From: Topomyia yanbarensis
Lineage: Eukaryota > Arthropoda > Insecta > Diptera > Culicidae
Reading direction: 5' to 3'
Assembly: GCF_030247195.1 (NCBI RefSeq)
Contig: NC_080671.1
Coordinates: 214,438,943 to 214,502,942 of the forward strand
Length of the DNA: 64,000 bases
Shown here in pieces: positions 1-64,000 of this stretch (the stretch's first letter is position 1; each line of letters starts with the position of its first letter). The translations under genes were made by a program, and so were the position numbers. The notes under the pieces are model-generated. The model worked only from the letters and a program-made list of their open reading frames with translations, did no database searches and was not told the origin of the DNA.

Positions 1-1787
1 CCCCAAGAGGATTGCCGAGAGGACTAGATACAAAATCGTTAAAACTAGTTTTCTGAGTTCTATCACATAAATAGTTTTCAAACCACTTATGTGCTATCCC
101 TCCGATACCAAATCGTTCTAAAGTTAGCAAAAGTAAAGGTCTCGAAATTGTTTCAAAAGCGCGTTTTAGATCCAAAAATACAGCAAAAATAGTCTCTTTA
201 ATCTCGATTTTTTCTTTCCATTTTGCTAACACTAGATTCAAAGCGGTTTCGCAAGAGTGTCCCTCTCGGTATCCCGATTGCTCCGGAATTAGCAAATCAT
301 TACTATTCAAATATTTCATCAGCTGGCCCTTAACAGCAAGTTCTAAAATTTTCTCTAATGTGTGCAACATGTTAATAGGGCGGTACTCTTCGGCTTTATC
401 CGTCCCAGTAACTTTGGGAATAGGAATCACTAGTGATTCCTTCCAAACTTTCGGCACGTGCCCAGTTTGTAGCGATTCATTTACAAGGTCCAGCAGATCG
501 TGTCCGATGACATGAAAGCAATCCTGTATCACTTTTGCGTTGACATTATCGATACCAGCCGATTTTCCCAAAGAAAAACAAATATCCTTCAACTGTTCAA
601 AAGTGATTGGGTGAAATCCATCAAATCTACAGTTAACATTAATCGGCTGTGTTATTTCCACAGGTTCACCGACCAGCTCAATACTTTGATTGATCAGTTG
701 CACGCTGTTAACGAAATAATTGTTCAATTTTTCAGCTATTGTTTGTTCAGATTGCTCTTCTACCCCGTTGAAAGTTATGGACTGCGAGGAACTAGATTTA
801 GGTTTAATTAAATTCTTTAGAATTTTCCATAACTCTTTGCTGTTGTTTTGATGTTGATCGATCTTCCTTTGAATATACTCACATTTGGTCTTTTTCAAAG
901 CTCGTGAATACATGTTTCGCGCGTGTGTATACCCATTCCAAAGATGTTCATTATTAGTTCTGCAAAATTTCTTGTACTTTTTATCCCTTTTACGCGCAAA
1001 AGATCTAAAGAGTACCAGCTGTTCGAGTTATTTAAGTTAACATATTTTTGAGAAACTAAACTATTTGTACACTCTTTTAACGCGTTAGTTAGAATAGCTG
1101 CCTTGTTATCCAAATTTCCATTTAATTCCGTAAAATCCAGGCTTCTCGAAACAAGTTGAGACATGGCTTGTTTCGAATATCTTTTCCAGCACTTAATTTT
1201 AATTTTATCCTCCTCACGGTTAGGTTCATTCTCCAGCAAAATTGAAATCGTCTCATGGTCTGAAATTTTACAATTGGCCTCTACATACGAATGAACCTCA
1301 TCAAAATTGGAATACACGTGATCTATCAATGTTCTGCTGTGTCTGGAAATCCTTGTACACTCACTAACCGTTTGCTTGAAATTGAAAAACTCAGCCAACT
1401 GCTTCAATTGATTCGAATTTTGATCGTTGAGCCAATCAATATTAAAATCGCCCGAAATTACATTAAGTTTGCTTAAATCAACGAAATTCTCCCACCAGTT
1501 TTCTAAAATTTCTAAAAACCGTCGATCTGAACTAGGAGAATGGTATACTACTGCAAAGTTTCCCATCTGCATGCCTCTTTCAACTGATATACCCAAGAAC
1601 CAATTATTATCAACTGCTTCGTTTAACCGAATGTTGAATTTAATCGATTCTTTGTAGTAAATAGCAACTGCACCAGTGTGTCTGGAATGCGATAGGCAAA
1701 AAGCAACTTTATAACCCGGAATACTATACTGATCAAATGCATCTGCATCCACTATGTGTGTTTCTGATAGAAAAACCAACTTGTTTG
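1..1787 (-). mobile_element. N1: 5'-truncated LINE, endonuclease plus reverse transcriptase fragment
   Basis: On the minus strand this reads as an apurinic-type endonuclease (roughly 1787 down to 1190; motifs SETHIVD, GDFNIDWL, and SDHETI near the C-terminus) followed after a frame change near 895 by the front half of a LINE reverse transcriptase (motifs RPINMLHTLEKI, QSGYREGHSCETAL, FLDLKRAFET, then SPLGNPLG just at the window edge). The continuation, including the catalytic YXDD box, lies outside the window to the left. No ORF1 is present: the copy starts inside the endonuclease and directly abuts the reverse transcriptase of N2, so it is probably a 5'-truncated insertion into N2. Clade is Jockey/CR1-like by general motif appearance; not resolved further. 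Frameshifted, so a relic. Confidence 0.8.
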
Positions 1788-2755
1788 AGATCCGCATTCA
1801 CCATCATAACATGCTCGCGTGTACAAGGCCCAAGCCGACCGATATAGAGTTGTACACCATCGGCGTAAATCTAAAGTACTGCAGAACCGTCGGTAGATCG
1901 TTTATATAGCAGCTAAAAAGCAGAGGACCAAGCACTGAGCCTTGGGGCACACCAGACGGTTCGTTAGCACTGTTTGAGCAGCGATTTCCACAGAAAACCG
2001 TTTATTTCCTATTACACAGGTATGACTCCATCAGGCACACGGCAGTAGAGGAAAGTTTTACCAATAATTTTCTATGAAGGTTGGTGTCGAAAGCCTTTGA
2101 AAAGTCCTGCAGTAGCAATATTGCAGTACCTTTTTTATCAATGATATCGTCGTGTACTCGAAGAACAGCAGTTTTAATACTTTGACCTGTACGGAAACCG
2201 GCCTGAAAGTCTGACAGCAGCCTGTTAGCTTCGATGTAAGATGTTATTTGTTGCTTAAGAAGTTTTTCAAAAGCCTTCGACAACGCGCAAAGTATACTAA
2301 TCGGACGCAGATTGGTGATGTCATTTAAATGCGCTTTCTTTTTCAATGGCAGAATCTTTTCATGTTTTCAGCATTCAGGGAAGGTAGAAGTTTGGATGCA
2401 CATGTAGAATAAATGCGTTATATGTTGCACGATTAATGGTAAAAGGATCTTAATGAAAGTGATCGGTAAATTATCTAATCCAACAGCGTTCGATTTTATA
2501 TCCCAAATAGCATTAACGACTTCCCAGTACCGTACAGGTTGAAACGAAAAGTTGTATGGCGAAGGTAATGCTGTTCGCAATGTTCTTGGTTCTCTATGGG
2601 TGCTGTTAGTGTAGTTGGCTAAAATTGTTTGATTTACCTGATTAGGATCAAACTCGCATGGCCGCGTCGACTTAGTTTTGCCGACTTCAAGAATCCTAAC
2701 ACGTTGCTAGAGGGTTCTTGACGGAGTGTTGCTATCCAAAAATCGGCTCAAGTAC
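1788..2755 (-). pseudogene. N2 ORF2, reverse transcriptase part
   Basis: Minus-strand reverse transcriptase domain: it starts with the linker SRFLDSNTPSRTL, continues through KTKSTRPCEFDPNQVNQ and AVGLDNLPI, then NLRPISILCALSKAFEKLL, QAGFRTGQSIKTAV and LLQDFSKAFD, and then in another frame GVPQGSVLGPLLFSCYINDL. The YADD region is scrambled by a small deletion/frameshift, and the reading ends near MVNADLKQ where N1 begins. There is an in-frame stop in the linker (the codon after PSRTL), a frameshift near 2360 and another near 2000. This is not a separate element: its first codons continue exactly, in frame, from the endonuclease half at 10059-11090 once element K is removed. Confidence 0.8.
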
Positions 2756-3210
2756 ACCCAAAACGGCGCGCTCAGATTTTTTGTTTTTGGGCTCACAACC
2801 TCATTCCCAAAAGCAATCCTTTTTGAACATTGAGCTGTTCGCGCACAATTCGAGATGAGCGCAACGCTCACGAAAAAAAACGATGACACACACCCACACA
2901 CAAGGAAACTTTGTTAGTATTTTGTTTCGTATCTTTCTTCTACACCTTACATTCCCCCACCCAACCACCACAAGCAATCTCATCACCATTGCTGCTTGCT
3001 GCATTACATTTTGTTTCGTTTCATTCTTTTCTTTGCTGCTATAAATAGCTCGTGACCTGAAACTTCTAGAAAAATAAACTTTGATAACAGATTCTAGATT
3101 AGAACCGACAAACTTCTATTCGGTGAAAACACCTCTTTACTACCCGTACCATGACGACATACAGGTGGAGTAGTAAAATGGCATATATAAGCTTCACACT
3201 AATGATGAGT

Positions 3211-4875
3211 AGGGTTCGTCGCGGTGCGGATGTGGGCGGTAAATGGATAGTCCGCACCGCAACCGCAAAAAAATAATAAAACCGCACCGCTTACCGCAAC
3301 CGCATTGCATTTACCGCACCGCACCGCGCGGTAATGCGGTAAATGCGGTAAAAATCATGTATTTTAAAAATTGTGCTGAAAAATTATTCATTTGTTTTGT
3401 ATAACAATATATAGTAAAATATTATTCTTATTTACACGAAAATTATCTTTGACGGACTCCTCAGAATGTAACATTTATGAAAATATTCAGCTTTGCCAGT
3501 TTTATTAAGAGGGGTAAGGGTTTTGGCGTGAAGTAAAAACACTTTTTTTCGATTTTTTTAAAACTTTGCGTGAAACGAACTGATCAAAACTTTTGTGCAT
3601 TATAGTGTATCATTTCAATAACATGCTGTAATTTTTCTATGCAAAAATATCGACAAACGACTCGGTGACGAAGCTTTTTGTAGAACGTCTCTGTAAAAAC
3701 ATGATTTGCGGTGTTACCTGCCATTCAAAAACTACTTAACCGATTTCTTTCAAACTTTGTATACCGATTCTATGTAAAAATACCTAACCCCTACGTTAAA
3801 GCTTCCAGATAAATTTTCAATTAAGGTAAAAACTGTCCAAACTATGCAAAATTTGGGCTAACTTGGACACTTGTCACAATATGAAGGAAGACCCTGAGGG
3901 AGACAAAAAAAATTGCAATACCCTACACTAACTTCGAAAGCTTTACTTTCAAAAAGTTACAAAATACTCCTAACTGAAAAATATTATTTGTTAATTTGAT
4001 AGAAAATATTCCCAGTTGGACGAACAATGGGCGCACGCGAAAAAAAATTCTTCCAAATTCGTTTGGTACGATGATGATAATTACATACTTTGGATTGTTT
4101 TTAAGCCGTAGTACCATTAGTTCATCTCTAAGTTCTACAAATTAATCAAAATTCACAGTTGAGAAAATGTCATCAAAAACGATTCATAATTCCACGATTG
4201 CCAAGAGGAATCAGGAGAAATGATGCATTTTGTTATTGGTAGTAACATTCAATTGTTTTTCAATGATTGGATTTTGCGTTTTATGTATTTGAAAATGCTC
4301 GTTTGTAAATTTTTTCTTTGAAGTGTAAAATAAATAGTTTTCAAAATATGTCGTAAAATAATGGTGCCAAATTACATTGGACACATCTTATAGATTTTAT
4401 TTCTTAGTAACAGTATGTTTTATCATATTGGAATGACTAAAATGTAAAAAATCAAGTAGCGATAGGTCGAATATAGATTATATTCGGATTTCTTTTCAAA
4501 TCATTGTCAAGTCTATGGAAATTAGAGCAAATAGAGGTTTATCATGTTTCTCTATTGTAGGGTAATAAATAAAACTCGAACGTTCTGACAGAGAGATGTT
4601 TCTAATAATGACATAGCTAAGCATTCGTTCAGAAAATAAATCTAGTTGCGTCTTTCTCAAATGCCAAAAGTCATAGTTTTAATTTACTTTTTAATGCAGA
4701 CTGCAGACTTTATCAATTATTTTTTGAAGTGCGGTTGCGGTAATACCGCGCGGTAAAAGCTAATTTCCCGCTCCGCATCCGCGGGAAAAAGTGTCTCACC
4801 GCACCGCAGTTTTTGCGGTGCGGGTGCGGTAAATACCGCGCGGTTGCGATAATTACCGCAACCGCGACGAACCCT
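3211..4875. mobile_element. Mutator-like non-autonomous element, GC-rich palindromic ends
   Basis: Ends are AGGGTTCGTCGCGGT and its inverse, flanked by a perfect 10-bp direct repeat AATGATGAGT (3201-3210 and 4876-4885). A 9-11 bp duplication with TIRs is typical of Mutator-like elements, so that class is inferred. About 150 bp at each end is built of short inverted CCGC/GCGG and GGTAAT/ATTACC words that can fold on themselves; the middle is AT-rich and noncoding. Region 3500-3745 resembles, partly in inverse orientation, the repeat at 26372-26817. No transposase. Confidence 0.75.
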
Positions 4876-4995
4876 AATGATGAGTGAGATAATATCGTTT
4901 GCTTTCCCGTCTCCGCGTCGGTATCTCAGTATCGTCATTGACGCATTTTGCTTTGTACCATTTCCACGCTGTTATTAATATTTCGTTTGTATGTA

Positions 4996-6344
4996 GGGGA
5001 ATTGTGGGAAAAACTACACTGTGGGTAAAACCGACACCCCACAACATTTCCTAGAAATCAAATTTTTATTCATTTCATAATGATACATTATTATTAGTAC
5101 GTTTATTTAGAGCATTTGAAGAAAAATTGGATTTATGTTAGTACGCCGAATGTAATAAAAATAAACAAAACATACGACAGCAGCGTTCATACTCATCTGG
5201 ATGTTAAATTTCGTTGGTAGATTTTAAGGTTTTAACCGAACAAAAGCTTTTCAAATCACCACATTTTTCACTACCTATTATTATCGGCCTGTCCTATGAT
5301 CAACTAGGTGCATTGAAGACGAGTTTGAGAAATTCAATATTTTTAATCGCTTTTATAAAAAAATGTGCGCTGTTGGGGTAAAACCGACACCCTATGGTTA
5401 GGGTAAAACCGACACGCTGTTAAGATGGTTGTGTATATTTGCGATTCATTTCAAAATACTGGGGATCTTTGTGACACTTCAATTAGCCTATTAGAACACT
5501 ATAGTATCAACAGAAATGCACAGAAATACTCTTATTGTGTTTATTTCTTGTAAGTCTCTTTAAAAATCGAAAATTGGAATTTTTGCTTATCTGATTCTAT
5601 CGAAGCTGTTGCTATTTCTGCAAAAAGCTCATCAAACCGAATTTCTAGTGTTCTCTTGGTTTGTCATAGACGAACTTTATCACAATGAGACAGTGATCTT
5701 ATGTGTACCCCAATAGATCGTTGATGATCAGAGTCCGAAAAATCAAATCTGAAAAAGATAGTTTTACTAAGAAGTGTGTGTGTCACTTATAAGTGAATGA
5801 ATCCAATTAGCAGAACGTAGAACGCTTGCAAATCTTCTCTTACGAAATAATATGAAACTGGAGGTTGCAACGATGTGCGCAAGGATTATTTGGAAATACT
5901 CATCAATAAATAATCCTATAGCATAAAATACTCTTATTTATAGTACTACGCTTTCGAACTTTCTTCCCCTCACTACATGATGAAGCAATAAAAAGCACAT
6001 ATTAGCATCATACATACTCACACTTAATTATTCACGCATATATCTCATGTTTAATAAACATAAAGATTTTAATAAAGTGGAGAGAAAATAAATTAAAGGG
6101 GGTGTCGATCTTACCCCTATAGGGTGTCGGTTTTACCCGCAGTGCCTACAAAAAGTCACTTTGTTTTCCAAGTTTTACAACCAATAATTTTGAATGAAAT
6201 TAATTTTTTGAAGCGCTGAAAAAATTAAGTCTTGTTAAGAATTTTCTGAAGAAGAATTCTGCATAAAAACTATAATTTATTGGTTTGGTGGCAACTTAGA
6301 AAAATTGTTAAGCTTAAGGTGTCGGTTTTAACCATAATTCCCCT
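4996..6344. mobile_element. TA-flanked TIR element with inverted AAACCGACACC subrepeats
   Basis: Termini GGGGAATTGTGG and the inverse of GGGGAATTATGG lie between TA dinucleotides (4994-4995, 6345-6346). The word GGTAAAACCGACACC occurs in plus orientation near 5023, 5380 and 5402 and in inverse orientation near 6113 and 6320, so the two halves carry opposing copies. No ORF; AT-rich core. TA duplication suggests a Tc1/mariner-type mobilising enzyme, by inference only. Confidence 0.75.
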
Positions 6345-6505
6345 ATCTGTTGGGCAGTGATGGCATTTCACCCTAGTGATGCACTGGCGCATAAGTGTGA
6401 TGCCTACACAGAGGATACAATGATCACACACCACAGAAAAAAGCAGAACGCTCTTTCTTTCGGAGCTGTATAGACCGATTTCAAGTGTGCGCTGGTGTTG
6501 AGGTA

Positions 6506-7712
6506 GGGTGATGTGCCTATTATGGCAGTAGAGCCTATTGTGACCCTATTTCGTACCCCTTGGTTTCGAACCAAGCATATGAGATAATGACAATATCGAT
6601 TTGGCTAAAACAGGTGTGCAAAAAAGCTCAAGTTATATTCTTTATTTGTTGTGCACATACGTATTCAGAACTATCCACTAAATCCAACTTTTAATTAAAA
6701 CAAAATCACCTTATTGAAATATCTGTTGATCCGCCTCACTCGCGTAGTGAACCGAAACAGGACGCAACGGCGCTTAGCAAAATAAACACTTTCGAGCCAG
6801 CATTTACCGCCTCATATCTCGTTATTCCGGCACAAATATATTAAATATTGCACTGATACATACCTTTATTTTAGCTGGAGAACCTTTTTACGATTATTTC
6901 ACTTTAAAAGCACTCGTCAAACACTAGAATAGGCCTAGTGTTATAATAGGATAAAACTAAATACGGGGGTTCCTATTATTGGCATGTTTTACTGATATAC
7001 TACCACAATCAAAACCAACTTTTTGCATCCATCATACAGAAAAGAATCACCAGTGCGGCCAAACCAAAACATGAACTTGAAAACATAATGTTATGCAATT
7101 TCAGGTATAAGTAATCAATTATTTCAAGTTATTCAACTAATTGTTGATCGCAGATATTTTATTTTCATCTGCACATACAATTTGGATCGGGAGGAAGTAA
7201 TGTGTGATGTGAATTTTATATTCCAGTTGTTAACTTTCGCATGGTTATTTCCTGCATGCGCAGTTCTGGGCGCTCTTCTACTAACAACTGATGAGTTTCT
7301 TTCGTGTGCGTAATGTTTACGTTTGTTTTGATCGGCTGAAAAAAGCAGAATGATTCGTTTTACAAATCACGCGTTGGCGTCCATGATCTGGATACCTAGT
7401 TAGAATCGACGCAAATGAAATATGAGGCATTGCGTTTCAACTAGATTGTTTTTCGATGAGGTGGAAATCGGCACACCCATGAGGCGATAATTGGAACGTT
7501 CAGGTGGGAATAGATGCACAGAATAGAACATTTATTTTCATTTATGCTGAAAATTGAGACAATTCTGCCAAATAAGCATTATACAGATGTTTAAGAAACA
7601 GTACACTGATACTTTATTCTGAAAAAGGTTATAGGTAATATGGCTTCTTTTTAAGTTGTTCAAAAAATAGTGCGACCCTCTCCATAATGGTGCCAAAATA
7701 GGCTCATCACCC
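6506..7712. mobile_element. TIR element (GGGTGATG ends) nested in the hAT element
   Basis: TAGGGTGATGTGCCTATTAT on the left faces the inverse TAGGGTGATGAGCCTATTTT on the right. Both ends are bordered by TA, so a TA duplication is likely, but the neighbouring GTTGAGG/GTTGGGT similarity leaves a longer, imperfect duplication possible. Short words GCCTATT and inverse copies recur inside. Noncoding. Confidence 0.6.
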
Positions 7713-7750
7713 TAGTTGGGTGCGAGATAACCGTGCTCTCTTGCTCTTTA

Positions 7751-9479
7751 ATTCTCTGTGGCGCGCTCAGATAATGTCACCACCGCGCGCGCCACAGAGT
7801 CGCTGTGGTGTATTCACTGGCGTGGTTTCACTGGCGTGTATTCACTGGCGTGTGATCTTTGGTTTATTTTCGTCTTACAAGCAGCAGCGCGGTTGAGATT
7901 GATTTGATTTGCACAGGTTGTTTGTTGCGTTGTGTTGTGAAGATGGTGGTGGTTTATTTCAAGCTTGAATGATTTTCTTCTGAAGATTTCATACAAGTTG
8001 CTTGGTAAAGCGAACGAGTTTATAAAGTATTGTTACACTACCTGCAAAACTAAAAGTACTCGGTCCTCGGAGCAAATTGGGAAAACTTTTTACGTATAGA
8101 GAGTTTTGTAATGACCAGAGGCACCTGATATGCAAACTCGTGTTATAAGTATTAATAGTTTTATTATAACTTAATCCTACAAGTTTAAAACGAAATCTTA
8201 GATTTCGTCGACAGGCTTGACATATTCAGTAAAATTAGGTATACGCTTGTGACGATAATTAATTTACATACAACATCACAATTGAGCGTACACCCGTTAT
8301 TCATTCGTTCATTTGTCTATTATTTTGCGTGGAAATCGTTTAAACAGCAGGCGAAAGCGAATGTTTCAAGAGCATAGGAGCTAGGAACGGGATTCTGCGT
8401 GTCAATGAGCGAAATAAATTGGCTCAGTTTTGGGGTCAAGAAAAAAGGCCACTAGTGTTCACGCTTATTTTAAATGAACAATGAATCTTGTGTTCCATAA
8501 AAGGATGTTATAAATGGGTCAGCAGCAACAATTTTTATTAAACGTATTCTAGATTTTTGTGTCAGTTAGTATTTTATACCGTAATTATAATGCACGGATT
8601 CATTGCACGTAATATCAACAGCAAAGCAAAGTATTAGGTATCTGGTAGTATCTGTCGGAATCTCTGTCAATCTCTATGAAATTTTCGTATTTTCAAGTAA
8701 CAAATAAGGTGTTTGCTCATTATAACATTCTTGAATGAGGTGTTTTATCAAAAAGGTACTAGGAACCAGTGTTGGGAAAATATCAAAATATCAATGTTCA
8801 CAACAGAATCTTTTCATCGCCGATTTTCTAATAAAAAGTTCACTAATATAAAATATCGCTACGGAAAAATCGTCAATGAACTTCAAGAGTGCCGATGTTT
8901 GGGAACATTATTCGGTTCAAGCAAATATCGGAAGAAGAAAAGATCGCTTGCGATAAAAGTTCGAATATATAGAAAAAAGTTCGCCCTATGAAAACATCGT
9001 GCACGATCTTCGAATAGGGGATTTCCGAGGGATTTCCAAAGATTCCAAAAACCTGTAGATTAACATGATATAAAAAACTACGTTCTATAATATTACGGCG
9101 ATAGCTCAATGGGATAAAGCGTCAGGCTACTTTAGTGTCAACGAAGCTTTCTTTAGAAGCCATCGTGTGACAAAAAAACTTTTCATCAATCGACAGAATT
9201 AAAATGGGAAAGAATTAAAATGGTGCTTCAGTGTGATGTGCAAAGCATCACTAAAAGCGTTTTTCACTTCCGAATGTCTCTTTTTCGATGTTGCTTTGGA
9301 CAACGCAACAACCTGTGCAAATCAAATCAATCTCATCCGCGCTGCTGCTTGTAAGACGAAAACAAACCAAAGATCACACGCCAGTGAATACACGCCAGTG
9401 AAACCACGCCAGTGAATACACCACAGCGACTCTGTGGCGCGCGCGGTGGCGAATTTATCTGAGTGCGCCACAGAGAATT
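7751..9479. repeat. Long inverted repeat inside the hAT element (arms about 180 bp)
   Basis: Arm 7751-7934 is the near-perfect inverse of 9299-9479. Each arm contains three tandem copies of a 14-bp word (TTCACTGGCGTGTA-like) and two CTCTGTGGCGCG boxes in opposite orientation. Both arms encode the same short outward-pointing peptide ending SHASEYTPVKPRQ-stop (7814-7996 minus, 9233-9415 plus), probably a by-product of arm identity rather than a gene. The middle 7935-9298 shows no gene I can support. Confidence 0.7.
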
Positions 9480-10058
9480 TCAAGGGCTCTTCTTCACACT
9501 CTAGATCGTTCCAGTGTTGGGTGTATGAAAATTTACCTCTGCCATCAACATGCGCTTACACATATCAAATACGGTGGTGTATATGAACGAAAGAGAAGCG
9601 CTCTCGTTTTGCTTGCCAGAGTGTGGGGAGTAATTTCAATTTCTCTTTACTGCACAGAGGATAGGGACATCACTGCTGTTGGGAACTAAGCATTATTAGA
9701 AAAAAATATTAACAGGTAGCGTCAAGACTGGAACCGACAAACATCTACTCGCTAAAACGCCTACTTTACACCTTAGGCCATAACGACACATAATGAGCAG
9801 TCGTTCGAATGAGCTATATAAACTTCTTTTCTTTGCAGCAGCGACCAAAAGTGTGACAGTATGGGGACGTTGGTATGTGTTATTCAAGCTATCTCTGCAC
9901 TGTGTAGACAACAGCATGTAGCTATGGGGAACGATATTGTATTGCACAAGTATGAGGTTGGTTGAACACTAACGCATCGTTTGGGAGCTTTTCGCTCACA
10001 GTTCGAGAGCGAAAAAAACAGAAGCAATTCCGCTCTCAAAGATTCGTTTTGGGTGTAC

Positions 10059-11090
10059 TGTTGTTTAGCTACAGCTTACACGTTAGCACGATTCCTCAGC
10101 ACCTTGTACCGCTATCGTTTTTCATTTTTAAGTGCGTTGCAGCTTGCAACCAGTCTTTGTAGGCTAAATCACGTTCGAGTAGACTCTGTCGTACATCATC
10201 CGAAAACCATAGGTTGTTCCGCCGGCGGGAGGTACTGACGCGAAGAGGAATACACGAGTCGTGCACCTTTTTAATGTTTGCATTGAAGAATTCCATAGTA
10301 TCTTTTACATATTCTATTCCATAGAAATGATTCCACGGAATACAAAGTACGGAATGTTCCAGAGCGTGTGGGTCAAAATTCACATAACCACGATACGCGC
10401 GCCGGCTGGATGGACGAGCGATTTCAAAGCCTAGTGACACAAAAATCAAATCGTGGGGCGACAACCCAGGAAAACTAACCTGGCCAAACCGCAAAACCTT
10501 CTCACTGCTATTGGTTAAGAATAGATAAAGTTGGGAGGACCCTCCACCATGGAAAAATGTCGGTTCTTCACTAACGGATGACAGTAAAGAGCATTGATTC
10601 AAATCTTTCACGCTTTCGGCTAGGACGAAGCAGATCAGTGTTGAAGTCTCCAACTACAAAAATGGTCTCATAGCGGATAGCGAAATCAGCCAACTTTTCA
10701 GCCAAGAAAGGTGCACAATCGTTTTCTGGAGGATTGTAGAGTACCAGCAGTAGTATCTTCTCACCACTCAATCGAAACTCCAAGGCCAAACATTCTGTTT
10801 TAACCGTCGATTCTGCTGTTAGCACCTTACCGAAGATCTTGTAACAAGACATATGTTCTCTGTAATAAACAGCAATTCCACCGCCGCGCATGTACGCTCT
10901 GTCGTTTCGCAAGGCGGAGTAACCAGCCGTGCCGATACTGCGATCACTGTTTTTTGTAGTTAGCCATGATTCGGTGAAGCATACTATCTCGACTTTCGAG
11001 CCAAGCAAAACATTGTGAACTTCATCTAGTTTGCTAGATTTGCGCGCGCATAGACTCTGGGCATTTCTATGGTAAATATTGAGCTTTCCA
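10059..11090 (-). pseudogene. N2 ORF2, endonuclease part
   Basis: Minus-strand exonuclease-endonuclease-phosphatase domain of a LINE: RNAQSLCARKSSKLDEVHN at the start (about 11075), then CFTESWL, GGGIAVYYRE, VLYNPPEND, VVGDFNTDLLR near 10640, and after a frame change near 10600 SPHDLIFVSL and the linker WFSDDVRQSLLERDLAYKDW. A second frameshift near 10105 leads to YKVLRNRA, a TAA stop and AVAKQQY at the K junction. It would cut the target strand for target-primed reverse transcription. Two frameshifts and a stop make it dead. ORF2 begins about 225 bp after ORF1 ends on the same strand. Confidence 0.82.
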
Positions 11091-11314
11091 TGGAATTAGA
11101 ACGGCATTCAGGACGGCTTCCGGAATGTTCGTGGAGGTGTGGTTGTGTGATGGAAGCATTAAGTGTAGTGAGGAAAAAAAAATTCTAGAGGGCTGCATAA
11201 TTACGAAGGAGCATATAACTACAATATCTGACATATAATCTTAACTTCACAAATACAATTTTTTTTAGACAACACCATACAAACAAAAACTTCAAAAGTG
11301 AACGAAAAACATAG

Positions 11315-12061
11315 TTACAAATATTTATCCAGTTCTTCCTCAGATCGTATCATAATCGGTGGTGCACCAGCAGCAGGTTCCGCATGGACGACTCCTTGCT
11401 TGGTGTATACCGATGCCAGCTTGCCCGTCTTCTTCAGATGTAGTGCTGCCGATTTTAGCTTGCGCGCTTCGATGGTCAGACTTTCGTTGATGTACACACG
11501 ACGATCAGAATCCACTCCGATGTGTTTCAATTTCAGATCTCGTTTCCGAAGGTTAACATTGTAGAACTCGTCTCGTGCTGCTTTCAATGAAAACTCGGCT
11601 ACGATGAGGCCGTCGCTGTTTATGCTGCTGCCAGATTTAATGCGCCTTGTTTCCGCCGTACAGGTTGTTTTGTCGCTCACTACTAAGTGCCTACCTATTT
11701 CCTTGAGTGTTAAATTCAAATTATCGCCAGGTTTGTACGGGATGCCACTTATTATGAGCTCGTTCCGGTTCTCCAGTGCCCCGATTCTGTTAGATACACT
11801 ATCCATCGTCTTATTCAGTGACTCTAACGCAACGTCGTGATGCTGAAATTTTGCTGCACACTCATATCGAACGGACTTTATATCGTTTTTCAATTCCGTC
11901 TTCACTGCATCAATTTTGTTGTTAATCTCTTTAATTTCGTTCCGCACTGTGTCAATAAGGTTTCTGGTTTGCGAGAACTGTTGAATCATCACCTTCATCA
12001 TACCATTTAATGTGACCGGAGTTGCATCCGGGTTGTCCCAGCTTTGGTCGTCGGTTCGCAT
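11315..12061 (-). CDS. N2 ORF1: coiled-coil, RRM-like nucleic-acid-binding protein (248 aa)
   Basis: The first ORF of N2 is still open, 248 aa from ATG at 12061. Residues about 20-95 form a coiled coil with heptad-like spacing (TRNLIDTVRNEIKEINNKID and following), residues about 100-220 look like the RRM plus C-terminal domain layout of L1-type ORF1 proteins (ELIISGIPY, GLIVAEFSLKAARDEF, RVYINESLT, ARKLKSAALHLKKTGK). There is no CCHC knuckle. Such proteins trimerise and coat the element RNA; that role is inferred from layout. The start codon lies eight bases from the U1 insertion, so its natural 5' UTR was displaced to about 25993-26220. ORF2 of the same copy is broken, so the protein is unlikely to be under selection. 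Confidence 0.75.
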   Translation of the reverse strand: MRTDDQSWDNPDATPVTLNGMMKVMIQQFSQTRNLIDTVRNEIKEINNKIDAVKTELKNDIKSVRYECAAKFQHHDVALESLNKTMDSVSNRIGALENRNELIISGIPYKPGDNLNLTLKEIGRHLVVSDKTTCTAETRRIKSGSSINSDGLIVAEFSLKAARDEFYNVNLRKRDLKLKHIGVDSDRRVYINESLTIEARKLKSAALHLKKTGKLASVYTKQGVVHAEPAAGAPPIMIRSEEELDKYL

Positions 12062-12525
12062 TCGCTTTTGACATTAAAATGCCTTACTCCACTATCTGGG
12101 GCTAGGTGTCATTCTAAAATCTAAACTATCTCCCATGAAACGAAACTATGTAAGGTTTGCACGCTTATAACTCCGATATTACTAGATGGATTTTAATCAT
12201 TCATACACCAACCGATTCAGAAACACCTAACTTAAATATTGGTAATAATTTAATATCTCCCCAATAAAAGTAGACTTTCGGAAATTGGTAAAATTAAAAA
12301 GTTCACGAAAAACGGGAAAATTACCATTCGTGAGGCAGATTTCTCAGACACAGCCATCAATAGAGGGCACCTTAGTGGCTCAATCAAACACGAAAAGTCA
12401 TAAATAGAAGCGACGCTTGTCCGTTTAAATCAGTTGTTGCTCTTATCCCATACGAGCAACATCGTCTCCGGGCGATGCAATAAGCGCTATCGATTTTCGG
12501 CAACGTTGGCATTTGCACACACTCG

Positions 12526-13643
12526 GGTCGTCAAATGGTGGGATAACAAAATTCTCACAAGTTTCCTATCTCATGCCTCCACTCGAGGCTAAGTCTATTG
12601 ATGACATTTTGTCCTTAGACCGGCGACGACTGGGTGCTATCAGCCTTCTGTCGATAGTAGCAGAATGAGAGGGTGCGAACAGATCTAGTCGAGAAAACAT
12701 TGCCGTAAAAATGAATAGTTGATCGGAAATTAGCCCCAATACAACTAATCTGACTAGTATCGATGATCACGGGACAATACGTATTGAAAATTCGCCGCGT
12801 CTGTTTTTATGAACCTAATTTCAAGCTCCGTTATTGCTAACAAGCCCGTGCATCAGGTTAACAATCCTTTATATTTCCCTTCAGTGTTCGTTATTATCGC
12901 TCGTATACTTGTATTCCAAAAACAATCCGATATGGAAAATAAGAATATTTTCCATGATTTATAACATCTAGCGCTATCTTTGCCTGTATAATGTGTTATC
13001 ACTCGGTAGTTTTCAAGCCAATAAATATATCGTAGAGAAGAAGTAACAAATTCCGTCTAAATACTGTTTCAATAAATAGTGATCCGGCCCATTACGCAGA
13101 TAAGATTAGCTTACCTAGGCAATACTCCTACGGTCGGCTGTGTGGAGTTCTAATTGCTTTTGCTTAGGGAACATAGGATACTCTCGATAGCCGGCTGTCC
13201 AGAGTTTAAAAAGAACCAAAAACTAAACAAGATCTTTTTTTTTTCGAGTCATCGTGCACTCGAAGACTAACTAAACAACTACCTAATAAAATATGCTCTA
13301 TAGGTCGCATCGCTTGCTTGGATCGAATCCTAGACCTGATACCCTTCCAAACTACCAACTCCGCGACACCTATGGAAGAGTCTGATGAATCGTCGTCCTT
13401 CCGTTAAGTAGGTGGAGCATCAACACTTCCTGCCTACCTTATCCTTTATCCTTCCCCGTGAACGATGGAGATGGGGGCGGCCGGCAATGATGGCTATCAT
13501 GCTGTTGAGGTTTTAATATGGGTCGGATTGGTATGAATTCCTACTTACCATTTCCTAAGCAACTCTTATTAGATAATCAGCAGTCAAACATGATGAAGTC
13601 AGTGTGCAATCCGCCAAAATCATCGTCACAACGCAACGCAACG
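12526..13643 (+). mobile_element. TPRT-type insertion with 25-bp target duplication, (CAACG)n tail
   Basis: A perfect 25-bp direct repeat (CAACGTTGGCATTTGCACAC and five more bases; 12501-12525 and 13644-13668) flanks an insert missing from U2, U3 and U4. The right end is a short tail of repeated ACGCA units, which together with the long duplication points to target-primed reverse transcription, with the sense direction plus. The body has no recognisable ORF; 13300-13625 looks like the 3' UTR of a LINE (stop-rich, with GATGGAGATGGGGGCGGCCG), so this is probably a 5'-truncated LINE tail. Part of the duplication may belong to the tail, since both end in CAACG. Confidence 0.65.
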
Positions 13644-13700
13644 CAACGTTGGCATTTGCACACACTCGCACCTAAGTGACTAAACCATATACGGTTAGTT

Positions 13701-13765
13701 TATAAATAGAGTGGACGCGTACACGTTTGAATCAGTTTTTGTTCTTATGTCGAACGGGTAAGATC
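13701..13765 (+). promoter_or_regulatory. Predicted core promoter of U1 (TATA, Inr, MTE-like, DPE)
   Basis: TATAAATAGA at 13701, initiator TCAGTT with A(+1) at 13734, CGAACGG at +18 to +24 matching the front of the MTE consensus, and AGATC at +28 to +32 matching DPE (RGWYV). A weaker second set lies upstream: ATAAATAGA near 12400 with TCAGTT at 12430-12435. Confidence 0.55.
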
Positions 13766-13860
13766 ATGTCTGCAGCGTCTAGGCACTACAATAATCGGTA
13801 GACGCTATGCATTTTTGGCAGCGGTGGCCGTGTGCGGATTTTTCGGGTACCAGCACGGTG

Positions 13861-15171
13861 CACAGTGGCTGGAGGCTGGCCAAAACCTCAAAATTTTGAA
13901 ATATTGATATTTTTTTTTACGTTTTAACGACATTCAATTAGCTAGAGATTACTGGGTAGGGAAAGTTATGAAACTTAGAGCCATAGTACTCAAGTGAGAG
14001 CAAGGATGTGAAGTAAACAGATCGGAAAGCTAGAAGTGGCAGGGTCATTAGAACAGGCTTAATATCATGCGGGCTTAATTTTTGCCTTCTGATAATGAGG
14101 GTCGAGCTTAGGCAGAATAACTACGAATCACCCGAGTTCACTATCATGTGTCCTGATAAAGGTAGACGTATCTATCTTTACCGTGACAACCGGCACGGTT
14201 TGTTTACTTCACATCCTTGCTCTCACTTGAGTACTATGGCTCTAAGTTTCATAACTTTCCCTACCTAGTAATCTCTAGCTAATTGAATGTCGTTAAAACG
14301 TAAAAAAAAGAAAATTTGACTAACATAGTCGAAATAAAAAAGGAAAAAAAGAAATATTAATATTTTATATTTTTCCTAAATTTCTCATGTATTGAATGAT
14401 GTTAATCACAAAATTTTATGATTATTGGATAAGAACACGATTTTTAACGTGAGTTTAAACGTAGCAAAGTCCGGACTTTTTTATGATTTTCATTTCCAAA
14501 ACCACCATTGCTCTGTTCACTTCAAATGCATGTTGCTCTTCTGATTTTGGTCCGATTTTAGCACAACTAGTTTCATTGTGTAGAAGAACGAAAGAACTTG
14601 ATTAGTGAATAAAATACATTTGGTAAATTTGCTTGGAACTATGACTTTCGTTTAAATATGTTTGTGGTGATCAGATCAAAAATACTTTTTTCACTAATGT
14701 ATTCCGTACAAATTTCGGAATCATTTCGGAACGGTCACATAGTATACATTCTATAGGAAAAAACCTCTATTTTTCGAATATCATGGTCTCGTTCTGCGCC
14801 TAGGTGCGCAAAAGGTTTAAGGAGATTTTGAAGATTTGTTACTGATATGGAGGCACAGGGTGTTTTGTGTAAAATAGTTAGACAATCTACAGTAAACCAA
14901 CACGTTATACAATGGATTTAAAGTAGTGTTCTTCACTTTTTATGATATTGCTGACATATGTGAACAGTAACGGAAAATCTATCATGAAAACGGGATCATA
15001 GTTATAAGAATGGTTCAATGACACTGTATGGAAAAATGCATTTAATATTTTACGACTTTTGGCATCAAAAATGAGCTCAGCACCTCAAAATTAGCTTAAA
15101 TTGTGATTTTCAGCCAAATTTGGTAACATTTGAGGTTTTGTCCGACTTTTGTTTGAAGACCCGCCACTGTG
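13861..15171. mobile_element. Non-autonomous Transib element with RSS-like 12/23 ends
   Basis: Left end: heptamer CACAGTG (13861-13867), 12-bp spacer, nonamer-like CCAAAACCT (13880-13888). Right end, read inward on the minus strand: CACAGTG (15171-15165), 23-bp spacer, ACAAAACCT (15141-15133). A 5-bp duplication CGGTG borders both ends (13856-13860, 15172-15176), and U3 (34347-34351) and U4 (56499-56503) keep a single CGGTG at the empty site. CACWRTG heptamers and 5-bp GC-rich duplications define Transib, the relatives of RAG1; the two spacer lengths match the 12/23 layout of V(D)J signals. The 1.3-kb interior is AT-rich without a transposase, so it must have been moved in trans. Confidence 0.85.
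13919..14302. repeat. 100-bp inverted repeat inside the Transib element
   Basis: Arms 13919-14018 and 14202-14302 are inverse copies with about one mismatch visible, separated by 183 bp. The ends of the arms are ACGTTTTAACGACATTCAAT and its inverse. No flanking duplication is obvious. It could be a nested foldback or a product of gene conversion; it would fold into a long hairpin if transcribed. Confidence 0.8.
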
Positions 15172-16251
15172 CGGTGTCACAGAATGATTTGCAAAGTGGG
15201 TGGGTGGGGTGGTTTGGAATTAATTCAATACGGCAGGATGCGACTTATGTGCGCTGCTTGAGATTGTTGCGTTGAAAAAAATATTTATTTGTATGCATGC
15301 GTGTGCGTTGTAACTTGTTAATCCATGTGAACGGCGCTTTGTAGCTGCGTAGGGTAAAGAGCCTATTGGTTTTCATATGTTTCATATTTCGGTTATATGT
15401 GATATATATTTCGGTTTTATGTTGTTTATCAGTAAGGCATCTGACAACGTGCGTCTGTAGTTATTGCACTGTTCAGCAGTGTAGTATTTCAGTCAGTTCG
15501 ATCTGAACATTCAGAGTGACCGGTGCTATCAATCGCAAGCTATTTTCCCTGTAGTTTTTCGACAGTTCAAGGGTATTTATTGTGGTGATAGTGACGATTA
15601 AAACGCTGATCGGTATACTGGCCGTCGATTCCCGACGGGAAGTGCCAGCTATAGGGTGAAAGTAGTGAGATTTTTGGAGATAAACAAGACGAAGTTCTGG
15701 TATAGAAAGTGCTATAGCTAGTGATACTAAGCGAAACTCGACCAGGGCAAGGCATCACGCCATCCGGCGAGGACGTCATAGTAATAACGTACAGAAGAAA
15801 AAAAGCTTCGCATATAGTCCGCAAAGGCTCAGTTGAGTGCAAGAAAAATTCAAGCGTGCAATCTTGATCGCAAGATAAGAGAAATGGGATAGTAAAAGTG
15901 CGAGTCGCGAATGGGCCGTCGACTCCCAAAGCGAAGTGAAAAATCTGCCTGTAGACAAGACAATTTCGGATTCCGGTGTTAAAAGTGCAATCCCGTGACT
16001 AGGCGAGTGAAGTCCGGTAAAAGTGTCGAGCTCTGTTACAATCGTGCATCAAACGTTGAACGCCAGTCGAAAGCTCCGACTGAAATCTCACGCAGTAATA
16101 AGTTCAGTTTATTGTGTACAAGGCAGCACATATCGTGACAAAGTGCAACAAGAATCTTTTACTTGCGACCGTAGTCGAATAGGGGAGAGCATTCTTCGGC
16201 CAGTAAATTGAACCACCGAGGATACAGCCAAAAGTTTTTGCAAGGTAACGA

Positions 16252-17706
16252 ATGACTTCGGACCTGCGGCCCCCGGACGGGGGGCCGTCAGCTAGTCATG
16301 CTAAACCGCTTTACATGAATACCGGCGACGTTATCGACCAGCAAACCCTTCTGCTACGGGCAGTCCGTGACGTCGACGGTAACATTGCAAAATTGCCAGC
16401 TGATCCTTTCATCATCTATCACACGCTAAAACAAGTGCTGGGTATCGAACCAACGAAGGTTATTTCGGCGGCCAAAGAGGCGAGAGGTGCACAATATGTA
16501 CTCCGAACATCTTCTAGGAAGGTATACCATCATCTGCTAAAAGTCGACAAACTAACGAATGGCCAATCAGTGGAGATAATCCCCCACCCAATTTTGAACA
16601 AAGTACAAGGGGTAATACACAACCTAGATACCATAACTATGGATACCGATACGTTGCTGAGTAAGCTAAAGGAGCAAAACGTGATTGAAATAAGGAGAAT
16701 AACAAAAAAAGTTAATGGGAACCATGTTAACACACCTCTGCTGGTGCTATCTTTCGAAGGTTCATATCTTCCTGACGACATATTCATCGGCCTAGTGAGA
16801 GTAAAAGTAAGGCGGTATTACCCGAGCCCCATGCAGTGTTTCCGATGTGGAAAGTTCGGACATGGAACAAGAGTCTGCACCCAAAAAGAGATATGCCTAA
16901 ACTGCAGTGGAGAGCACCAATCGAACAAAGACAATCCCTGTTTAGTACAAAGCAAATGTGTTAATTGCGGTGCTGAACATTCTGCGAGGGATAGAGGGTG
17001 CCCGGTACAAAAAATGGAAACCGATATAATCAAAGTTAAAACAGACCGTAATATTACTTTTTCCGAAGCAAGAGCGATAGTCAGCCAAGCCAGCGGACCT
17101 TCGTATGCCGCGATACTGAAAGGGAAGATTACACCTGATTCAGACGTGAGAGACCGAATCATTCGAACACTACAAGACGAGGTCGCCAAACTCAAAGAAC
17201 AGGCGTCAACCAACCCGCCGACCGAAGATAAAGATGACGAGATAAAAAAATTGAGAGAAGAACTAACTAAAACTAGGACAGAAAACAAAGAACTTAAGAA
17301 CGAGATGGTCGCTCTGAAACGCGCTTTTAACGATATGAGAAACCACCTCATGTCGAAAAGGCAGGAAGAACAAGCAAAAGTCATGGGACCTCCAACGCCA
17401 ACGACCAACACAAACAACCGGGACCCGAGAACGACATCAGCGGATAGAATACTAGCATCCAAAGTGACTGCTGCTCAGACAAACCCAGACGACAGAAGGG
17501 CCAGTCGCAGCAGAACCAAAGCGGAGCGCGAAACGGAAGCACTAGACAAGTCACGTAGCCCACTCAGTAATGATAGCAAGAGGAGAGCAATCGATTTCAC
17601 GACGGCAGGAAAAATCAAACCAGGATCAACTTCAATCAACCGCGCATCTATAACGGAAAGACCCGCCAATAAAGAAGGCAGAGAGAACATATATACATCT
17701 GACTAA
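16252..17706 (+). CDS. I-clade LINE ORF1: Gag-like zinc-knuckle protein (484 aa)
   Basis: ORF1 binds element RNA and forms the retrotransposition particle together with ORF2; this role is inferred from family. The N-terminal half (about residues 40-190) resembles the RRM-like region of I/Jockey Gag-like proteins. Three knuckles follow: CFRCGKFGHGTRVC (from residue 196, canonical CX2CX4HX4C), then CLNCSGEHQSNKDNPC and CVNCGAEHSARDRGC (variant spacing). Residues about 310-370 are a charged coiled coil (LREELTKTRTENKELKNEM). The C-terminal 110 residues are basic and rich in Ser, Arg and Lys. ATG at 16252 is the first in frame after the 5' UTR, and there are no internal stops. Confidence 0.88.
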   Translation: MTSDLRPPDGGPSASHAKPLYMNTGDVIDQQTLLLRAVRDVDGNIAKLPADPFIIYHTLKQVLGIEPTKVISAAKEARGAQYVLRTSSRKVYHHLLKVDKLTNGQSVEIIPHPILNKVQGVIHNLDTITMDTDTLLSKLKEQNVIEIRRITKKVNGNHVNTPLLVLSFEGSYLPDDIFIGLVRVKVRRYYPSPMQCFRCGKFGHGTRVCTQKEICLNCSGEHQSNKDNPCLVQSKCVNCGAEHSARDRGCPVQKMETDIIKVKTDRNITFSEARAIVSQASGPSYAAILKGKITPDSDVRDRIIRTLQDEVAKLKEQASTNPPTEDKDDEIKKLREELTKTRTENKELKNEMVALKRAFNDMRNHLMSKRQEEQAKVMGPPTPTTNTNNRDPRTTSADRILASKVTAAQTNPDDRRASRSRTKAERETEALDKSRSPLSNDSKRRAIDFTTAGKIKPGSTSINRASITERPANKEGRENIYTSD

Positions 17707-17772
17707 AAACCCCACGAATAACAACTACAGCTACATATCAACAAACACAAAAAGCAAAACAACAACTAACAA

Positions 17773-20700
17773 ATGGCAACAACACCAACAACGTCACCAC
17801 CAACAACAGAGACAGCTACAGCTGCAACAGATACAACAGCAACGGCGAATCGTCCAAGGAAAACAACAACGAACAGTACAGCAACCCTGGAAGCGGCAGT
17901 AATAACCGTGTCAACAAAGATCACGGCGAGAGCATCAACAGCACCACCAGGCACCAAACCCGTAAAGAAAACCAAGTCCAGCATGAAAGATCCAGCCAAC
18001 CTAAGAGTACCAGATAGCGAACAGCCCCAGGGCAGCCTACCCGCATCGACCCTGTCCGGGGAAGCACTGGTTCCTACCGCTGAGCCCCCGGCGGCTGTCG
18101 GTGTGGGACGACCGGAAAACCCCAGGGCAAGTATTGCAACATCATACAGTTCAGGACCAACCACTCTCACCCTACTTCCCCACCCAGATACCTTCAACAA
18201 ATGCAAACTGAACGACAGGAGCTCGCAGTCGAGAGTGTCCCCCAAGACGCAGCGCAAAGACAACAACTTCAGCCCACACGAAAATAACGTCAACTCGCTG
18301 AGAACAACAGATTCACAACACGAACAAGATAACACCACCGACAGATCACCCGTAAGAAGCAGAGCGTATAGGGAAGAAGCCTTCTCTCCTGCACTAGCCC
18401 CGACCGGGGAAGTCCCGAGCGTGGTCGAAGAGCCCCCGGCGGCTGCTGGTGTAGGGGGCCCGGTTCCCCTCCGGGTAAGTAACCAACATCATCATGCAGC
18501 GCCTGAACAAACTACTGCCCCAAAACTAATTACAGGGAAAGTGAAAGATTACATCGAACCAACACACAGGACATCCACCAACTGCCTGAAACCAACAGAG
18601 AAGACAGCCAACGAAAGCGCCGAAATTATCACATTTAAACCAAAAAACAAACATGGCACCATAACCAGTCAAGCGACTTTAGGAAAAAGCCGCTCGAGCC
18701 GATCTGTCCTCCGCACACCAGATCAGAGACAACATACGGTTACCATTAACAAGCAGAACGGCCTTCCGTCCCCGATGACCTCGGTACAACAATCGCCTGA
18801 TCGATGTTCCAGCCCGATCGCTGGGTGCTCCTGGCACCCGTTACCCTGCTGCCTTAAGCACCAGACAATGAAGGCATTCGAACGAAAAAACCCGAAACCC
18901 TACGTTAACACAACGTTGAACACACCAACTACTCCGCATCTTGTCACCGGCGATCATGTTCCGCCGAAAATCATCATCCAGTTGCCTTCAAAGCCCATGT
19001 CCGATACTGCATCGCACCCACCAAGCGGACACAACCCAACAACAATCTTAACAGCAATAAAAGAACCAGAAAACAGGAAAGCACAAGTCATCATGAATTA
19101 CAACCAGATTCAACACAGCACCGGCAATATTCCCCCAACTTCGAAGAATATTATATTTAACAGTCGGCAAGCAGAGACTTCCAGTCACTCAACGGGATTC
19201 AGCCGATTAGGGGAAAAAGCCTATTCCCCCGTGCCGGCCCTGACCTACGATGTACCGGTACCAACCGATAAGCCTTGGGCGGCTGCTGGCACGGGGGACC
19301 CGGCCCCCCTCCGGGTAAGTCGCTCTCGCGTCAATCTGTACGACCCTATTGCTGCCCCTATTCTTTTCCCAGGGCGCACCACGATCAACTCATCACCAAC
19401 ATCAGAGTTAACTCAATCGCTCATCAGTAACACCTACTCTTCGTTGCCTAGCCCAAGAACGACCCCTCGACAGGAACACATATCGCTTGCTATCCAGTGG
19501 AATACAAATGGATTGAGACAAAACCTCGGTGATCTACAAGCCATAATTAGTCGTTACAATCCGATCGTACTAGCTATACAAGAAACACACATTCTACCCA
19601 ACACCGACCTATCCCCATGGTTTGGTAACCGATACGAATGGGATCTTTCCGGAGGAACAAACATATACCAAACCATCGGCATTGCAATTAGGTCTGACAT
19701 ACCAGCCGAAAAGATTAACCTGGATACCGAGTTAATAGCTATTGCTAAAAGAATCACGTACCCTACCCCGTGCACTATGGTATCTGTCTACATCCCACAA
19801 GAAGTTGAACAAGTAGGCTCGAAATTGGACCATCTTATCCGTCAGCTACAACACCCTTTCTTGATTATGGGTGACATGAATGCACACCACAACGCCTGGG
19901 GCTCCAACCGCCCCAACCAACGAGGTCATAGCATCCTTCAAGCAGTTGAAAACAACGAAGCCGTTATTTTGAACGACGGCAGTCCAACGTTCATAAGAGG
20001 ACGAACAACATCGTCGATTGATTTAAGCATATGTTCAAGTGGTATGGCCCAGGAATGCCTATGGTCAGTATTCGGCGATTTGTGCGGCAGCGACCATTTT
20101 CCTATCGAAATATCCTACAAGCGTGCACCTCCAATGACGTCACGACGTAGAAACTGGCTATACAAAGAAGCTGATTGGAATGTTTATGAGGAAAACTTCC
20201 TCAATCATTTCGACGGGAACAAGCAATACTCCCCCGACGAGCTGTCGGAAATAATTAGTCAATCTGCAGAACCTTGTATTCCTAGGACTAGTGGAAGACC
20301 CCCTAAGAGAGCAGTGTACTGGTGGGGAGCTGATGTAGCCAAAGCTATCAAGAACCGTCGCAAGGCCCTTCGAACCCTACGTAAAACACCAACCGACCAC
20401 ATCCTTTGGGAAAAAAGGCTGGTAGAATTTCGTAGTACGAGGAACACGGCGAGAAAGGTTATCGCGAATGCCAAAGCTTCCAGCTGGGCCGAGTTCCTCG
20501 ATGGAATCCACCCGAACTCTTCAACGGAGGAAATTTGGAGGAGAGTGAACGCTTTAGGTGGCAAGCGAAGGCACGACGGTTTCACACTTGAAATTAACGG
20601 TGTCGTGACGGCCCAACCCGACGAAATAGCTAACGAAGTCGGCCGCTATTTCGCCTCGCTTTCAGCAACGGACTCCTTGCCACCTGAATTCATTAAATGC

Positions 20701-23079
20701 AAGAGGTTGATGGAAATGTCACCAGTTATTTTCGATCCCGACTCTAGTCAGGATTGGAACAGACCGTTCTCTGGCAGAGAGATGACAGAAGCACTCAGCA
20801 CAACGCGCGGTAAAGCAACTGGTATCGACAATATCGGGTACCCACTGCTCAAACACTTGCCACCAGAAGGCAAGAGGGCGTTGCTGGATGGATTTAACCG
20901 TATATGGGAAGGACCACTTCCAGAATCGTGGCAAACTGCGCTCGTCATACCCATTCCAAAACGAACGCAAGGGAAAAGATCTCCCAAAGATTTCAGACCC
21001 ATCAGTCTTCTACCTTGTCTCGGAAAAACTTTTGAGCGAATGGTTAATCGCAGACTAGTCACGATCCTAGAGCAACGGAATCTTCTGGACCAACGCCAGT
21101 TCGCATTCCGAAAGGGCGCGGGAACCGGGACATACCTTGGTTCCCTAGGAGAAATTCTCGGACAGGCAATGAAGGATGGACTCCACACCGACTGCGCAGC
21201 ACTTGACATCGACAAAGCCTATAATACCGTTTGGCGTGAGGGAGTTCTTCGGCAGCTCCATAACTGGGGAATACAGGGAAATCTTGGACACTATATCGAA
21301 AGATTCTTCAAAAATCGTAGCTTCCGAGTCGGTATCGGGGGCAGTACATCAGATCTTTTCATCGAAGAAAATGGAGTTCCTCAAGGTTCAGTCTTGGCCG
21401 TCACACTCTTCTTGGTGAGCATGCAACCTCTTTTCGCGGTTCTGCCGAAGGGAGTGCTCGTGTTTGTTTACGCAGACGATATTGTGCTATTGGTAGTCGG
21501 TAAAACAACTGCCAGAATACGGATAAAACTGCAGGCAGCCGTAAATGCGGTTCGCAAGTGGGCCGGGTCCGTAGGTTTCCGAATTTCGACAAACAAAAGC
21601 ATAATCTCTCATTTCTGCCCAACAAACCACCTTGCATCCAACAGACCTATCTACATTGATGGCGCCGTTGTCCCGTTCAAAAAAGAGCCAAAGATACTAG
21701 GGATAACATTGGACCGTAAACTCACTCTCACCCCACACTTCCGGAAACTCAAAAAAGAGTGCGAAAGCCGAAAGAGACTGGTTCGCACCATTTGCTCTCG
21801 GCACCCCAAAAATAACCGCCAGCTCGCTCTAAACATCAGCCAGGCTATAATCCACAGCCGTATATATTATGGTATTGAACTGACCTGCAGAAGTTTTAAC
21901 GAAATGACGACCATCCTAGCTCCGCTGTACAACGGTACCATTCGTGCGGCCTCCAGCTTGCTACCTAGCACACCGGCGGAGAGTGCTTGTGTAGAGGCAG
22001 GTGTTCTACCCTTCCGCTGGATGGCGGCTATCGTGGCACTCCGGCGAGCACTCGGTTTCCTCGAACGAACTTCCGGCGAAACAGAATGCATAATACAGAA
22101 CATAGCCAATACGATCTACGAGGAATTCTCAGACTCTCCCCTGCCTCCGCTGGCACGTCTCCACCGGGTCTGGCATCGCCCATGGAACTCGAGACCCCCC
22201 AGCATCGATTGCTCGCTCTCACGGACGATTAAAGCGGGCGCTGCTCCCGCAATTGCTCGAACTGCGTATTACCAACTAATGAATCGCCGTTTCTCAAACC
22301 ATACGAAACTATTTACTGACGGATCAAAAACCGACACGACTGTTGGAGTGGGTATCAGTGGTATAGGGAACGGTCTTGCCTTCAAACTGCCAGCCGCTAC
22401 CTCCATTTTTTCGGCCGAAGCCGCGGCTATAGTACTGGCTCTAGCAAGAAAGCCCGACGATGTTGCTACCGTTATTTGTTCCGACTCCCTATCCGTGATT
22501 TCAGCACTAGAAACCGGAAAATCGCGTCACCCTTTTGTTCAGGCGATTGACAACTACAACGACCCTCTCACCACCATATGCTGGGTCCCCGGACATTGCG
22601 GGATACCCGGCAATGAAAATGCGGACCATCTCGCCGCACTTGGGCGCTCATCACGATCGTATCTTACCAGAGAAGTACCGAAAGACGATATCACCAAGAT
22701 AATTAAACGAGAAGTATACCTTCACTTCGAGAGGAAATGGAGAAGTTCCTCAGGTCATCTTCACAAGATTAAAAACTCTGTCCAAAAATGGGAAGATCGT
22801 AGCAACAAGAAGGAACAACGAATATTCTCGAGGCTTAGGACTGGACATACTAGGACCACACATGCCCACACTCTGGCCCGCGTCGACGTTCCGATGTGTA
22901 ACACGTGCAGTACAAGGCTGTCCGTTGAGCACATCCTAGTCAACTGCATCGAATTCGCCGATCTTCGCAGGAAATATTGCTTGCCCACTTCCATCAGGGA
23001 CGTACTGGCTAATGACTCCGCAAGCGAGGAAACCCTTCTCTTGTTTATCCAGGAAGCCAACCTCTTCGACGCCATCTAA
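17773..23079 (+). CDS. I-clade LINE ORF2: endonuclease, reverse transcriptase, RNase H (1768 aa)
   Basis: Intact polyprotein. Residues 1-570 are a Pro/Thr/Asn-rich extension without a recognised fold, holding three copies of a motif of about 33 residues (near 86, 203 and 483; core PPAAAGVGGPVPLRVS). Endonuclease about 572-790: QWNTNGL, QETHI, GDMNAHHNAWGS (from 700), CGSDHFPIEI (about 771). Reverse transcriptase about 1020-1320: RPISLLPCLGKTFERM, LDIDKAYNTVW, GVPQGSVLAVTLF and the catalytic YADD (1233-1236). RNase H about 1510-1640: LFTDGSKTD, CSDSLSV, VPGHCGIPGNENADH. The C-terminus has CNTCSTRLSVEHILVNC, a CCHC-like motif. The extension makes it unusually long for the clade; the start could lie further inside. 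Confidence 0.9.
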   Translation: MATTPTTSPPTTETATAATDTTATANRPRKTTTNSTATLEAAVITVSTKITARASTAPPGTKPVKKTKSSMKDPANLRVPDSEQPQGSLPASTLSGEALVPTAEPPAAVGVGRPENPRASIATSYSSGPTTLTLLPHPDTFNKCKLNDRSSQSRVSPKTQRKDNNFSPHENNVNSLRTTDSQHEQDNTTDRSPVRSRAYREEAFSPALAPTGEVPSVVEEPPAAAGVGGPVPLRVSNQHHHAAPEQTTAPKLITGKVKDYIEPTHRTSTNCLKPTEKTANESAEIITFKPKNKHGTITSQATLGKSRSSRSVLRTPDQRQHTVTINKQNGLPSPMTSVQQSPDRCSSPIAGCSWHPLPCCLKHQTMKAFERKNPKPYVNTTLNTPTTPHLVTGDHVPPKIIIQLPSKPMSDTASHPPSGHNPTTILTAIKEPENRKAQVIMNYNQIQHSTGNIPPTSKNIIFNSRQAETSSHSTGFSRLGEKAYSPVPALTYDVPVPTDKPWAAAGTGDPAPLRVSRSRVNLYDPIAAPILFPGRTTINSSPTSELTQSLISNTYSSLPSPRTTPRQEHISLAIQWNTNGLRQNLGDLQAIISRYNPIVLAIQETHILPNTDLSPWFGNRYEWDLSGGTNIYQTIGIAIRSDIPAEKINLDTELIAIAKRITYPTPCTMVSVYIPQEVEQVGSKLDHLIRQLQHPFLIMGDMNAHHNAWGSNRPNQRGHSILQAVENNEAVILNDGSPTFIRGRTTSSIDLSICSSGMAQECLWSVFGDLCGSDHFPIEISYKRAPPMTSRRRNWLYKEADWNVYEENFLNHFDGNKQYSPDELSEIISQSAEPCIPRTSGRPPKRAVYWWGADVAKAIKNRRKALRTLRKTPTDHILWEKRLVEFRSTRNTARKVIANAKASSWAEFLDGIHPNSSTEEIWRRVNALGGKRRHDGFTLEINGVVTAQPDEIANEVGRYFASLSATDSLPPEFIKCKRLMEMSPVIFDPDSSQDWNRPFSGREMTEALSTTRGKATGIDNIGYPLLKHLPPEGKRALLDGFNRIWEGPLPESWQTALVIPIPKRTQGKRSPKDFRPISLLPCLGKTFERMVNRRLVTILEQRNLLDQRQFAFRKGAGTGTYLGSLGEILGQAMKDGLHTDCAALDIDKAYNTVWREGVLRQLHNWGIQGNLGHYIERFFKNRSFRVGIGGSTSDLFIEENGVPQGSVLAVTLFLVSMQPLFAVLPKGVLVFVYADDIVLLVVGKTTARIRIKLQAAVNAVRKWAGSVGFRISTNKSIISHFCPTNHLASNRPIYIDGAVVPFKKEPKILGITLDRKLTLTPHFRKLKKECESRKRLVRTICSRHPKNNRQLALNISQAIIHSRIYYGIELTCRSFNEMTTILAPLYNGTIRAASSLLPSTPAESACVEAGVLPFRWMAAIVALRRALGFLERTSGETECIIQNIANTIYEEFSDSPLPPLARLHRVWHRPWNSRPPSIDCSLSRTIKAGAAPAIARTAYYQLMNRRFSNHTKLFTDGSKTDTTVGVGISGIGNGLAFKLPAATSIFSAEAAAIVLALARKPDDVATVICSDSLSVISALETGKSRHPFVQAIDNYNDPLTTICWVPGHCGIPGNENADHLAALGRSSRSYLTREVPKDDITKIIKREVYLHFERKWRSSSGHLHKIKNSVQKWEDRSNKKEQRIFSRLRTGHTRTTHAHTLARVDVPMCNTCSTRLSVEHILVNCIEFADLRRKYCLPTSIRDVLANDSASEETLLLFIQEANLFDAI

Positions 23080-23329
23080 CCTCCCAGTTTCTTCATAGAA
23101 ACTCCCAAAACCTACAGCTCGACATCCACCCCTTTAAACAAAATAATGCTACTATTTCAACGGACTCAGCAAATCCTTCCAGAAACAGCAACAAGGACAA
23201 CAGATACAAATCATAACATTTCAATATTTCCACATCTACCTTTGTAAAATGTCATGTAGTTTATTCACTCCTTTCTACAGGCGAATGACCTCCAAGGTTA
23301 AAGCCTCAATAAACAACAACAACAACAAC
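23080..23329 (+). other. 3' UTR and (AAC)n tail of the I-clade LINE
   Basis: About 250 noncoding bases end in GCGAATGACCTCCAAGG, then AAGCCTCAATAAAC and a CAA repeat. The last 35 bases before the repeat are nearly the same as the 3' end of the SINEs at 23936-24105 and 26436-26606, which suggests the LINE enzyme recognises this tail. Confidence 0.75.
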
Positions 23330-23355
23330 AGTGTAGTATTTTATATAGGAGAGTA

Positions 23356-23465
23356 CACTCAGGATTTTTAAGCGGTTTTTTGCGCGGTATTTTTTTATGC
23401 GGATTTTGAAATTTACGCGGTTTTCATTTATGCGGCCTGTATCCCTGCGTAAAAAAACCTGAGTG
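23356..23465. mobile_element. Small TA-flanked MITE in U1
   Basis: CACTCAGG ends in inverse orientation, TA on both sides (23354-23355, 23466-23467), GCGG-rich subterminal words. The same MITE at the same place is present in U2 (24860-24970), U3 (34644-34759) and U4 (57291-57406), so it entered the ancestor of all U copies. Confidence 0.7.
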
Positions 23466-23935
23466 TAATTGCATCGGAAACAATCACGTTCCCAGCAGAA
23501 CTTTTTGTTTTCTAATTTCAATCACTTTTGTTTCGTACTGCACACAACGGAAAATTTTAAAACAGAACTTACCGTCCCAGCAGCAGTTTAAGCGGGTGTT
23601 CTTTTGACATTAAATATGTCTTACTCCACTATCTGGGGCTAGGGGTCATTCTAAAATCTAAACTATCTCCCATGTAACAAAACTATGTAAGGTTTGCACG
23701 CCTATAACTCCGATATTACTAGATGGATTTTAATCATTCATACACCAACCGATACAGAAACACCTAACTTAAATATTGGTAATAATTTAATATCTTCCTA
23801 ATAAAAGTAGACTTTTGGAAATTGGTAAAATTAAAAAGTTTACGAAAAACGGGAAAATTACCATTCGTGAGGCAGATTTCTCAGACACAGCCGTCAATAG
23901 AGGGCACCTTAGTGACTCAATCAAAGACGAAAAGT

Positions 23936-24105
23936 GTTGAGGGTGGGCGTAGCGTAGTTGGTAAATCGATTGCTTTGTACGCAGCGCACCTGTGTTCGAG
24001 TCCCGACCCCGCACATAGGGTTAGAAATTTTTCATAAGAGATTTTTCTAACCCAAAGAGCGAATGACCTCAAGGTTAAAACCTCTATAAACGAAATAAAA
24101 AAAAC
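23936..24105 (+). mobile_element. tRNA-derived SINE (Feilai-like)
   Basis: Box A TAGCGTAGTTGG at about 23950 and box B TGTTCGAGTCC at about 23993 form an internal RNA polymerase III promoter. A stem GGGTTAGAAA / TTTCTAACCC follows, then the tail GCGAATGACCTCAAGG...CCTCTATAAAC shared with the I-clade LINE, and an A-rich end. A 9-bp duplication ACGAAAAGT (23927-23935, 24106-24114) flanks it; U1, U3 and U4 lack it. It is not a tRNA gene: there is no acceptor stem or foldable cloverleaf. Confidence 0.85.
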
Positions 24106-24273
24106 ACGAAAAGTCATAAGAAGAAGCGACGCATGTCCGTTTAAATCAGTTGTTGCTCTTATCCCATACGAGCAACGTCGTCTCCGGGCGATGCAATAAG
24201 CGCTATCGATTTTCGGCAACGTTGGCATTTGCACACACTCGCACCTAAGTGACTAAACCATATACGGTTAGTT

Positions 24274-24338
24274 TATAAATAGAGGTGACGCGTACACGTT
24301 TGAATCAGTTTTTGTTCTAATGTCGAACGGGTAAGATC
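24274..24338 (+). promoter_or_regulatory. Predicted core promoter of U2
   Basis: Same arrangement as in U1: TATAAATAGA, initiator TCAGTT with +1 at 24307, CGAACGG at +18, AGATC (DPE) at 24334-24338. Confidence 0.55.
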
Positions 24339-25992
24339 ATGGCTGCAGCGTCTGGGCACTAAAATAAGCGGTAGACGCTATGCATTTTCGGCAGTGGTGG
24401 CCGTGTGCGGATTTTTCGGGTACCAGCATGGTGTCACAAAATTATTTGCAAAGTGGGTGGGTGGGTGGATTTAATGCAATTTTCCAGTACATATCGAAAT
24501 CCGACGGTTTTTACTACAATATTATGCAAAGAGTAGAGAAGTAAATGTTGAAATGGCCGAGTATTGAACAGAAGAGAAAGACCTCAAAGAGAATCTCTCA
24601 TTGTTACTTACGTCCTATTGAAAATTTTATCTAGAAATATTTATTTTTATGCATGCGTGTGCGTTGTAACTTGTTAATCCATGTTTACGGCGTTTTGTAA
24701 CTGCGTAGGGTAAAGAACCTATTGGTTTTCATATGTTTCATATTTCGGTTATATGTGATATATATTTCGGTTATATGTTGTTTATCAGTAAGGCATCTGA
24801 CAACGTGCTTCTGTAGTTATTGCACTGTTCAGCAGCGTAGTATTTTATATAGGAGAGTACACTCAGGATATTTTAAGCGGTTTTTTGCGCGGTATTTTTT
24901 TATGCGGATTTTGAAATTTATGCGGTTTTCATTTATGCGGCCTGTATCCCTGCGTAAAAAAACCTGAGTGTAATTGCATCGGAAACAATCACATTCCCAG
25001 CAGAACTTTTTGTTTTCTTATTTCAAACACTTTTGTTTCGTACTGCACACAACGGAAAATTTTAAAACAGAACTTACCGTCCCAGCAGCAGTTTAAGCGG
25101 GTGTTCTTTTTCGATTCAAATTCAAGCCATGTCTTAAGCGTTACTGGACTTAAAATTGTTTTCCCAGTTTATCCAGTCAGAGTATCTGTCCTGCCCTATG
25201 TATTTAAAATACAGTTCTAATTGCGTTTTAAAGTATACAACAAATAGAACGGTTGGGTATACAAATTTAAATTTTAAAATAAATCTGTTTTAAATTATGA
25301 AACAAACCGATGTACTGAAGATATAATTATGTCAGTCCTATTATCGCATAAAACACCTATATAACATAAAACGCTGCAGAATTGGTTTAATAATACAATG
25401 TTTACACTACAGAGTTATAACACGTTATAATAATTAGCAACAAGAAAAATGTCACCAAGATAGCATAAAACCCGTTTTAACTGGTAGTGTGAACGTTGTA
25501 TAACAATGTAATTTATCAAATAATTTCATTTTTTCCACCACTAATCGATCAAGAAATACTTAACCTTAAGATTGTTTACTTATGTTCATTAGTACATTAT
25601 TGAAAATTTAAATGGAAAATGAAATTTCATATTTCATGGAGAATCTGTATATTTCCGTTGGCGGGCGTGGCCTCCTCATAACAGTTCTCAATATGGAACT
25701 TTTCTTTTGAACATATTTTCTGGACAGACCAGCCTATTTTTACTAGACGGATCAGCCAAATAATGCCAATCACCTAGTGAGATACTTGATTAATTGTAAT
25801 AATAGATTTCCGTTACCTTCAATAAATTATGTTTTGATGGGGAGGGTATATAGCAAATTGTAACATATGAAAACAGGCGAGTGAGCAAGAACATGAGTCG
25901 ATATGTGTGATAGATAAAATTCATTTGCACGCTCTTGAAAAAAGCTACATTTTTAATGTCACCGTGGTCGTGTCCTGTCCACAACCCTTTAA

Positions 25993-26220
25993 TTTTTTAG
26001 TCAATGGAATGCTGCCTTCAACAGCAGGAAGAGTGCGCTGTAGATTCGTCATCGCGTGTGAAACACAACAAGCAAACAATAAACAGTTCGAGTGTCGCTG
26101 TGTGTAGTAGTATAGCGCGACGGCTGTTGATGATCGAGCAAAACACACAATGGATGAACAAATTTCGGGTTACAAACTAACTTCTGAACGCAATAAAATC
26201 CTTCCAATTTGCGTAGATAC
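25993..26220 (-). other. Probable displaced 5' UTR of N2
   Basis: Position to the right of the U1-U2 dimer, on the far side from N2 ORF1, makes this the expected continuation of N2 upstream of its ORF1 start. It is not part of U, because the flanks of U3 and U4 differ. There is no coding signal. The true start of N2 is not identifiable. Confidence 0.4.
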
Positions 26221-26371
26221 GTTTTAATAACATGTACGAAAACTGTCACGGGCACTCCGGAACGCGATTAACTGGATCTCGGTTGCGTAAATGCGGAACT
26301 TCACTTTTGCAGCAGTTTATTTCGCGACTACTATCGACACATATTCGCGTCTGTGTGGTCGGCGTTAAACT

Positions 26372-26817
26372 TAACTGCCAAAAACTACTTAACCGAATTA
26401 TTTCAAACTTTGTATACACATTCATACATTTCGTGTTTTGTTTTTTGTGTTATTTCGATTATAGAGGTTTTAACCTTAAGGTCATTCGCCTCTTCGGGTT
26501 AGAAAAATCTCTTATGAAATTTTTTTAACCCTATGTGTGGGGTTGGGATTCGGAGGAGTGCTGCGTACAAGACATTCGATTTACCAATACGCTACGCCCA
26601 CCCCCTCATTTTGTGTTTTTTACAGTGGCGTACCACAAAAAGTTTCGTCACCGAATCGCTTGTCGATATTTTTGCATAGAAAAATTACAGAATATTATTG
26701 AAATGATGCATTATAATGTACCAGTTTTTATTCGATTCGCTTCACCAAAATTTCTTTAAAAAATATCGAAAAAGCGTTGTTTTTTTCACGCTGAAACCCT
26801 TACCCCCCTTAAGTATT
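26372..26817. mobile_element. MITE-like repeat containing a SINE
   Basis: The right half (26620-26817) is the inverse of 3500-3690 in the Mutator-like element (shared words ATATTTTTGCATAGAAAAATT and AACCCTTACCCC), while the left part (26380-26420, ACTACTTAACCGA) matches 3730-3760 in the other orientation. So the family has internal inverted structure. Ends and duplication are not clear. No ORF. Confidence 0.5.
26436..26606 (-). mobile_element. tRNA-derived SINE, second copy, minus strand
   Basis: The inverse contains GGGCGTAGCGTATTGG (box A with one base lost), a diverged box B (GAATCCC), the GGGTTA...TAACCC stem, and the tail GCGAATGACCTTAAGG...CCTCTATAATC. Target duplication is T-rich and imperfect (TTTTGT-type words on both sides). 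Older than the copy in U2 judging by box B. Confidence 0.75.
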
Positions 26818-27245
26818 CCATCAATTCGATGCCTCTCAAATTGATATCTGAGCTACCCCAAATTATGTGGTGCACATTTGTATCATTGCCGATTATGACT
26901 GGAAGCCCATTTCTACCACAGTATGATACAACCCTTTTGAAATCATCAGATTATGATGATTCATAATGTGGCAAATATGCCGAACAATAGACTATGTTCT
27001 GTTTATGTTATCGACATTCATATTGACTGTAATAGCACAAATATCACGAGCTGTGAGGTCGGATATAAGGCACACGTTTATAGCACAAGTTTACATGCAC
27101 GAAGAATTTCATGTGGATTTGTCATGTTATCTTTGTTGAAAGCTACGAAGACGGGGTTAAGTAGCTTTCCAACATAGAAGTTTCCTTTATGAAAACACGG
27201 CTCTTGAACCAAAGCTGTGAAAGCTGTTCCTTCCTGCACAATGCG
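26818..27245 (-). pseudogene. N3: decayed LINE endonuclease fragment
   Basis: Minus-strand reading across frames gives FHKGNFYVGKLLNPVFVAF, then DLTARDICAITVN, then GLPVIIGNDTNVHHIIWGSS and DINLRGIELMEY, which is the central part of a Jockey/LOA-type LINE endonuclease (usual motif GxDxNAHHxxWGS). At least three frameshifts or stops. Only about 140 codons remain; neither ORF1 nor reverse transcriptase is nearby. Confidence 0.65.
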
Positions 27246-28497
27246 GGATAGATTCATAGTTGCTGTACTTTTATGTGGAAGATTAATTTGTACTACTCAA
27301 ACCACACTCGATCACAGCACTACAAATTTCATTGTCAGCACTTATTGTTCAGCAACTAAAAGATGCCAATCAAACACATCGGCTTATAATCGCCTATAGC
27401 GAACCCCGAAACGGATATTAGGGACATGATTATTACTTGAATCTCACGAATTAATAAATATTATTTCATTATTTATGCTCGGAAATAATTAGAACTAATA
27501 ATATAAGCAAATTTGTATTACGCCATTTGAGTCCAATCCATCAAAATTGATGATCGGTAAATATTGTGCCTGGCTGATAGGATTGTGTCTTGGCTATCAG
27601 CAGCAGTAGGTACAAGTGATTTTATTATTGTTGCCATTCAAGTGAAATAGGAATTTCGTTGAAACAATAATAAACACGAACTTTATAAATTATAAAATAG
27701 CATTCGATGTTCAGGTGAACATTGAACGGCTTCACTAATAAATAATTAACATTAGATAGCGCTCGGATTTGCCGAATGTCGAGGCGAGGAAATTACTGCA
27801 TCGGGCAAGCCGTTTCCAAATTGAGCCACTTGGCTAGTGTTTCCGGATCCTCAAGAAGGGTCTCTACTGAATTAGAGCTTGATAGTCACTTCGTTTGTGG
27901 AAAGGTCAGAGAGCAGATCGCGTCGAGTAGAGTGTACCTAAGAATTGGAAATTGGTACGAAATAGTGGTGTTAGTTATCGTAAAGTGTACTAAGTTTCAT
28001 TTATATAATTTTTAGCTCGATGTTGTTTAAATTAAATTAAAAAAGGAATCTGCTCGTGCAAAGATTGTAGGAAACAAAGGTAGGCTAATATTTTTGGGTA
28101 AATGGCAGTTGGGTAATAAGGTTCTCGTTGAACAGCAGCCTGTTCAACAGGCGGAATATCTCGGACCGCGCTATTGCGGCCAATATTCGGTGATTTGGTC
28201 CACAAACGAACGGGCGGGAGCCAACCATAACGCCCGACCGGCGCTCGGCGAGTTCGCCGTGTCCCGTAGTGTACGCCACCACACGCTACGTTTCAACCAA
28301 TTTTACCGACCGTTGGAATCACCATCCAGAACGCATGAGACATTAATCGAAGCACCCCTCGAATTCATGCTTCACACCTGGACAGCATAAACAGCTAAAC
28401 TCAGCCACCTACGACCCAGCCCTACACGAGCACCGCTGCCAGCATCAGGTTAGTGAGTACGCCGCTGGAACAAACCTTGCGCGCAGCTATGTGAGTG
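27246..28497. other. No identifiable gene
   Basis: AT-rich until about 27740, then more even in composition. Several short open frames (27776-28015, 28094-28390) have no motif I recognise. A run near 28065 (AACAAAGGTAGG) resembles a splice donor but no exon can be supported. This is probably the flank into which G1 inserted. Confidence 0.4.
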
Positions 28498-29040
28498 TGT
28501 TAGTGTTATGGCCATACACGCGTAGTTTAATGAACCACCACTAGAAAACCCGTCGCATTACTGTCGGATATAGAACCACCACCCCTTGGGTGATTTGTAG
28601 AATGGTAGGAGATAAAATGGGGAAGTTAGGGCTAGGTCAACCGTAGAATAAAATATGAAATAGAAATGCTGTTTTTTTCCTAGATTGTGCGTTTAACGTT
28701 AGCTCACACCGCTGCCTTGATTTGGAGTACGTTGGTGATGTTACGAGGAATCTGTTTATTATACTTTCCACTTACAGGTTACAGAAGCTCTAATCCAATG
28801 TTTTAGTCGGTTAAAGTTGATAGAATGTCGCGGGAGCATTTGTTTCCTTCGGTCGACGCGAAATTGTCATAAGGTCTTTGGGATCGAAAATTAGTGCAGC
28901 CGTTCGTGGTTGGCCTGAGCATTGAGCTCATTAACTTCGAAGCCGGGCAACTAAACATGACAGGTGATCTCTCCCAGGAGAGTGGCGCATAAGTCTCCGT
29001 GTTTGTTAGACCAATGAGGCCAAGCCAGCGCACCGCTACA
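28498..29040 (+). repeat. 5' LTR of gypsy element G1
   Basis: Starts TGTTAGTGTTATGG (or at TGTTATGG, 28504) and ends CGCTACA at 29040, giving the TG...CA form, about 540 bp. The boundary is fixed by the primer-binding site that follows. No second LTR of this family is in the window, so the start is the less certain end. Confidence 0.6.
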
Positions 29041-29043
29041 TAT

Positions 29044-29056
29044 TGGCGCCCAACCA
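29044..29056 (+). promoter_or_regulatory. Primer-binding site of G1
   Basis: TGGCGCCCAACCA, three bases after the LTR. The first 11 bases match the insect tRNA-Lys-type primer site TGGCGCCCAAC used by many Ty3/gypsy elements. Confidence 0.7.
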
Positions 29057-29190
29057 TACGTTGAAACCCACGTGTTTTTGGTTGTTTTTTTTCATGGAAC
29101 TACTGGAGTTTTTAAGACTCAATAGCTGAATTATTAAGACATAGATTTCATGCTTACTGCTCGGGAAATATTTGAGATTTGGAGATATAA

Positions 29191-30372
29191 CAGTTTGTCT
29201 TCACATCTCGGCCTGAGCAGAAGCAAAAATCGTCCCGCGAAAGTGAAAAGTCAATTCTACCTAAAAATCAATCGGTGCCTATCGTACAAGCAGTCCATAT
29301 AACAATAGCCTATACCGGCGTCGGCGGTAAAACATGATGATGAGTTATGTTCTACCATAGACCATGCGGTAGACTTGGGTGGAACGCCCAACTCCTACCA
29401 TGCAGAAGGCAAAAAAAATTTCTTCACATTTCCTTTCGATCATGCCCATATGAGCCTGCCTAGTTCTAGTTTTCCGTTCTAAGTTTATAACTGATTCGCT
29501 CTAGAATACCTATCCGTCTTTCAATTTCATTGCTTTCGTTTCTCTTAGTCTCAAATTTGCCGAAAATAGCCAACAAAATCGATACAGTAGAACCTTGCGG
29601 CAATTAAAACATAGTAACAAATAGCCTATACCTACTGTGCGATTTAGTGATGAGTGTCGGTGCCCAGCAAAAAGCAACCCAGATGCGACCGAACTGTGTT
29701 GCTGTTGATTTTTCGAAATGCCCCGTAAGATCAGCCATTCGGGAAGTGGAACAGTTATTAAAAGTGCAGATGGAACTCAATCTGGATGAAGTGAAAACCC
29801 TACAAATGCATCATATCAAACATTGCGTGCTGATTTCGTTCAAGAACATTAACCAAGCTGAGTCATTCGCCTCGCGAAACAACATGCAGCACACCGCCGA
29901 ATGCGGCAATGTTAACCGTTGTGTGTCCGACGCGGTACCCGGGTACCTTTTTAGGTTTCAATTAATTAAATTCCTATGTTTTATCCATAGCTGGAAATTG
30001 AAACTTTGTGATATCTTAGAACTTTAATAAGTCAAGCTTTTGGGTTAATAATATTGTTGATATAGTAAGGGTGGGAATGAGGAGAGACTCCTGAATTTTT
30101 TTACTACGTAACAGGCCGACGTGGGTACCCGGGTACCCACAAAACTGAAATGCCTGTAACTAAGGTAATATCCAACCGATTTCGATACTTTTGGCCGTTT
30201 TGGATTCAGGAACTCATCCACTTTGGGACTTGGTAAAAATGAATCGGGTTACTTCATTCGATTCCCAAGAATTCAGGATTCCGGAAGCAGGTTCCAGTGC
30301 TAGGGTATCATTTGCGAACTTCAATGGAATACTAGCAATATGGGTATCAAAATTCATATATATATATAAAAA
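29191..30372 (+). mobile_element. LINE-derived insert with ORF1 fragment in the G1 leader
   Basis: Starts CAGTTTGTCTTCAC and ends in a TA/A-rich tail; an 11-bp duplication TGGAGATATAA lies at 29180-29190 and 30373-30383. The left half carries the ORF1 fragment below. The right half (29934-30372) is noncoding, with a 14-bp palindrome at 29934-29947 and a 20-bp palindrome at 30121-30140, both built of GGGTACCC, so it may itself be a patchwork. Confidence 0.65.
29650..29933 (+). pseudogene. ORF1 fragment of ORF1-only LINE family
   Basis: About 95 codons from MSVGAQQKATQ, with PVRSAIREVEQLLKVQMELN, TLQMHHIKHCVLISFKNINQ and SRNNMQHTAECGN. It aligns with the N-terminal part of the ORF at 52796-53800 (KVKMQLRFSEV, QLEHVRHAVLITFNKFAQAK, SQNNLKHVLVCDN). 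It breaks at the palindrome at 29934, before the knuckle domain. No reverse transcriptase follows. Confidence 0.7.
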
Positions 30373-30594
30373 TGGAGATATAAGTTAAAGGATTTTTTTA
30401 ATTAGGATTTCATGCCCATTACCTTTTCGGGAAATATTTGATATTTGGAGAGACACGTATTGTAAAGGATATTATAATGATAATGTTGATAACATTTTTT
30501 TTGTTTATAATATTTCTGCTTCAACTCTTATTGCAAAATATAACTTAAAATAATAAACTTACTACATAAATATTTTACTTTAACGCAAACTAAA

Positions 30595-32530
30595 ATGGGG
30601 TCTCGCTATCCCTATGCATTACATTTACATAATGAAGAAGTTGATTATGAATTGAAGTTGAGGAATTACGGGGAAGAGATTGTCAATTACTTAGAAACTA
30701 AACAAAGACTGTTCAAAAGGCTTTTTTATAGAGATGCTAAAGACAAGCCGTGCTATCGAACGCTTTATTCAATTGAACAAGAGTTTGACCTGATTGTGGC
30801 GCGAGTGAATTCGATTAGAACTGAGTTGGCGAAAGGGTCTGATTCTAGACTAGTGTCCAGACTCAGGCATTATTTATTGAGGGCGGGACGGAGCGAGGCT
30901 CTCGATGAAGATTCTGAGAAAATGAAACATACTTTGGTTGCTAACATACAAGATCTATTGAGAGAACACACCGCAACAGCAGCCGTATTACCTGAGAATA
31001 GACCGGAAGACGTAGAATATTCAGATCGTGACGAAACGGAGGATGACGGAGCAGCTGGAGCTGCTGGGAATACATCCAAGAGTCAAATTACCGGCCTGCT
31101 AGAGGGCGATGTCCGAACACCTATACAACAAGATGGTAATGCTAATAATAGTCCCACGAAAGAGCAATTACAAGTCAAAGTTCAGGTTATGGAAGAAGAA
31201 GTAAGGAACCTCAGAGCGAAACTAGAGCAGATGGCAAAAATTGTTAACCGCAACACTCACGGTCAGATACAGGCAGGCCACACATTTCAACGTGACAGAA
31301 ATATTAGTCATGGAAATCGACCAGAAACAAGTTACAACAGCTACACAGGAGCGGAGCGGAGAAAGCAACGACGAAGACGACACGCGAGAATGGATTTCAC
31401 GCAGACGACCCCGCCGAGCACATCGGAATGGGAATAGTAGGGAAGAGGTGAACGAAGAGAGTTTTTCGAGACGAGAGAGATAGCACCTTAGGGAAGATAG
31501 AGAGCAGTACGATCGAAGAATTGAAAAGTGGAACTTCTCATTCTCAGGAGATGTGAGAACCACAACATTAGAGGACTTCATTTACAAAGCTAAAATTCTA
31601 GCCAGCATGAATGGTATTCCAAAAGATATGTTGTTGAGTCATATCCACCTGCTATTAAGAGGGGAAGCCTCAAATTGTTTTTTTTTACTTACTACGAAGC
31701 AGATTGGAACTGAGATTCTTTCGAGACACGTATTCGCTATCGTTTTGGTAACCCAAGCCAAGACCCAGGAAACCGACAAAAAAATTTCGATCGGAAGCAA
31801 CAGAAAGGTGAAGCCTTCATAGCGTTTGTTACAGACGTGGAAAGGTTAAACAAATTTCTTACCAAACCCCTTTCTAGCCGTAGGAAATTTGAAAAAATAT
31901 GGGAAAACATGCGTCAACACTATCGGTCTAAATTGGCTTGCTTTTCAGTCAGTAATTTGGATGAACTAATTCAACTGAACTACCGCACTACCTATCGTTT
32001 TGGTAACCTAAGCCAAGACCAAGGAAACCGACAAAAAAAATTCGAACGGAAGCAACAGAAAGGTGAAACCTTCATAGCGTTTGTTACAGACGTGGAAAGG
32101 TTAAACAAACTTCTTACCAAACCCCTTTCTAGCCGTAGGAAATTTGAAAAAATATGGGAAAACATGCGTCAACACTATCGGTCTAAATTGGCTTGCTTTT
32201 CAGTCAGTAATTTGGATGAACTAATTCAACTGAACTACCAATCGATGCTAATGATCCGACGTTACACGTTATACTAATTCTCTAAGAACACAAGAGAGGA
32301 CCATAACTCGTGTAGGAAGTGAAATTCAGCAAGAAACTGTGAGGTTACCGATATGTTGGAACTGTCGACAACAAGGACATTTTTGGAGGGGATGCAAAGA
32401 GAGGAAAACCACGTTCTGTTACGTGTGCGGAAATCCAGGGAAAATATCCTCAACGTGTGAAAGCCACCCACGAAGGAATTCACTGCGACAGCCCTTGGAG
32501 ACAACACGTACTTCGGGAAACTGAAGAAGG
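30595..32530 (+). pseudogene. G1 gag
   Basis: Ty3/gypsy Gag, the structural protein of the particle. The first 280 codons are open from ATG 30595: an acidic, coiled-coil-forming N-terminal region (VQVMEEEVRNLRAKLEQMAK near residue 200). The reading then shifts near 31300 to the capsid-like part (REQYDRRIEKWNFSFSGDVR, LEDFIYKAKILASMNGIP), with a stop at 31481 and further shifts. A 255-bp tandem duplication at about 31741-32250 doubles a stretch of 85 codons. Two knuckles follow near 32350-32460: CWNCRQQGHFWRGC (intact) and CYVCGNPGKISSTC (Lys in the His position). Broken in several places. Confidence 0.8.
31741..32250 (+). repeat. 255-bp in-frame tandem duplication in G1 gag
   Basis: The word CGTTTTGGTAACC begins units at 31741 and 31996; the second unit repeats 85 codons (LTKPLSSRRKFEKIWENMRQ occurs twice). 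The unit length is a multiple of three. A few differences separate the units, for example ACAAATTTCTT against ACAAACTTCTT. Confidence 0.85.
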
Positions 32531-32613
32531 AATGCGGTGAGGGGAGATCTGACATTCCAAAGCATCATAGCAATCCCAACCAATCTACGCCGTACCTAAA
32601 CCCTTTCTTAGAG

Positions 32614-32752
32614 TTGCAGGGGATCCGTATACAAACAGGGCAGTGCCCACACATTACTGTTAAAATATTCGAGACAGAAGTAAGAGCACTTTTAGACTCA
32701 GGTGCAAGCATTAGTGTCATGAACTCAAAACAGTTGATTGACCGCTACGGGT
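32614..32752 (+). pseudogene. G1 protease, first part
   Basis: Aspartic protease of the gypsy Pol, with the active-site motif LLDSGASISVM. It is cut after DRYG by the G2 insertion and continues in the same frame at 45632. Confidence 0.82.
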
Positions 32753-33640
32753 TGTTAATGCCGACTAGCTCACGGCTATACCCACTCAGGGTCGACGTTC
32801 TAGCTTGCTTCAGGAGGACACACTTACCTTAACCATCGAAAACATTTCAAAGTAGATTGACAAGAAAGACCCACAATAGGGAAACCAGGAATTTGATCTA
32901 CAATAGAATTGCACGAAATACAAATTAGGTTAACATATTTATTTAAGATTTACATCGTCGTGACCCAACGTAAACGGGTACTCGTTGGCCACCAGCACGG
33001 AGCTCGCCGGCTTTCGTCTGGTTCGGCGTAACACGCCAACCTTTTCCGTCTTCGAAACGCTTTCGTCGTCGGGAACCTTCCTTCGGTCGACGCAGTATCC
33101 GATGTCACTTGGTTCCGGACAGGAGTTCTCTCGACTCGGCCCAGCGGACAGGCAGCACGGATGACCAATCAGTCCCATACACGAGGTCTCTTTTCCTTTT
33201 TTCGACCTTCGGGCCAACGCACTTTTTCTTGAACTTTCCGACACGTCTTTCTTCGGTCACGGTTCTATACTTTCTGCCAGACTCTCGCTATCTTCTCTCA
33301 TTCCTCTTTTCTTGCTTCCTATCTCGCAAATTTCTCCTATTTTTTCTTCCGGAAACGTCAGTCTTACCATCATTGCAGATAGGTGACGTTAATGAGATGT
33401 GACGGTAGAGATGTGAAACGTGTATTCGTTCGTCGATCATTTGATCAGGGTTGTAATAAAGGTGGGGTGAAGAGGGTGGGGGGGGGGGATGTTTTTCTTT
33501 TAAAAAATTATAAGTTATTAATTTACCACTTTCAAATTAAGCTACTATCTGCTATTTTTTCCAATTTTACGCTAGCTCTTTCCAATACCATGGTCTCCAT
33601 AAAGTGGTCTAAATTTATTGTTAACGGTTGGTTGGTAACA
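32753..33640 (-). repeat. G2 3' LTR (left copy)
   Basis: TGTTAATGCCGACTAG to GGTTGGTAACA on the plus strand, about 888 bp. It is missing 370-odd bases present in the right copy (44575-44947). Contains a poly-G run near 33478. GGGT on its left (32749-32752) is the duplicated target. Confidence 0.85.
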
Positions 33641-33660
33641 ATCATCCCTCCCCCCAATAA
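33641..33660 (-). promoter_or_regulatory. Polypurine tract of G2
   Basis: On the minus strand ATTGGGGGGAGGGATGAT runs straight into the LTR start TGTTACC, the expected place for second-strand priming. Confidence 0.7.
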
Positions 33661-34191
33661 AAAAAAATTACCAAACACGGAGTACGTGAGTTGTAATTTT
33701 TTGACATTAAAAATGTCTTACTCCACTATCTGGAGCTAGGTGTCATTCTAAAATCTAAACTATCTCCCATGTAACGAAACTATGTAAGGTTTGCACGCTT
33801 ATAACTCCGATATTACTAGATGGATTTTAATCATTCATACACCAACCGATTCAGAAACACTTAACTTAAATATTGGTAATAATTTAATATCTCCCCAATA
33901 AGAGTAGACTTTTGGAAATTGGTAAAATTAAAAAGTTCACGAAAAATGGGAAAATTACCAGTCGTGAGGCAGATTTCTCAGACACAGCCGTCAAAAGAGG
34001 GCAGCTTAGTTGCTCAATGAAACATGAAAAGTCATAAATAGAAGCAACGCATGTCCGTTTAAATCAGTTGTTGCTCTTATCCCATACGAGCAACATCGTC
34101 TCCGGGCGATGCAATAAGCGCTATCGATTTTCGATAACGTTGGCATTTGCACACACTCGCACCTAAGTGACTAAACCATATACGGTTAGTT

Positions 34192-34256
34192 TATAAATGG
34201 AGGTGACGCGTACCCGTTTGAATCAGTTTTTGTTCTTATGTCGAACGGGTAAGATC
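34192..34256 (+). promoter_or_regulatory. Predicted core promoter of U3
   Basis: TTATAAATGG, TCAGTT with +1 at 34225, CGAACGG at +18, AGATC at 34252-34256. Confidence 0.55.
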
Positions 34257-34643
34257 ATGGCTGCAGCGTCTGGGCACTACAATAAGCGGTTGACGCTATG
34301 CATTTTCGGCAGCGGTGGCCCTGTGCGAATTTTTCGGGTACCAGCACGGTGTCACAGAATGATTTGCAAAGTGGGTGGACGGGGTGGTTTGGATTTAATT
34401 CAATACGGTGTGTGCTGCTTAAGAGTGTTGCGTTTGAAAAAAATATATTTATTTTTATGCATGCGTGTGCGTTGTAACTTGTTAATCCATGTTTACGGCT
34501 CTTTGTAGCTGCGTAGGGTAAAGAGCCTATTGGTTTTCATGTTTCATATTTCGGTTATATGTTTTTTATCAGTAAGGCATCTGACAACGTGCTTCTGTTG
34601 TTATTGCACTGTTCAGCAGCGTAGTATTTTATATAGGAGAGTA

Positions 34644-34759
34644 CACTCAGGTTTTTTTACGCGGATTTTGAAATTTACGCGGTTTTCATCATCGCGTTTT
34701 TTTAATTTACGCGGTTTTCATTTACACGGCCTGTATCCCCTGCGTGAAAAATCTGAGTG
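34644..34759. mobile_element. CACTCAGG MITE in U3
   Basis: TA-flanked; the interior has an extra ACGCGGTTTTCATC repeat compared with the U1 and U2 copies, shared with U4. Confidence 0.65.
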
Positions 34760-35388
34760 TAATTGCATCGGAAATAATCACATTCCCAGCAAGAACTTTT
34801 TGTTTTCTAATTTCAAACACTTTTGTTTAGTACTGCACACAACGGAAAATTTTAAAACAGAACTTACCGTCCCAGCAGCAGTTTAAGCGGGTGTTCTTTT
34901 TCGATTCAAATTCAAGCCATGTCTTAAGCGTTACTGGACTTAAAATTGTTTTCCCAGTTTATCCATTCAGAATATCTGTCCTACCCTATGTATTTAAAAC
35001 ACAGTTCAAATTGCGTTTTAAAGTATACAACAAATAGAACGGTTGGGTATACTAATTTAAATTTTAAAGTAAATCTGTTTTAAATTATTAAACAAATCGC
35101 TGTACTTAAGATATAATTATGTCAGTCCTATTACCACATAAAACAGCTATATAACATAAAACGCTGCAGAATTGGTTTAATAATACAATGTACAATACAC
35201 TACAGAGTTATAACACGTTTTAATAATTAGCAACAAGAAAAATGTCACCAAGATAGCATAAAAACCCGTTTTAACTGGTAGTGCGAACGTTGCATAACAA
35301 TGTTATTTATCAAATAATTTCATTTTTTCCACCACTAATCGATCAAGAAATACTTAAACTTAAGATTGTTTACTTAAGTTCATTAGTA

Positions 35389-36351
35389 GGGGAACATGGG
35401 GAGACTTTTCAGCTAAAACTGCATAAATCTCTAAAAAAGCCTTCAATCCCCCAAAAATCATTCAGATATAATGCGCAAAGTTATTGCGCGTCTTCATAAT
35501 TTTTTGTAGAATTTTTAATTTAATTTTTGAAAAGTTACAAAAGTTTTTCTGTGATCGTTTTTCTGGTCAAGTCTCCCCATTGCGGGGAGACTTGACCAAG
35601 GCGTGGGGAGACTTGACCAAGAGAATTTTGAAAAATCATAACAAAAAATAATGACATAAAACATACTGTAATTATTTTTTCCCTATTGTCGAGATCCTTA
35701 GGTAGCAGTAAAAAATATAAAAGAATTGCATTTGATAAATTTTGATTTTTTTAAATGCATTTCTTTTTAAGGATTAACTGTACTGCTTGCATTGCATGTT
35801 CACACGTCACGAAATCAGTCCTACTATTGCTAACTTTGCTTACAAATTTTAAAATATAAAGACTTATGTTTGGGGTGGGATTTTTTTTATGGCGATTAAC
35901 ATTAACAGTAGATACCAAAGCATAATAAATATTGGGAATTTTGTATCTTTCTTCAACTGATCGCCACTTGGTCAAGTCTCCCCATAAAATCTTGGTAAAG
36001 TCTCCAATTTCATGCGATTTCTAGTAAAAACTATTCCAATGTTCCAGTTTATGTAAAATCATTTCACTGCTTCACAAGGATTAAGATGGTAAATTAGTCC
36101 TTTAATAGTAATTAGTAGTCGAGTAGATATGACCATACAAAGTTTGATAAAAAATTACATCATTTAATGCAAATTTATTTATCACGTAATATTTTCTGCA
36201 AGGAAAGGATTTTTTACTCCAAACTTTCAAAATTACCTTAAGAGATCGAAACAAGTATAAGAATATTTTTGAAAAAAAATTAAGAATCGGATAGAAGACG
36301 CCATAGCCGAAAATAGAATTTTGCGCTTGGTCAAGTCTCCCCATGTTCCCC
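35389..36351. mobile_element. TA-flanked TIR element with AAGTCTCCCC subrepeats, in U3
   Basis: Ends GGGGAACATGGGGAGACTT and its inverse, between TA at 35387-35388 and 36352-36353. U2 keeps the empty site with one TA. CTTGGTCAAGTCTCCCC-type words occur in opposing orientation near 35567-35625, at 35968-36005 and at the right end. Noncoding; a relative in design, not in sequence, of 4996-6344. Confidence 0.85.
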
Positions 36352-36619
36352 TACATTTTAGTGTTTCCGTTGGCGGGCGTGGGCTTCCTCATCAAAGCTC
36401 TCAATATGGAACCTTTCTTTTGAATATATTTTCTGGACAGACCAGCCTATTTTTACTAGATGGATCAGCCAAATAATGCCAATCACCTAGTGAGATACTT
36501 GATTAATTAATAGATTACCGTTAAAAGACCTTCAATAAATTATGTTTTGATGGGGAGGGTATATAGCAAATTGCAACATATGAAAACAGGCGAGTGAACA
36601 AGAACGTGAGTCGATATGT

Positions 36620-37389
36620 CGTCGCTGTTGTGCTATCTTATGACAAGCGCCATTTAGCTCATTTCGAGAAAAACGATTTTTAAAGTTTGAGATTGAATAT
36701 CTTGAAAATTATAAATGGTATAAACAATTCAATGAAGACAATTGATGCTTCTATCTATTCTTTATAAATCTCTCAAATATTATGAGGATCGGTTGACTAT
36801 GTTGCGAGTTTTGACTATAAATGTAAACAAAAGTCGCACTCACACGTGTCATAGGTGTGTATAGATGACAAAATTTGTATGGCGTGTCATAACCGTGCAT
36901 GGAAAATTTTTCATAGAAAAAAATCATCGATTATTAACTTTTATTCATATGTTTGGTTTAGTTTGGCCTATAAACAATCGGTGAGATGCATTTTAAAGGA
37001 AATGAGTCAGAGAATCTAGCAAAAATAGTTATTTTTGGTTACAGTGTTGCCAAATATGCTATATTTCCAGTTTAAAACTAAAACTACATTTTTCTCACAA
37101 TTCGTGTAATTTTATTTTGAAAATTATTATGCCATTGTGTTCTTTAGAGAGTTTTACACATAAAAACATCTTATATATCAAGATACCTTGAGGTAATCCT
37201 TAGACACAGTCATTTGAAGCAAAAAATTCAAAATTTCTCATCATGTTTTTAGCTATATCTCAGTAACCAAGCAGAATATCAAAATTCTGAAAACGCCACT
37301 TTGTAGAGATTTTTTAGACACGTGATGTGGCATATCTATCTCAGTTTACCCCAAAATGGCGTTTGTCATAAGATAGCACATCAGCGACG
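36620..37389. mobile_element. MITE with 26-bp TIR and ATGT duplication, in U3
   Basis: TIR CGTCGCTGTTGTGCTATCTT and six more bases, one mismatch between ends. ATGT lies on both sides (36616-36619, 37390-37393), and U2 has the single site CGATATGTGTGATAG. Noncoding; superfamily unknown. Confidence 0.85.
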
Positions 37390-37479
37390 ATGTGTGATAG
37401 ATAAAATTCATTTGCACGCTCTTGAAAAAAGCTAAATTTTTAATGTCACTGTGGTCGTGTCCTGTACACAACCCTTTAA

Positions 37480-38454
37480 TTTTTTTTTCATGGATTGACC
37501 TTTTCCTGAATCGAGGCCTACGTGAAATAGTGCTCATCGATTAAACAATTCTCCGGGTCCGTTTATTTTGTTTGGATTATAAACCCTTGCTACAGATGGA
37601 TATTATGAATTTACCTTTCTGCGCTGTAAATCAATTCCAACTGAATTTACTGATTAGGTTGCTGTTTATAAATTTGTCGCATTCCTATTTTATTTTTATT
37701 TATTGTAATCCTGTTTTGATTCTATATTTTTAATTACTTATTCCTAGACGTCGTATTTATTTATTCTAATATTCCCGTTCACAATCTCACACATTTGGGT
37801 ACCCTTTGAACTCTTTCATTCCCCATTCATTCCTCTTTTCATTAATCCTTAATTTCCTAGTCTACCTTAACTATCATCCATCTAGCAGACAAGCGATATC
37901 TACATAGACACTGCTAATTAGAAGATAAGATCCCTCTTCTAATCCTACGACGAGGCAAATAACCTGCTACTTCATCGGATTTTCACTATTGCAAGTTATG
38001 AAAACTTATCATATATCTCACAGAAAGAGAAAGTTTTGCATCTGTTTATGTCTGTGACCAAGTCGTTTTTTCCAAAGGAATGGTCCCTCGACTTATCGCT
38101 TTCCCTTCTTTCTAGCAAAGATGCGAGCCACTAGGTAGTTGCCAAATTTTTAAAGTGAAATAATTAATTTGACAACGCCAAACATGGTGGGAATCAAAAC
38201 AAATCCTGATTGATGCTGGTATAGTATCGTAGGCAAAAGTTTATTTCAGCAGTGGAAAATTACTAACTCTAAAAGGACCTACTTTGAAGGAGAGAGAATT
38301 GCTTTTCGCCAAACCGATTAGAACGCAATTCAATATTTATTTTATATTTTGTCGGTCGAACGAAACCATTGCGGAAAGGGAATAATTGTTACCCGTACAA
38401 GTTATTCCATTTCTCAAGTGTGAGCACTGAGTTGGATAGAGTAGTGGTTCGGTT
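37480..38454 (-). other. G2 3' untranslated internal region
   Basis: Between the integrase stop and the U3 insertion. AT-rich, no open frame of note, no env-like sequence. Confidence 0.55.
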
Positions 38455-39530
38455 TTAAGCAGGTTTGAGCTGCACGGCAGACCATACGTCCAGTGATTTG
38501 CCATCAAGATCTGCGATCTCGTATGATGATGATCCTATTTTCCGTATTATTGTCGCCGGTAGGTACTGTGGCCCATACTTGGCATTGTAGTTATCTAAAG
38601 CGCTTGATTGCTTTAAATTGCGTCTATAGATCGTTTGGCCTACCTGTAATGGTTTTCCAAATGCTCGATGCCGAAGGTTATATCGATTGAGGCCTTCCTG
38701 GTGGGCTACTTTAAGATTACTTTGAATAAAATTATTAATATTGCCAAACATTTCAGTTTGTCGTCGTGCACGCTCTTCGGTGGATATTTTTGGATCGTCA
38801 TTACCGAAGCTATGATCAGATCCTTTAATGAACATTTCGTAACCATGCGTCGAAAAAAAAGGGGTTAGTTCCATCGCAGAATGTTCCGAAGTGTTCATAA
38901 CAGCTTCTACTTCGGACAACTTTGTGTCCCAGAGTTTTTGATCCGTTTTTACATAAGTTCGTATGGCGGCGTTTACTGTTCTGTTAACCCGTTCGACAGG
39001 GTTTGCCTGTGAATGGTACTTTGAGTTTAGCCAATGCCGAATGTCGAACCGGGAACAGAGCGAACGAAACTCATGAGACAAGAAGCACGAAGCGTTATCC
39101 GTAATGAGTACCTCGGGCACTGAATTCCGGTAGAACCAGTGGTCTCGCAATGCCTTGCAGAGGTTTTTACTCTCAATCTTACGGAATGGGATCAGCATTA
39201 TCCACTTGCTGAAAAGATCTACGATAGATAAAATATATTGATTTTGATTACGACTTCTAGGCAATGGACCTATGAAGTCTAAGGCGATAATCTGCCACGG
39301 ATGGCATGTAATTCGTTGTTCGCCTAGCGGTGGTGCTAAAGCAATGTTAGGGGCTTTCGTTTCTTTACAGGTGGCACATTTACCTACATATTCACGTACG
39401 TCAAGTACCATCCGAGGCCAATGATATCGCAGACGAATTCGACTGAGGGTTCGATCGATGCCCAAATGCATCGAATTATCATGACATTCGTATATGATGA
39501 GGTTACGTTCGGCAGGATGTGGAAATATTT
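38455..39530 (-). pseudogene. G2 integrase
   Basis: Integrase part of gypsy Pol: joins element cDNA to target DNA. N-terminal zinc-binding HHCC (HDNSMHLG ... CATC), then the DDE core with ALDFIGPLPRS, VLITDNASCFLS and NPVERVNRTV, then a basic C-terminal domain with GPQYLPATIIRKIGSSSYEI. The frame from 39471 to 38455 is open (338 codons); a TGA at about 39530, where Trp is expected, separates it from the upstream Pol reading. All three catalytic acidic residues are present. Confidence 0.85.
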
Positions 39531-41240
39531 TTCAGTCGAACCTATCATCGTGCGGCTCACTGGGATTCGCGACGTACTTGTATAGTACCCCTTCCCGAAT
39601 CTGAAAATCTACATTTTTGTCTGGTTCCTCGGAAACTTTTTTCAGTAGATCATCATATAACGTCTCGGCAGCGTTGATAGAATTTGCGTTCAGTTTGGTT
39701 GTGGGGGACGAAGGAGAAACTGTACTTGCACCGGCGGCGGCAGCGACAACTGCTACACTACGGGAGAGTGCGTCTGCCACCACATTTTCTTTACCTCGAC
39801 GATGACAAATCGTCATATCATAATGCTGTAACTCCAGACACCATCGACTGCACCGAGATGCCGTTTTCCAGTTCGCCGTCATCATATGAGTTAAGGCTGC
39901 TGAGTCGGTGATCACCGTAAAATGGGAACCCTCGATGTAGCCCCGAAGGCGTCGATGGACAAAAGAACAGCCGCATGCGTGGTAATTCTTTTGAGGAGTT
40001 GTCAGCTTGTGTGAAAAGAAAGCAACCACTCTTTCGAATCCGTCTTGAACTTAGGTCAAGACTCCTGTGACAGCAACATCGCTGGCATCGGTTTGAAGGG
40101 TGAATTCCCTTGAGAAGTCCGGACAAGTTAGAACGGGAGCTGAGATTAGCTTTTCCTTAATTAGGTGGAATGCTTCTTCAGCCGATTCGTTCCAACCCAA
40201 TACCTTCGACTTGGTTTTCAGCAAGTCTTTTAGGGGGGACGTAATTCCGCTAAAGTCCTCTATGAATCGGCGATAGTAATTTGCCATTCCTAGGAACCGC
40301 CGAAGCTTAGTGACGGTATTAGGCCGGTCGTAATCCACAATGGCTCGGACTTTGTCTGGGTTGGCCCTAAGGCCCTCGGTTGACAACAAGTATCCTAGAA
40401 ACGGCAATTCACTAACGCCGAACTTAGTTTTTTCAAGGTTTATAGAAAGGTTCGCTTCTGTTAGGCGTTTCGCTACTTCTGTAAGGAGCTGTACGTGATG
40501 CTCGAACGTCTCCGATACTATGACAATATCGTCAAGGTATACGAAGACATTCGGTTCCAATTCACCGTGCCCGAGGACCCTGTCCATCAGACGGGACAGG
40601 GTTGCTGGACTGTTCACAAGCCCGAACGGTAACCTGGTGAATTGGAACATGCCCTTGCCCTGGATACTGAACGCAGTGTATCTTCTAGAGCCCTTCTCCA
40701 ACGCAATTTGGAGAAATGCTTCCGACAGATCTATCGTACTAAAGTATTTGGCCTTTGGAAGCTGTCCAAGAATTCGGCCTGGATGGGGCAAGGGATATGC
40801 ATCACGTACAGTTCTCTCGTTTATTTTACGAGCATCCAAACAGAGACGAACCTTTCCAGTTGGTTTTATAACCGGCACCACATTGGAGCACCAATCTGAG
40901 TGGGATCTCTCGATTATTCCAATCGATAACATCCTCTCCAATTCATCCGCTACCTTATGTTGCACCTTAGGGGAAAGAGAATATGGGTATTGGCGTACTG
41001 GGGTTTTCCCTTCCCATTTTTCGTCAATCTTGATCTCGTGCTCGATCAGAGGTGTTACAGTCAAACCATCCTGGCGGGCACCCAGAAACAGTTCTTTTAT
41101 TTCTGTGAGCTGCTTTAACTCCGACTCGGTAAACGAGTCTGTGGCAGAAGAATGTACTTCGAGAGTAGCACAGTCCCTCATAGTTGGCCATATCTGAAAT
41201 TTCTGCCAAAAGTCCATACCAAGTATGCAATCGACCAACT
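39531..41240 (-). pseudogene. G2 reverse transcriptase and RNase H
   Basis: From 41238 the frame gives the end of protease (LGMDFWQKF), then reverse transcriptase: KVRLCLDARKINE, STIDLSEAFLQI, LPFGLVNSPATL, the catalytic FVYLDDIVI, FLGYLLSTEG and RRFLGMANYYRRFI. RNase H begins FTLQTDASDVAV; a TAA stop at about 40050 follows GVLT, and the same frame continues with FFSHKL, FTVITDSAALTHM and ADALSRS. So one nonsense codon breaks an otherwise whole RT-RNase H. Together with the integrase stop, G2 pol has only two visible stops. Confidence 0.87.
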
Positions 41241-41521
41241 AAGGTTTGGATTATCTTAATGCGACCTGCGAAATTGAAAGGAATGGAAAGCTGGCCGAGT
41301 ACTTCTAGTTTTGACCCATTGGCAGAGCGTACCACCGTGGGTCGGTTCAATGGTCTCAGCCTTTGATTGTTAAGTCTACGAAAAACATCTTCACTAATTA
41401 AAGTTAATTGGCTCCCAGAGTCTAGTAGACCTTGTGAGGGTTGGCCATAAATCTTGATGTTGGCGTAAGGTCGGTTGTCGTTGGTATCTTTAATAGAAAT
41501 ATTAAGGACCTGATCGCTCAA
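41240..41521 (-). pseudogene. G2 protease
   Basis: Aspartic protease: GLLDSGSQLTLISEDVF carries the active site DSG, followed by VVRSANGSKLEVLGQL. A frameshift near 41225 separates it from the LGMDFWQKF end that leads into reverse transcriptase. It directly follows the knuckle region of gag. Confidence 0.8.
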
Positions 41522-43981
41522 TTATAGATCTTCCCGAACAGGTTCCCAAAACTCGGAAAGGGTAACTCCTGACGGAACCAAATTTACGCGTTTGGGCTCG
41601 ACGGTCGGCGATTTCTGACCGCCTGCAAGCCGTTTTTTTTTTGGCAGAATGGGCAATTATGCGTTTCGAAACCTTTGAATCCGCACACCATACATAGAGA
41701 ACCTTTGTAGTTCCTACACTGCTCCAGCGTATGACTTGTTTGTCGGCAGTACAGACACTCATAACTACGGGGGGGGGCGATGAGCATCTATAAGAGTCTG
41801 CTGGTGGAGGTTGACTTATTTTCTTGCCTTCTGGGCTTCCTTTTGTTTTTTTGTTTGCCTCATTTGACTTGGTGGGATTTGACCCTTGTTGTTGATTAGG
41901 TTTAAAAGGGGGCCGATTGTTATTGCCCTTCCAGTCGCCCTTATCAGACGTAGTTTCTGAAATAACACTCGTTGATTTTTCGTTACCAAATACTTTGGCA
42001 TGCAACGAAAAATTTGACGCATCTATCATATGCCCCTCTTCTAGCAACTCTGGTATATTAAAGATCGGCTTCCAAAGAAGTGTTTTTTTGTAGTCTGCCC
42101 TCATATTCCTTTTAAGAATATCGAGCTGTTCATTGTCGCTCATGGGCACAATCATCGACCTGAACATGCTTTCCATGTCATAGTAATACTCTTGGAATGT
42201 TTCATTTCTCTGCTGGCGCCTTTGGTAAACCCTAGTGCGAACCAGCGAATCGAGCTCAGGGTGAGCAAACGTTTTCCGGAGTTCGTTGACCAAATGCTGC
42301 CAGCTGAGAAGGCGTCCCGAAGAACGCCTGGTCATGTACCAGTTCAGAGCTGGTCCCGTAAACAAATGAAAAGCGGAGTCAAACAGCTCACTTTCGTAGG
42401 TTCTTTCCGATAGGGCCAGTTGCGACACCAGGACCAAGAATTCATTTAACTTGAGTCCCTGATCGGTGCCGGCGTACTTGTCAAGTTTCCATTTCGACAC
42501 AGGTAGCGATTTGTGGCCAAATTGACCACGATTCGGTTCAGCAGCGCCAGGATACTGAAAAGGTAGTGGAGCCAGAACCTGGCGAGGCAATATTTGCTCA
42601 TTAAATTGAATGTGAGGAGTGTAGGTTTTACCAGTACTTGTCCAATTGTGTGGAACGGGAGCAGACATTGATGAAGGGTTTTGAGTTCTCCCCACTGTGA
42701 CTGGAAACCTCCCCGAATTAGCTGATGACCAAGCCTGGTTATTTTGCCCTCGTTCATATTGCGATGTAGGAGGGGTATTGGAAAAGAAAGTAATTGGTGT
42801 GTAATAAGGGGCGTGCGATACCGGTACGACTCCCTTAGCAGCATTTGGAGTAGGGTATATGGAAGTTATTACGCGCGGAAACGTATTTGTGTGTGGAACT
42901 TGATCATGGGATATATGGACGAAGTCTCGGGACTAAGTGCGGAAGCAACGATCGTCGCTATCGGATAGCTTGGCATCGTGATTGGGATTGTGAAATGGTT
43001 GCCAGACCCATGGCTACTTTGGAATTGTGAGAAATCACTCCAATCACCAGGAACGGGTAAATCGCTAGCCATTGGTCGTGGTGGACATTCAGATGAATGC
43101 CCGTTTGAACTGTCGATCTCCGGCCCCTTTTGTTTAGGGATTGTACCCGTGTAGGTGGTCTGGTGTACTAGCCCAACCGTCGTGGTCACAATCTGGTTTA
43201 GGTTAGTCGGAAGATTGGAGTGCAACTCCTTGTATCTCCGCAGCGAATTGATTTCATGCTCTAGTGATACCAATGCTTCTTTGACATCGGTCGATTCAGC
43301 CTGTTTCAAATCACCGTTAAGTAACCCCAACCTAAACAAGGACTGTGTAATATCATTCTCATTTTCTGACAATCGAACATTTCCCGTTTGTTCCACTAAC
43401 GGCACAAGTGGTACTAGTCCGGTAGAACTTGGGATTGCTCCTGGAATTTTATCTACTGGATTCTCATTCTCCCCAAACAACCTATCAATTCCCGTACCAT
43501 CCTGCTCCTCTGATATTATTGTTCGTTTCCCGTAATAGAATGTGTTCAGACGTGACAGCACTGCTTCCTGCATTTTGGCGACCTCAATTTTACCCTCAGT
43601 GGTCATGTGATCTTCCAAGCGGATCAGCCGACTTTCCAGGTGCAACAATCTTGATTGACACCTAAGCGGTACATCTTTCGTAGATGTTTGAATAATGTCG
43701 TCTAGCTCTGTGAACTTGTCCCTACAAGTTCTGAAATCCTCCCTAGGATCCCGTTTCCATACTAAAATCTTCGTCCTATTAGGATTCTCCTCCGCCTTTT
43801 CCTCTTTTAACACCTCCCTAAGAGCTCGTCTCTTTCTTGACATCGCTTCATTGTCATTAAACACAATATCTCGCACCTCCAGTTCGAAATCTAATTCATC
43901 TTCATTCAAATTATCAACCCTAATGTCGTAAAATAATTGCTTTAGTTTCTCTGCTATTAAATTTTGTGTGCTGAGCGCCAT
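41522..43981 (-). pseudogene. G2 gag
   Basis: ATG at 43981. First 370 codons: acidic helical region (VDNLNEDELDFELEVRDIVF) and coiled-coil parts, resembling the N-terminus of G1 gag in style. A frameshift near 42930 leads to the capsid domain (KWKLDKYAGTDQGLKLNEF, ALNWYMTRRSSGRLLSWQHL, ETFQEYYYDMESMF). A second frameshift falls in a run of nine G/C at about 41767-41775, after which the knuckles CLYCRQTSHTLEQC and CMVCGFKGFETHNC are read. Expected order for Ty3/gypsy. Confidence 0.83.
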
Positions 43982-44367
43982 ATTTAGATATTTTCAAATT
44001 ATAATCAATTCTCAATCCTAAATACTATTATAAATTCACTTTTCAATTCAATTCACTTAATCCTAATTTCAAATTTAGTTCGAATCCCTAATAATATTTA
44101 AATATGTTTAACTCAATCAGTATCGTTCAATAGAAAAAGATTACAACTATGAGAAATAAATCAAAAAAATCTGAATGGTGAATATAATTCAATAATTTAT
44201 CCTTAAGTGGATCAAACGGATCGTATGTCGTATCTTTGAGCAACTATTTCAACGCACACAACGAAACATTTACGATGAATAGAGAGACGAATCGAGAGTC
44301 TCCCGGATCAAGCAGAAAAATGTTCTTGGAATAAGGATATTTTTTTTCTTTTAGTTGGATCGCCAAT
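43982..44367 (-). other. G2 leader with primer-binding site
   Basis: AT-rich leader between LTR and gag start. On the minus strand the LTR end TTAACA is followed after two bases by TGGCGATCCAAC (44355-44366), the candidate primer site; I cannot name the tRNA. Confidence 0.55.
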
Positions 44368-45631
44368 TGTTAATGCCGACTAGCTCACGGCTATGCCCAC
44401 TCAGGGTCGACGTTCTAGCTTGCTTCAGGAGGACACACTTACCTTAACCATCGAAAACATTTCAAAGTAGATTGACAAGAAAGACCCACAATAGGGAAAC
44501 CAGGAATTTGATCTACAATAGAATTGCACGAAATACAAATTAGTTTAACATATTTATTTAAGATTTACATCGTCGGTTAAGAAAGGGTGAAAGGGAAAGG
44601 AAGATGGAAAGGGGGGGGGGGGGGTTCGTTGCGGCCGTTCTGGAACACATGAGCTTCATGCATGAAGAGGGTACTTGCCACACTCCTACCGTCTGGTTTC
44701 TCCTGAGCTGGTATCCAATATCTGGTACAGAGTTCCTGGGTACCGATCTCGATCGCGGCGTCACGGCGTGTCCAGAATCGTGGAGCTGCCTTGAGTGCTT
44801 CTTTCGCCGTTGTCTGTCGACGTCCCACGTGCTCGCTAACGGGGCGGCAACGCATCGGATATTGGGCTCTAGCAAGCGGGGGAATTCCCGCCGGACCTCA
44901 CCAGAACCCTCACCTCCAAAGCTGTCGTTACCGTCCTCCCGCAGCGTGTGACCCAACGTAAACGGGTACTCGTTGGCCACCAGCACGGAGCTCGCCGGCT
45001 TTCGTCTGGTTCGGCGTAACACGCCAACCTTTTCCGTCTTCGAAACGCTTTCGTCGTCGGGAACCTTCCTTCGGTCGACGCAGTATCCGATGTCACTTGG
45101 TTCCGGACAGGAGTTCTCTCGACTCGGCCCAGCGGACAGGCAGCACGGATGACCAATCAGTCCCATACACGAGGTCTCTTTTCCTTTTTTCGACCTTCGG
45201 GCCAACGCACTTTTTCTTGAACTTTCCGACACGTCTTTCTTCGGTCACGGTTCTATACTTTCTGCCAGACTCTCGCTATCTTCTCTCATTCCTCTTTTCT
45301 TGCTTCCTATCTCGCAAATTTCTCCTACTTTTTCTTCCGGAAACGTCAGTCTTACCATCATTGCAGATAGGTGACGTTAACGAGATGTGACGGTAGAGAT
45401 GTGAAACGTGTATTCGTTCGTCGATCATTTGATCAGGATTGTAATAAAGGTGGGGTGAAGAGGGGGGGGGGGGGGGGGGGTGTTTTGCTTTTAAAAAATT
45501 ATAAGTTATTAATTTACCACTTTCAAATTAAGCTACTATCTGCTATTTTTTCCAATTTTACGCTAGCTCTTTCCAATAACATGGTCTCCATAAAGTGGTC
45601 TAAATTTATTGTTAACGGTTGGTTGGTAACA
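44368..45631 (-). repeat. G2 5' LTR (right copy)
   Basis: TGTTAATGCCGACTAG to GGTAACA, 1264 bp. Carries 370-odd bases (44575-44947) absent from the left LTR, two long poly-G runs (about 44617 and 45463-45480), and an open frame on the element's own strand, 45232-44558 (224 codons, starting MSESSRKSALARR). The left LTR keeps only the first 100 codons of that frame. Whether it is translated is unknown. Confidence 0.82.
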
Positions 45632-47622
45632 GGGTTGAAAGTTTTGGAATCGCCAATAAGAATATGCACAGCGGATCACACACAATACTCGTGCATTGGT
45701 TATGTAAACCTACCCATGAGCTATCGGAACGTTACCAAAATGGTGTCCGTAGTTATAGTTCCTGAAATAACAAGAACAGTCATTTGAGGAATAAACTTTT
45801 GGCAAGCTTTCGGTATAAAACCGATGATCGAGGGTGCATCGGGATTAGAAGAAATAACTGAAGTAGGGATACAACAAAACGACGAATCGTTTCATTTTTT
45901 CATCCATCCAATAGAAGCGCTTCCAGCCATCGAGAGCCTACCACCAGATAATACATTAGACATTCCTGAGTTGGAGCTACCGTAATCTTCGACAGTGAAT
46001 CCATAGACGGTAGAAATCGAACATAAGGTGACAGTTGCAGAGAGGAGGGAGTTGTCTGAAGTTATTCGTACATTTCCCTGTACCACAAGTAAGGTGTTAG
46101 GGAGAACAACGTTGATACAACACGAGATAACGCTCAGGGAGGACGCCAAGCCCACCCGTCAACCAGTCTATCGCTGCTCTTCGTCGATCCAAGCAGAAAT
46201 GGATAAGGAGATAGAGCGTTACAAACAATTAGATTTAATTGAAGAATGCACTAGCGAATGGGCCAGCCCTCTGGTCCCTGTTCGAAAATCGAATGGAAAC
46301 CTCAGAGTATGCTTGGACTCTAGACGAATTAATGCCTTGACAAGGAAGGATTCTTACCCAATGAAAGATATGAGGGGAATCTTCCATCGCCTTGAAAGCG
46401 CAAGATACTTTTCAGTAATTAACTTGAAAGATGCTTATTTTCAGATACCAGGGATGCAGGGATTACACAGCTTTCAGAACGTCGAAAGGTCTGTACAGGT
46501 TCAAGGTGTGTCCATTCGATCTTATGAATGCACCTTTCACCATGTGCCCCCTTATGAATAGGGTAATTGGTTTTAATCTAGAACCCTACGTATTCGTTTA
46601 TTTAGACGACATCGTGGTAGCTACCCGAACGTTGGCGGACCACTTTCGGCTATTGCGTGTCGTAGCACAGCGCTTAAAGAAAGCAAATTTAACAATTTCG
46701 CTCGACAAATCACGTTTCTGTCGGAAACAAGTTAATTACCTAGGCTATTTGTTGACACAAGATGGCTTATCGATTGACAACTCACACATCGAACCAATTC
46801 TAAACTACTTCCGACCGAAGACAATTAAAGATATTCGGCGTCTACTTGGATTAGCAGGGTTTTAGCAAAAGTTTATCCAAAACTACAGTAGAATTGTTTC
46901 TCCAATATCGGACCTACTAAAAAGGAACAAAAAAAGGTTCAGTGGACCGACACGGCAGAGCAAGCGTTCCAGGAACTAAAAGCTTCTCTCATAACAGCAC
47001 CAATTTTAGCTAACCCAGATTACAGTTTACCATTTGTAATTGAATCCGATGCTTCCGATAATGCGGTTGGAGAGGCACTTATTCAGAATATAGACGGGCA
47101 ACCTCGAATAATTGCTTATTTCAGTAAGAAATTATCGAGTACTCAACAAAATACGCTAGTATCGAAAAGGAATGTCTGGGCGTATTTCTAGCCATTCAGC
47201 ATTTCCGTCATTTTGTTGATGGGACAAAATTTAAGGTGATAACAGATGCAAGAAGCCTCCTATGGCTATTTACTATAGAGGTAGAGTCGGGCAACTCAAA
47301 ATTATTGAGATGGGCATTAAAAATACAATGCTACGATATAGAATTGGAATACCGAAAAGGCAAGCAGAGCATTATCGCAGATTGCTTGTCCCGCTCACTG
47401 GAGACAATCAGTGCCATTTCAATTGATCCTGAGTACAACGAATTGACGAAAAGAATTATGAGTGACCCTCAAAGTTATACGGACTTTCGCGTAGTAGATG
47501 GTCGAATATATAAGTTGGTACAGAATCAAGGAACGATAGAGGATGAGAGGTTAATCTGGAAACAATATCCACCAAAAACCAAAAGGGAACAAATCATCCT
47601 AGAAATCCACTCCAAGGCGCAC
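45632..47622 (+). pseudogene. G1 pol after G2: protease end, reverse transcriptase, RNase H
   Basis: The duplicated GGGT is followed in frame by LKVLESPIRICTADHTQYS, completing the protease. Reverse transcriptase: NLRVCLDSRRINALTRKDSY, YFSVINLKDAYFQIP, then after a frameshift near 46460 RFKVCPFDLMNAPFTMCPLM, the catalytic FVYLDDIVVA, NYLGYLLTQDGLS and RRLLGLAGF with a stop. RNase H: FVIESDASDNAVGEAL, then KVITDARSLLWLFT and IADCLSRSLE. Several frameshifts and stops. The sequence ends in the first codons of integrase (EIHSKAHL) at 47622, where the inverted copy G1' begins. Confidence 0.85.
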
Positions 47623-49655
47623 TTGCAACAATATTTATAGCTTCAATTTGATTGATGAACGAGGAACTCATTCATTCAATTAATTTTGATTTTTGTGCAT
47701 TCTTTTGAGTGCATTGTTCCCTATGAGAGGTTTCATAGCTGGACAAAAACATGCATTGTCATGACTCAACCTTTTGGTTAGAGTTGTGGAGTTTCTTCAG
47801 ACATTTGCAGTGGAATACCCCCAGTCTCCCTCCGTTATTATTTTCCAATTCGTAGCAATGATCCCCGATTACCCTTTTTACCCGCGCCGGGATGTATTTA
47901 GGGGCTAACTTTGCACAATACCCCTTCCCTTTATCGGACAACTCCGTATTCTTCTTCAGAACTTCCTCTCCTACTTCATATCGGGGACAATTCGCGTTCG
48001 ACCTGAGATTGTAACACTTCGAATGTTTTTCAAAGGCCCGCTTTAGATTTTCGCGGATTTCTTCATACAGTTTTTCGCGTTCTGTATTTAGCAGACTCCC
48101 GTTTCCCCCTGAGATGTCTCCTAGATGACGGTATTCTCACCCGTCGGAAATGACATTTCTCCCGAACATTATAGAATAAGGTGTATAATTTGTCGCCTCG
48201 TGCACTGAGTTTCGAATAGCACTGGCTATGACCTGAATGTTATTGGTTATGGTCCTTTTTCAAGGTCGCTCTAATGGCCATTGTTATGGTTTACCCTTTC
48301 TGAATCGTTTATTTGTGGGTGGTAGTTGGGAGTTTTCCAATGGGTTGCATTATATTTTGTTAGGGGTTCCTGAAATAATTTTGATACAAATTGCGTGCCA
48401 TTGTCCGTAAGGACTACCTCTGGAACACCGAATTACTGAAAAACCATTCCTTCAAGAAATGGAACTAGTGATTCGGCCGTGGCCTGTCTAAAGGGTTGAA
48501 TAAGCACAAATTTGGTAAAAACATCAGTTATTACTAACAGGCAGGTATTTCTTCCCTTTCCCGAAGCTGGTAGTGGCCCAATGTAGTCCATGGTCAGAAA
48601 TTGCCATGGATTCCCGGCTATTTTTCTTTGAATTTTTAATGGAACGATTGCATTGACGTTCGTCGCTTCATACTTCTGACATGTTAGGCAACTTCGACTC
48701 ATTTTCTTAATTTCTGAGCTCGTAAACGGCCAGAAATACTTTTCTCTTACTGTGGCCAATGTTTTTTTCGAATCCCAAGTGCGCATTGGAGTGGATTTCT
48801 AGGATGATTTGTTCCCTTTTCGTTTTTGGTGGATATTGTTTCCAGATTAACCTCTCATCCTCTATCGTTCCTTGATTCTGTACCAACTTATATATTCGAC
48901 CATCTACTACGCGAAAGTCCGTATAACTTTGAGGGTCACTCATAATTCTTTTCGTCAAATCGTTGTACTCAGGATCAATTGAAATGGCACTGCTTGTCTC
49001 CAGTGAGCGGGACAAGCAATCTGCGATAATGCTCTGCTTGCCTTTTCGGTATTCCAATTCTATATCGTAGCATTGTATTTTTAATGCCCATCTAAATAAT
49101 TTTGAGTTGCCCGACTCTACTTCTATAGTAAATAGCCATAGGAGGCTTCTTGCATCTGTTATCACCTTAAATTTTGTCCCATCAACAAAATGACGGAAAT
49201 GCTGAATGGCTAGAAATACGCCCAGACATTCCTTTTCGATACTAGCGTATTTTGTTGAGTACTCGATAATTTCTTACTGAAATAAGCAATTATTCGAGGT
49301 TGCCCGTCTATATTCTGAATAAGTGCCTCTCCAACCGCATTATCGGAAGCATCGGATTCAATTACAAATGGTAAACTGTAATCTGGGTTAGCTAAAATTG
49401 GTGCTGTTATGAGAGAAGCTTTTAGTTCCTGGAACGCTTGCTCTGCCGTGTCGGTCCACTGAACCTTTTTATGTCCCTTTTTAGTAGGTCCGATATTGGA
49501 GAAACAATTCTACTGTAGTTTTGGATAAACTTTTGCTAAAACCCTGCTAATCCAAGTAGACGCCGAATATCTTTAATTGTCTTCAGTCGGCAGTAGTTTG
49601 GAATTGGTTCGATGTGTGAGTTGCCAATCGATTCGCCATCTTGTGTCAACAAATA

Positions 49656-51307
49656 TTATTATTATATTGTCTTCGAATTAATAAATTTTCGTACAGACTG
49701 AAATACTATACTAACTTAAATCTATTTTCACTTTGAACATTTCTCTACTTAAGTTAAAGTCGAAATGATAAAAAACGCTATTGAAGAGTTGACAGCAAAC
49801 ATCCACCGGGTTATTCTGGCCGTACTGCGTGCGATGAGTAGAGCGCCGAAAGAAGTCCATTCTCCGCAGAGACCTACCAGGAACGTTGAAGTCCAGCTTA
49901 GCGAGAAGCAGAGGGCAGTCAATGTTGTCAGCGAGAAGATCGAACACAAAAAGTCGCTGCAGAAAAACTCTCCTGTTTCGTAGCGTAGGCAGGTTGATAA
50001 GAGCACAACGATGCTCATACGGTGGTAGTTCAAATCGATTTCGCCAGGGAAGCCGTCGAAGGGCATACCGGACGAAGCTCTTTTGCACCCGTTCTATGCG
50101 ATTAATGTGTACGGTGTGATACGGGGCCCAAACGATAACTCCATACTCTAGAATGCTGCGTACCAGACTGATGTACAGTGCCTTCAGGCAGTAGACGTCG
50201 TTGAAATCTTGGGTGTTTCGTTTGATGAGTCCTAGGACTGCAAAGGCTTTAGCAGTAACTGCATTGAAGTGTTCGATGAAACGTAGCTTACGGTCAAGTA
50301 TAACACCAAGGTCCTTGATTGATGAAACTCGTTTTACTGGGGCAGCGCTCACTGCATACTCAAACGTAATTGGCGAGAGTGTTCGTGTGAATGTGATTAT
50401 GTTGCATTTCTGAATGTTTATAGTCATTCCGTTTCTATCACACCAACTCATGATCCTATCTATGTCCATCTGAAGTGCACAACAATCTACCAGAGTTGTT
50501 ATGATGGGATAAATTTTCAGATCATCTGCGTACATCACCTTACACGATGTCAATTCGCTACAAATGTCATTCACAAAGAGCACGAAGAGAAGAGGTCCAA
50601 GGTGACTCCCTTGAGGTACACCCGATGTGATGTCGAATGGGTCTGAAAGTACAGTTCCAAGTCGCACAGATGCACTGCGGTTTGTAAGGTACGAGAAGAT
50701 CCAATTGGTCAGCCAGTCCGGAAATCCGATTCGCCTCAACTTTTCAACAGCTAGCTGATGAGGAAGGCGATCGAAGGCTTTGGAGAAATCTACATACACT
50801 GCATCAATTTGTTGTCGTTTCTCTAATTTATCAATCAGCGTTGACATATAGCTCATTAAGTTCGTCGTTGTTGAGCGCTTTCTAACAAACCCATGCTGAT
50901 CTGTAGTGATGATGTGTTTTACTGCAGGGTAGAGAATATCTAACAGCATACTTTCAAAAACTTTTGGGAGGCAGCTCAGGATTGAAATTCCTCTGTAATT
51001 TATGACGTCATGGACGTTACCGGCTTTATGAATTGGTGTTATTAAAACCTCCTTCCACTTGGCGGGAAAAATACTTTCACCGAGAGAGCGATTGAAAAGC
51101 ATGGATATCGGTACAGCTAACGATGAAGAGCATTCCTTAACGAAACATGGTTGTATACCGTCCGATCCTGGTCCCTTTGAACCGTCAACACCACGTAGAT
51201 TGGTGTACACTTCGCGTTCGGTGAAAGATGTTACAGGCAAATTCAAGGAGAACGACGGCAGACTACTCAGGTACGATTCAGACAAAGGTGGTGGGTTATT
51301 ACTTAGC
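49656..51307 (-). mobile_element. N4: 5'-truncated Jockey/CR1-type LINE in G1'
   Basis: The host G1' sequence CAACAAATA-GCCTAGG is split, with AATA on both sides (49652-49655, 51308-51311). The 3' end on the minus strand is a TAA-type repeat. The whole body is reverse transcriptase plus 3' domain; ORF1 and endonuclease are missing, so the copy is 5'-truncated. The open frame it carries is described separately. Confidence 0.8.
49711..51307 (-). pseudogene. N4 reverse transcriptase (about 530 codons, open)
   Basis: Uninterrupted reverse transcriptase frame without its own start, since the 5' truncation left only the RT: GSKGPGSDGIQPCFVKE, YRGISILSCLPKVFESML, QHGFVRKRSTTTNLM, VYVDFSKAFDRLPHQL, GVPQGSHLGPLLFVLFVNDI and the catalytic MYADDLKIY, then LGVILDRKLRFIEH and the C-terminal part to IDLS-stop at 49711. 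No RNase H. The lack of stops over 530 codons suggests a recent insertion compared with surrounding G1'. Confidence 0.85.
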
Positions 51308-51474
51308 AATAGCCTAGGTAATTAACTTGTTTCCGACAGAAACGTGATTTGTCGAGCGAAATTGTTAAATTTGCTTTCTTTAAGCGCTGTGCTACGACAC
51401 GCAATAGCCGAAAGTGGTCTGCCAACGTTCGGGTAGCTACCACGATGTCGTCTAAATAAACGAATACGTAGTGT

Positions 51475-51815
51475 TGCCGTTCACCGAGACCTCACGATGT
51501 TCTAACGATCAGCAATGGCTTAAAGGTGGAAATAGCAGCAGCAGAGGTCCTGTGGTGGAATAATTTCAAACAATTCTTTACAAAATTGCCTTCCCATGAA
51601 GGTCGATTGAAGGATAATTTTCGGTACTCGAACACGAAAGACGTTGGATGGTTTACTTGTTATATTGGACAAATTCCGAAAGCAATTGAACAACTGCACA
51701 TATAGCGAAACTCTTCTTATAGCACATTAAAAACGATTGCACGATGCCAGTTTATCAGCTCCGTCAGCTGTTAGAGAAACCCTGGCTAAGCAAGCAAATA
51801 TTGAAGTGAGCTCCA
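51475..51815. mobile_element. Small insert of unknown type in G1' RT
   Basis: The intact G1 has ACGTA-GGGTTC where G1' has about 340 extra bases beginning GTGTTGCCG and ending CCAACAC, then GCAGGG. GTGTTG is weakly inverted at the ends, and the flanking GTA/GCA may be a 3-bp duplication. No recognisable ORF. Confidence 0.45.
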
Positions 51816-51943
51816 ACACGCAGGGTTCTAGATCAAAACCAATTACCCTATTCATAAGGGAGCACATGGTGAAAGGTGCATTCATAAGACCGAATGGACA
51901 CACCTTGAACCTGTACAGACCTTTCGACGTTCTGAAAGCTATG

Positions 51944-52345
51944 TGTACGGTGGTCCTGCTCATGTCCCATATGTCAGGTCAAGATATTCAGAATCCATTT
52001 GAATGTAAACAATGACACTGTATGGTGGATATTTCGAGTAAGACCGAGAGTCTAGGAAAATCATTTTGCTAGAAGATTGCTGGGCATCTTAGGAATTGAA
52101 CTAGCTATATGTGTAGGGGGTCCTGCTCATGTCCCATATGTCAGGTGAAGATATTCAGAATCCATTTGAATGTAAACAATGACACTGTATGGTGGATATC
52201 TCGAGTAAGACCTAGAGTCTAGAAAAATCATTTTGCTAGAAGATTCCTGGGCATCTTAGTAATTGAACTAGCAATATGTGTGCGGTGGTCCTGCTCATGT
52301 CCCATAATTCAGGTCAAGATATTTAGAATCCATAATAATGTAAAT
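51944..52345 (-). repeat. 168-bp tandem repeat array, left arm
   Basis: About 2.4 units; GTCCTGCTCATGTCCCAT recurs at 51953, 52120 and 52288 (spacing 167-168). Orientation is opposite to the arrays at 53963 and 62709. Confidence 0.85.
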
Positions 52346-52645
52346 AATGACAATGTTTGGTCTCATTTTCGAATTCAATCAATTTGTGAGAATTAAGGTT
52401 TAGATCTATGGCAGATAATATCTGAATATTTTAGCAGTTTACGTATGTATTGCATGTATAAATAAGATTACAAAATAAAAATATTTGAACCAACATTAGG
52501 AATTTAGTGCCTAACTTTACACTGGTTTCTGCTATTTGCTAATAGGTGGCGCCGTAATCGCTAAGTTTCGGGCACCAAAAAATGTTTGAAGAACCAAAAT
52601 ATTTTTTGGTGCCTCCCGTTTTTGGTCCCTAACTTAACGCTGGTC
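52346..52645. other. Spacer between inverted 168-bp arrays
   Basis: AT-rich single-copy-like DNA; GTGCCTAACTTTACACTGGT and CCCTAACTTAACGCTGGT are related words. No gene. With the flanking arrays it would form the loop of a very large inverted structure. Confidence 0.5.
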
Positions 52646-52689
52646 CACCATACAGTGTCATTGTTTACATTCAAATGGATTCTGAATAT

Positions 52690-53962
52690 TTTTTTTTAAA
52701 TTCGTTTATTTGACACGGCTCAATGCGTTAGCTTAGAGGAGCCATGGGTCTTTTATATATTTACGATATGCAAAAAATAAAAAATACGATACATCTTATT
52801 TTGAGCCTGTAAGATCCCGTGCGCGCAACTTGCTATTGCGAGCGGAGATCTTTTTTCGCGTCGGGAAGATGTTCCTTCTTTCGTCAACTTCATTCACGTC
52901 TCTCTCGTTGTCGTTTACGCCCGTATCATCATCTTGATTACTGCCTTGATACTCGCGATCAGATGTTCTTCCTGGCTTTTTGCCCTTGTGGGTCACGATT
53001 GAGAACACTCCATCCTTGGTGGTAGCTTCTTCACTGGTGGTATTAGTTGTTACGTTCGAATTACTTAACGCAGCGTTTGCAGTTGTCATTATTGCCTTAA
53101 CTGCAGCCACAAATTTGGCAACCGATTGTGGTTCAGGTAAAGATATTGGAGCTTGGGTATCGGCATTTTTTTCTGCAACTGAGCTTTCCTTAGCAGTTTC
53201 TGGGCAGGGTTGTCCGTAGTGCGCCGTTTGTTCACAGAATTGGCACGTTTTAGTTTGTCCTTGATATGTACAAAGAGTTCGCTGTGTAATGGTATCACCC
53301 CCTTCTGTTTTGTACTGCAGGGTAAGGTAAGAGGGAATGGATTGGTCTACCCGCATTCTCACCACAAAGACACCATTCGAAATACCTGGGAAGTAGTTTC
53401 TCCGTGTGTCCTCCGTAATAGATTCCACTGCTCCGAAATACGACATAAATCTTTTAATTGCCACTTTGCAAGTAAGTGGAGATAAGTCGTGTAATTTAAC
53501 TTCTATATTTCCATTATCCATGTATATAGGGATCTTGATTTCAGCGTTGTCACAAACAAGCACGTGTTTTAAGTTGTTCTGCGAAATGAATCTTTTCGCC
53601 TGGGCGAATTTGTTGAAGGTTATCAGCACCGCATGCCTGACGTGCTCAAGCTGTATGGAGGTGACTTCCGAAAACCGAAGCTGCATTTTCACCTTCAGCA
53701 GATGTTCCACATCTGCGAATACTTGGTCTTATGCGAAAAGATCTGAAGTCAATGGCCACTGTGTTAGGCCGAATAATCACGTTTTGTTGATGAGACTCAG
53801 TCATCATGATAGGTCACGCAAGAATAAAATTAACGGGATCCTTTGTTCTTCAGACAATGCATACAAGTAACTTTTTTTTTCGTTCGCTTTGCAATGGCTC
53901 GGATAGAAGCAGGAGCACACTGAGTATCATGACCGATGTGTTTGATGGTTGCAAATAGACTG
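52690..53962 (-). mobile_element. ORF1-only LINE derivative
   Basis: Inserted in the 168-bp repeat with a 17-bp duplication AAATGGATTCTGAATAT (52673-52689, 53963-53979). On the minus strand it starts CAGTCTATTTGCAACC and ends with a run of A. It encodes only an ORF1-type protein and no endonuclease or reverse transcriptase, so it behaves like a half-LINE that would need enzymes in trans. Confidence 0.8.
52796..53800 (-). pseudogene. Gag-like ORF1 with one CCHC knuckle
   Basis: Open for 304 codons from 53710. The true start is probably MTESHQQNVIIRP near 53800, one frame away, so a single frameshift is present near 53720. N-terminal RRM-like region (TSIQLEHVRHAVLITFNKFA, IPIYMDNGNIEVKLHDL), then one knuckle CQFCEQTAHYGQPC (CX2CX4HX4C), then a Ser/Thr/Ala-rich linker and an acidic-basic tail. 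This protein type is very common in mosquito genomes as annotated CCHC proteins; the present copy is followed only by a 100-bp 3' end and poly-A. Confidence 0.78.
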
Positions 53963-54396
53963 AAATGGATTCTGAATATCTTGACCTGACATATGAGACA
54001 TGAGCAGGACCACCGCACACAGATTGCTAGTTCCATTACTAAGATGTCCAGCAATCATCTAGCAAAAAGATTTTCCTAGACTCTCGGTCTTACTCGAGAT
54101 ATCCACCATACAGTGTCATTGTTTACATGCAAATGGATTCTGAATATCTTGACCTGACATATGGGACATGAGCAGGACCGCCGCACACATATTGCTAGTT
54201 CAATTACTAAGATGTCCAGCAATCTTCTAGCAAAATGATTTTCCTAGACTCTCGGTCTTACTCGAGATATCCACCATACAATGTCATTGTTTACATTCAA
54301 ATGGATTCTGAATATCTTGACCTGACATATGGGACATGAGCAGGACCACCGCATACATATTGCTAGTTCAATTACTAAGATGCCCAGCAATCTTCT
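53963..54396 (+). repeat. 168-bp tandem repeat array, right arm part 1
   Basis: GGATTCTGAATATC begins units at 53967, 54135 and 54303 (spacing 168). The array is interrupted by F and resumes at 62709. Confidence 0.88.
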
Positions 54397-56343
54397 GAGT
54401 AAAGCCATGTCAAGTGATCCTCGAATTTTTCGAAAAATCACCGATCTTCATGAGGAATATTTTATTGTATAGGGATTATGGTGAATAGGTTTTGGTATAA
54501 ATTTCGTTAAAATTCCTTTTTTTCTTTAAGATATTAACTCTTAAACTTTATTTCATCATAAAATTGTAAATTTTATATCTCAAAAACTACTGAAGGTAAT
54601 TCAATGAATCTTTGCACACTTATGGAATGATACTTTCACTATCTTATAAAAATGTTTTACTTTATAATTGTGTGAATAACGGTACTTTGCATCTATTTAA
54701 AATTTGTATTTTTTCTTGTGTTCTTCACGCTACAAATTTTCAAAACGTATATCAAATTATGCGGCAATCTTTCACCTTTAATAATCTCTATTTATAATTT
54801 TTCATTTTTGTTTCTATCGAGAGTTATGGAGGATTTTGTAACAGTACACTCTTTCAACGCACGGCCCACCTTGATGCTGCCCGCGAGAACGTTCATATTG
54901 GCAACGTCGCACGTCGCTACGTCAGAATGCGCATCGCGTGGGAAGTGCGCATCGCATGTCTAAAAGAAATCACATCTCTCTATTAGCGCAAAAGGGCAAA
55001 CTTTTCTATACGGATTATCGAGGGTGATTTTTTCCGGATATTTTGAGATGCGTTAAATTTTTTTGACCGAAGTGCACAACAAAAATTATAGTTGTGTACT
55101 ATATTTTTTATTATTATAGTTTAACGTTACTAACAATTAACATCTTTAAAAACACTTTTGTTAGTCAAAATACATCTACGTTATATTCAAATTCATTTTA
55201 GTCTGCAACATTAATATATAAAAATGGAAAATCTTATGTCAACACCATTTTATTTCCCTTTTTTTCACGGAGTGATATTACCTTTAAACAACAATGTGTC
55301 TTTTGAAAAATGTTTACATAAAATCTGTTGTTCAATCACATGGATGTAGGGGTTTTTTTTATCGCTATTGCTTCTGTTAATTCTGTTAATTGGTGGTTCT
55401 CTAAGTTCTGGTAAGATATTATTTACTTTATCGAATATCAATTAATCATGTACGATCTTTATTTCAAAATCATCGTTACAGTTTTCCGCATGTACCTGTT
55501 GAGTCATCGAATATTCCAGTTCCATTACTTTGACAAACACTATAAGAAGGAAAACTAAACATGTGAATTTTACTATATTTTAAACGCGTTATAGGGGAAC
55601 CCATTACTGTAAACATGGGATGTAAAATTGAAAATTTAACGAAAATTGTGTTTTGTTCATGTCCATATTTATTTCCGTTGTATTTTTTGCACCATTTACG
55701 GCATATGCTACACATTAGGGTGTCCCAAAATGATATCATGTTAAAAAAGTCATTGGGCTCACATCTTAAATGAATGGTTAGGGTATTAGGACCACTTTCT
55801 TCTTTGGAGTGAATCTGATAAAACTCTTCCTACTAGTGGCGAATTTTGATTTTTGACATTAAAAATGTCTTACTCCACTATCTGGAGCTAGGTGTCATTC
55901 TAAAATCTAAACTATCTCCCATGTAACGAAACTATGTAAGGTTTGCACGCTTATAACTCCGATATTACTAGATGGATTTTAATCATTCATACACCAACCG
56001 ATTCAGAAACACTTAACTTAAATATTGGTAATAATTTAATATCTCCCCAATAAGAGTAGACTTTTGGAAATTGGTAAAATTAAAAAGTTCACGAAAAACG
56101 GGAAAATTACCAGTCGTGAGGCAGATTTCTCAGACACAGCCGTCAAAAGAGGGCAGCTTAGTTGCTCAATGAAACATGAAAAGTCATAAATAGAAGCAAC
56201 GCATGTCCGTTTAAATCAGTTGTTGCTCTTATCCCATACGAGCAACATCGTCTCCGGGCGATGCAATAAGCGCTATCGATTTTCGATAACGTTGGCATTT
56301 GCACACACTCGCACCTAAGTGACTAAACCATATACGGTTAGTT

Positions 56344-56408
56344 TATAAATGGAGGTGACGCGTACCCGTTTGAATCAGTTTTTGTTCTTATGTCGAACGG
56401 GTAAGATC
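56344..56408 (+). promoter_or_regulatory. Predicted core promoter of U4
   Basis: TATAAATGGA, TCAGTT with +1 at 56377, CGAACGG at +18, AGATC at 56404-56408. Confidence 0.55.
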
Positions 56409-56574
56409 ATGGCTGCAGCGTCTGGGCACTACAATAAGCGGTTGACGCTATGCATTTTCGGCAGCGGTGGCCCTGTGCGAATTTTTCGGGTACCAGCACG
56501 GTGTCACAGAATGATTTGCAAAGTGGGTGGGCGGGGTGGTTTGGATTTAATTCAATACGGTGTGTGCTGCTTAA

Positions 56575-57065
56575 GGCTCAAGTTACCTCAAGGCTTGGTA
56601 GTGTGCGTAAGAAAAATTGTGCACAGCTTTGCCACCAGATTATCCATTTAAATCTTTTCAAAACTCTAAAAGAAGAATATCAGTCGATTTATTAGATCAT
56701 CACGATTCAATTCATGCAAAATACCTGCCGGAAAAGCCATCGGCTTAGCTGAATGGTGCTTTTGAAAATGTGGCTGTGGTTTTTTCATTGCGCTGTTGTG
56801 TTGCATGCCCCAGCACGGTGTGGTAGTGTGACAAAAAATCACAGCCACTTTTTCAAAAGCACCATTTAGCGAAACCGATAGTTTTTCCAGCAGCTATTTT
56901 GTATGATTTGAATAGTTGTGATCTGATAAATCGGCTGATATTCTTCTTTTAGAGTTTTGAAAAGGTTTAAATGTATAATCCGGTGGCAAAGCTGAACACA
57001 ATTTTTCCTACCCATACTACCCAGCGTTCAAAACTAATACATGCTCAAAAACGGTAACTTGAACC
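56575..57065. mobile_element. Foldback element with TTAA duplication, only in U4
   Basis: GGCTCAAGTTACC and inverse GGTTCAAGTTACC ends; TTAA on both sides (56571-56574, 57066-57069); U3 has GCTTAAGAG empty. Nearly the entire 491 bp is two inverted arms (56575-56790 and 56837-57065) around a short loop. TTAA target suggests piggyBac or Kolobok type machinery, by inference. Confidence 0.85.
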
Positions 57066-57290
57066 TTAAGAGTGTTGCGTTTGAACAAAATATATTTATT
57101 TTTATGCATGCGTGTGCGTTGTAACTTGTTAATCCATGTTTACGGCGCTTTGTAGCTGCGTAGGGTAAAGAGCCTATTGGTTTTCATGTTTCATATTTCG
57201 GTTATATGTTTTTTATCAGTAAGGCATCTGACAACGTGCTTCTGTTGTTATTGCACTGTTCAGCAGCGTAGTATTTTATATAGGAGAGTA

Positions 57291-57406
57291 CACTCAGGTT
57301 TTTTACGCGGATTTTGAAATTTACGCGGTTTTCATCATCGCGTTTTTTTTAATTTACGCGGTTTTCATTTACACGGCCTGTATCCCCTGCGTGAAAAATC
57401 TGAGTG
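57291..57406. mobile_element. CACTCAGG MITE in U4
   Basis: TA-flanked; same position and interior duplication as the U3 copy. Confidence 0.65.
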
Positions 57407-58032
57407 TAATTGCATCGGAAATAATCACATTCCCAGCAAGAACTTTTTGTTTTCTAATTTCAAACACTTTTGTTTCGTACTGCACACAACGGAAAATTTT
57501 AAAACAGAACTTACCGTCCCAGCAGCAGTTTAAGCGAGTGTTCTTTTTCGATTAAAATTCAAGCCATGTCTTAAGCGTTACTGGACTTAAAATTGTTTTC
57601 CCAGTTTATCCATTCAGAATATCTGTCCTACCCTATGTATTTAAAACACAGTTCTAATTGCGTTTCAAAGTATACAACAAATAGAACGGTTGGGTATACT
57701 AATTTAAATTTTAAAGTAAATCTGTTTTAAATTATTAAACAAACCGCTGTACTTATGATACAATTATGTCAGTCCTATTACCACATAAAACAGCTATATA
57801 ACATAAAACGCTGCAGAATTGGTTTAATAATACAATGTTTACACTACAGAGTTATAACACGTTTTAATAATTAGCAACAAGAAAAATGTCACCAAGATAG
57901 CATAAAAACCCGTTTTAACTGGTAGTGCGAACGTTGCATAACAATGTTATTTATCAAATAATTTCATTTTTTCCACCACTAATCGATCAAGAAATACTTA
58001 AACTTAAGATTGTTTACTTAAGTTCATTAGTA

Positions 58033-58997
58033 GGGGAACATGGGGAGACTTTTCAGCTAAAACTGCATAAATCTCTAAAAAAGCCTTCAATCCCCCAAAA
58101 ATCATTCAGATATAATGCGCAAAGTTATTGCGCGTCTTCATAATTTTTTGCAGAATTTTTAATTTAATTTTTGAAAAGTTACAAAAGTTTTTCTGTGATC
58201 GTTTTTCTGGTCAAGTCTCCCCATTGCGGGGAGACTTGACCAAGGCGTGGGGAGACTTGACCAAGAGAATTTTGAAAAATCATAACAAAAAATAATGACA
58301 TAAAACATACTGTAATTATTTTTTCCTATTGTCGAGATCCTTAGGTAGCAGTAAAAAATATAAAAGAATTGCATTTGATAAATTTTGATTTTTTAAATGC
58401 ATTTCTTTTTAAGGATTAACTGTACTGCTTGCATTGCATGTTCACACGTCACGAAATCACTATCCTACTATTGCTAACTTTGCTTACAAATTTTAAAATA
58501 TAAAGACTTATGTTTGGGGTGGGATTTTTTTTATGGCGTGATTAACATTAACAGTAGATACCAAAGCATAATAAATATTGGGAATTTTGTATCTTTCTTC
58601 AACTGATCGCCACTTGGTCAAGTCTCCCCATAAAATCATGGTAAAGTCTCCAATTTCATGCGATTTCTAGTAAAAACTATTCCAATGTTCCAGTTTATGT
58701 AAAATCATTTCACTGCTTCACAAGGATTAAGATGGTAAATTAGTGCTTTAATAGTAATTAGTAGTCGAGTAGATATGACCATACAAAGTTTGATAAAAAA
58801 TTACATCATTTAATGCAAATTTATTTATCACGTAATATTTTCTGCAAGGAAAGGATTTTTTACTCCAAACTTTCAAAATTACCTTAAGAGATCGAAACAA
58901 GTATAAAAATATTTTTGAAAAAAAATTAAGAATCGGATAGAAGACGCCATAGCCGAAAATAGAATTTTGCGCTTGGTCAAGTCTCCCCATGTTCCCC
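58033..58997. mobile_element. TA-flanked AAGTCTCCCC element in U4
   Basis: Same insertion point as 35389-36351 of U3; TA at 58031-58032 and 58998-58999. Small indels only relative to the U3 copy. Confidence 0.85.
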
Positions 58998-59265
58998 TAC
59001 ATTTTAGTGTTTCCGTTGGCGGGCGTGGGCTTCCTCATCAAAGCTCTCAATATGGAACCTTTCTTTTGAATATATTTTCTGGACAGACCAGCCTATTTTT
59101 ACTAGATGGATCAGCCAAATAATGCCAATCACCTAGTGAGATACTTGATTAATTAATAGATTACCGTTAAAAGACCTTCAATAAATTATGTTTTGATGGG
59201 GAGGGTATATAGCAAATTGCAACATATGAAAACAGGCGAGTGAACAAGAACGTGAGTCGATATGT

Positions 59266-60027
59266 CGTCGCTGTTGTGCTATCTTATGACAAGCGCCATT
59301 TAGCTCATTTCGAGAAAAACGATTTTTAAAGTTTGAGATTGAATATCTTGAAAATTATAAATGGTATAAACAATTCAATGAAGACAATTGATGCTTCTAT
59401 CTATTCTTTATAAATCTCTCAAATATTATGAGGATCGGTTGACTATGTTGCGAGTTTTGACTATAAATGTAAACAAAACAATGTAAACATAGGTGTGTAT
59501 AGATGACAAAATTTGTATGGCGTGTCATAACCGTGCATGGAAAATTTTTCATAGAAAAAAATCAACGATTATTAACTTTTATTCATATGTTTGGTTTAGT
59601 TTGGCCTATAAACAATCGGTGTGATGCATTTTAAAGGAAATGAGTCAGAGAATCTAGCAAAAATAGTTATTTTTGGTTACAGTGTTGTCAAATATGCTAT
59701 ATTTCCAGTTTAAAACCAAAAATACATTTTTCTCACAATTTGTGTAATATTGTTTTGAAAATTATTATGCCATTGTGTTCTTTAGAGAGTTTTACACATA
59801 AAAACATCTTATATATCAAGATACCTTGAGGTAATCCTTAGACACAGTCATTTGAAGCAAAAAATTCAAAATTTCTCATCATGTTTTTTGCTATATCTCA
59901 GTAACCAAGCAGAATATCAAAATTCTGAAAACGCCGCTTTGTAGAGATTTTTTAGACACGTGATGTGGCATATCTAACTCAGTTTACCCCAAAATGGCGT
60001 TTGTCATAAGATAGCACATCAGCGACG
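59266..60027. mobile_element. ATGT-flanked MITE in U4
   Basis: Same position as 36620-37389 in U3; ATGT at 59262-59265 and 60028-60031; carries a small replacement near 59475-59490 relative to U3. Confidence 0.85.
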
Positions 60028-62708
60028 ATGTGTGATAAATAAAATTCATTTGCACGCTCTTGAAAAAAGCTACATTTTTAATGTCACTGTGGTCGTGTCC
60101 TGTACACAACCCTTTAATTTTTGAAAAATGGGCCGATTTTGGATAAAATTTCAAATTTATGCCTGTTGAAGTGGTCCCGAACTGTCTTAGATTTTTTTCA
60201 GCATTTTTTATTTTCTCTGGAGATCCAAATGGAGAAGTTCGGTTAGTTAGTTTGTACAAATCTTGAAGAGCGGCAGAGCCATTAAAACTTAGTAAAAAGT
60301 GAAATTTTTGGTGATTTTCAGCATTTTTTCTTCAGAACTGGGTATCTACAAAATTATTAAAAAATTATTAAAAATTACGTTTTTTGTACGTTTTTAGCAT
60401 GCCAGGACGAGGTTTAATGAGCATCTGATGATTTTTTTTGTAACTTAAATTATAAAAATAATGTTAACTTTGCTAATGACGCCAAGTCTCTAATTATTTT
60501 TTGAAGAGTTAGTTCTCCATAATTGCTTCTAGAAGGCATCTTCAACAAAATAATTGTGTCAGAAGATGCGCTGTATTCTGTTGTAAAACTTTTTCGAGGT
60601 TATTTGCCCCAAATTCGACTATTTCGGAATTATGTCATCTGTGACAGTAAATATTAGTTTTTCAACACTCACCTCACTCTTCTGTTTTTTTCTCCACTTT
60701 AAAGTTCCTAACATAGAAATAAGACCTTATATACAAAATGTGAATACGCCAATCAATTCAGCCTTCAAATATACGCCATAACTTGCCATTAACTCGATAT
60801 ATTTGTTTAATTTTAGTGATTTTCAAACCCGGTAGGTAGCTATTAGTATACAAGTATAATTTTAAAAAATCGTCATATGCTCATAAAAACCGATTCTAAT
60901 GTGCTAGAGACAAGCAAAAAACGCCATTTTTCATCATTTTCCTTCAATTTTCCGAAAAATAATATGCGGACTAAGCACACTTCAGTTGTTTTATTTTGTA
61001 GAACAGAGTTATTTTTGATGAATATCATAAAATGTTAAAAGGTTATTTAACAAAAACTTAAATAACTCATACCCCATTGGCCGTAGCTATACACTTTCTT
61101 TAGCAAAATTACGCCCCAGTATTCGGCTCAACTATATAAAGTGTTTTCTTTACTTTTAAAATTTTGTAGATACCCAGTTTTGAAGAAAAATTACTGAAAA
61201 ACAACAAAAATTTCACTTTTTACTAAGTTTTAATGGCTCTGCCGCTCTTATAATTCAAAGTTTGTACAAACTAACTAACCAAACTTCTCCATTGGGACAT
61301 TCAGCAAATAAAAAAATGGTGAAAAAAATCTAAGCTCGTTCAGGAGCACTTCAAGAGGCACGCATGTGAAATTTTACCCAAAATCGGCCCATTTTTCAAA
61401 AAATCAAAATTCGCCACCAGTAGGGAGCATTTTAGCAAATTCACTCCAAAGAAGAAAGTGCTCCTAATACCCTAACCTTTCATTTAAGAAGTGAGCCCGA
61501 TGACTTTTTCAACATGATGTCATTTTGGGACACCCTACTACACATGTGTTGACCAATATAATTTTAAATTTATCACTCCACATGGATGCCACAAAAACAA
61601 AATACGACGAACATACTGATGAAATTTTTTAACGGAATGCATCATTCGTGTGATCGACCCATATTTATAACATAAAACAATCGAATTTTTTTTGAGCAAA
61701 TATTGTCTATCTTGAGATAATATAGCATTTCGTCGAGTTGTCTCTATATGGGAAACACTCAAGTGCGATCGTGCGATTTCTCACTCGCACTGATGCAAAT
61801 CTAATGAGCGCGTAATTTAACGCACGACCCGATGGCGCATGGCTGAAAAGTCGCAATGTGGATTTAAGAAAAGATTCGCAATATACCGTGCTACCTCTCA
61901 GACGAACCAACTGAAAAAAACGTAGTGAAGTATATCAATTTGCGATTGCTCAACTTTGCTTATCGGCTGGCAACATCCGAGCGCGCTTGTCCGAGGTATT
62001 GATTGACAGAAAATTAAATAACTCCTGAACAATATAATAACGCTAAAGAACATGCAAATTACTCAGAAAACATTCACTTTCAATTATCCATAAAGAAAAG
62101 CTTGTCCTTTTTGCTTTAATCTCAGAGATGCCAATTTTGAACATGAGATACGCTCCTTCAAAGCGATGCGCATTAGGACGTTGCGATGTGCGGCGTTGCC
62201 AATATGTACGTTCTCGCGGGTTGCATCAAAGTGGGCCGTGCGTTGAAAGAGCGCACTGTTACAAAATCCTCTATAACTCTCGATAGGAACAAAAATGAAA
62301 AATTATAAATACAGATTATTAAAGGTGAAAGATTGCCGCATAATTTGACATACGTTTTGAAAATTTGTAGCGTGAAGAACACAAGTAAAAATACAATTGA
62401 AAATTTTAAATAGATGCAAAGTACATTCACACAATTATAAAGTAAAAACATGTTTATAAGATAGTGAAAGTATCATTCCATAGGTGTGCAAAAATTCATT
62501 GAATTATCTTCAGTAGTTTTTGAGATAGAACATTTTCAATTTAATCATGCAACAAAGTTCAAGGGTTAATATCTTAAAGACAAAAAGGAATTGTAACGAA
62601 ATATTTATACCAAAAGCTAATCACCATAATCCCTATACAATAAAATATACCTCATGAAGATCGGTGATTTTTCGAAAAATTCGAGGATCAGTTGACATGG
62701 TTTTACTC

Positions 62709-62936
62709 TTCTAGCAAAATGATTTTCCTAGACTCGGTCTTACTCGAGATATCCTCCATACAGTGTCATTGTTTACATTCTTATGGATTCGGAATATCTT
62801 GACCTGACATATGGGACATGAGCAGGACCATCGCACACATATAGCTAGTTCCATTCCTAAGATGCCCCGCAATCTTCTAGCAAAATGATTTTCCTAGACT
62901 CTCGGTCTTACTCGAGATATCCACCAAACTGTGGGA
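62709..62936 (+). repeat. 168-bp tandem repeat array, right arm part 2
   Basis: Continuation of the array after F, about 1.4 units, ending at GAGATATCCACCA where unrelated sequence starts. Confidence 0.8.
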
Positions 62937-63082
62937 GGGAGGAAAACATACGACGTACAAACCGTATTCGCGTGGTACAGTTTGGACACTAATAAAAAAA
63001 CACCGACGTTTGTGAAACGAAAACCGAATTGCTTTAATGCATGTTAGTATAGGGGCAGATCACTCTAGTCGCCGCAACCAAA
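62937..63082. other. Short gap before copia pol
   Basis: Noncoding. Contains AAACTGTGGGAGG and the inverse ACAGTTTGG about 60 bp apart. Probably the broken 3' side of the copia copy; no LTR recognised. Confidence 0.35.
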
Positions 63083-64000
63083 TTATTTCTTGACAGGGCG
63101 GCATGCCCAGGACACAGCTCCTCCTGCGTAGTAAATCACAAAACCAGTAGTAGATTTGCGTGTTCCGACATCACCTGCCCAATCTGAATCATAGAACGCG
63201 ACTAGCTCTCCGCTCTGATCCTCGCCAAGTTGCAATCTCCAATCTCTTGTGCCTTTCAGGTATCTAACTGCGCGTTTTGCAGCCGTCCAATCATTCTCCG
63301 ATGGGGCGCTGAATTTCTTTCCAAGTAGGGCAGCACACGCCATGATATCAGGGCGAGCGCAAACCGCCACGTACAGTAGCGCTCCTACAATCGACCGATA
63401 TTTAGAACTGTCATTTAGTAGCTTGCTTTCAATATTGTTCTTCAAGTATCCCTGATCCATTGCCGTTTTGGCCAATTTTACCTCAATGAGCCCCGTTCTG
63501 GCCACTAACTTGTCGATGTAGTTCGTTAGTCCAATGCAGTATACACCGTTTTCCTTCTGAACATCCAGACCCAAGAAGAACTTAACATCGCCTACACATA
63601 CGACCTCGAAGTGCTCTTTCAGCTGCTCGAAGACTCGAGAAATTGCTGCCTTGCTTTCACTTCCTACAAAGAAATCGTCGACGTAGACGATAATGTACAC
63701 CGTCGTACCATTTCTATCCGCCACAAATAAACAGGGATTAGTAGAGCTTGCTGTAAAATACAGTTTTGACAGCACATCCGAGAGCTTCCGATTCCAGCAC
63801 CGAGCTGATTGTTTTAGCATGTATATACTCCTCCTAAGGCGACACACAAGGTCCTCCTTTCCCGGGACCACATATCCGGGAGGCTGGCGCATGAAGATTT
63901 CCTCGTCAAAATCCCCATAGAGATACGCGGTACGTACATCTAAATGTTGCAGTAGTAGGTTCTTCCTTCCAGCCAACGTCAATAATACTCGAAGAGTAAC
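63083..64000 (-). pseudogene. Ty1/copia reverse transcriptase and RNase H, truncated
   Basis: Open minus-strand frame reaching the window edge: HLDVRTAYLYGDFDEEIFMR, QPPGYV, LRRSIYMLKQSARCWNRKL, the catalytic IVYVDDFFVGS, GDVKFFLGLDVQ, KYRSIVGALLYVAVCARPDI, AAKRAVRYLKGTRDW and the RNase H start LVAFYDSDWAGDVGTRKSTT. Copia order and motifs are clear. It stops soon after GGAVSW, where RNase H normally continues for about 60 more residues, so the 3' end is lost. No stops in 299 codons. The 5' part lies beyond 64000. Confidence 0.87.

What the first reader, a model, noticed from the sequence alone, without database searches (positions are those of the whole stretch)
13861..15171. Transib element with a 12-spacer signal at one end and a 23-spacer signal at the other
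Directly seen: CACAGTG-12 bp-CCAAAACCT on the left and CACAGTG-23 bp-ACAAAACCT on the right, pointing inward, with a CGGTG 5-bp duplication and single CGGTG empty sites in U3 and U4. The V(D)J signal consensus is CACAGTG-12/23-ACAAAAACC. Transib is the known relative of RAG1, and similarity of its TIRs to RSS is established; an individual copy with this exact 12/23 asymmetry and a near-consensus nonamer is a striking example.
Basis: partly seen in the sequence, partly recalled or inferred. Interest (0 to 1): 0.9.

Follow-up and report, generated by a model that had tools for sequence, protein, structure and literature searches.

The report
Jumping gene with antibody-recombination-like 12/23 ends
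This is one copy of a common, gene-less jumping element, probably in a mosquito genome, whose two ends carry the same lopsided 12/23 layout that vertebrates use to cut and join antibody genes; the resemblance was already known for a few insect elements, but here it holds in two distantly related families and comes with natural spacing mutants that could be used to test the rule.

Summary
Confirmed. Window 13861-15171 is a non-coding Transib-type element: CACAGTG-12-CCAAAACCT left, CACAGTG-23-ACAAAACCT right, 5-bp duplication CGGTG, two exact empty sites. In 40 compared copies (at most 39 independent) the left spacer is 12 in 40 and the right 23 in 38; target duplications are mostly CGNCG. Genome-wide, the 12-spaced left end occurs at 1,122 places and the 23-spaced right end at 1,235 (reversed-pattern controls 0); altered spacings are rare where scanned. 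A second, distantly related family (561 left, 524 right ends) has the same layout, though half its spacer bases differ and the middles do not align. Against this: the autonomous Transibs found (4 groups, both ends seen in 11 of 13 loci) are symmetric, no transposase with 12/23 ends was found, and the nonamer matches only 6/9 (left) and 7/9 (right). In both families the right end has a nonamer-like motif at spacing 12 as well as 23, and 11-bp deletions at five loci turn 23 into 12. 12/23 Transibs are already in print (Kapitonov and Jurka 2005, seen only through a later paper): a new member of a known kind, useful as a natural test set for the 12/23 rule.

The parts
13861..15171 (+). non-autonomous Transib-type element, this copy (family consensus 865 bp without the nested insert)
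13861..13867 (+). left heptamer CACAGTG
13868..13879 (+). left 12-bp spacer GCTGGAGGCTGG
13880..13888 (+). left nonamer-like CCAAAACCT (6/9 to ACAAAAACC)
15165..15171 (-). right heptamer CACAGTG
15142..15164 (-). right 23-bp spacer
15144..15152 (-). second nonamer-like motif ACAAAAGTC at spacing 12 inside the 23-bp spacer (7/9)
15133..15141 (-). right nonamer-like ACAAAACCT at spacing 23 (7/9)
13856..13860 (.). target-site duplication CGGTG, left copy
15172..15176 (.). target-site duplication CGGTG, right copy
34347..34351 (+). empty target site CGGTG in a related repeat copy
56499..56503 (+). empty target site CGGTG in a second related repeat copy
13914..14350 (.). nested 437-bp insert with long inverted arms (13911-14024 / 14196-14309), flanked by 16-bp direct repeats 13898-13913 and 14351-14366 (15/16 identical); not part of the family

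Best explanation
It is one copy of a high-copy, non-coding (MITE-like) Transib family that is cut out and pasted in by a Transib transposase supplied in trans. Shown: RSS-like ends with a 12-bp spacer on one side and 23 on the other, 5-bp CGNCG-type target duplication, empty sites, the same geometry in nearly every compared copy, and the same geometry in a second, distantly related family. Inferred: the transposase cuts at the CACAGTGG heptamer, binds the A-rich motif about one (12) or two (23) helical turns away, and pairs unlike ends as RAG does; selection on transposition keeps the lengths while spacer sequence drifts. The enzyme that moves it is not identified.
For: Structure and empty sites. 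40 copies: left spacer 12 in 40/40; right 23 in 38/40 (36 by script, L016 and L024 read by eye) and 12 in 2 (one duplicated insertion); TSD identical in 39/40, CGNCG in 32 of those 39. Genome: 1,122 left and 1,235 right ends with up to 3 substitutions, reversed controls 0. These patterns allow no indels, so they show abundance; rarity of other spacings comes (7 right ends with 12; 11 left ends with another length, exact flanks). Second family: 561 left, 524 right ends, controls 0; left spacer 12 in 17/17 fetched stretches, right 23 in the 7 of 17 whose right end was recognised. The families are 70% alike over the first 143 bp, 67% over the last 112, without alignment between; spacers agree in only 6/12 and 14/23 bases yet keep length, heptamers 7/7. 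Transposase genes exist: Fam A protein to 6pqn E 1.3e-116.
Against: No autonomous element with 12/23 ends was found; groups A-D have the same end on both sides. Nonamer and heptamer columns are not clearly extra-conserved among young copies. Group D has a better nonamer (ACAAAAACA, 8/9) at spacing 23 on both ends, so an RSS-like 23 end does not need a 12 partner. In the scan with the exact consensus nonamer, spacing 23 (3 of 26 hits) is no commoner than spacings 8, 10, 20 or 24 (3 each). Copies read as 5/23 with intact TSDs exist (L089, L093): mutated after insertion, or the rule is lax. The 40 copies are the top-scoring set of 3,876 candidates and favour intact copies. Right spacings other than 12 and 23, and all other spacings of family 2, were not scanned genome-wide. 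Fixation inside one family could be descent from few source copies; only two families speak for constraint, and they share ancestry at their ends.
Confidence: 0.7

Rival explanations
1. Descent without rule: it is a non-autonomous Transib family, but 12 and 23 are frozen accidents copied from a few source elements; the transposase reads only about the first 15 bases (CACAGTGGC...) and does not care about spacers.
For: Autonomous Transibs seen here are symmetric. Nonamer not extra-conserved in young copies. Copies with exact TSDs: 5/23 L089 CGGCG and L093 CGCCG, 5/12 L082 CGTCG. PMC7204232 (passages) proposes that invertebrate RAG-like (RAG1L-RAG2L) complexes, not Transib itself, use about 15-17 terminal bases and are relatively insensitive to asymmetry.
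Against: Two families with unalignable middles and half-changed left spacers keep exactly 12 and 23; spacing mutants look like rare singletons: 7 places with right spacer 12, 11 with altered left spacer, and none forms a clear subfamily.
Confidence: 0.35
2. Composite right end: the 23 end is a 12-type end with a second nonamer one helical turn further in; the enzyme may use either motif, so the element is functionally 12/12 or 12/(12+23).
For: Right end of family 1 = CACAGTG-12-ACAAAAGTC-GG-ACAAAACCT, an 11-bp unit repeated at 8/11 identity (composition shuffles reach such a repeat in 3.8%); family 2 has ACAAAGTTG at 12 and ACAAAATTA at 23; old copies L087 and L088 keep the two steps in degenerate form. 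11-bp deletions recur at 5 loci that differ in flanks.
Against: The 12-phase motif is weak in family 2 (5/9). 12/12 derivatives have not visibly amplified. An ancestral 12/12 stage was looked for in three old copies and not supported.
Confidence: 0.3
3. Chance resemblance in a single copy.
For: The nonamer match of this copy is only 6/9 and 7/9.
Against: Over a thousand copies of each end with none in the reversed controls, and a second family with the same layout.
Confidence: 0.02

Closest known systems
Transib families with 12/23 ends: Transib5 (Drosophila melanogaster), Transib2, N1, N2, N3 (Anopheles gambiae), from Kapitonov and Jurka 2005 (paper not held; known here through passages of PMC8355894)
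   Same: RSS-like heptamer and nonamer, spacers about 12 and 23, 5-bp TSD, members in a mosquito
   Different: Sequences of those ends were not available here, so relatedness could not be tested; in this genome the 12/23 families are numerous and the autonomous Transibs whose ends I saw are symmetric
Transib transposase of PDB 6pqn and sister entries (that this is Hztransib is recalled)
   Same: Transposase of the same family as Fam A in this genome
   Different: PMC8289069 (passages) describes Hztransib ends as symmetric with little or no nonamer similarity
Vertebrate 12RSS and 23RSS
   Same: Heptamer CACAGTG exact, 12 and 23 spacers, A-rich nonamer
   Different: Nonamer 6-8/9 in the two families; whole element moves; pairing rule not tested
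ProtoRAG (amphioxus) ends
   Same: Asymmetric ends of a RAG-like transposon
   Different: 27/31 spacing and no distinctive nonamer according to PMC8355894

Membership tests
Transib superfamily | terminal CAC-starting inverted repeat, CACAGTGG-like | tested here: met
   shared with autonomous groups of the same genome
Transib superfamily | 5-bp GC-rich target-site duplication | tested here: met
   identical in 39 of 40 copies, CGNCG in 32 of those 39; empty sites
Transib superfamily | encodes a RAG1-core-like transposase | tested here: not met
   longest listed ORF within the window copy 57 aa; filed only as a non-autonomous member. Transposase genes lie elsewhere in the genome; which one moves it is unknown
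12/23 RSS-type ends | heptamer CACAGTG at both ends | tested here: met
   exact in 40/40 left ends but one (L033 CACAGTT) and 40/40 right ends but two (L014 CACAGCG, L024 lacks the first C)
12/23 RSS-type ends | spacers of 12 and 23 bp, one of each | tested here: met
   with abundance; register uncertain by one base on the left
12/23 RSS-type ends | nonamer close to ACAAAAACC | tested here: inconclusive
   6/9 and 7/9 in family 1, 8/9 and 6/9 in family 2; not extra-conserved in young copies
12/23 RSS-type ends | recombination prefers unlike spacers (12/23 rule) | not testable with these tools
   needs transposase and cleavage assay

The most novel reading that the evidence does not exclude
A Transib transposase that works without RAG2 enforces a 12/23-type pairing rule on these families, and the 23-type end is a 12-type end extended by one helical turn with a duplicated nonamer, so that the two signal classes interconvert by single 11-bp slips; the rule would then be older than vertebrate RAG.
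Probability: 0.2. Interest if true: 0.8.

Novelty: new member of a known kind. Interest (0 to 1): 0.5.

Why it matters
Whether the 12/23 layout of antibody-gene signals came with the ancestral transposon or arose in vertebrates is open. A genome with two diverged 12/23 families, symmetric autonomous relatives, and natural spacing mutants (12/12, 5/23, 5/12, 16/12, 5/24) offers ready substrates to ask if a RAG2-less transposase distinguishes 12 from 23.

Tried and rejected
Autonomous partner by long left-right pairs: only the first 100 places of each pattern search are listed; of these, 96 left and 85 right zero-mismatch ends lie on C1 and 57 left ends pair, 47 at 855-875 bp; six pairs exceed 1 kb. 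Five of those six were fetched (L048-L052) and are family copies split by other sequence, with retroelement ORFs in L050 and L051; the 12.2-kb pair was not fetched. Autonomous partner by the RAG1 model (hits all below its cut-off): six transposase groups A-F; the ends seen do not match. A-D are symmetric; in E one end CACAGTGGTACAG and a long inverted repeat are visible, the other end lies outside the fetched stretch; ends of F were not examined.

Ancestral 12/12 idea: old copy L086 has a 12-spaced right end, but L087 and L088, the two other hits aligning through that end, have the 12+11 layout, so L086 is more simply another deletion.

5-bp left spacer as a mobile subfamily: six copies, all on C2 (chance about 0.004 if placed by size), but with distinct flanks and few shared private variants (two variants shared only by L082 and L093; one by L082, L090, L091); recurrent slippage between GCTGG repeats is simpler, a small lineage is not excluded.

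Linked damage: among 7 left-altered copies whose right end was seen, 3 also have an altered right spacer (12, 12, 24), against 1 of 39 unselected copies (Fisher p 0.009). Two of the three were first met through a right-end search, 4 of the 11 left-altered places have no right end seen (one fetched without it, three not fetched), and the unselected sample favours intact copies, so I do not build on it.

Species: no tool named it. Mosquito (Aedes-like) is my inference from three very large contigs (218, 470, 429 Mb); named relatives of the Fam A protein are insects (cricket, wasps, bee, ants, aphid).

Full report
Observation. The element lies exactly at 13861-15171 with CACAGTG-12-CCAAAACCT and CACAGTG-23-ACAAAACCT facing inward, CGGTG on both sides, and exact empty sites at 34332 and 56484. 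The surrounding repeat matches the empty copies at 94.5% (200 bases left) and 90-92% (60 bases right). The window has no other copy of the element. The longest listed ORF inside it is 57 aa, so it is non-autonomous.

This copy against its family. The genome search scored 40 of 3,876 first-look candidates, so its copy number is a lower bound and the 40 are the best-scoring ones. I compared the window copy with the 39 others. The family consensus is 865 bp; the window copy is longer because of a 437-bp insert at 13914-14350, flanked by 16-bp direct repeats (15/16) and holding 114-nt inverted arms. Identity of the window copy to the others is 93.2-97.6%.

Are the spacers fixed? Left spacer: 12 in 40 of 40. 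Right spacer: the script read 23 in 36, 12 in 2, 22 in 1 and none in 1; reading the printed ends, L016 has 23 before a changed nonamer, and L024 lost the first C of its heptamer but keeps 23, so 38 of 40. The two with 12 (L018, L020) have identical 60-base flanks and are one insertion; L034 and L042 may also be one insertion copied with its host repeat, so the copies are at most 39 independent. TSDs agree in 39 of 40; CGNCG exactly in 32 of those 39. Genome-wide, the left end with spacer 12 occurs 1,122 times and the right end with spacer 23 1,235 times, each with at most 3 substitutions, and 0 in the reversed controls. Those patterns allow no indels, so they measure abundance; other right spacings than 12 and 23 were not scanned.

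Natural spacing mutants. A right end with spacer 12 occurs at 7 places: L018/L020 (12/12, TSD CGACG), L082 (5/12, TSD CGTCG), L083/L084 (left end missing), L085 (16/12, TSD CGCCG read by eye) and old L086 (left end missing). Left ends with altered spacer and exact flanking words: 8 shorter (six of 5 bp, one of 10, one of 11) and 3 longer (13, 16, 16). Of the five further 5-bp copies fetched, right spacers read by eye are 23, 23, 23 and 24 in four (exact TSDs in L089 and L093; L091 and L092 do not match exactly), and L090 has no right end in the stretch. These look like recurrent slips between short repeats (ACAAAA 11 bp apart on the right, GCTGG 7 bp apart on the left), not like subfamilies.

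A second family. A genome-wide exact scan for CACAGTG-N(6-31)-ACAAAAACC gave 26 hits against 11 in the control; 6 of 26 had spacer 12, the commonest spacing, while spacing 23 had 3, no more than spacings 8, 10, 20 and 24 (lengths counted from the listed matches). Four of the six spacer-12 hits carry the left end of a second family (L094, L095, L097, L098; L094 aligns only over its first 33 bases); L096, a spacing-20 hit, belongs to it too. Lengths of the copies with both ends are 846-876 bp, except L098 with right-end motifs at 796 and 1,078 bp. The usual left end is CACAGTG-GCACGACGAGTG-ACAAAACCC (561 places, up to 3 substitutions) and the right end CACAGTG-GCACCTGTTCATACAAAGTTGTG-ACAAAATTA (524 places), controls 0. 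Of 17 fetched stretches (L094-L110) all have left spacer 12; a right end was recognised in 7 and all 7 have 23; TSDs are exact in 3 of these 7, one mismatch in 3, two in 1, and L103 and L107 share the same TSD pair and length, so they may be one insertion. Four of the stretches without a recognised right end share flanks and are one insertion inside another repeat. Families 1 and 2 are about 70% alike over the first 143 bp and 67% over the last 112, and do not align between. Spacer sequences agree at 6/12 and 14/23, while both lengths are the same.

Two-step right end. In both families the 23-bp spacer contains a nonamer-like motif starting at exactly 12: ACAAAAGTC (7/9) and ACAAAGTTG (5/9), next to ACAAAACCT (7/9) and ACAAAATTA (6/9) at 23. 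In family 1 this is an 11-bp unit repeated at 8/11 identity; composition shuffles give such a repeat in 3.8%. Old copies L087 and L088 (75% and 71% to L086) have both steps, with degenerate motifs.

Conservation. In 39 young copies the left nonamer ranks at the 15th percentile of substitution among 9-column interior windows, the right nonamer at the 85th (one column separates two subfamilies), the left heptamer at the 26th among 7-column windows. Such young copies say little about constraint; the comparison of the two families is the better test.

Transposases. The RAG1 model gives only hits below its cut-off in the genome scan, yet the ORFs there include 718-aa frames, one of whose products matches the PDB transposase 6pqn at E 1.3e-116 and RAG1 or RAG1-like chains at 2e-4 to 0.25 (PF12940 at 27.1 bits over a cut-off of 25). 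Of 13 loci taken around such ORFs (L068-L080), 11 show both ends, all symmetric (ends equal or nearly so over 50 bases) and starting CACAGTGGT; none was found in L072 and L078. TSDs of the five group A loci are CGGCG, CGTTG, CGACG, CTACG, CGACG; those of C and D are CATTG. The 12/23 families start CACAGTGGC and use CGNCG-type sites, so by target preference an A- or B-like enzyme or an unseen relative is the likelier source (inference). Group D (L075, L080) carries ACAAAAACA at spacing 23 on both ends, a 23/23 element.

What is known. PMC8355894 (passages read) states that Transib5 of Drosophila and Transib2, N1, N2, N3 of Anopheles gambiae have 12/23 ends, citing Kapitonov and Jurka 2005, which is not held. 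PMC6941560 (passages) says some Transib ends have RAG-like heptamers and nonamers but spacers of various lengths. PMC8289069 (passages) says most Transib families have symmetric ends. PMC7204232 (passages) expects invertebrate RAG-like complexes to be relatively insensitive to asymmetry. PMC3442997 (passages) calls Anopheles Transib inverted repeats imperfect; PMC3212995 (one passage) only lists the superfamily. In the listings I saw no title or abstract on a two-step right end or on natural spacing mutants of Transib; these are listings from an open-licence library, so that is weak.

Verdict. The kind is known; the copy number, the second family, the two-step right end and the natural mutants are what this case adds. 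The 12/23 rule itself is not shown here.

Noticed in passing
13856-15176; L034, L042: Three family copies sit at the same base of the same dispersed repeat (CGGTG/CACCG); L034 and L042 are in the opposite orientation to the window copy, so at least two separate insertions hit one site.
   Followed up: partly
13914-14350: Nested 437-bp insert with 114-nt inverted arms, 16-bp direct repeats and an A-rich 3' part; absent from the 39 other sampled copies.
   Followed up: partly
16252-23079: Two long ORFs (484 and 1,768 aa), the second with endonuclease and reverse transcriptase domains: probably a non-LTR retrotransposon just downstream of the insertion.
   Followed up: no
33698-37484 and 55850-60122: Large repeats, 98-99.7% identical, about 22 kb apart, that carry the empty sites.
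   Followed up: no
L075, L080: Autonomous Transib group with a 23-spaced ACAAAAACA (8/9) on both ends, TSD CATTG: a natural 23/23 element.
   Followed up: partly
L063, L074 and over 100 rows: A very numerous Transib transposase group (mostly a 389-aa frame) with near-identical scores across the genome, suggesting recent spread.
   Followed up: no
L082, L085, L092: Copies whose left and right spacers are both altered (5/12, 16/12, 5/24) seem more frequent than expected from single rates; ascertainment is biased.
   Followed up: partly
C2:69068159-69071544, C2:21849131-21851260, C1:121987219-121994197 of G000: Long left-right pairs of the second family (3.4, 2.1 and 7.0 kb, read from the lists), possible split copies or longer relatives; not fetched in full.
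   Followed up: no
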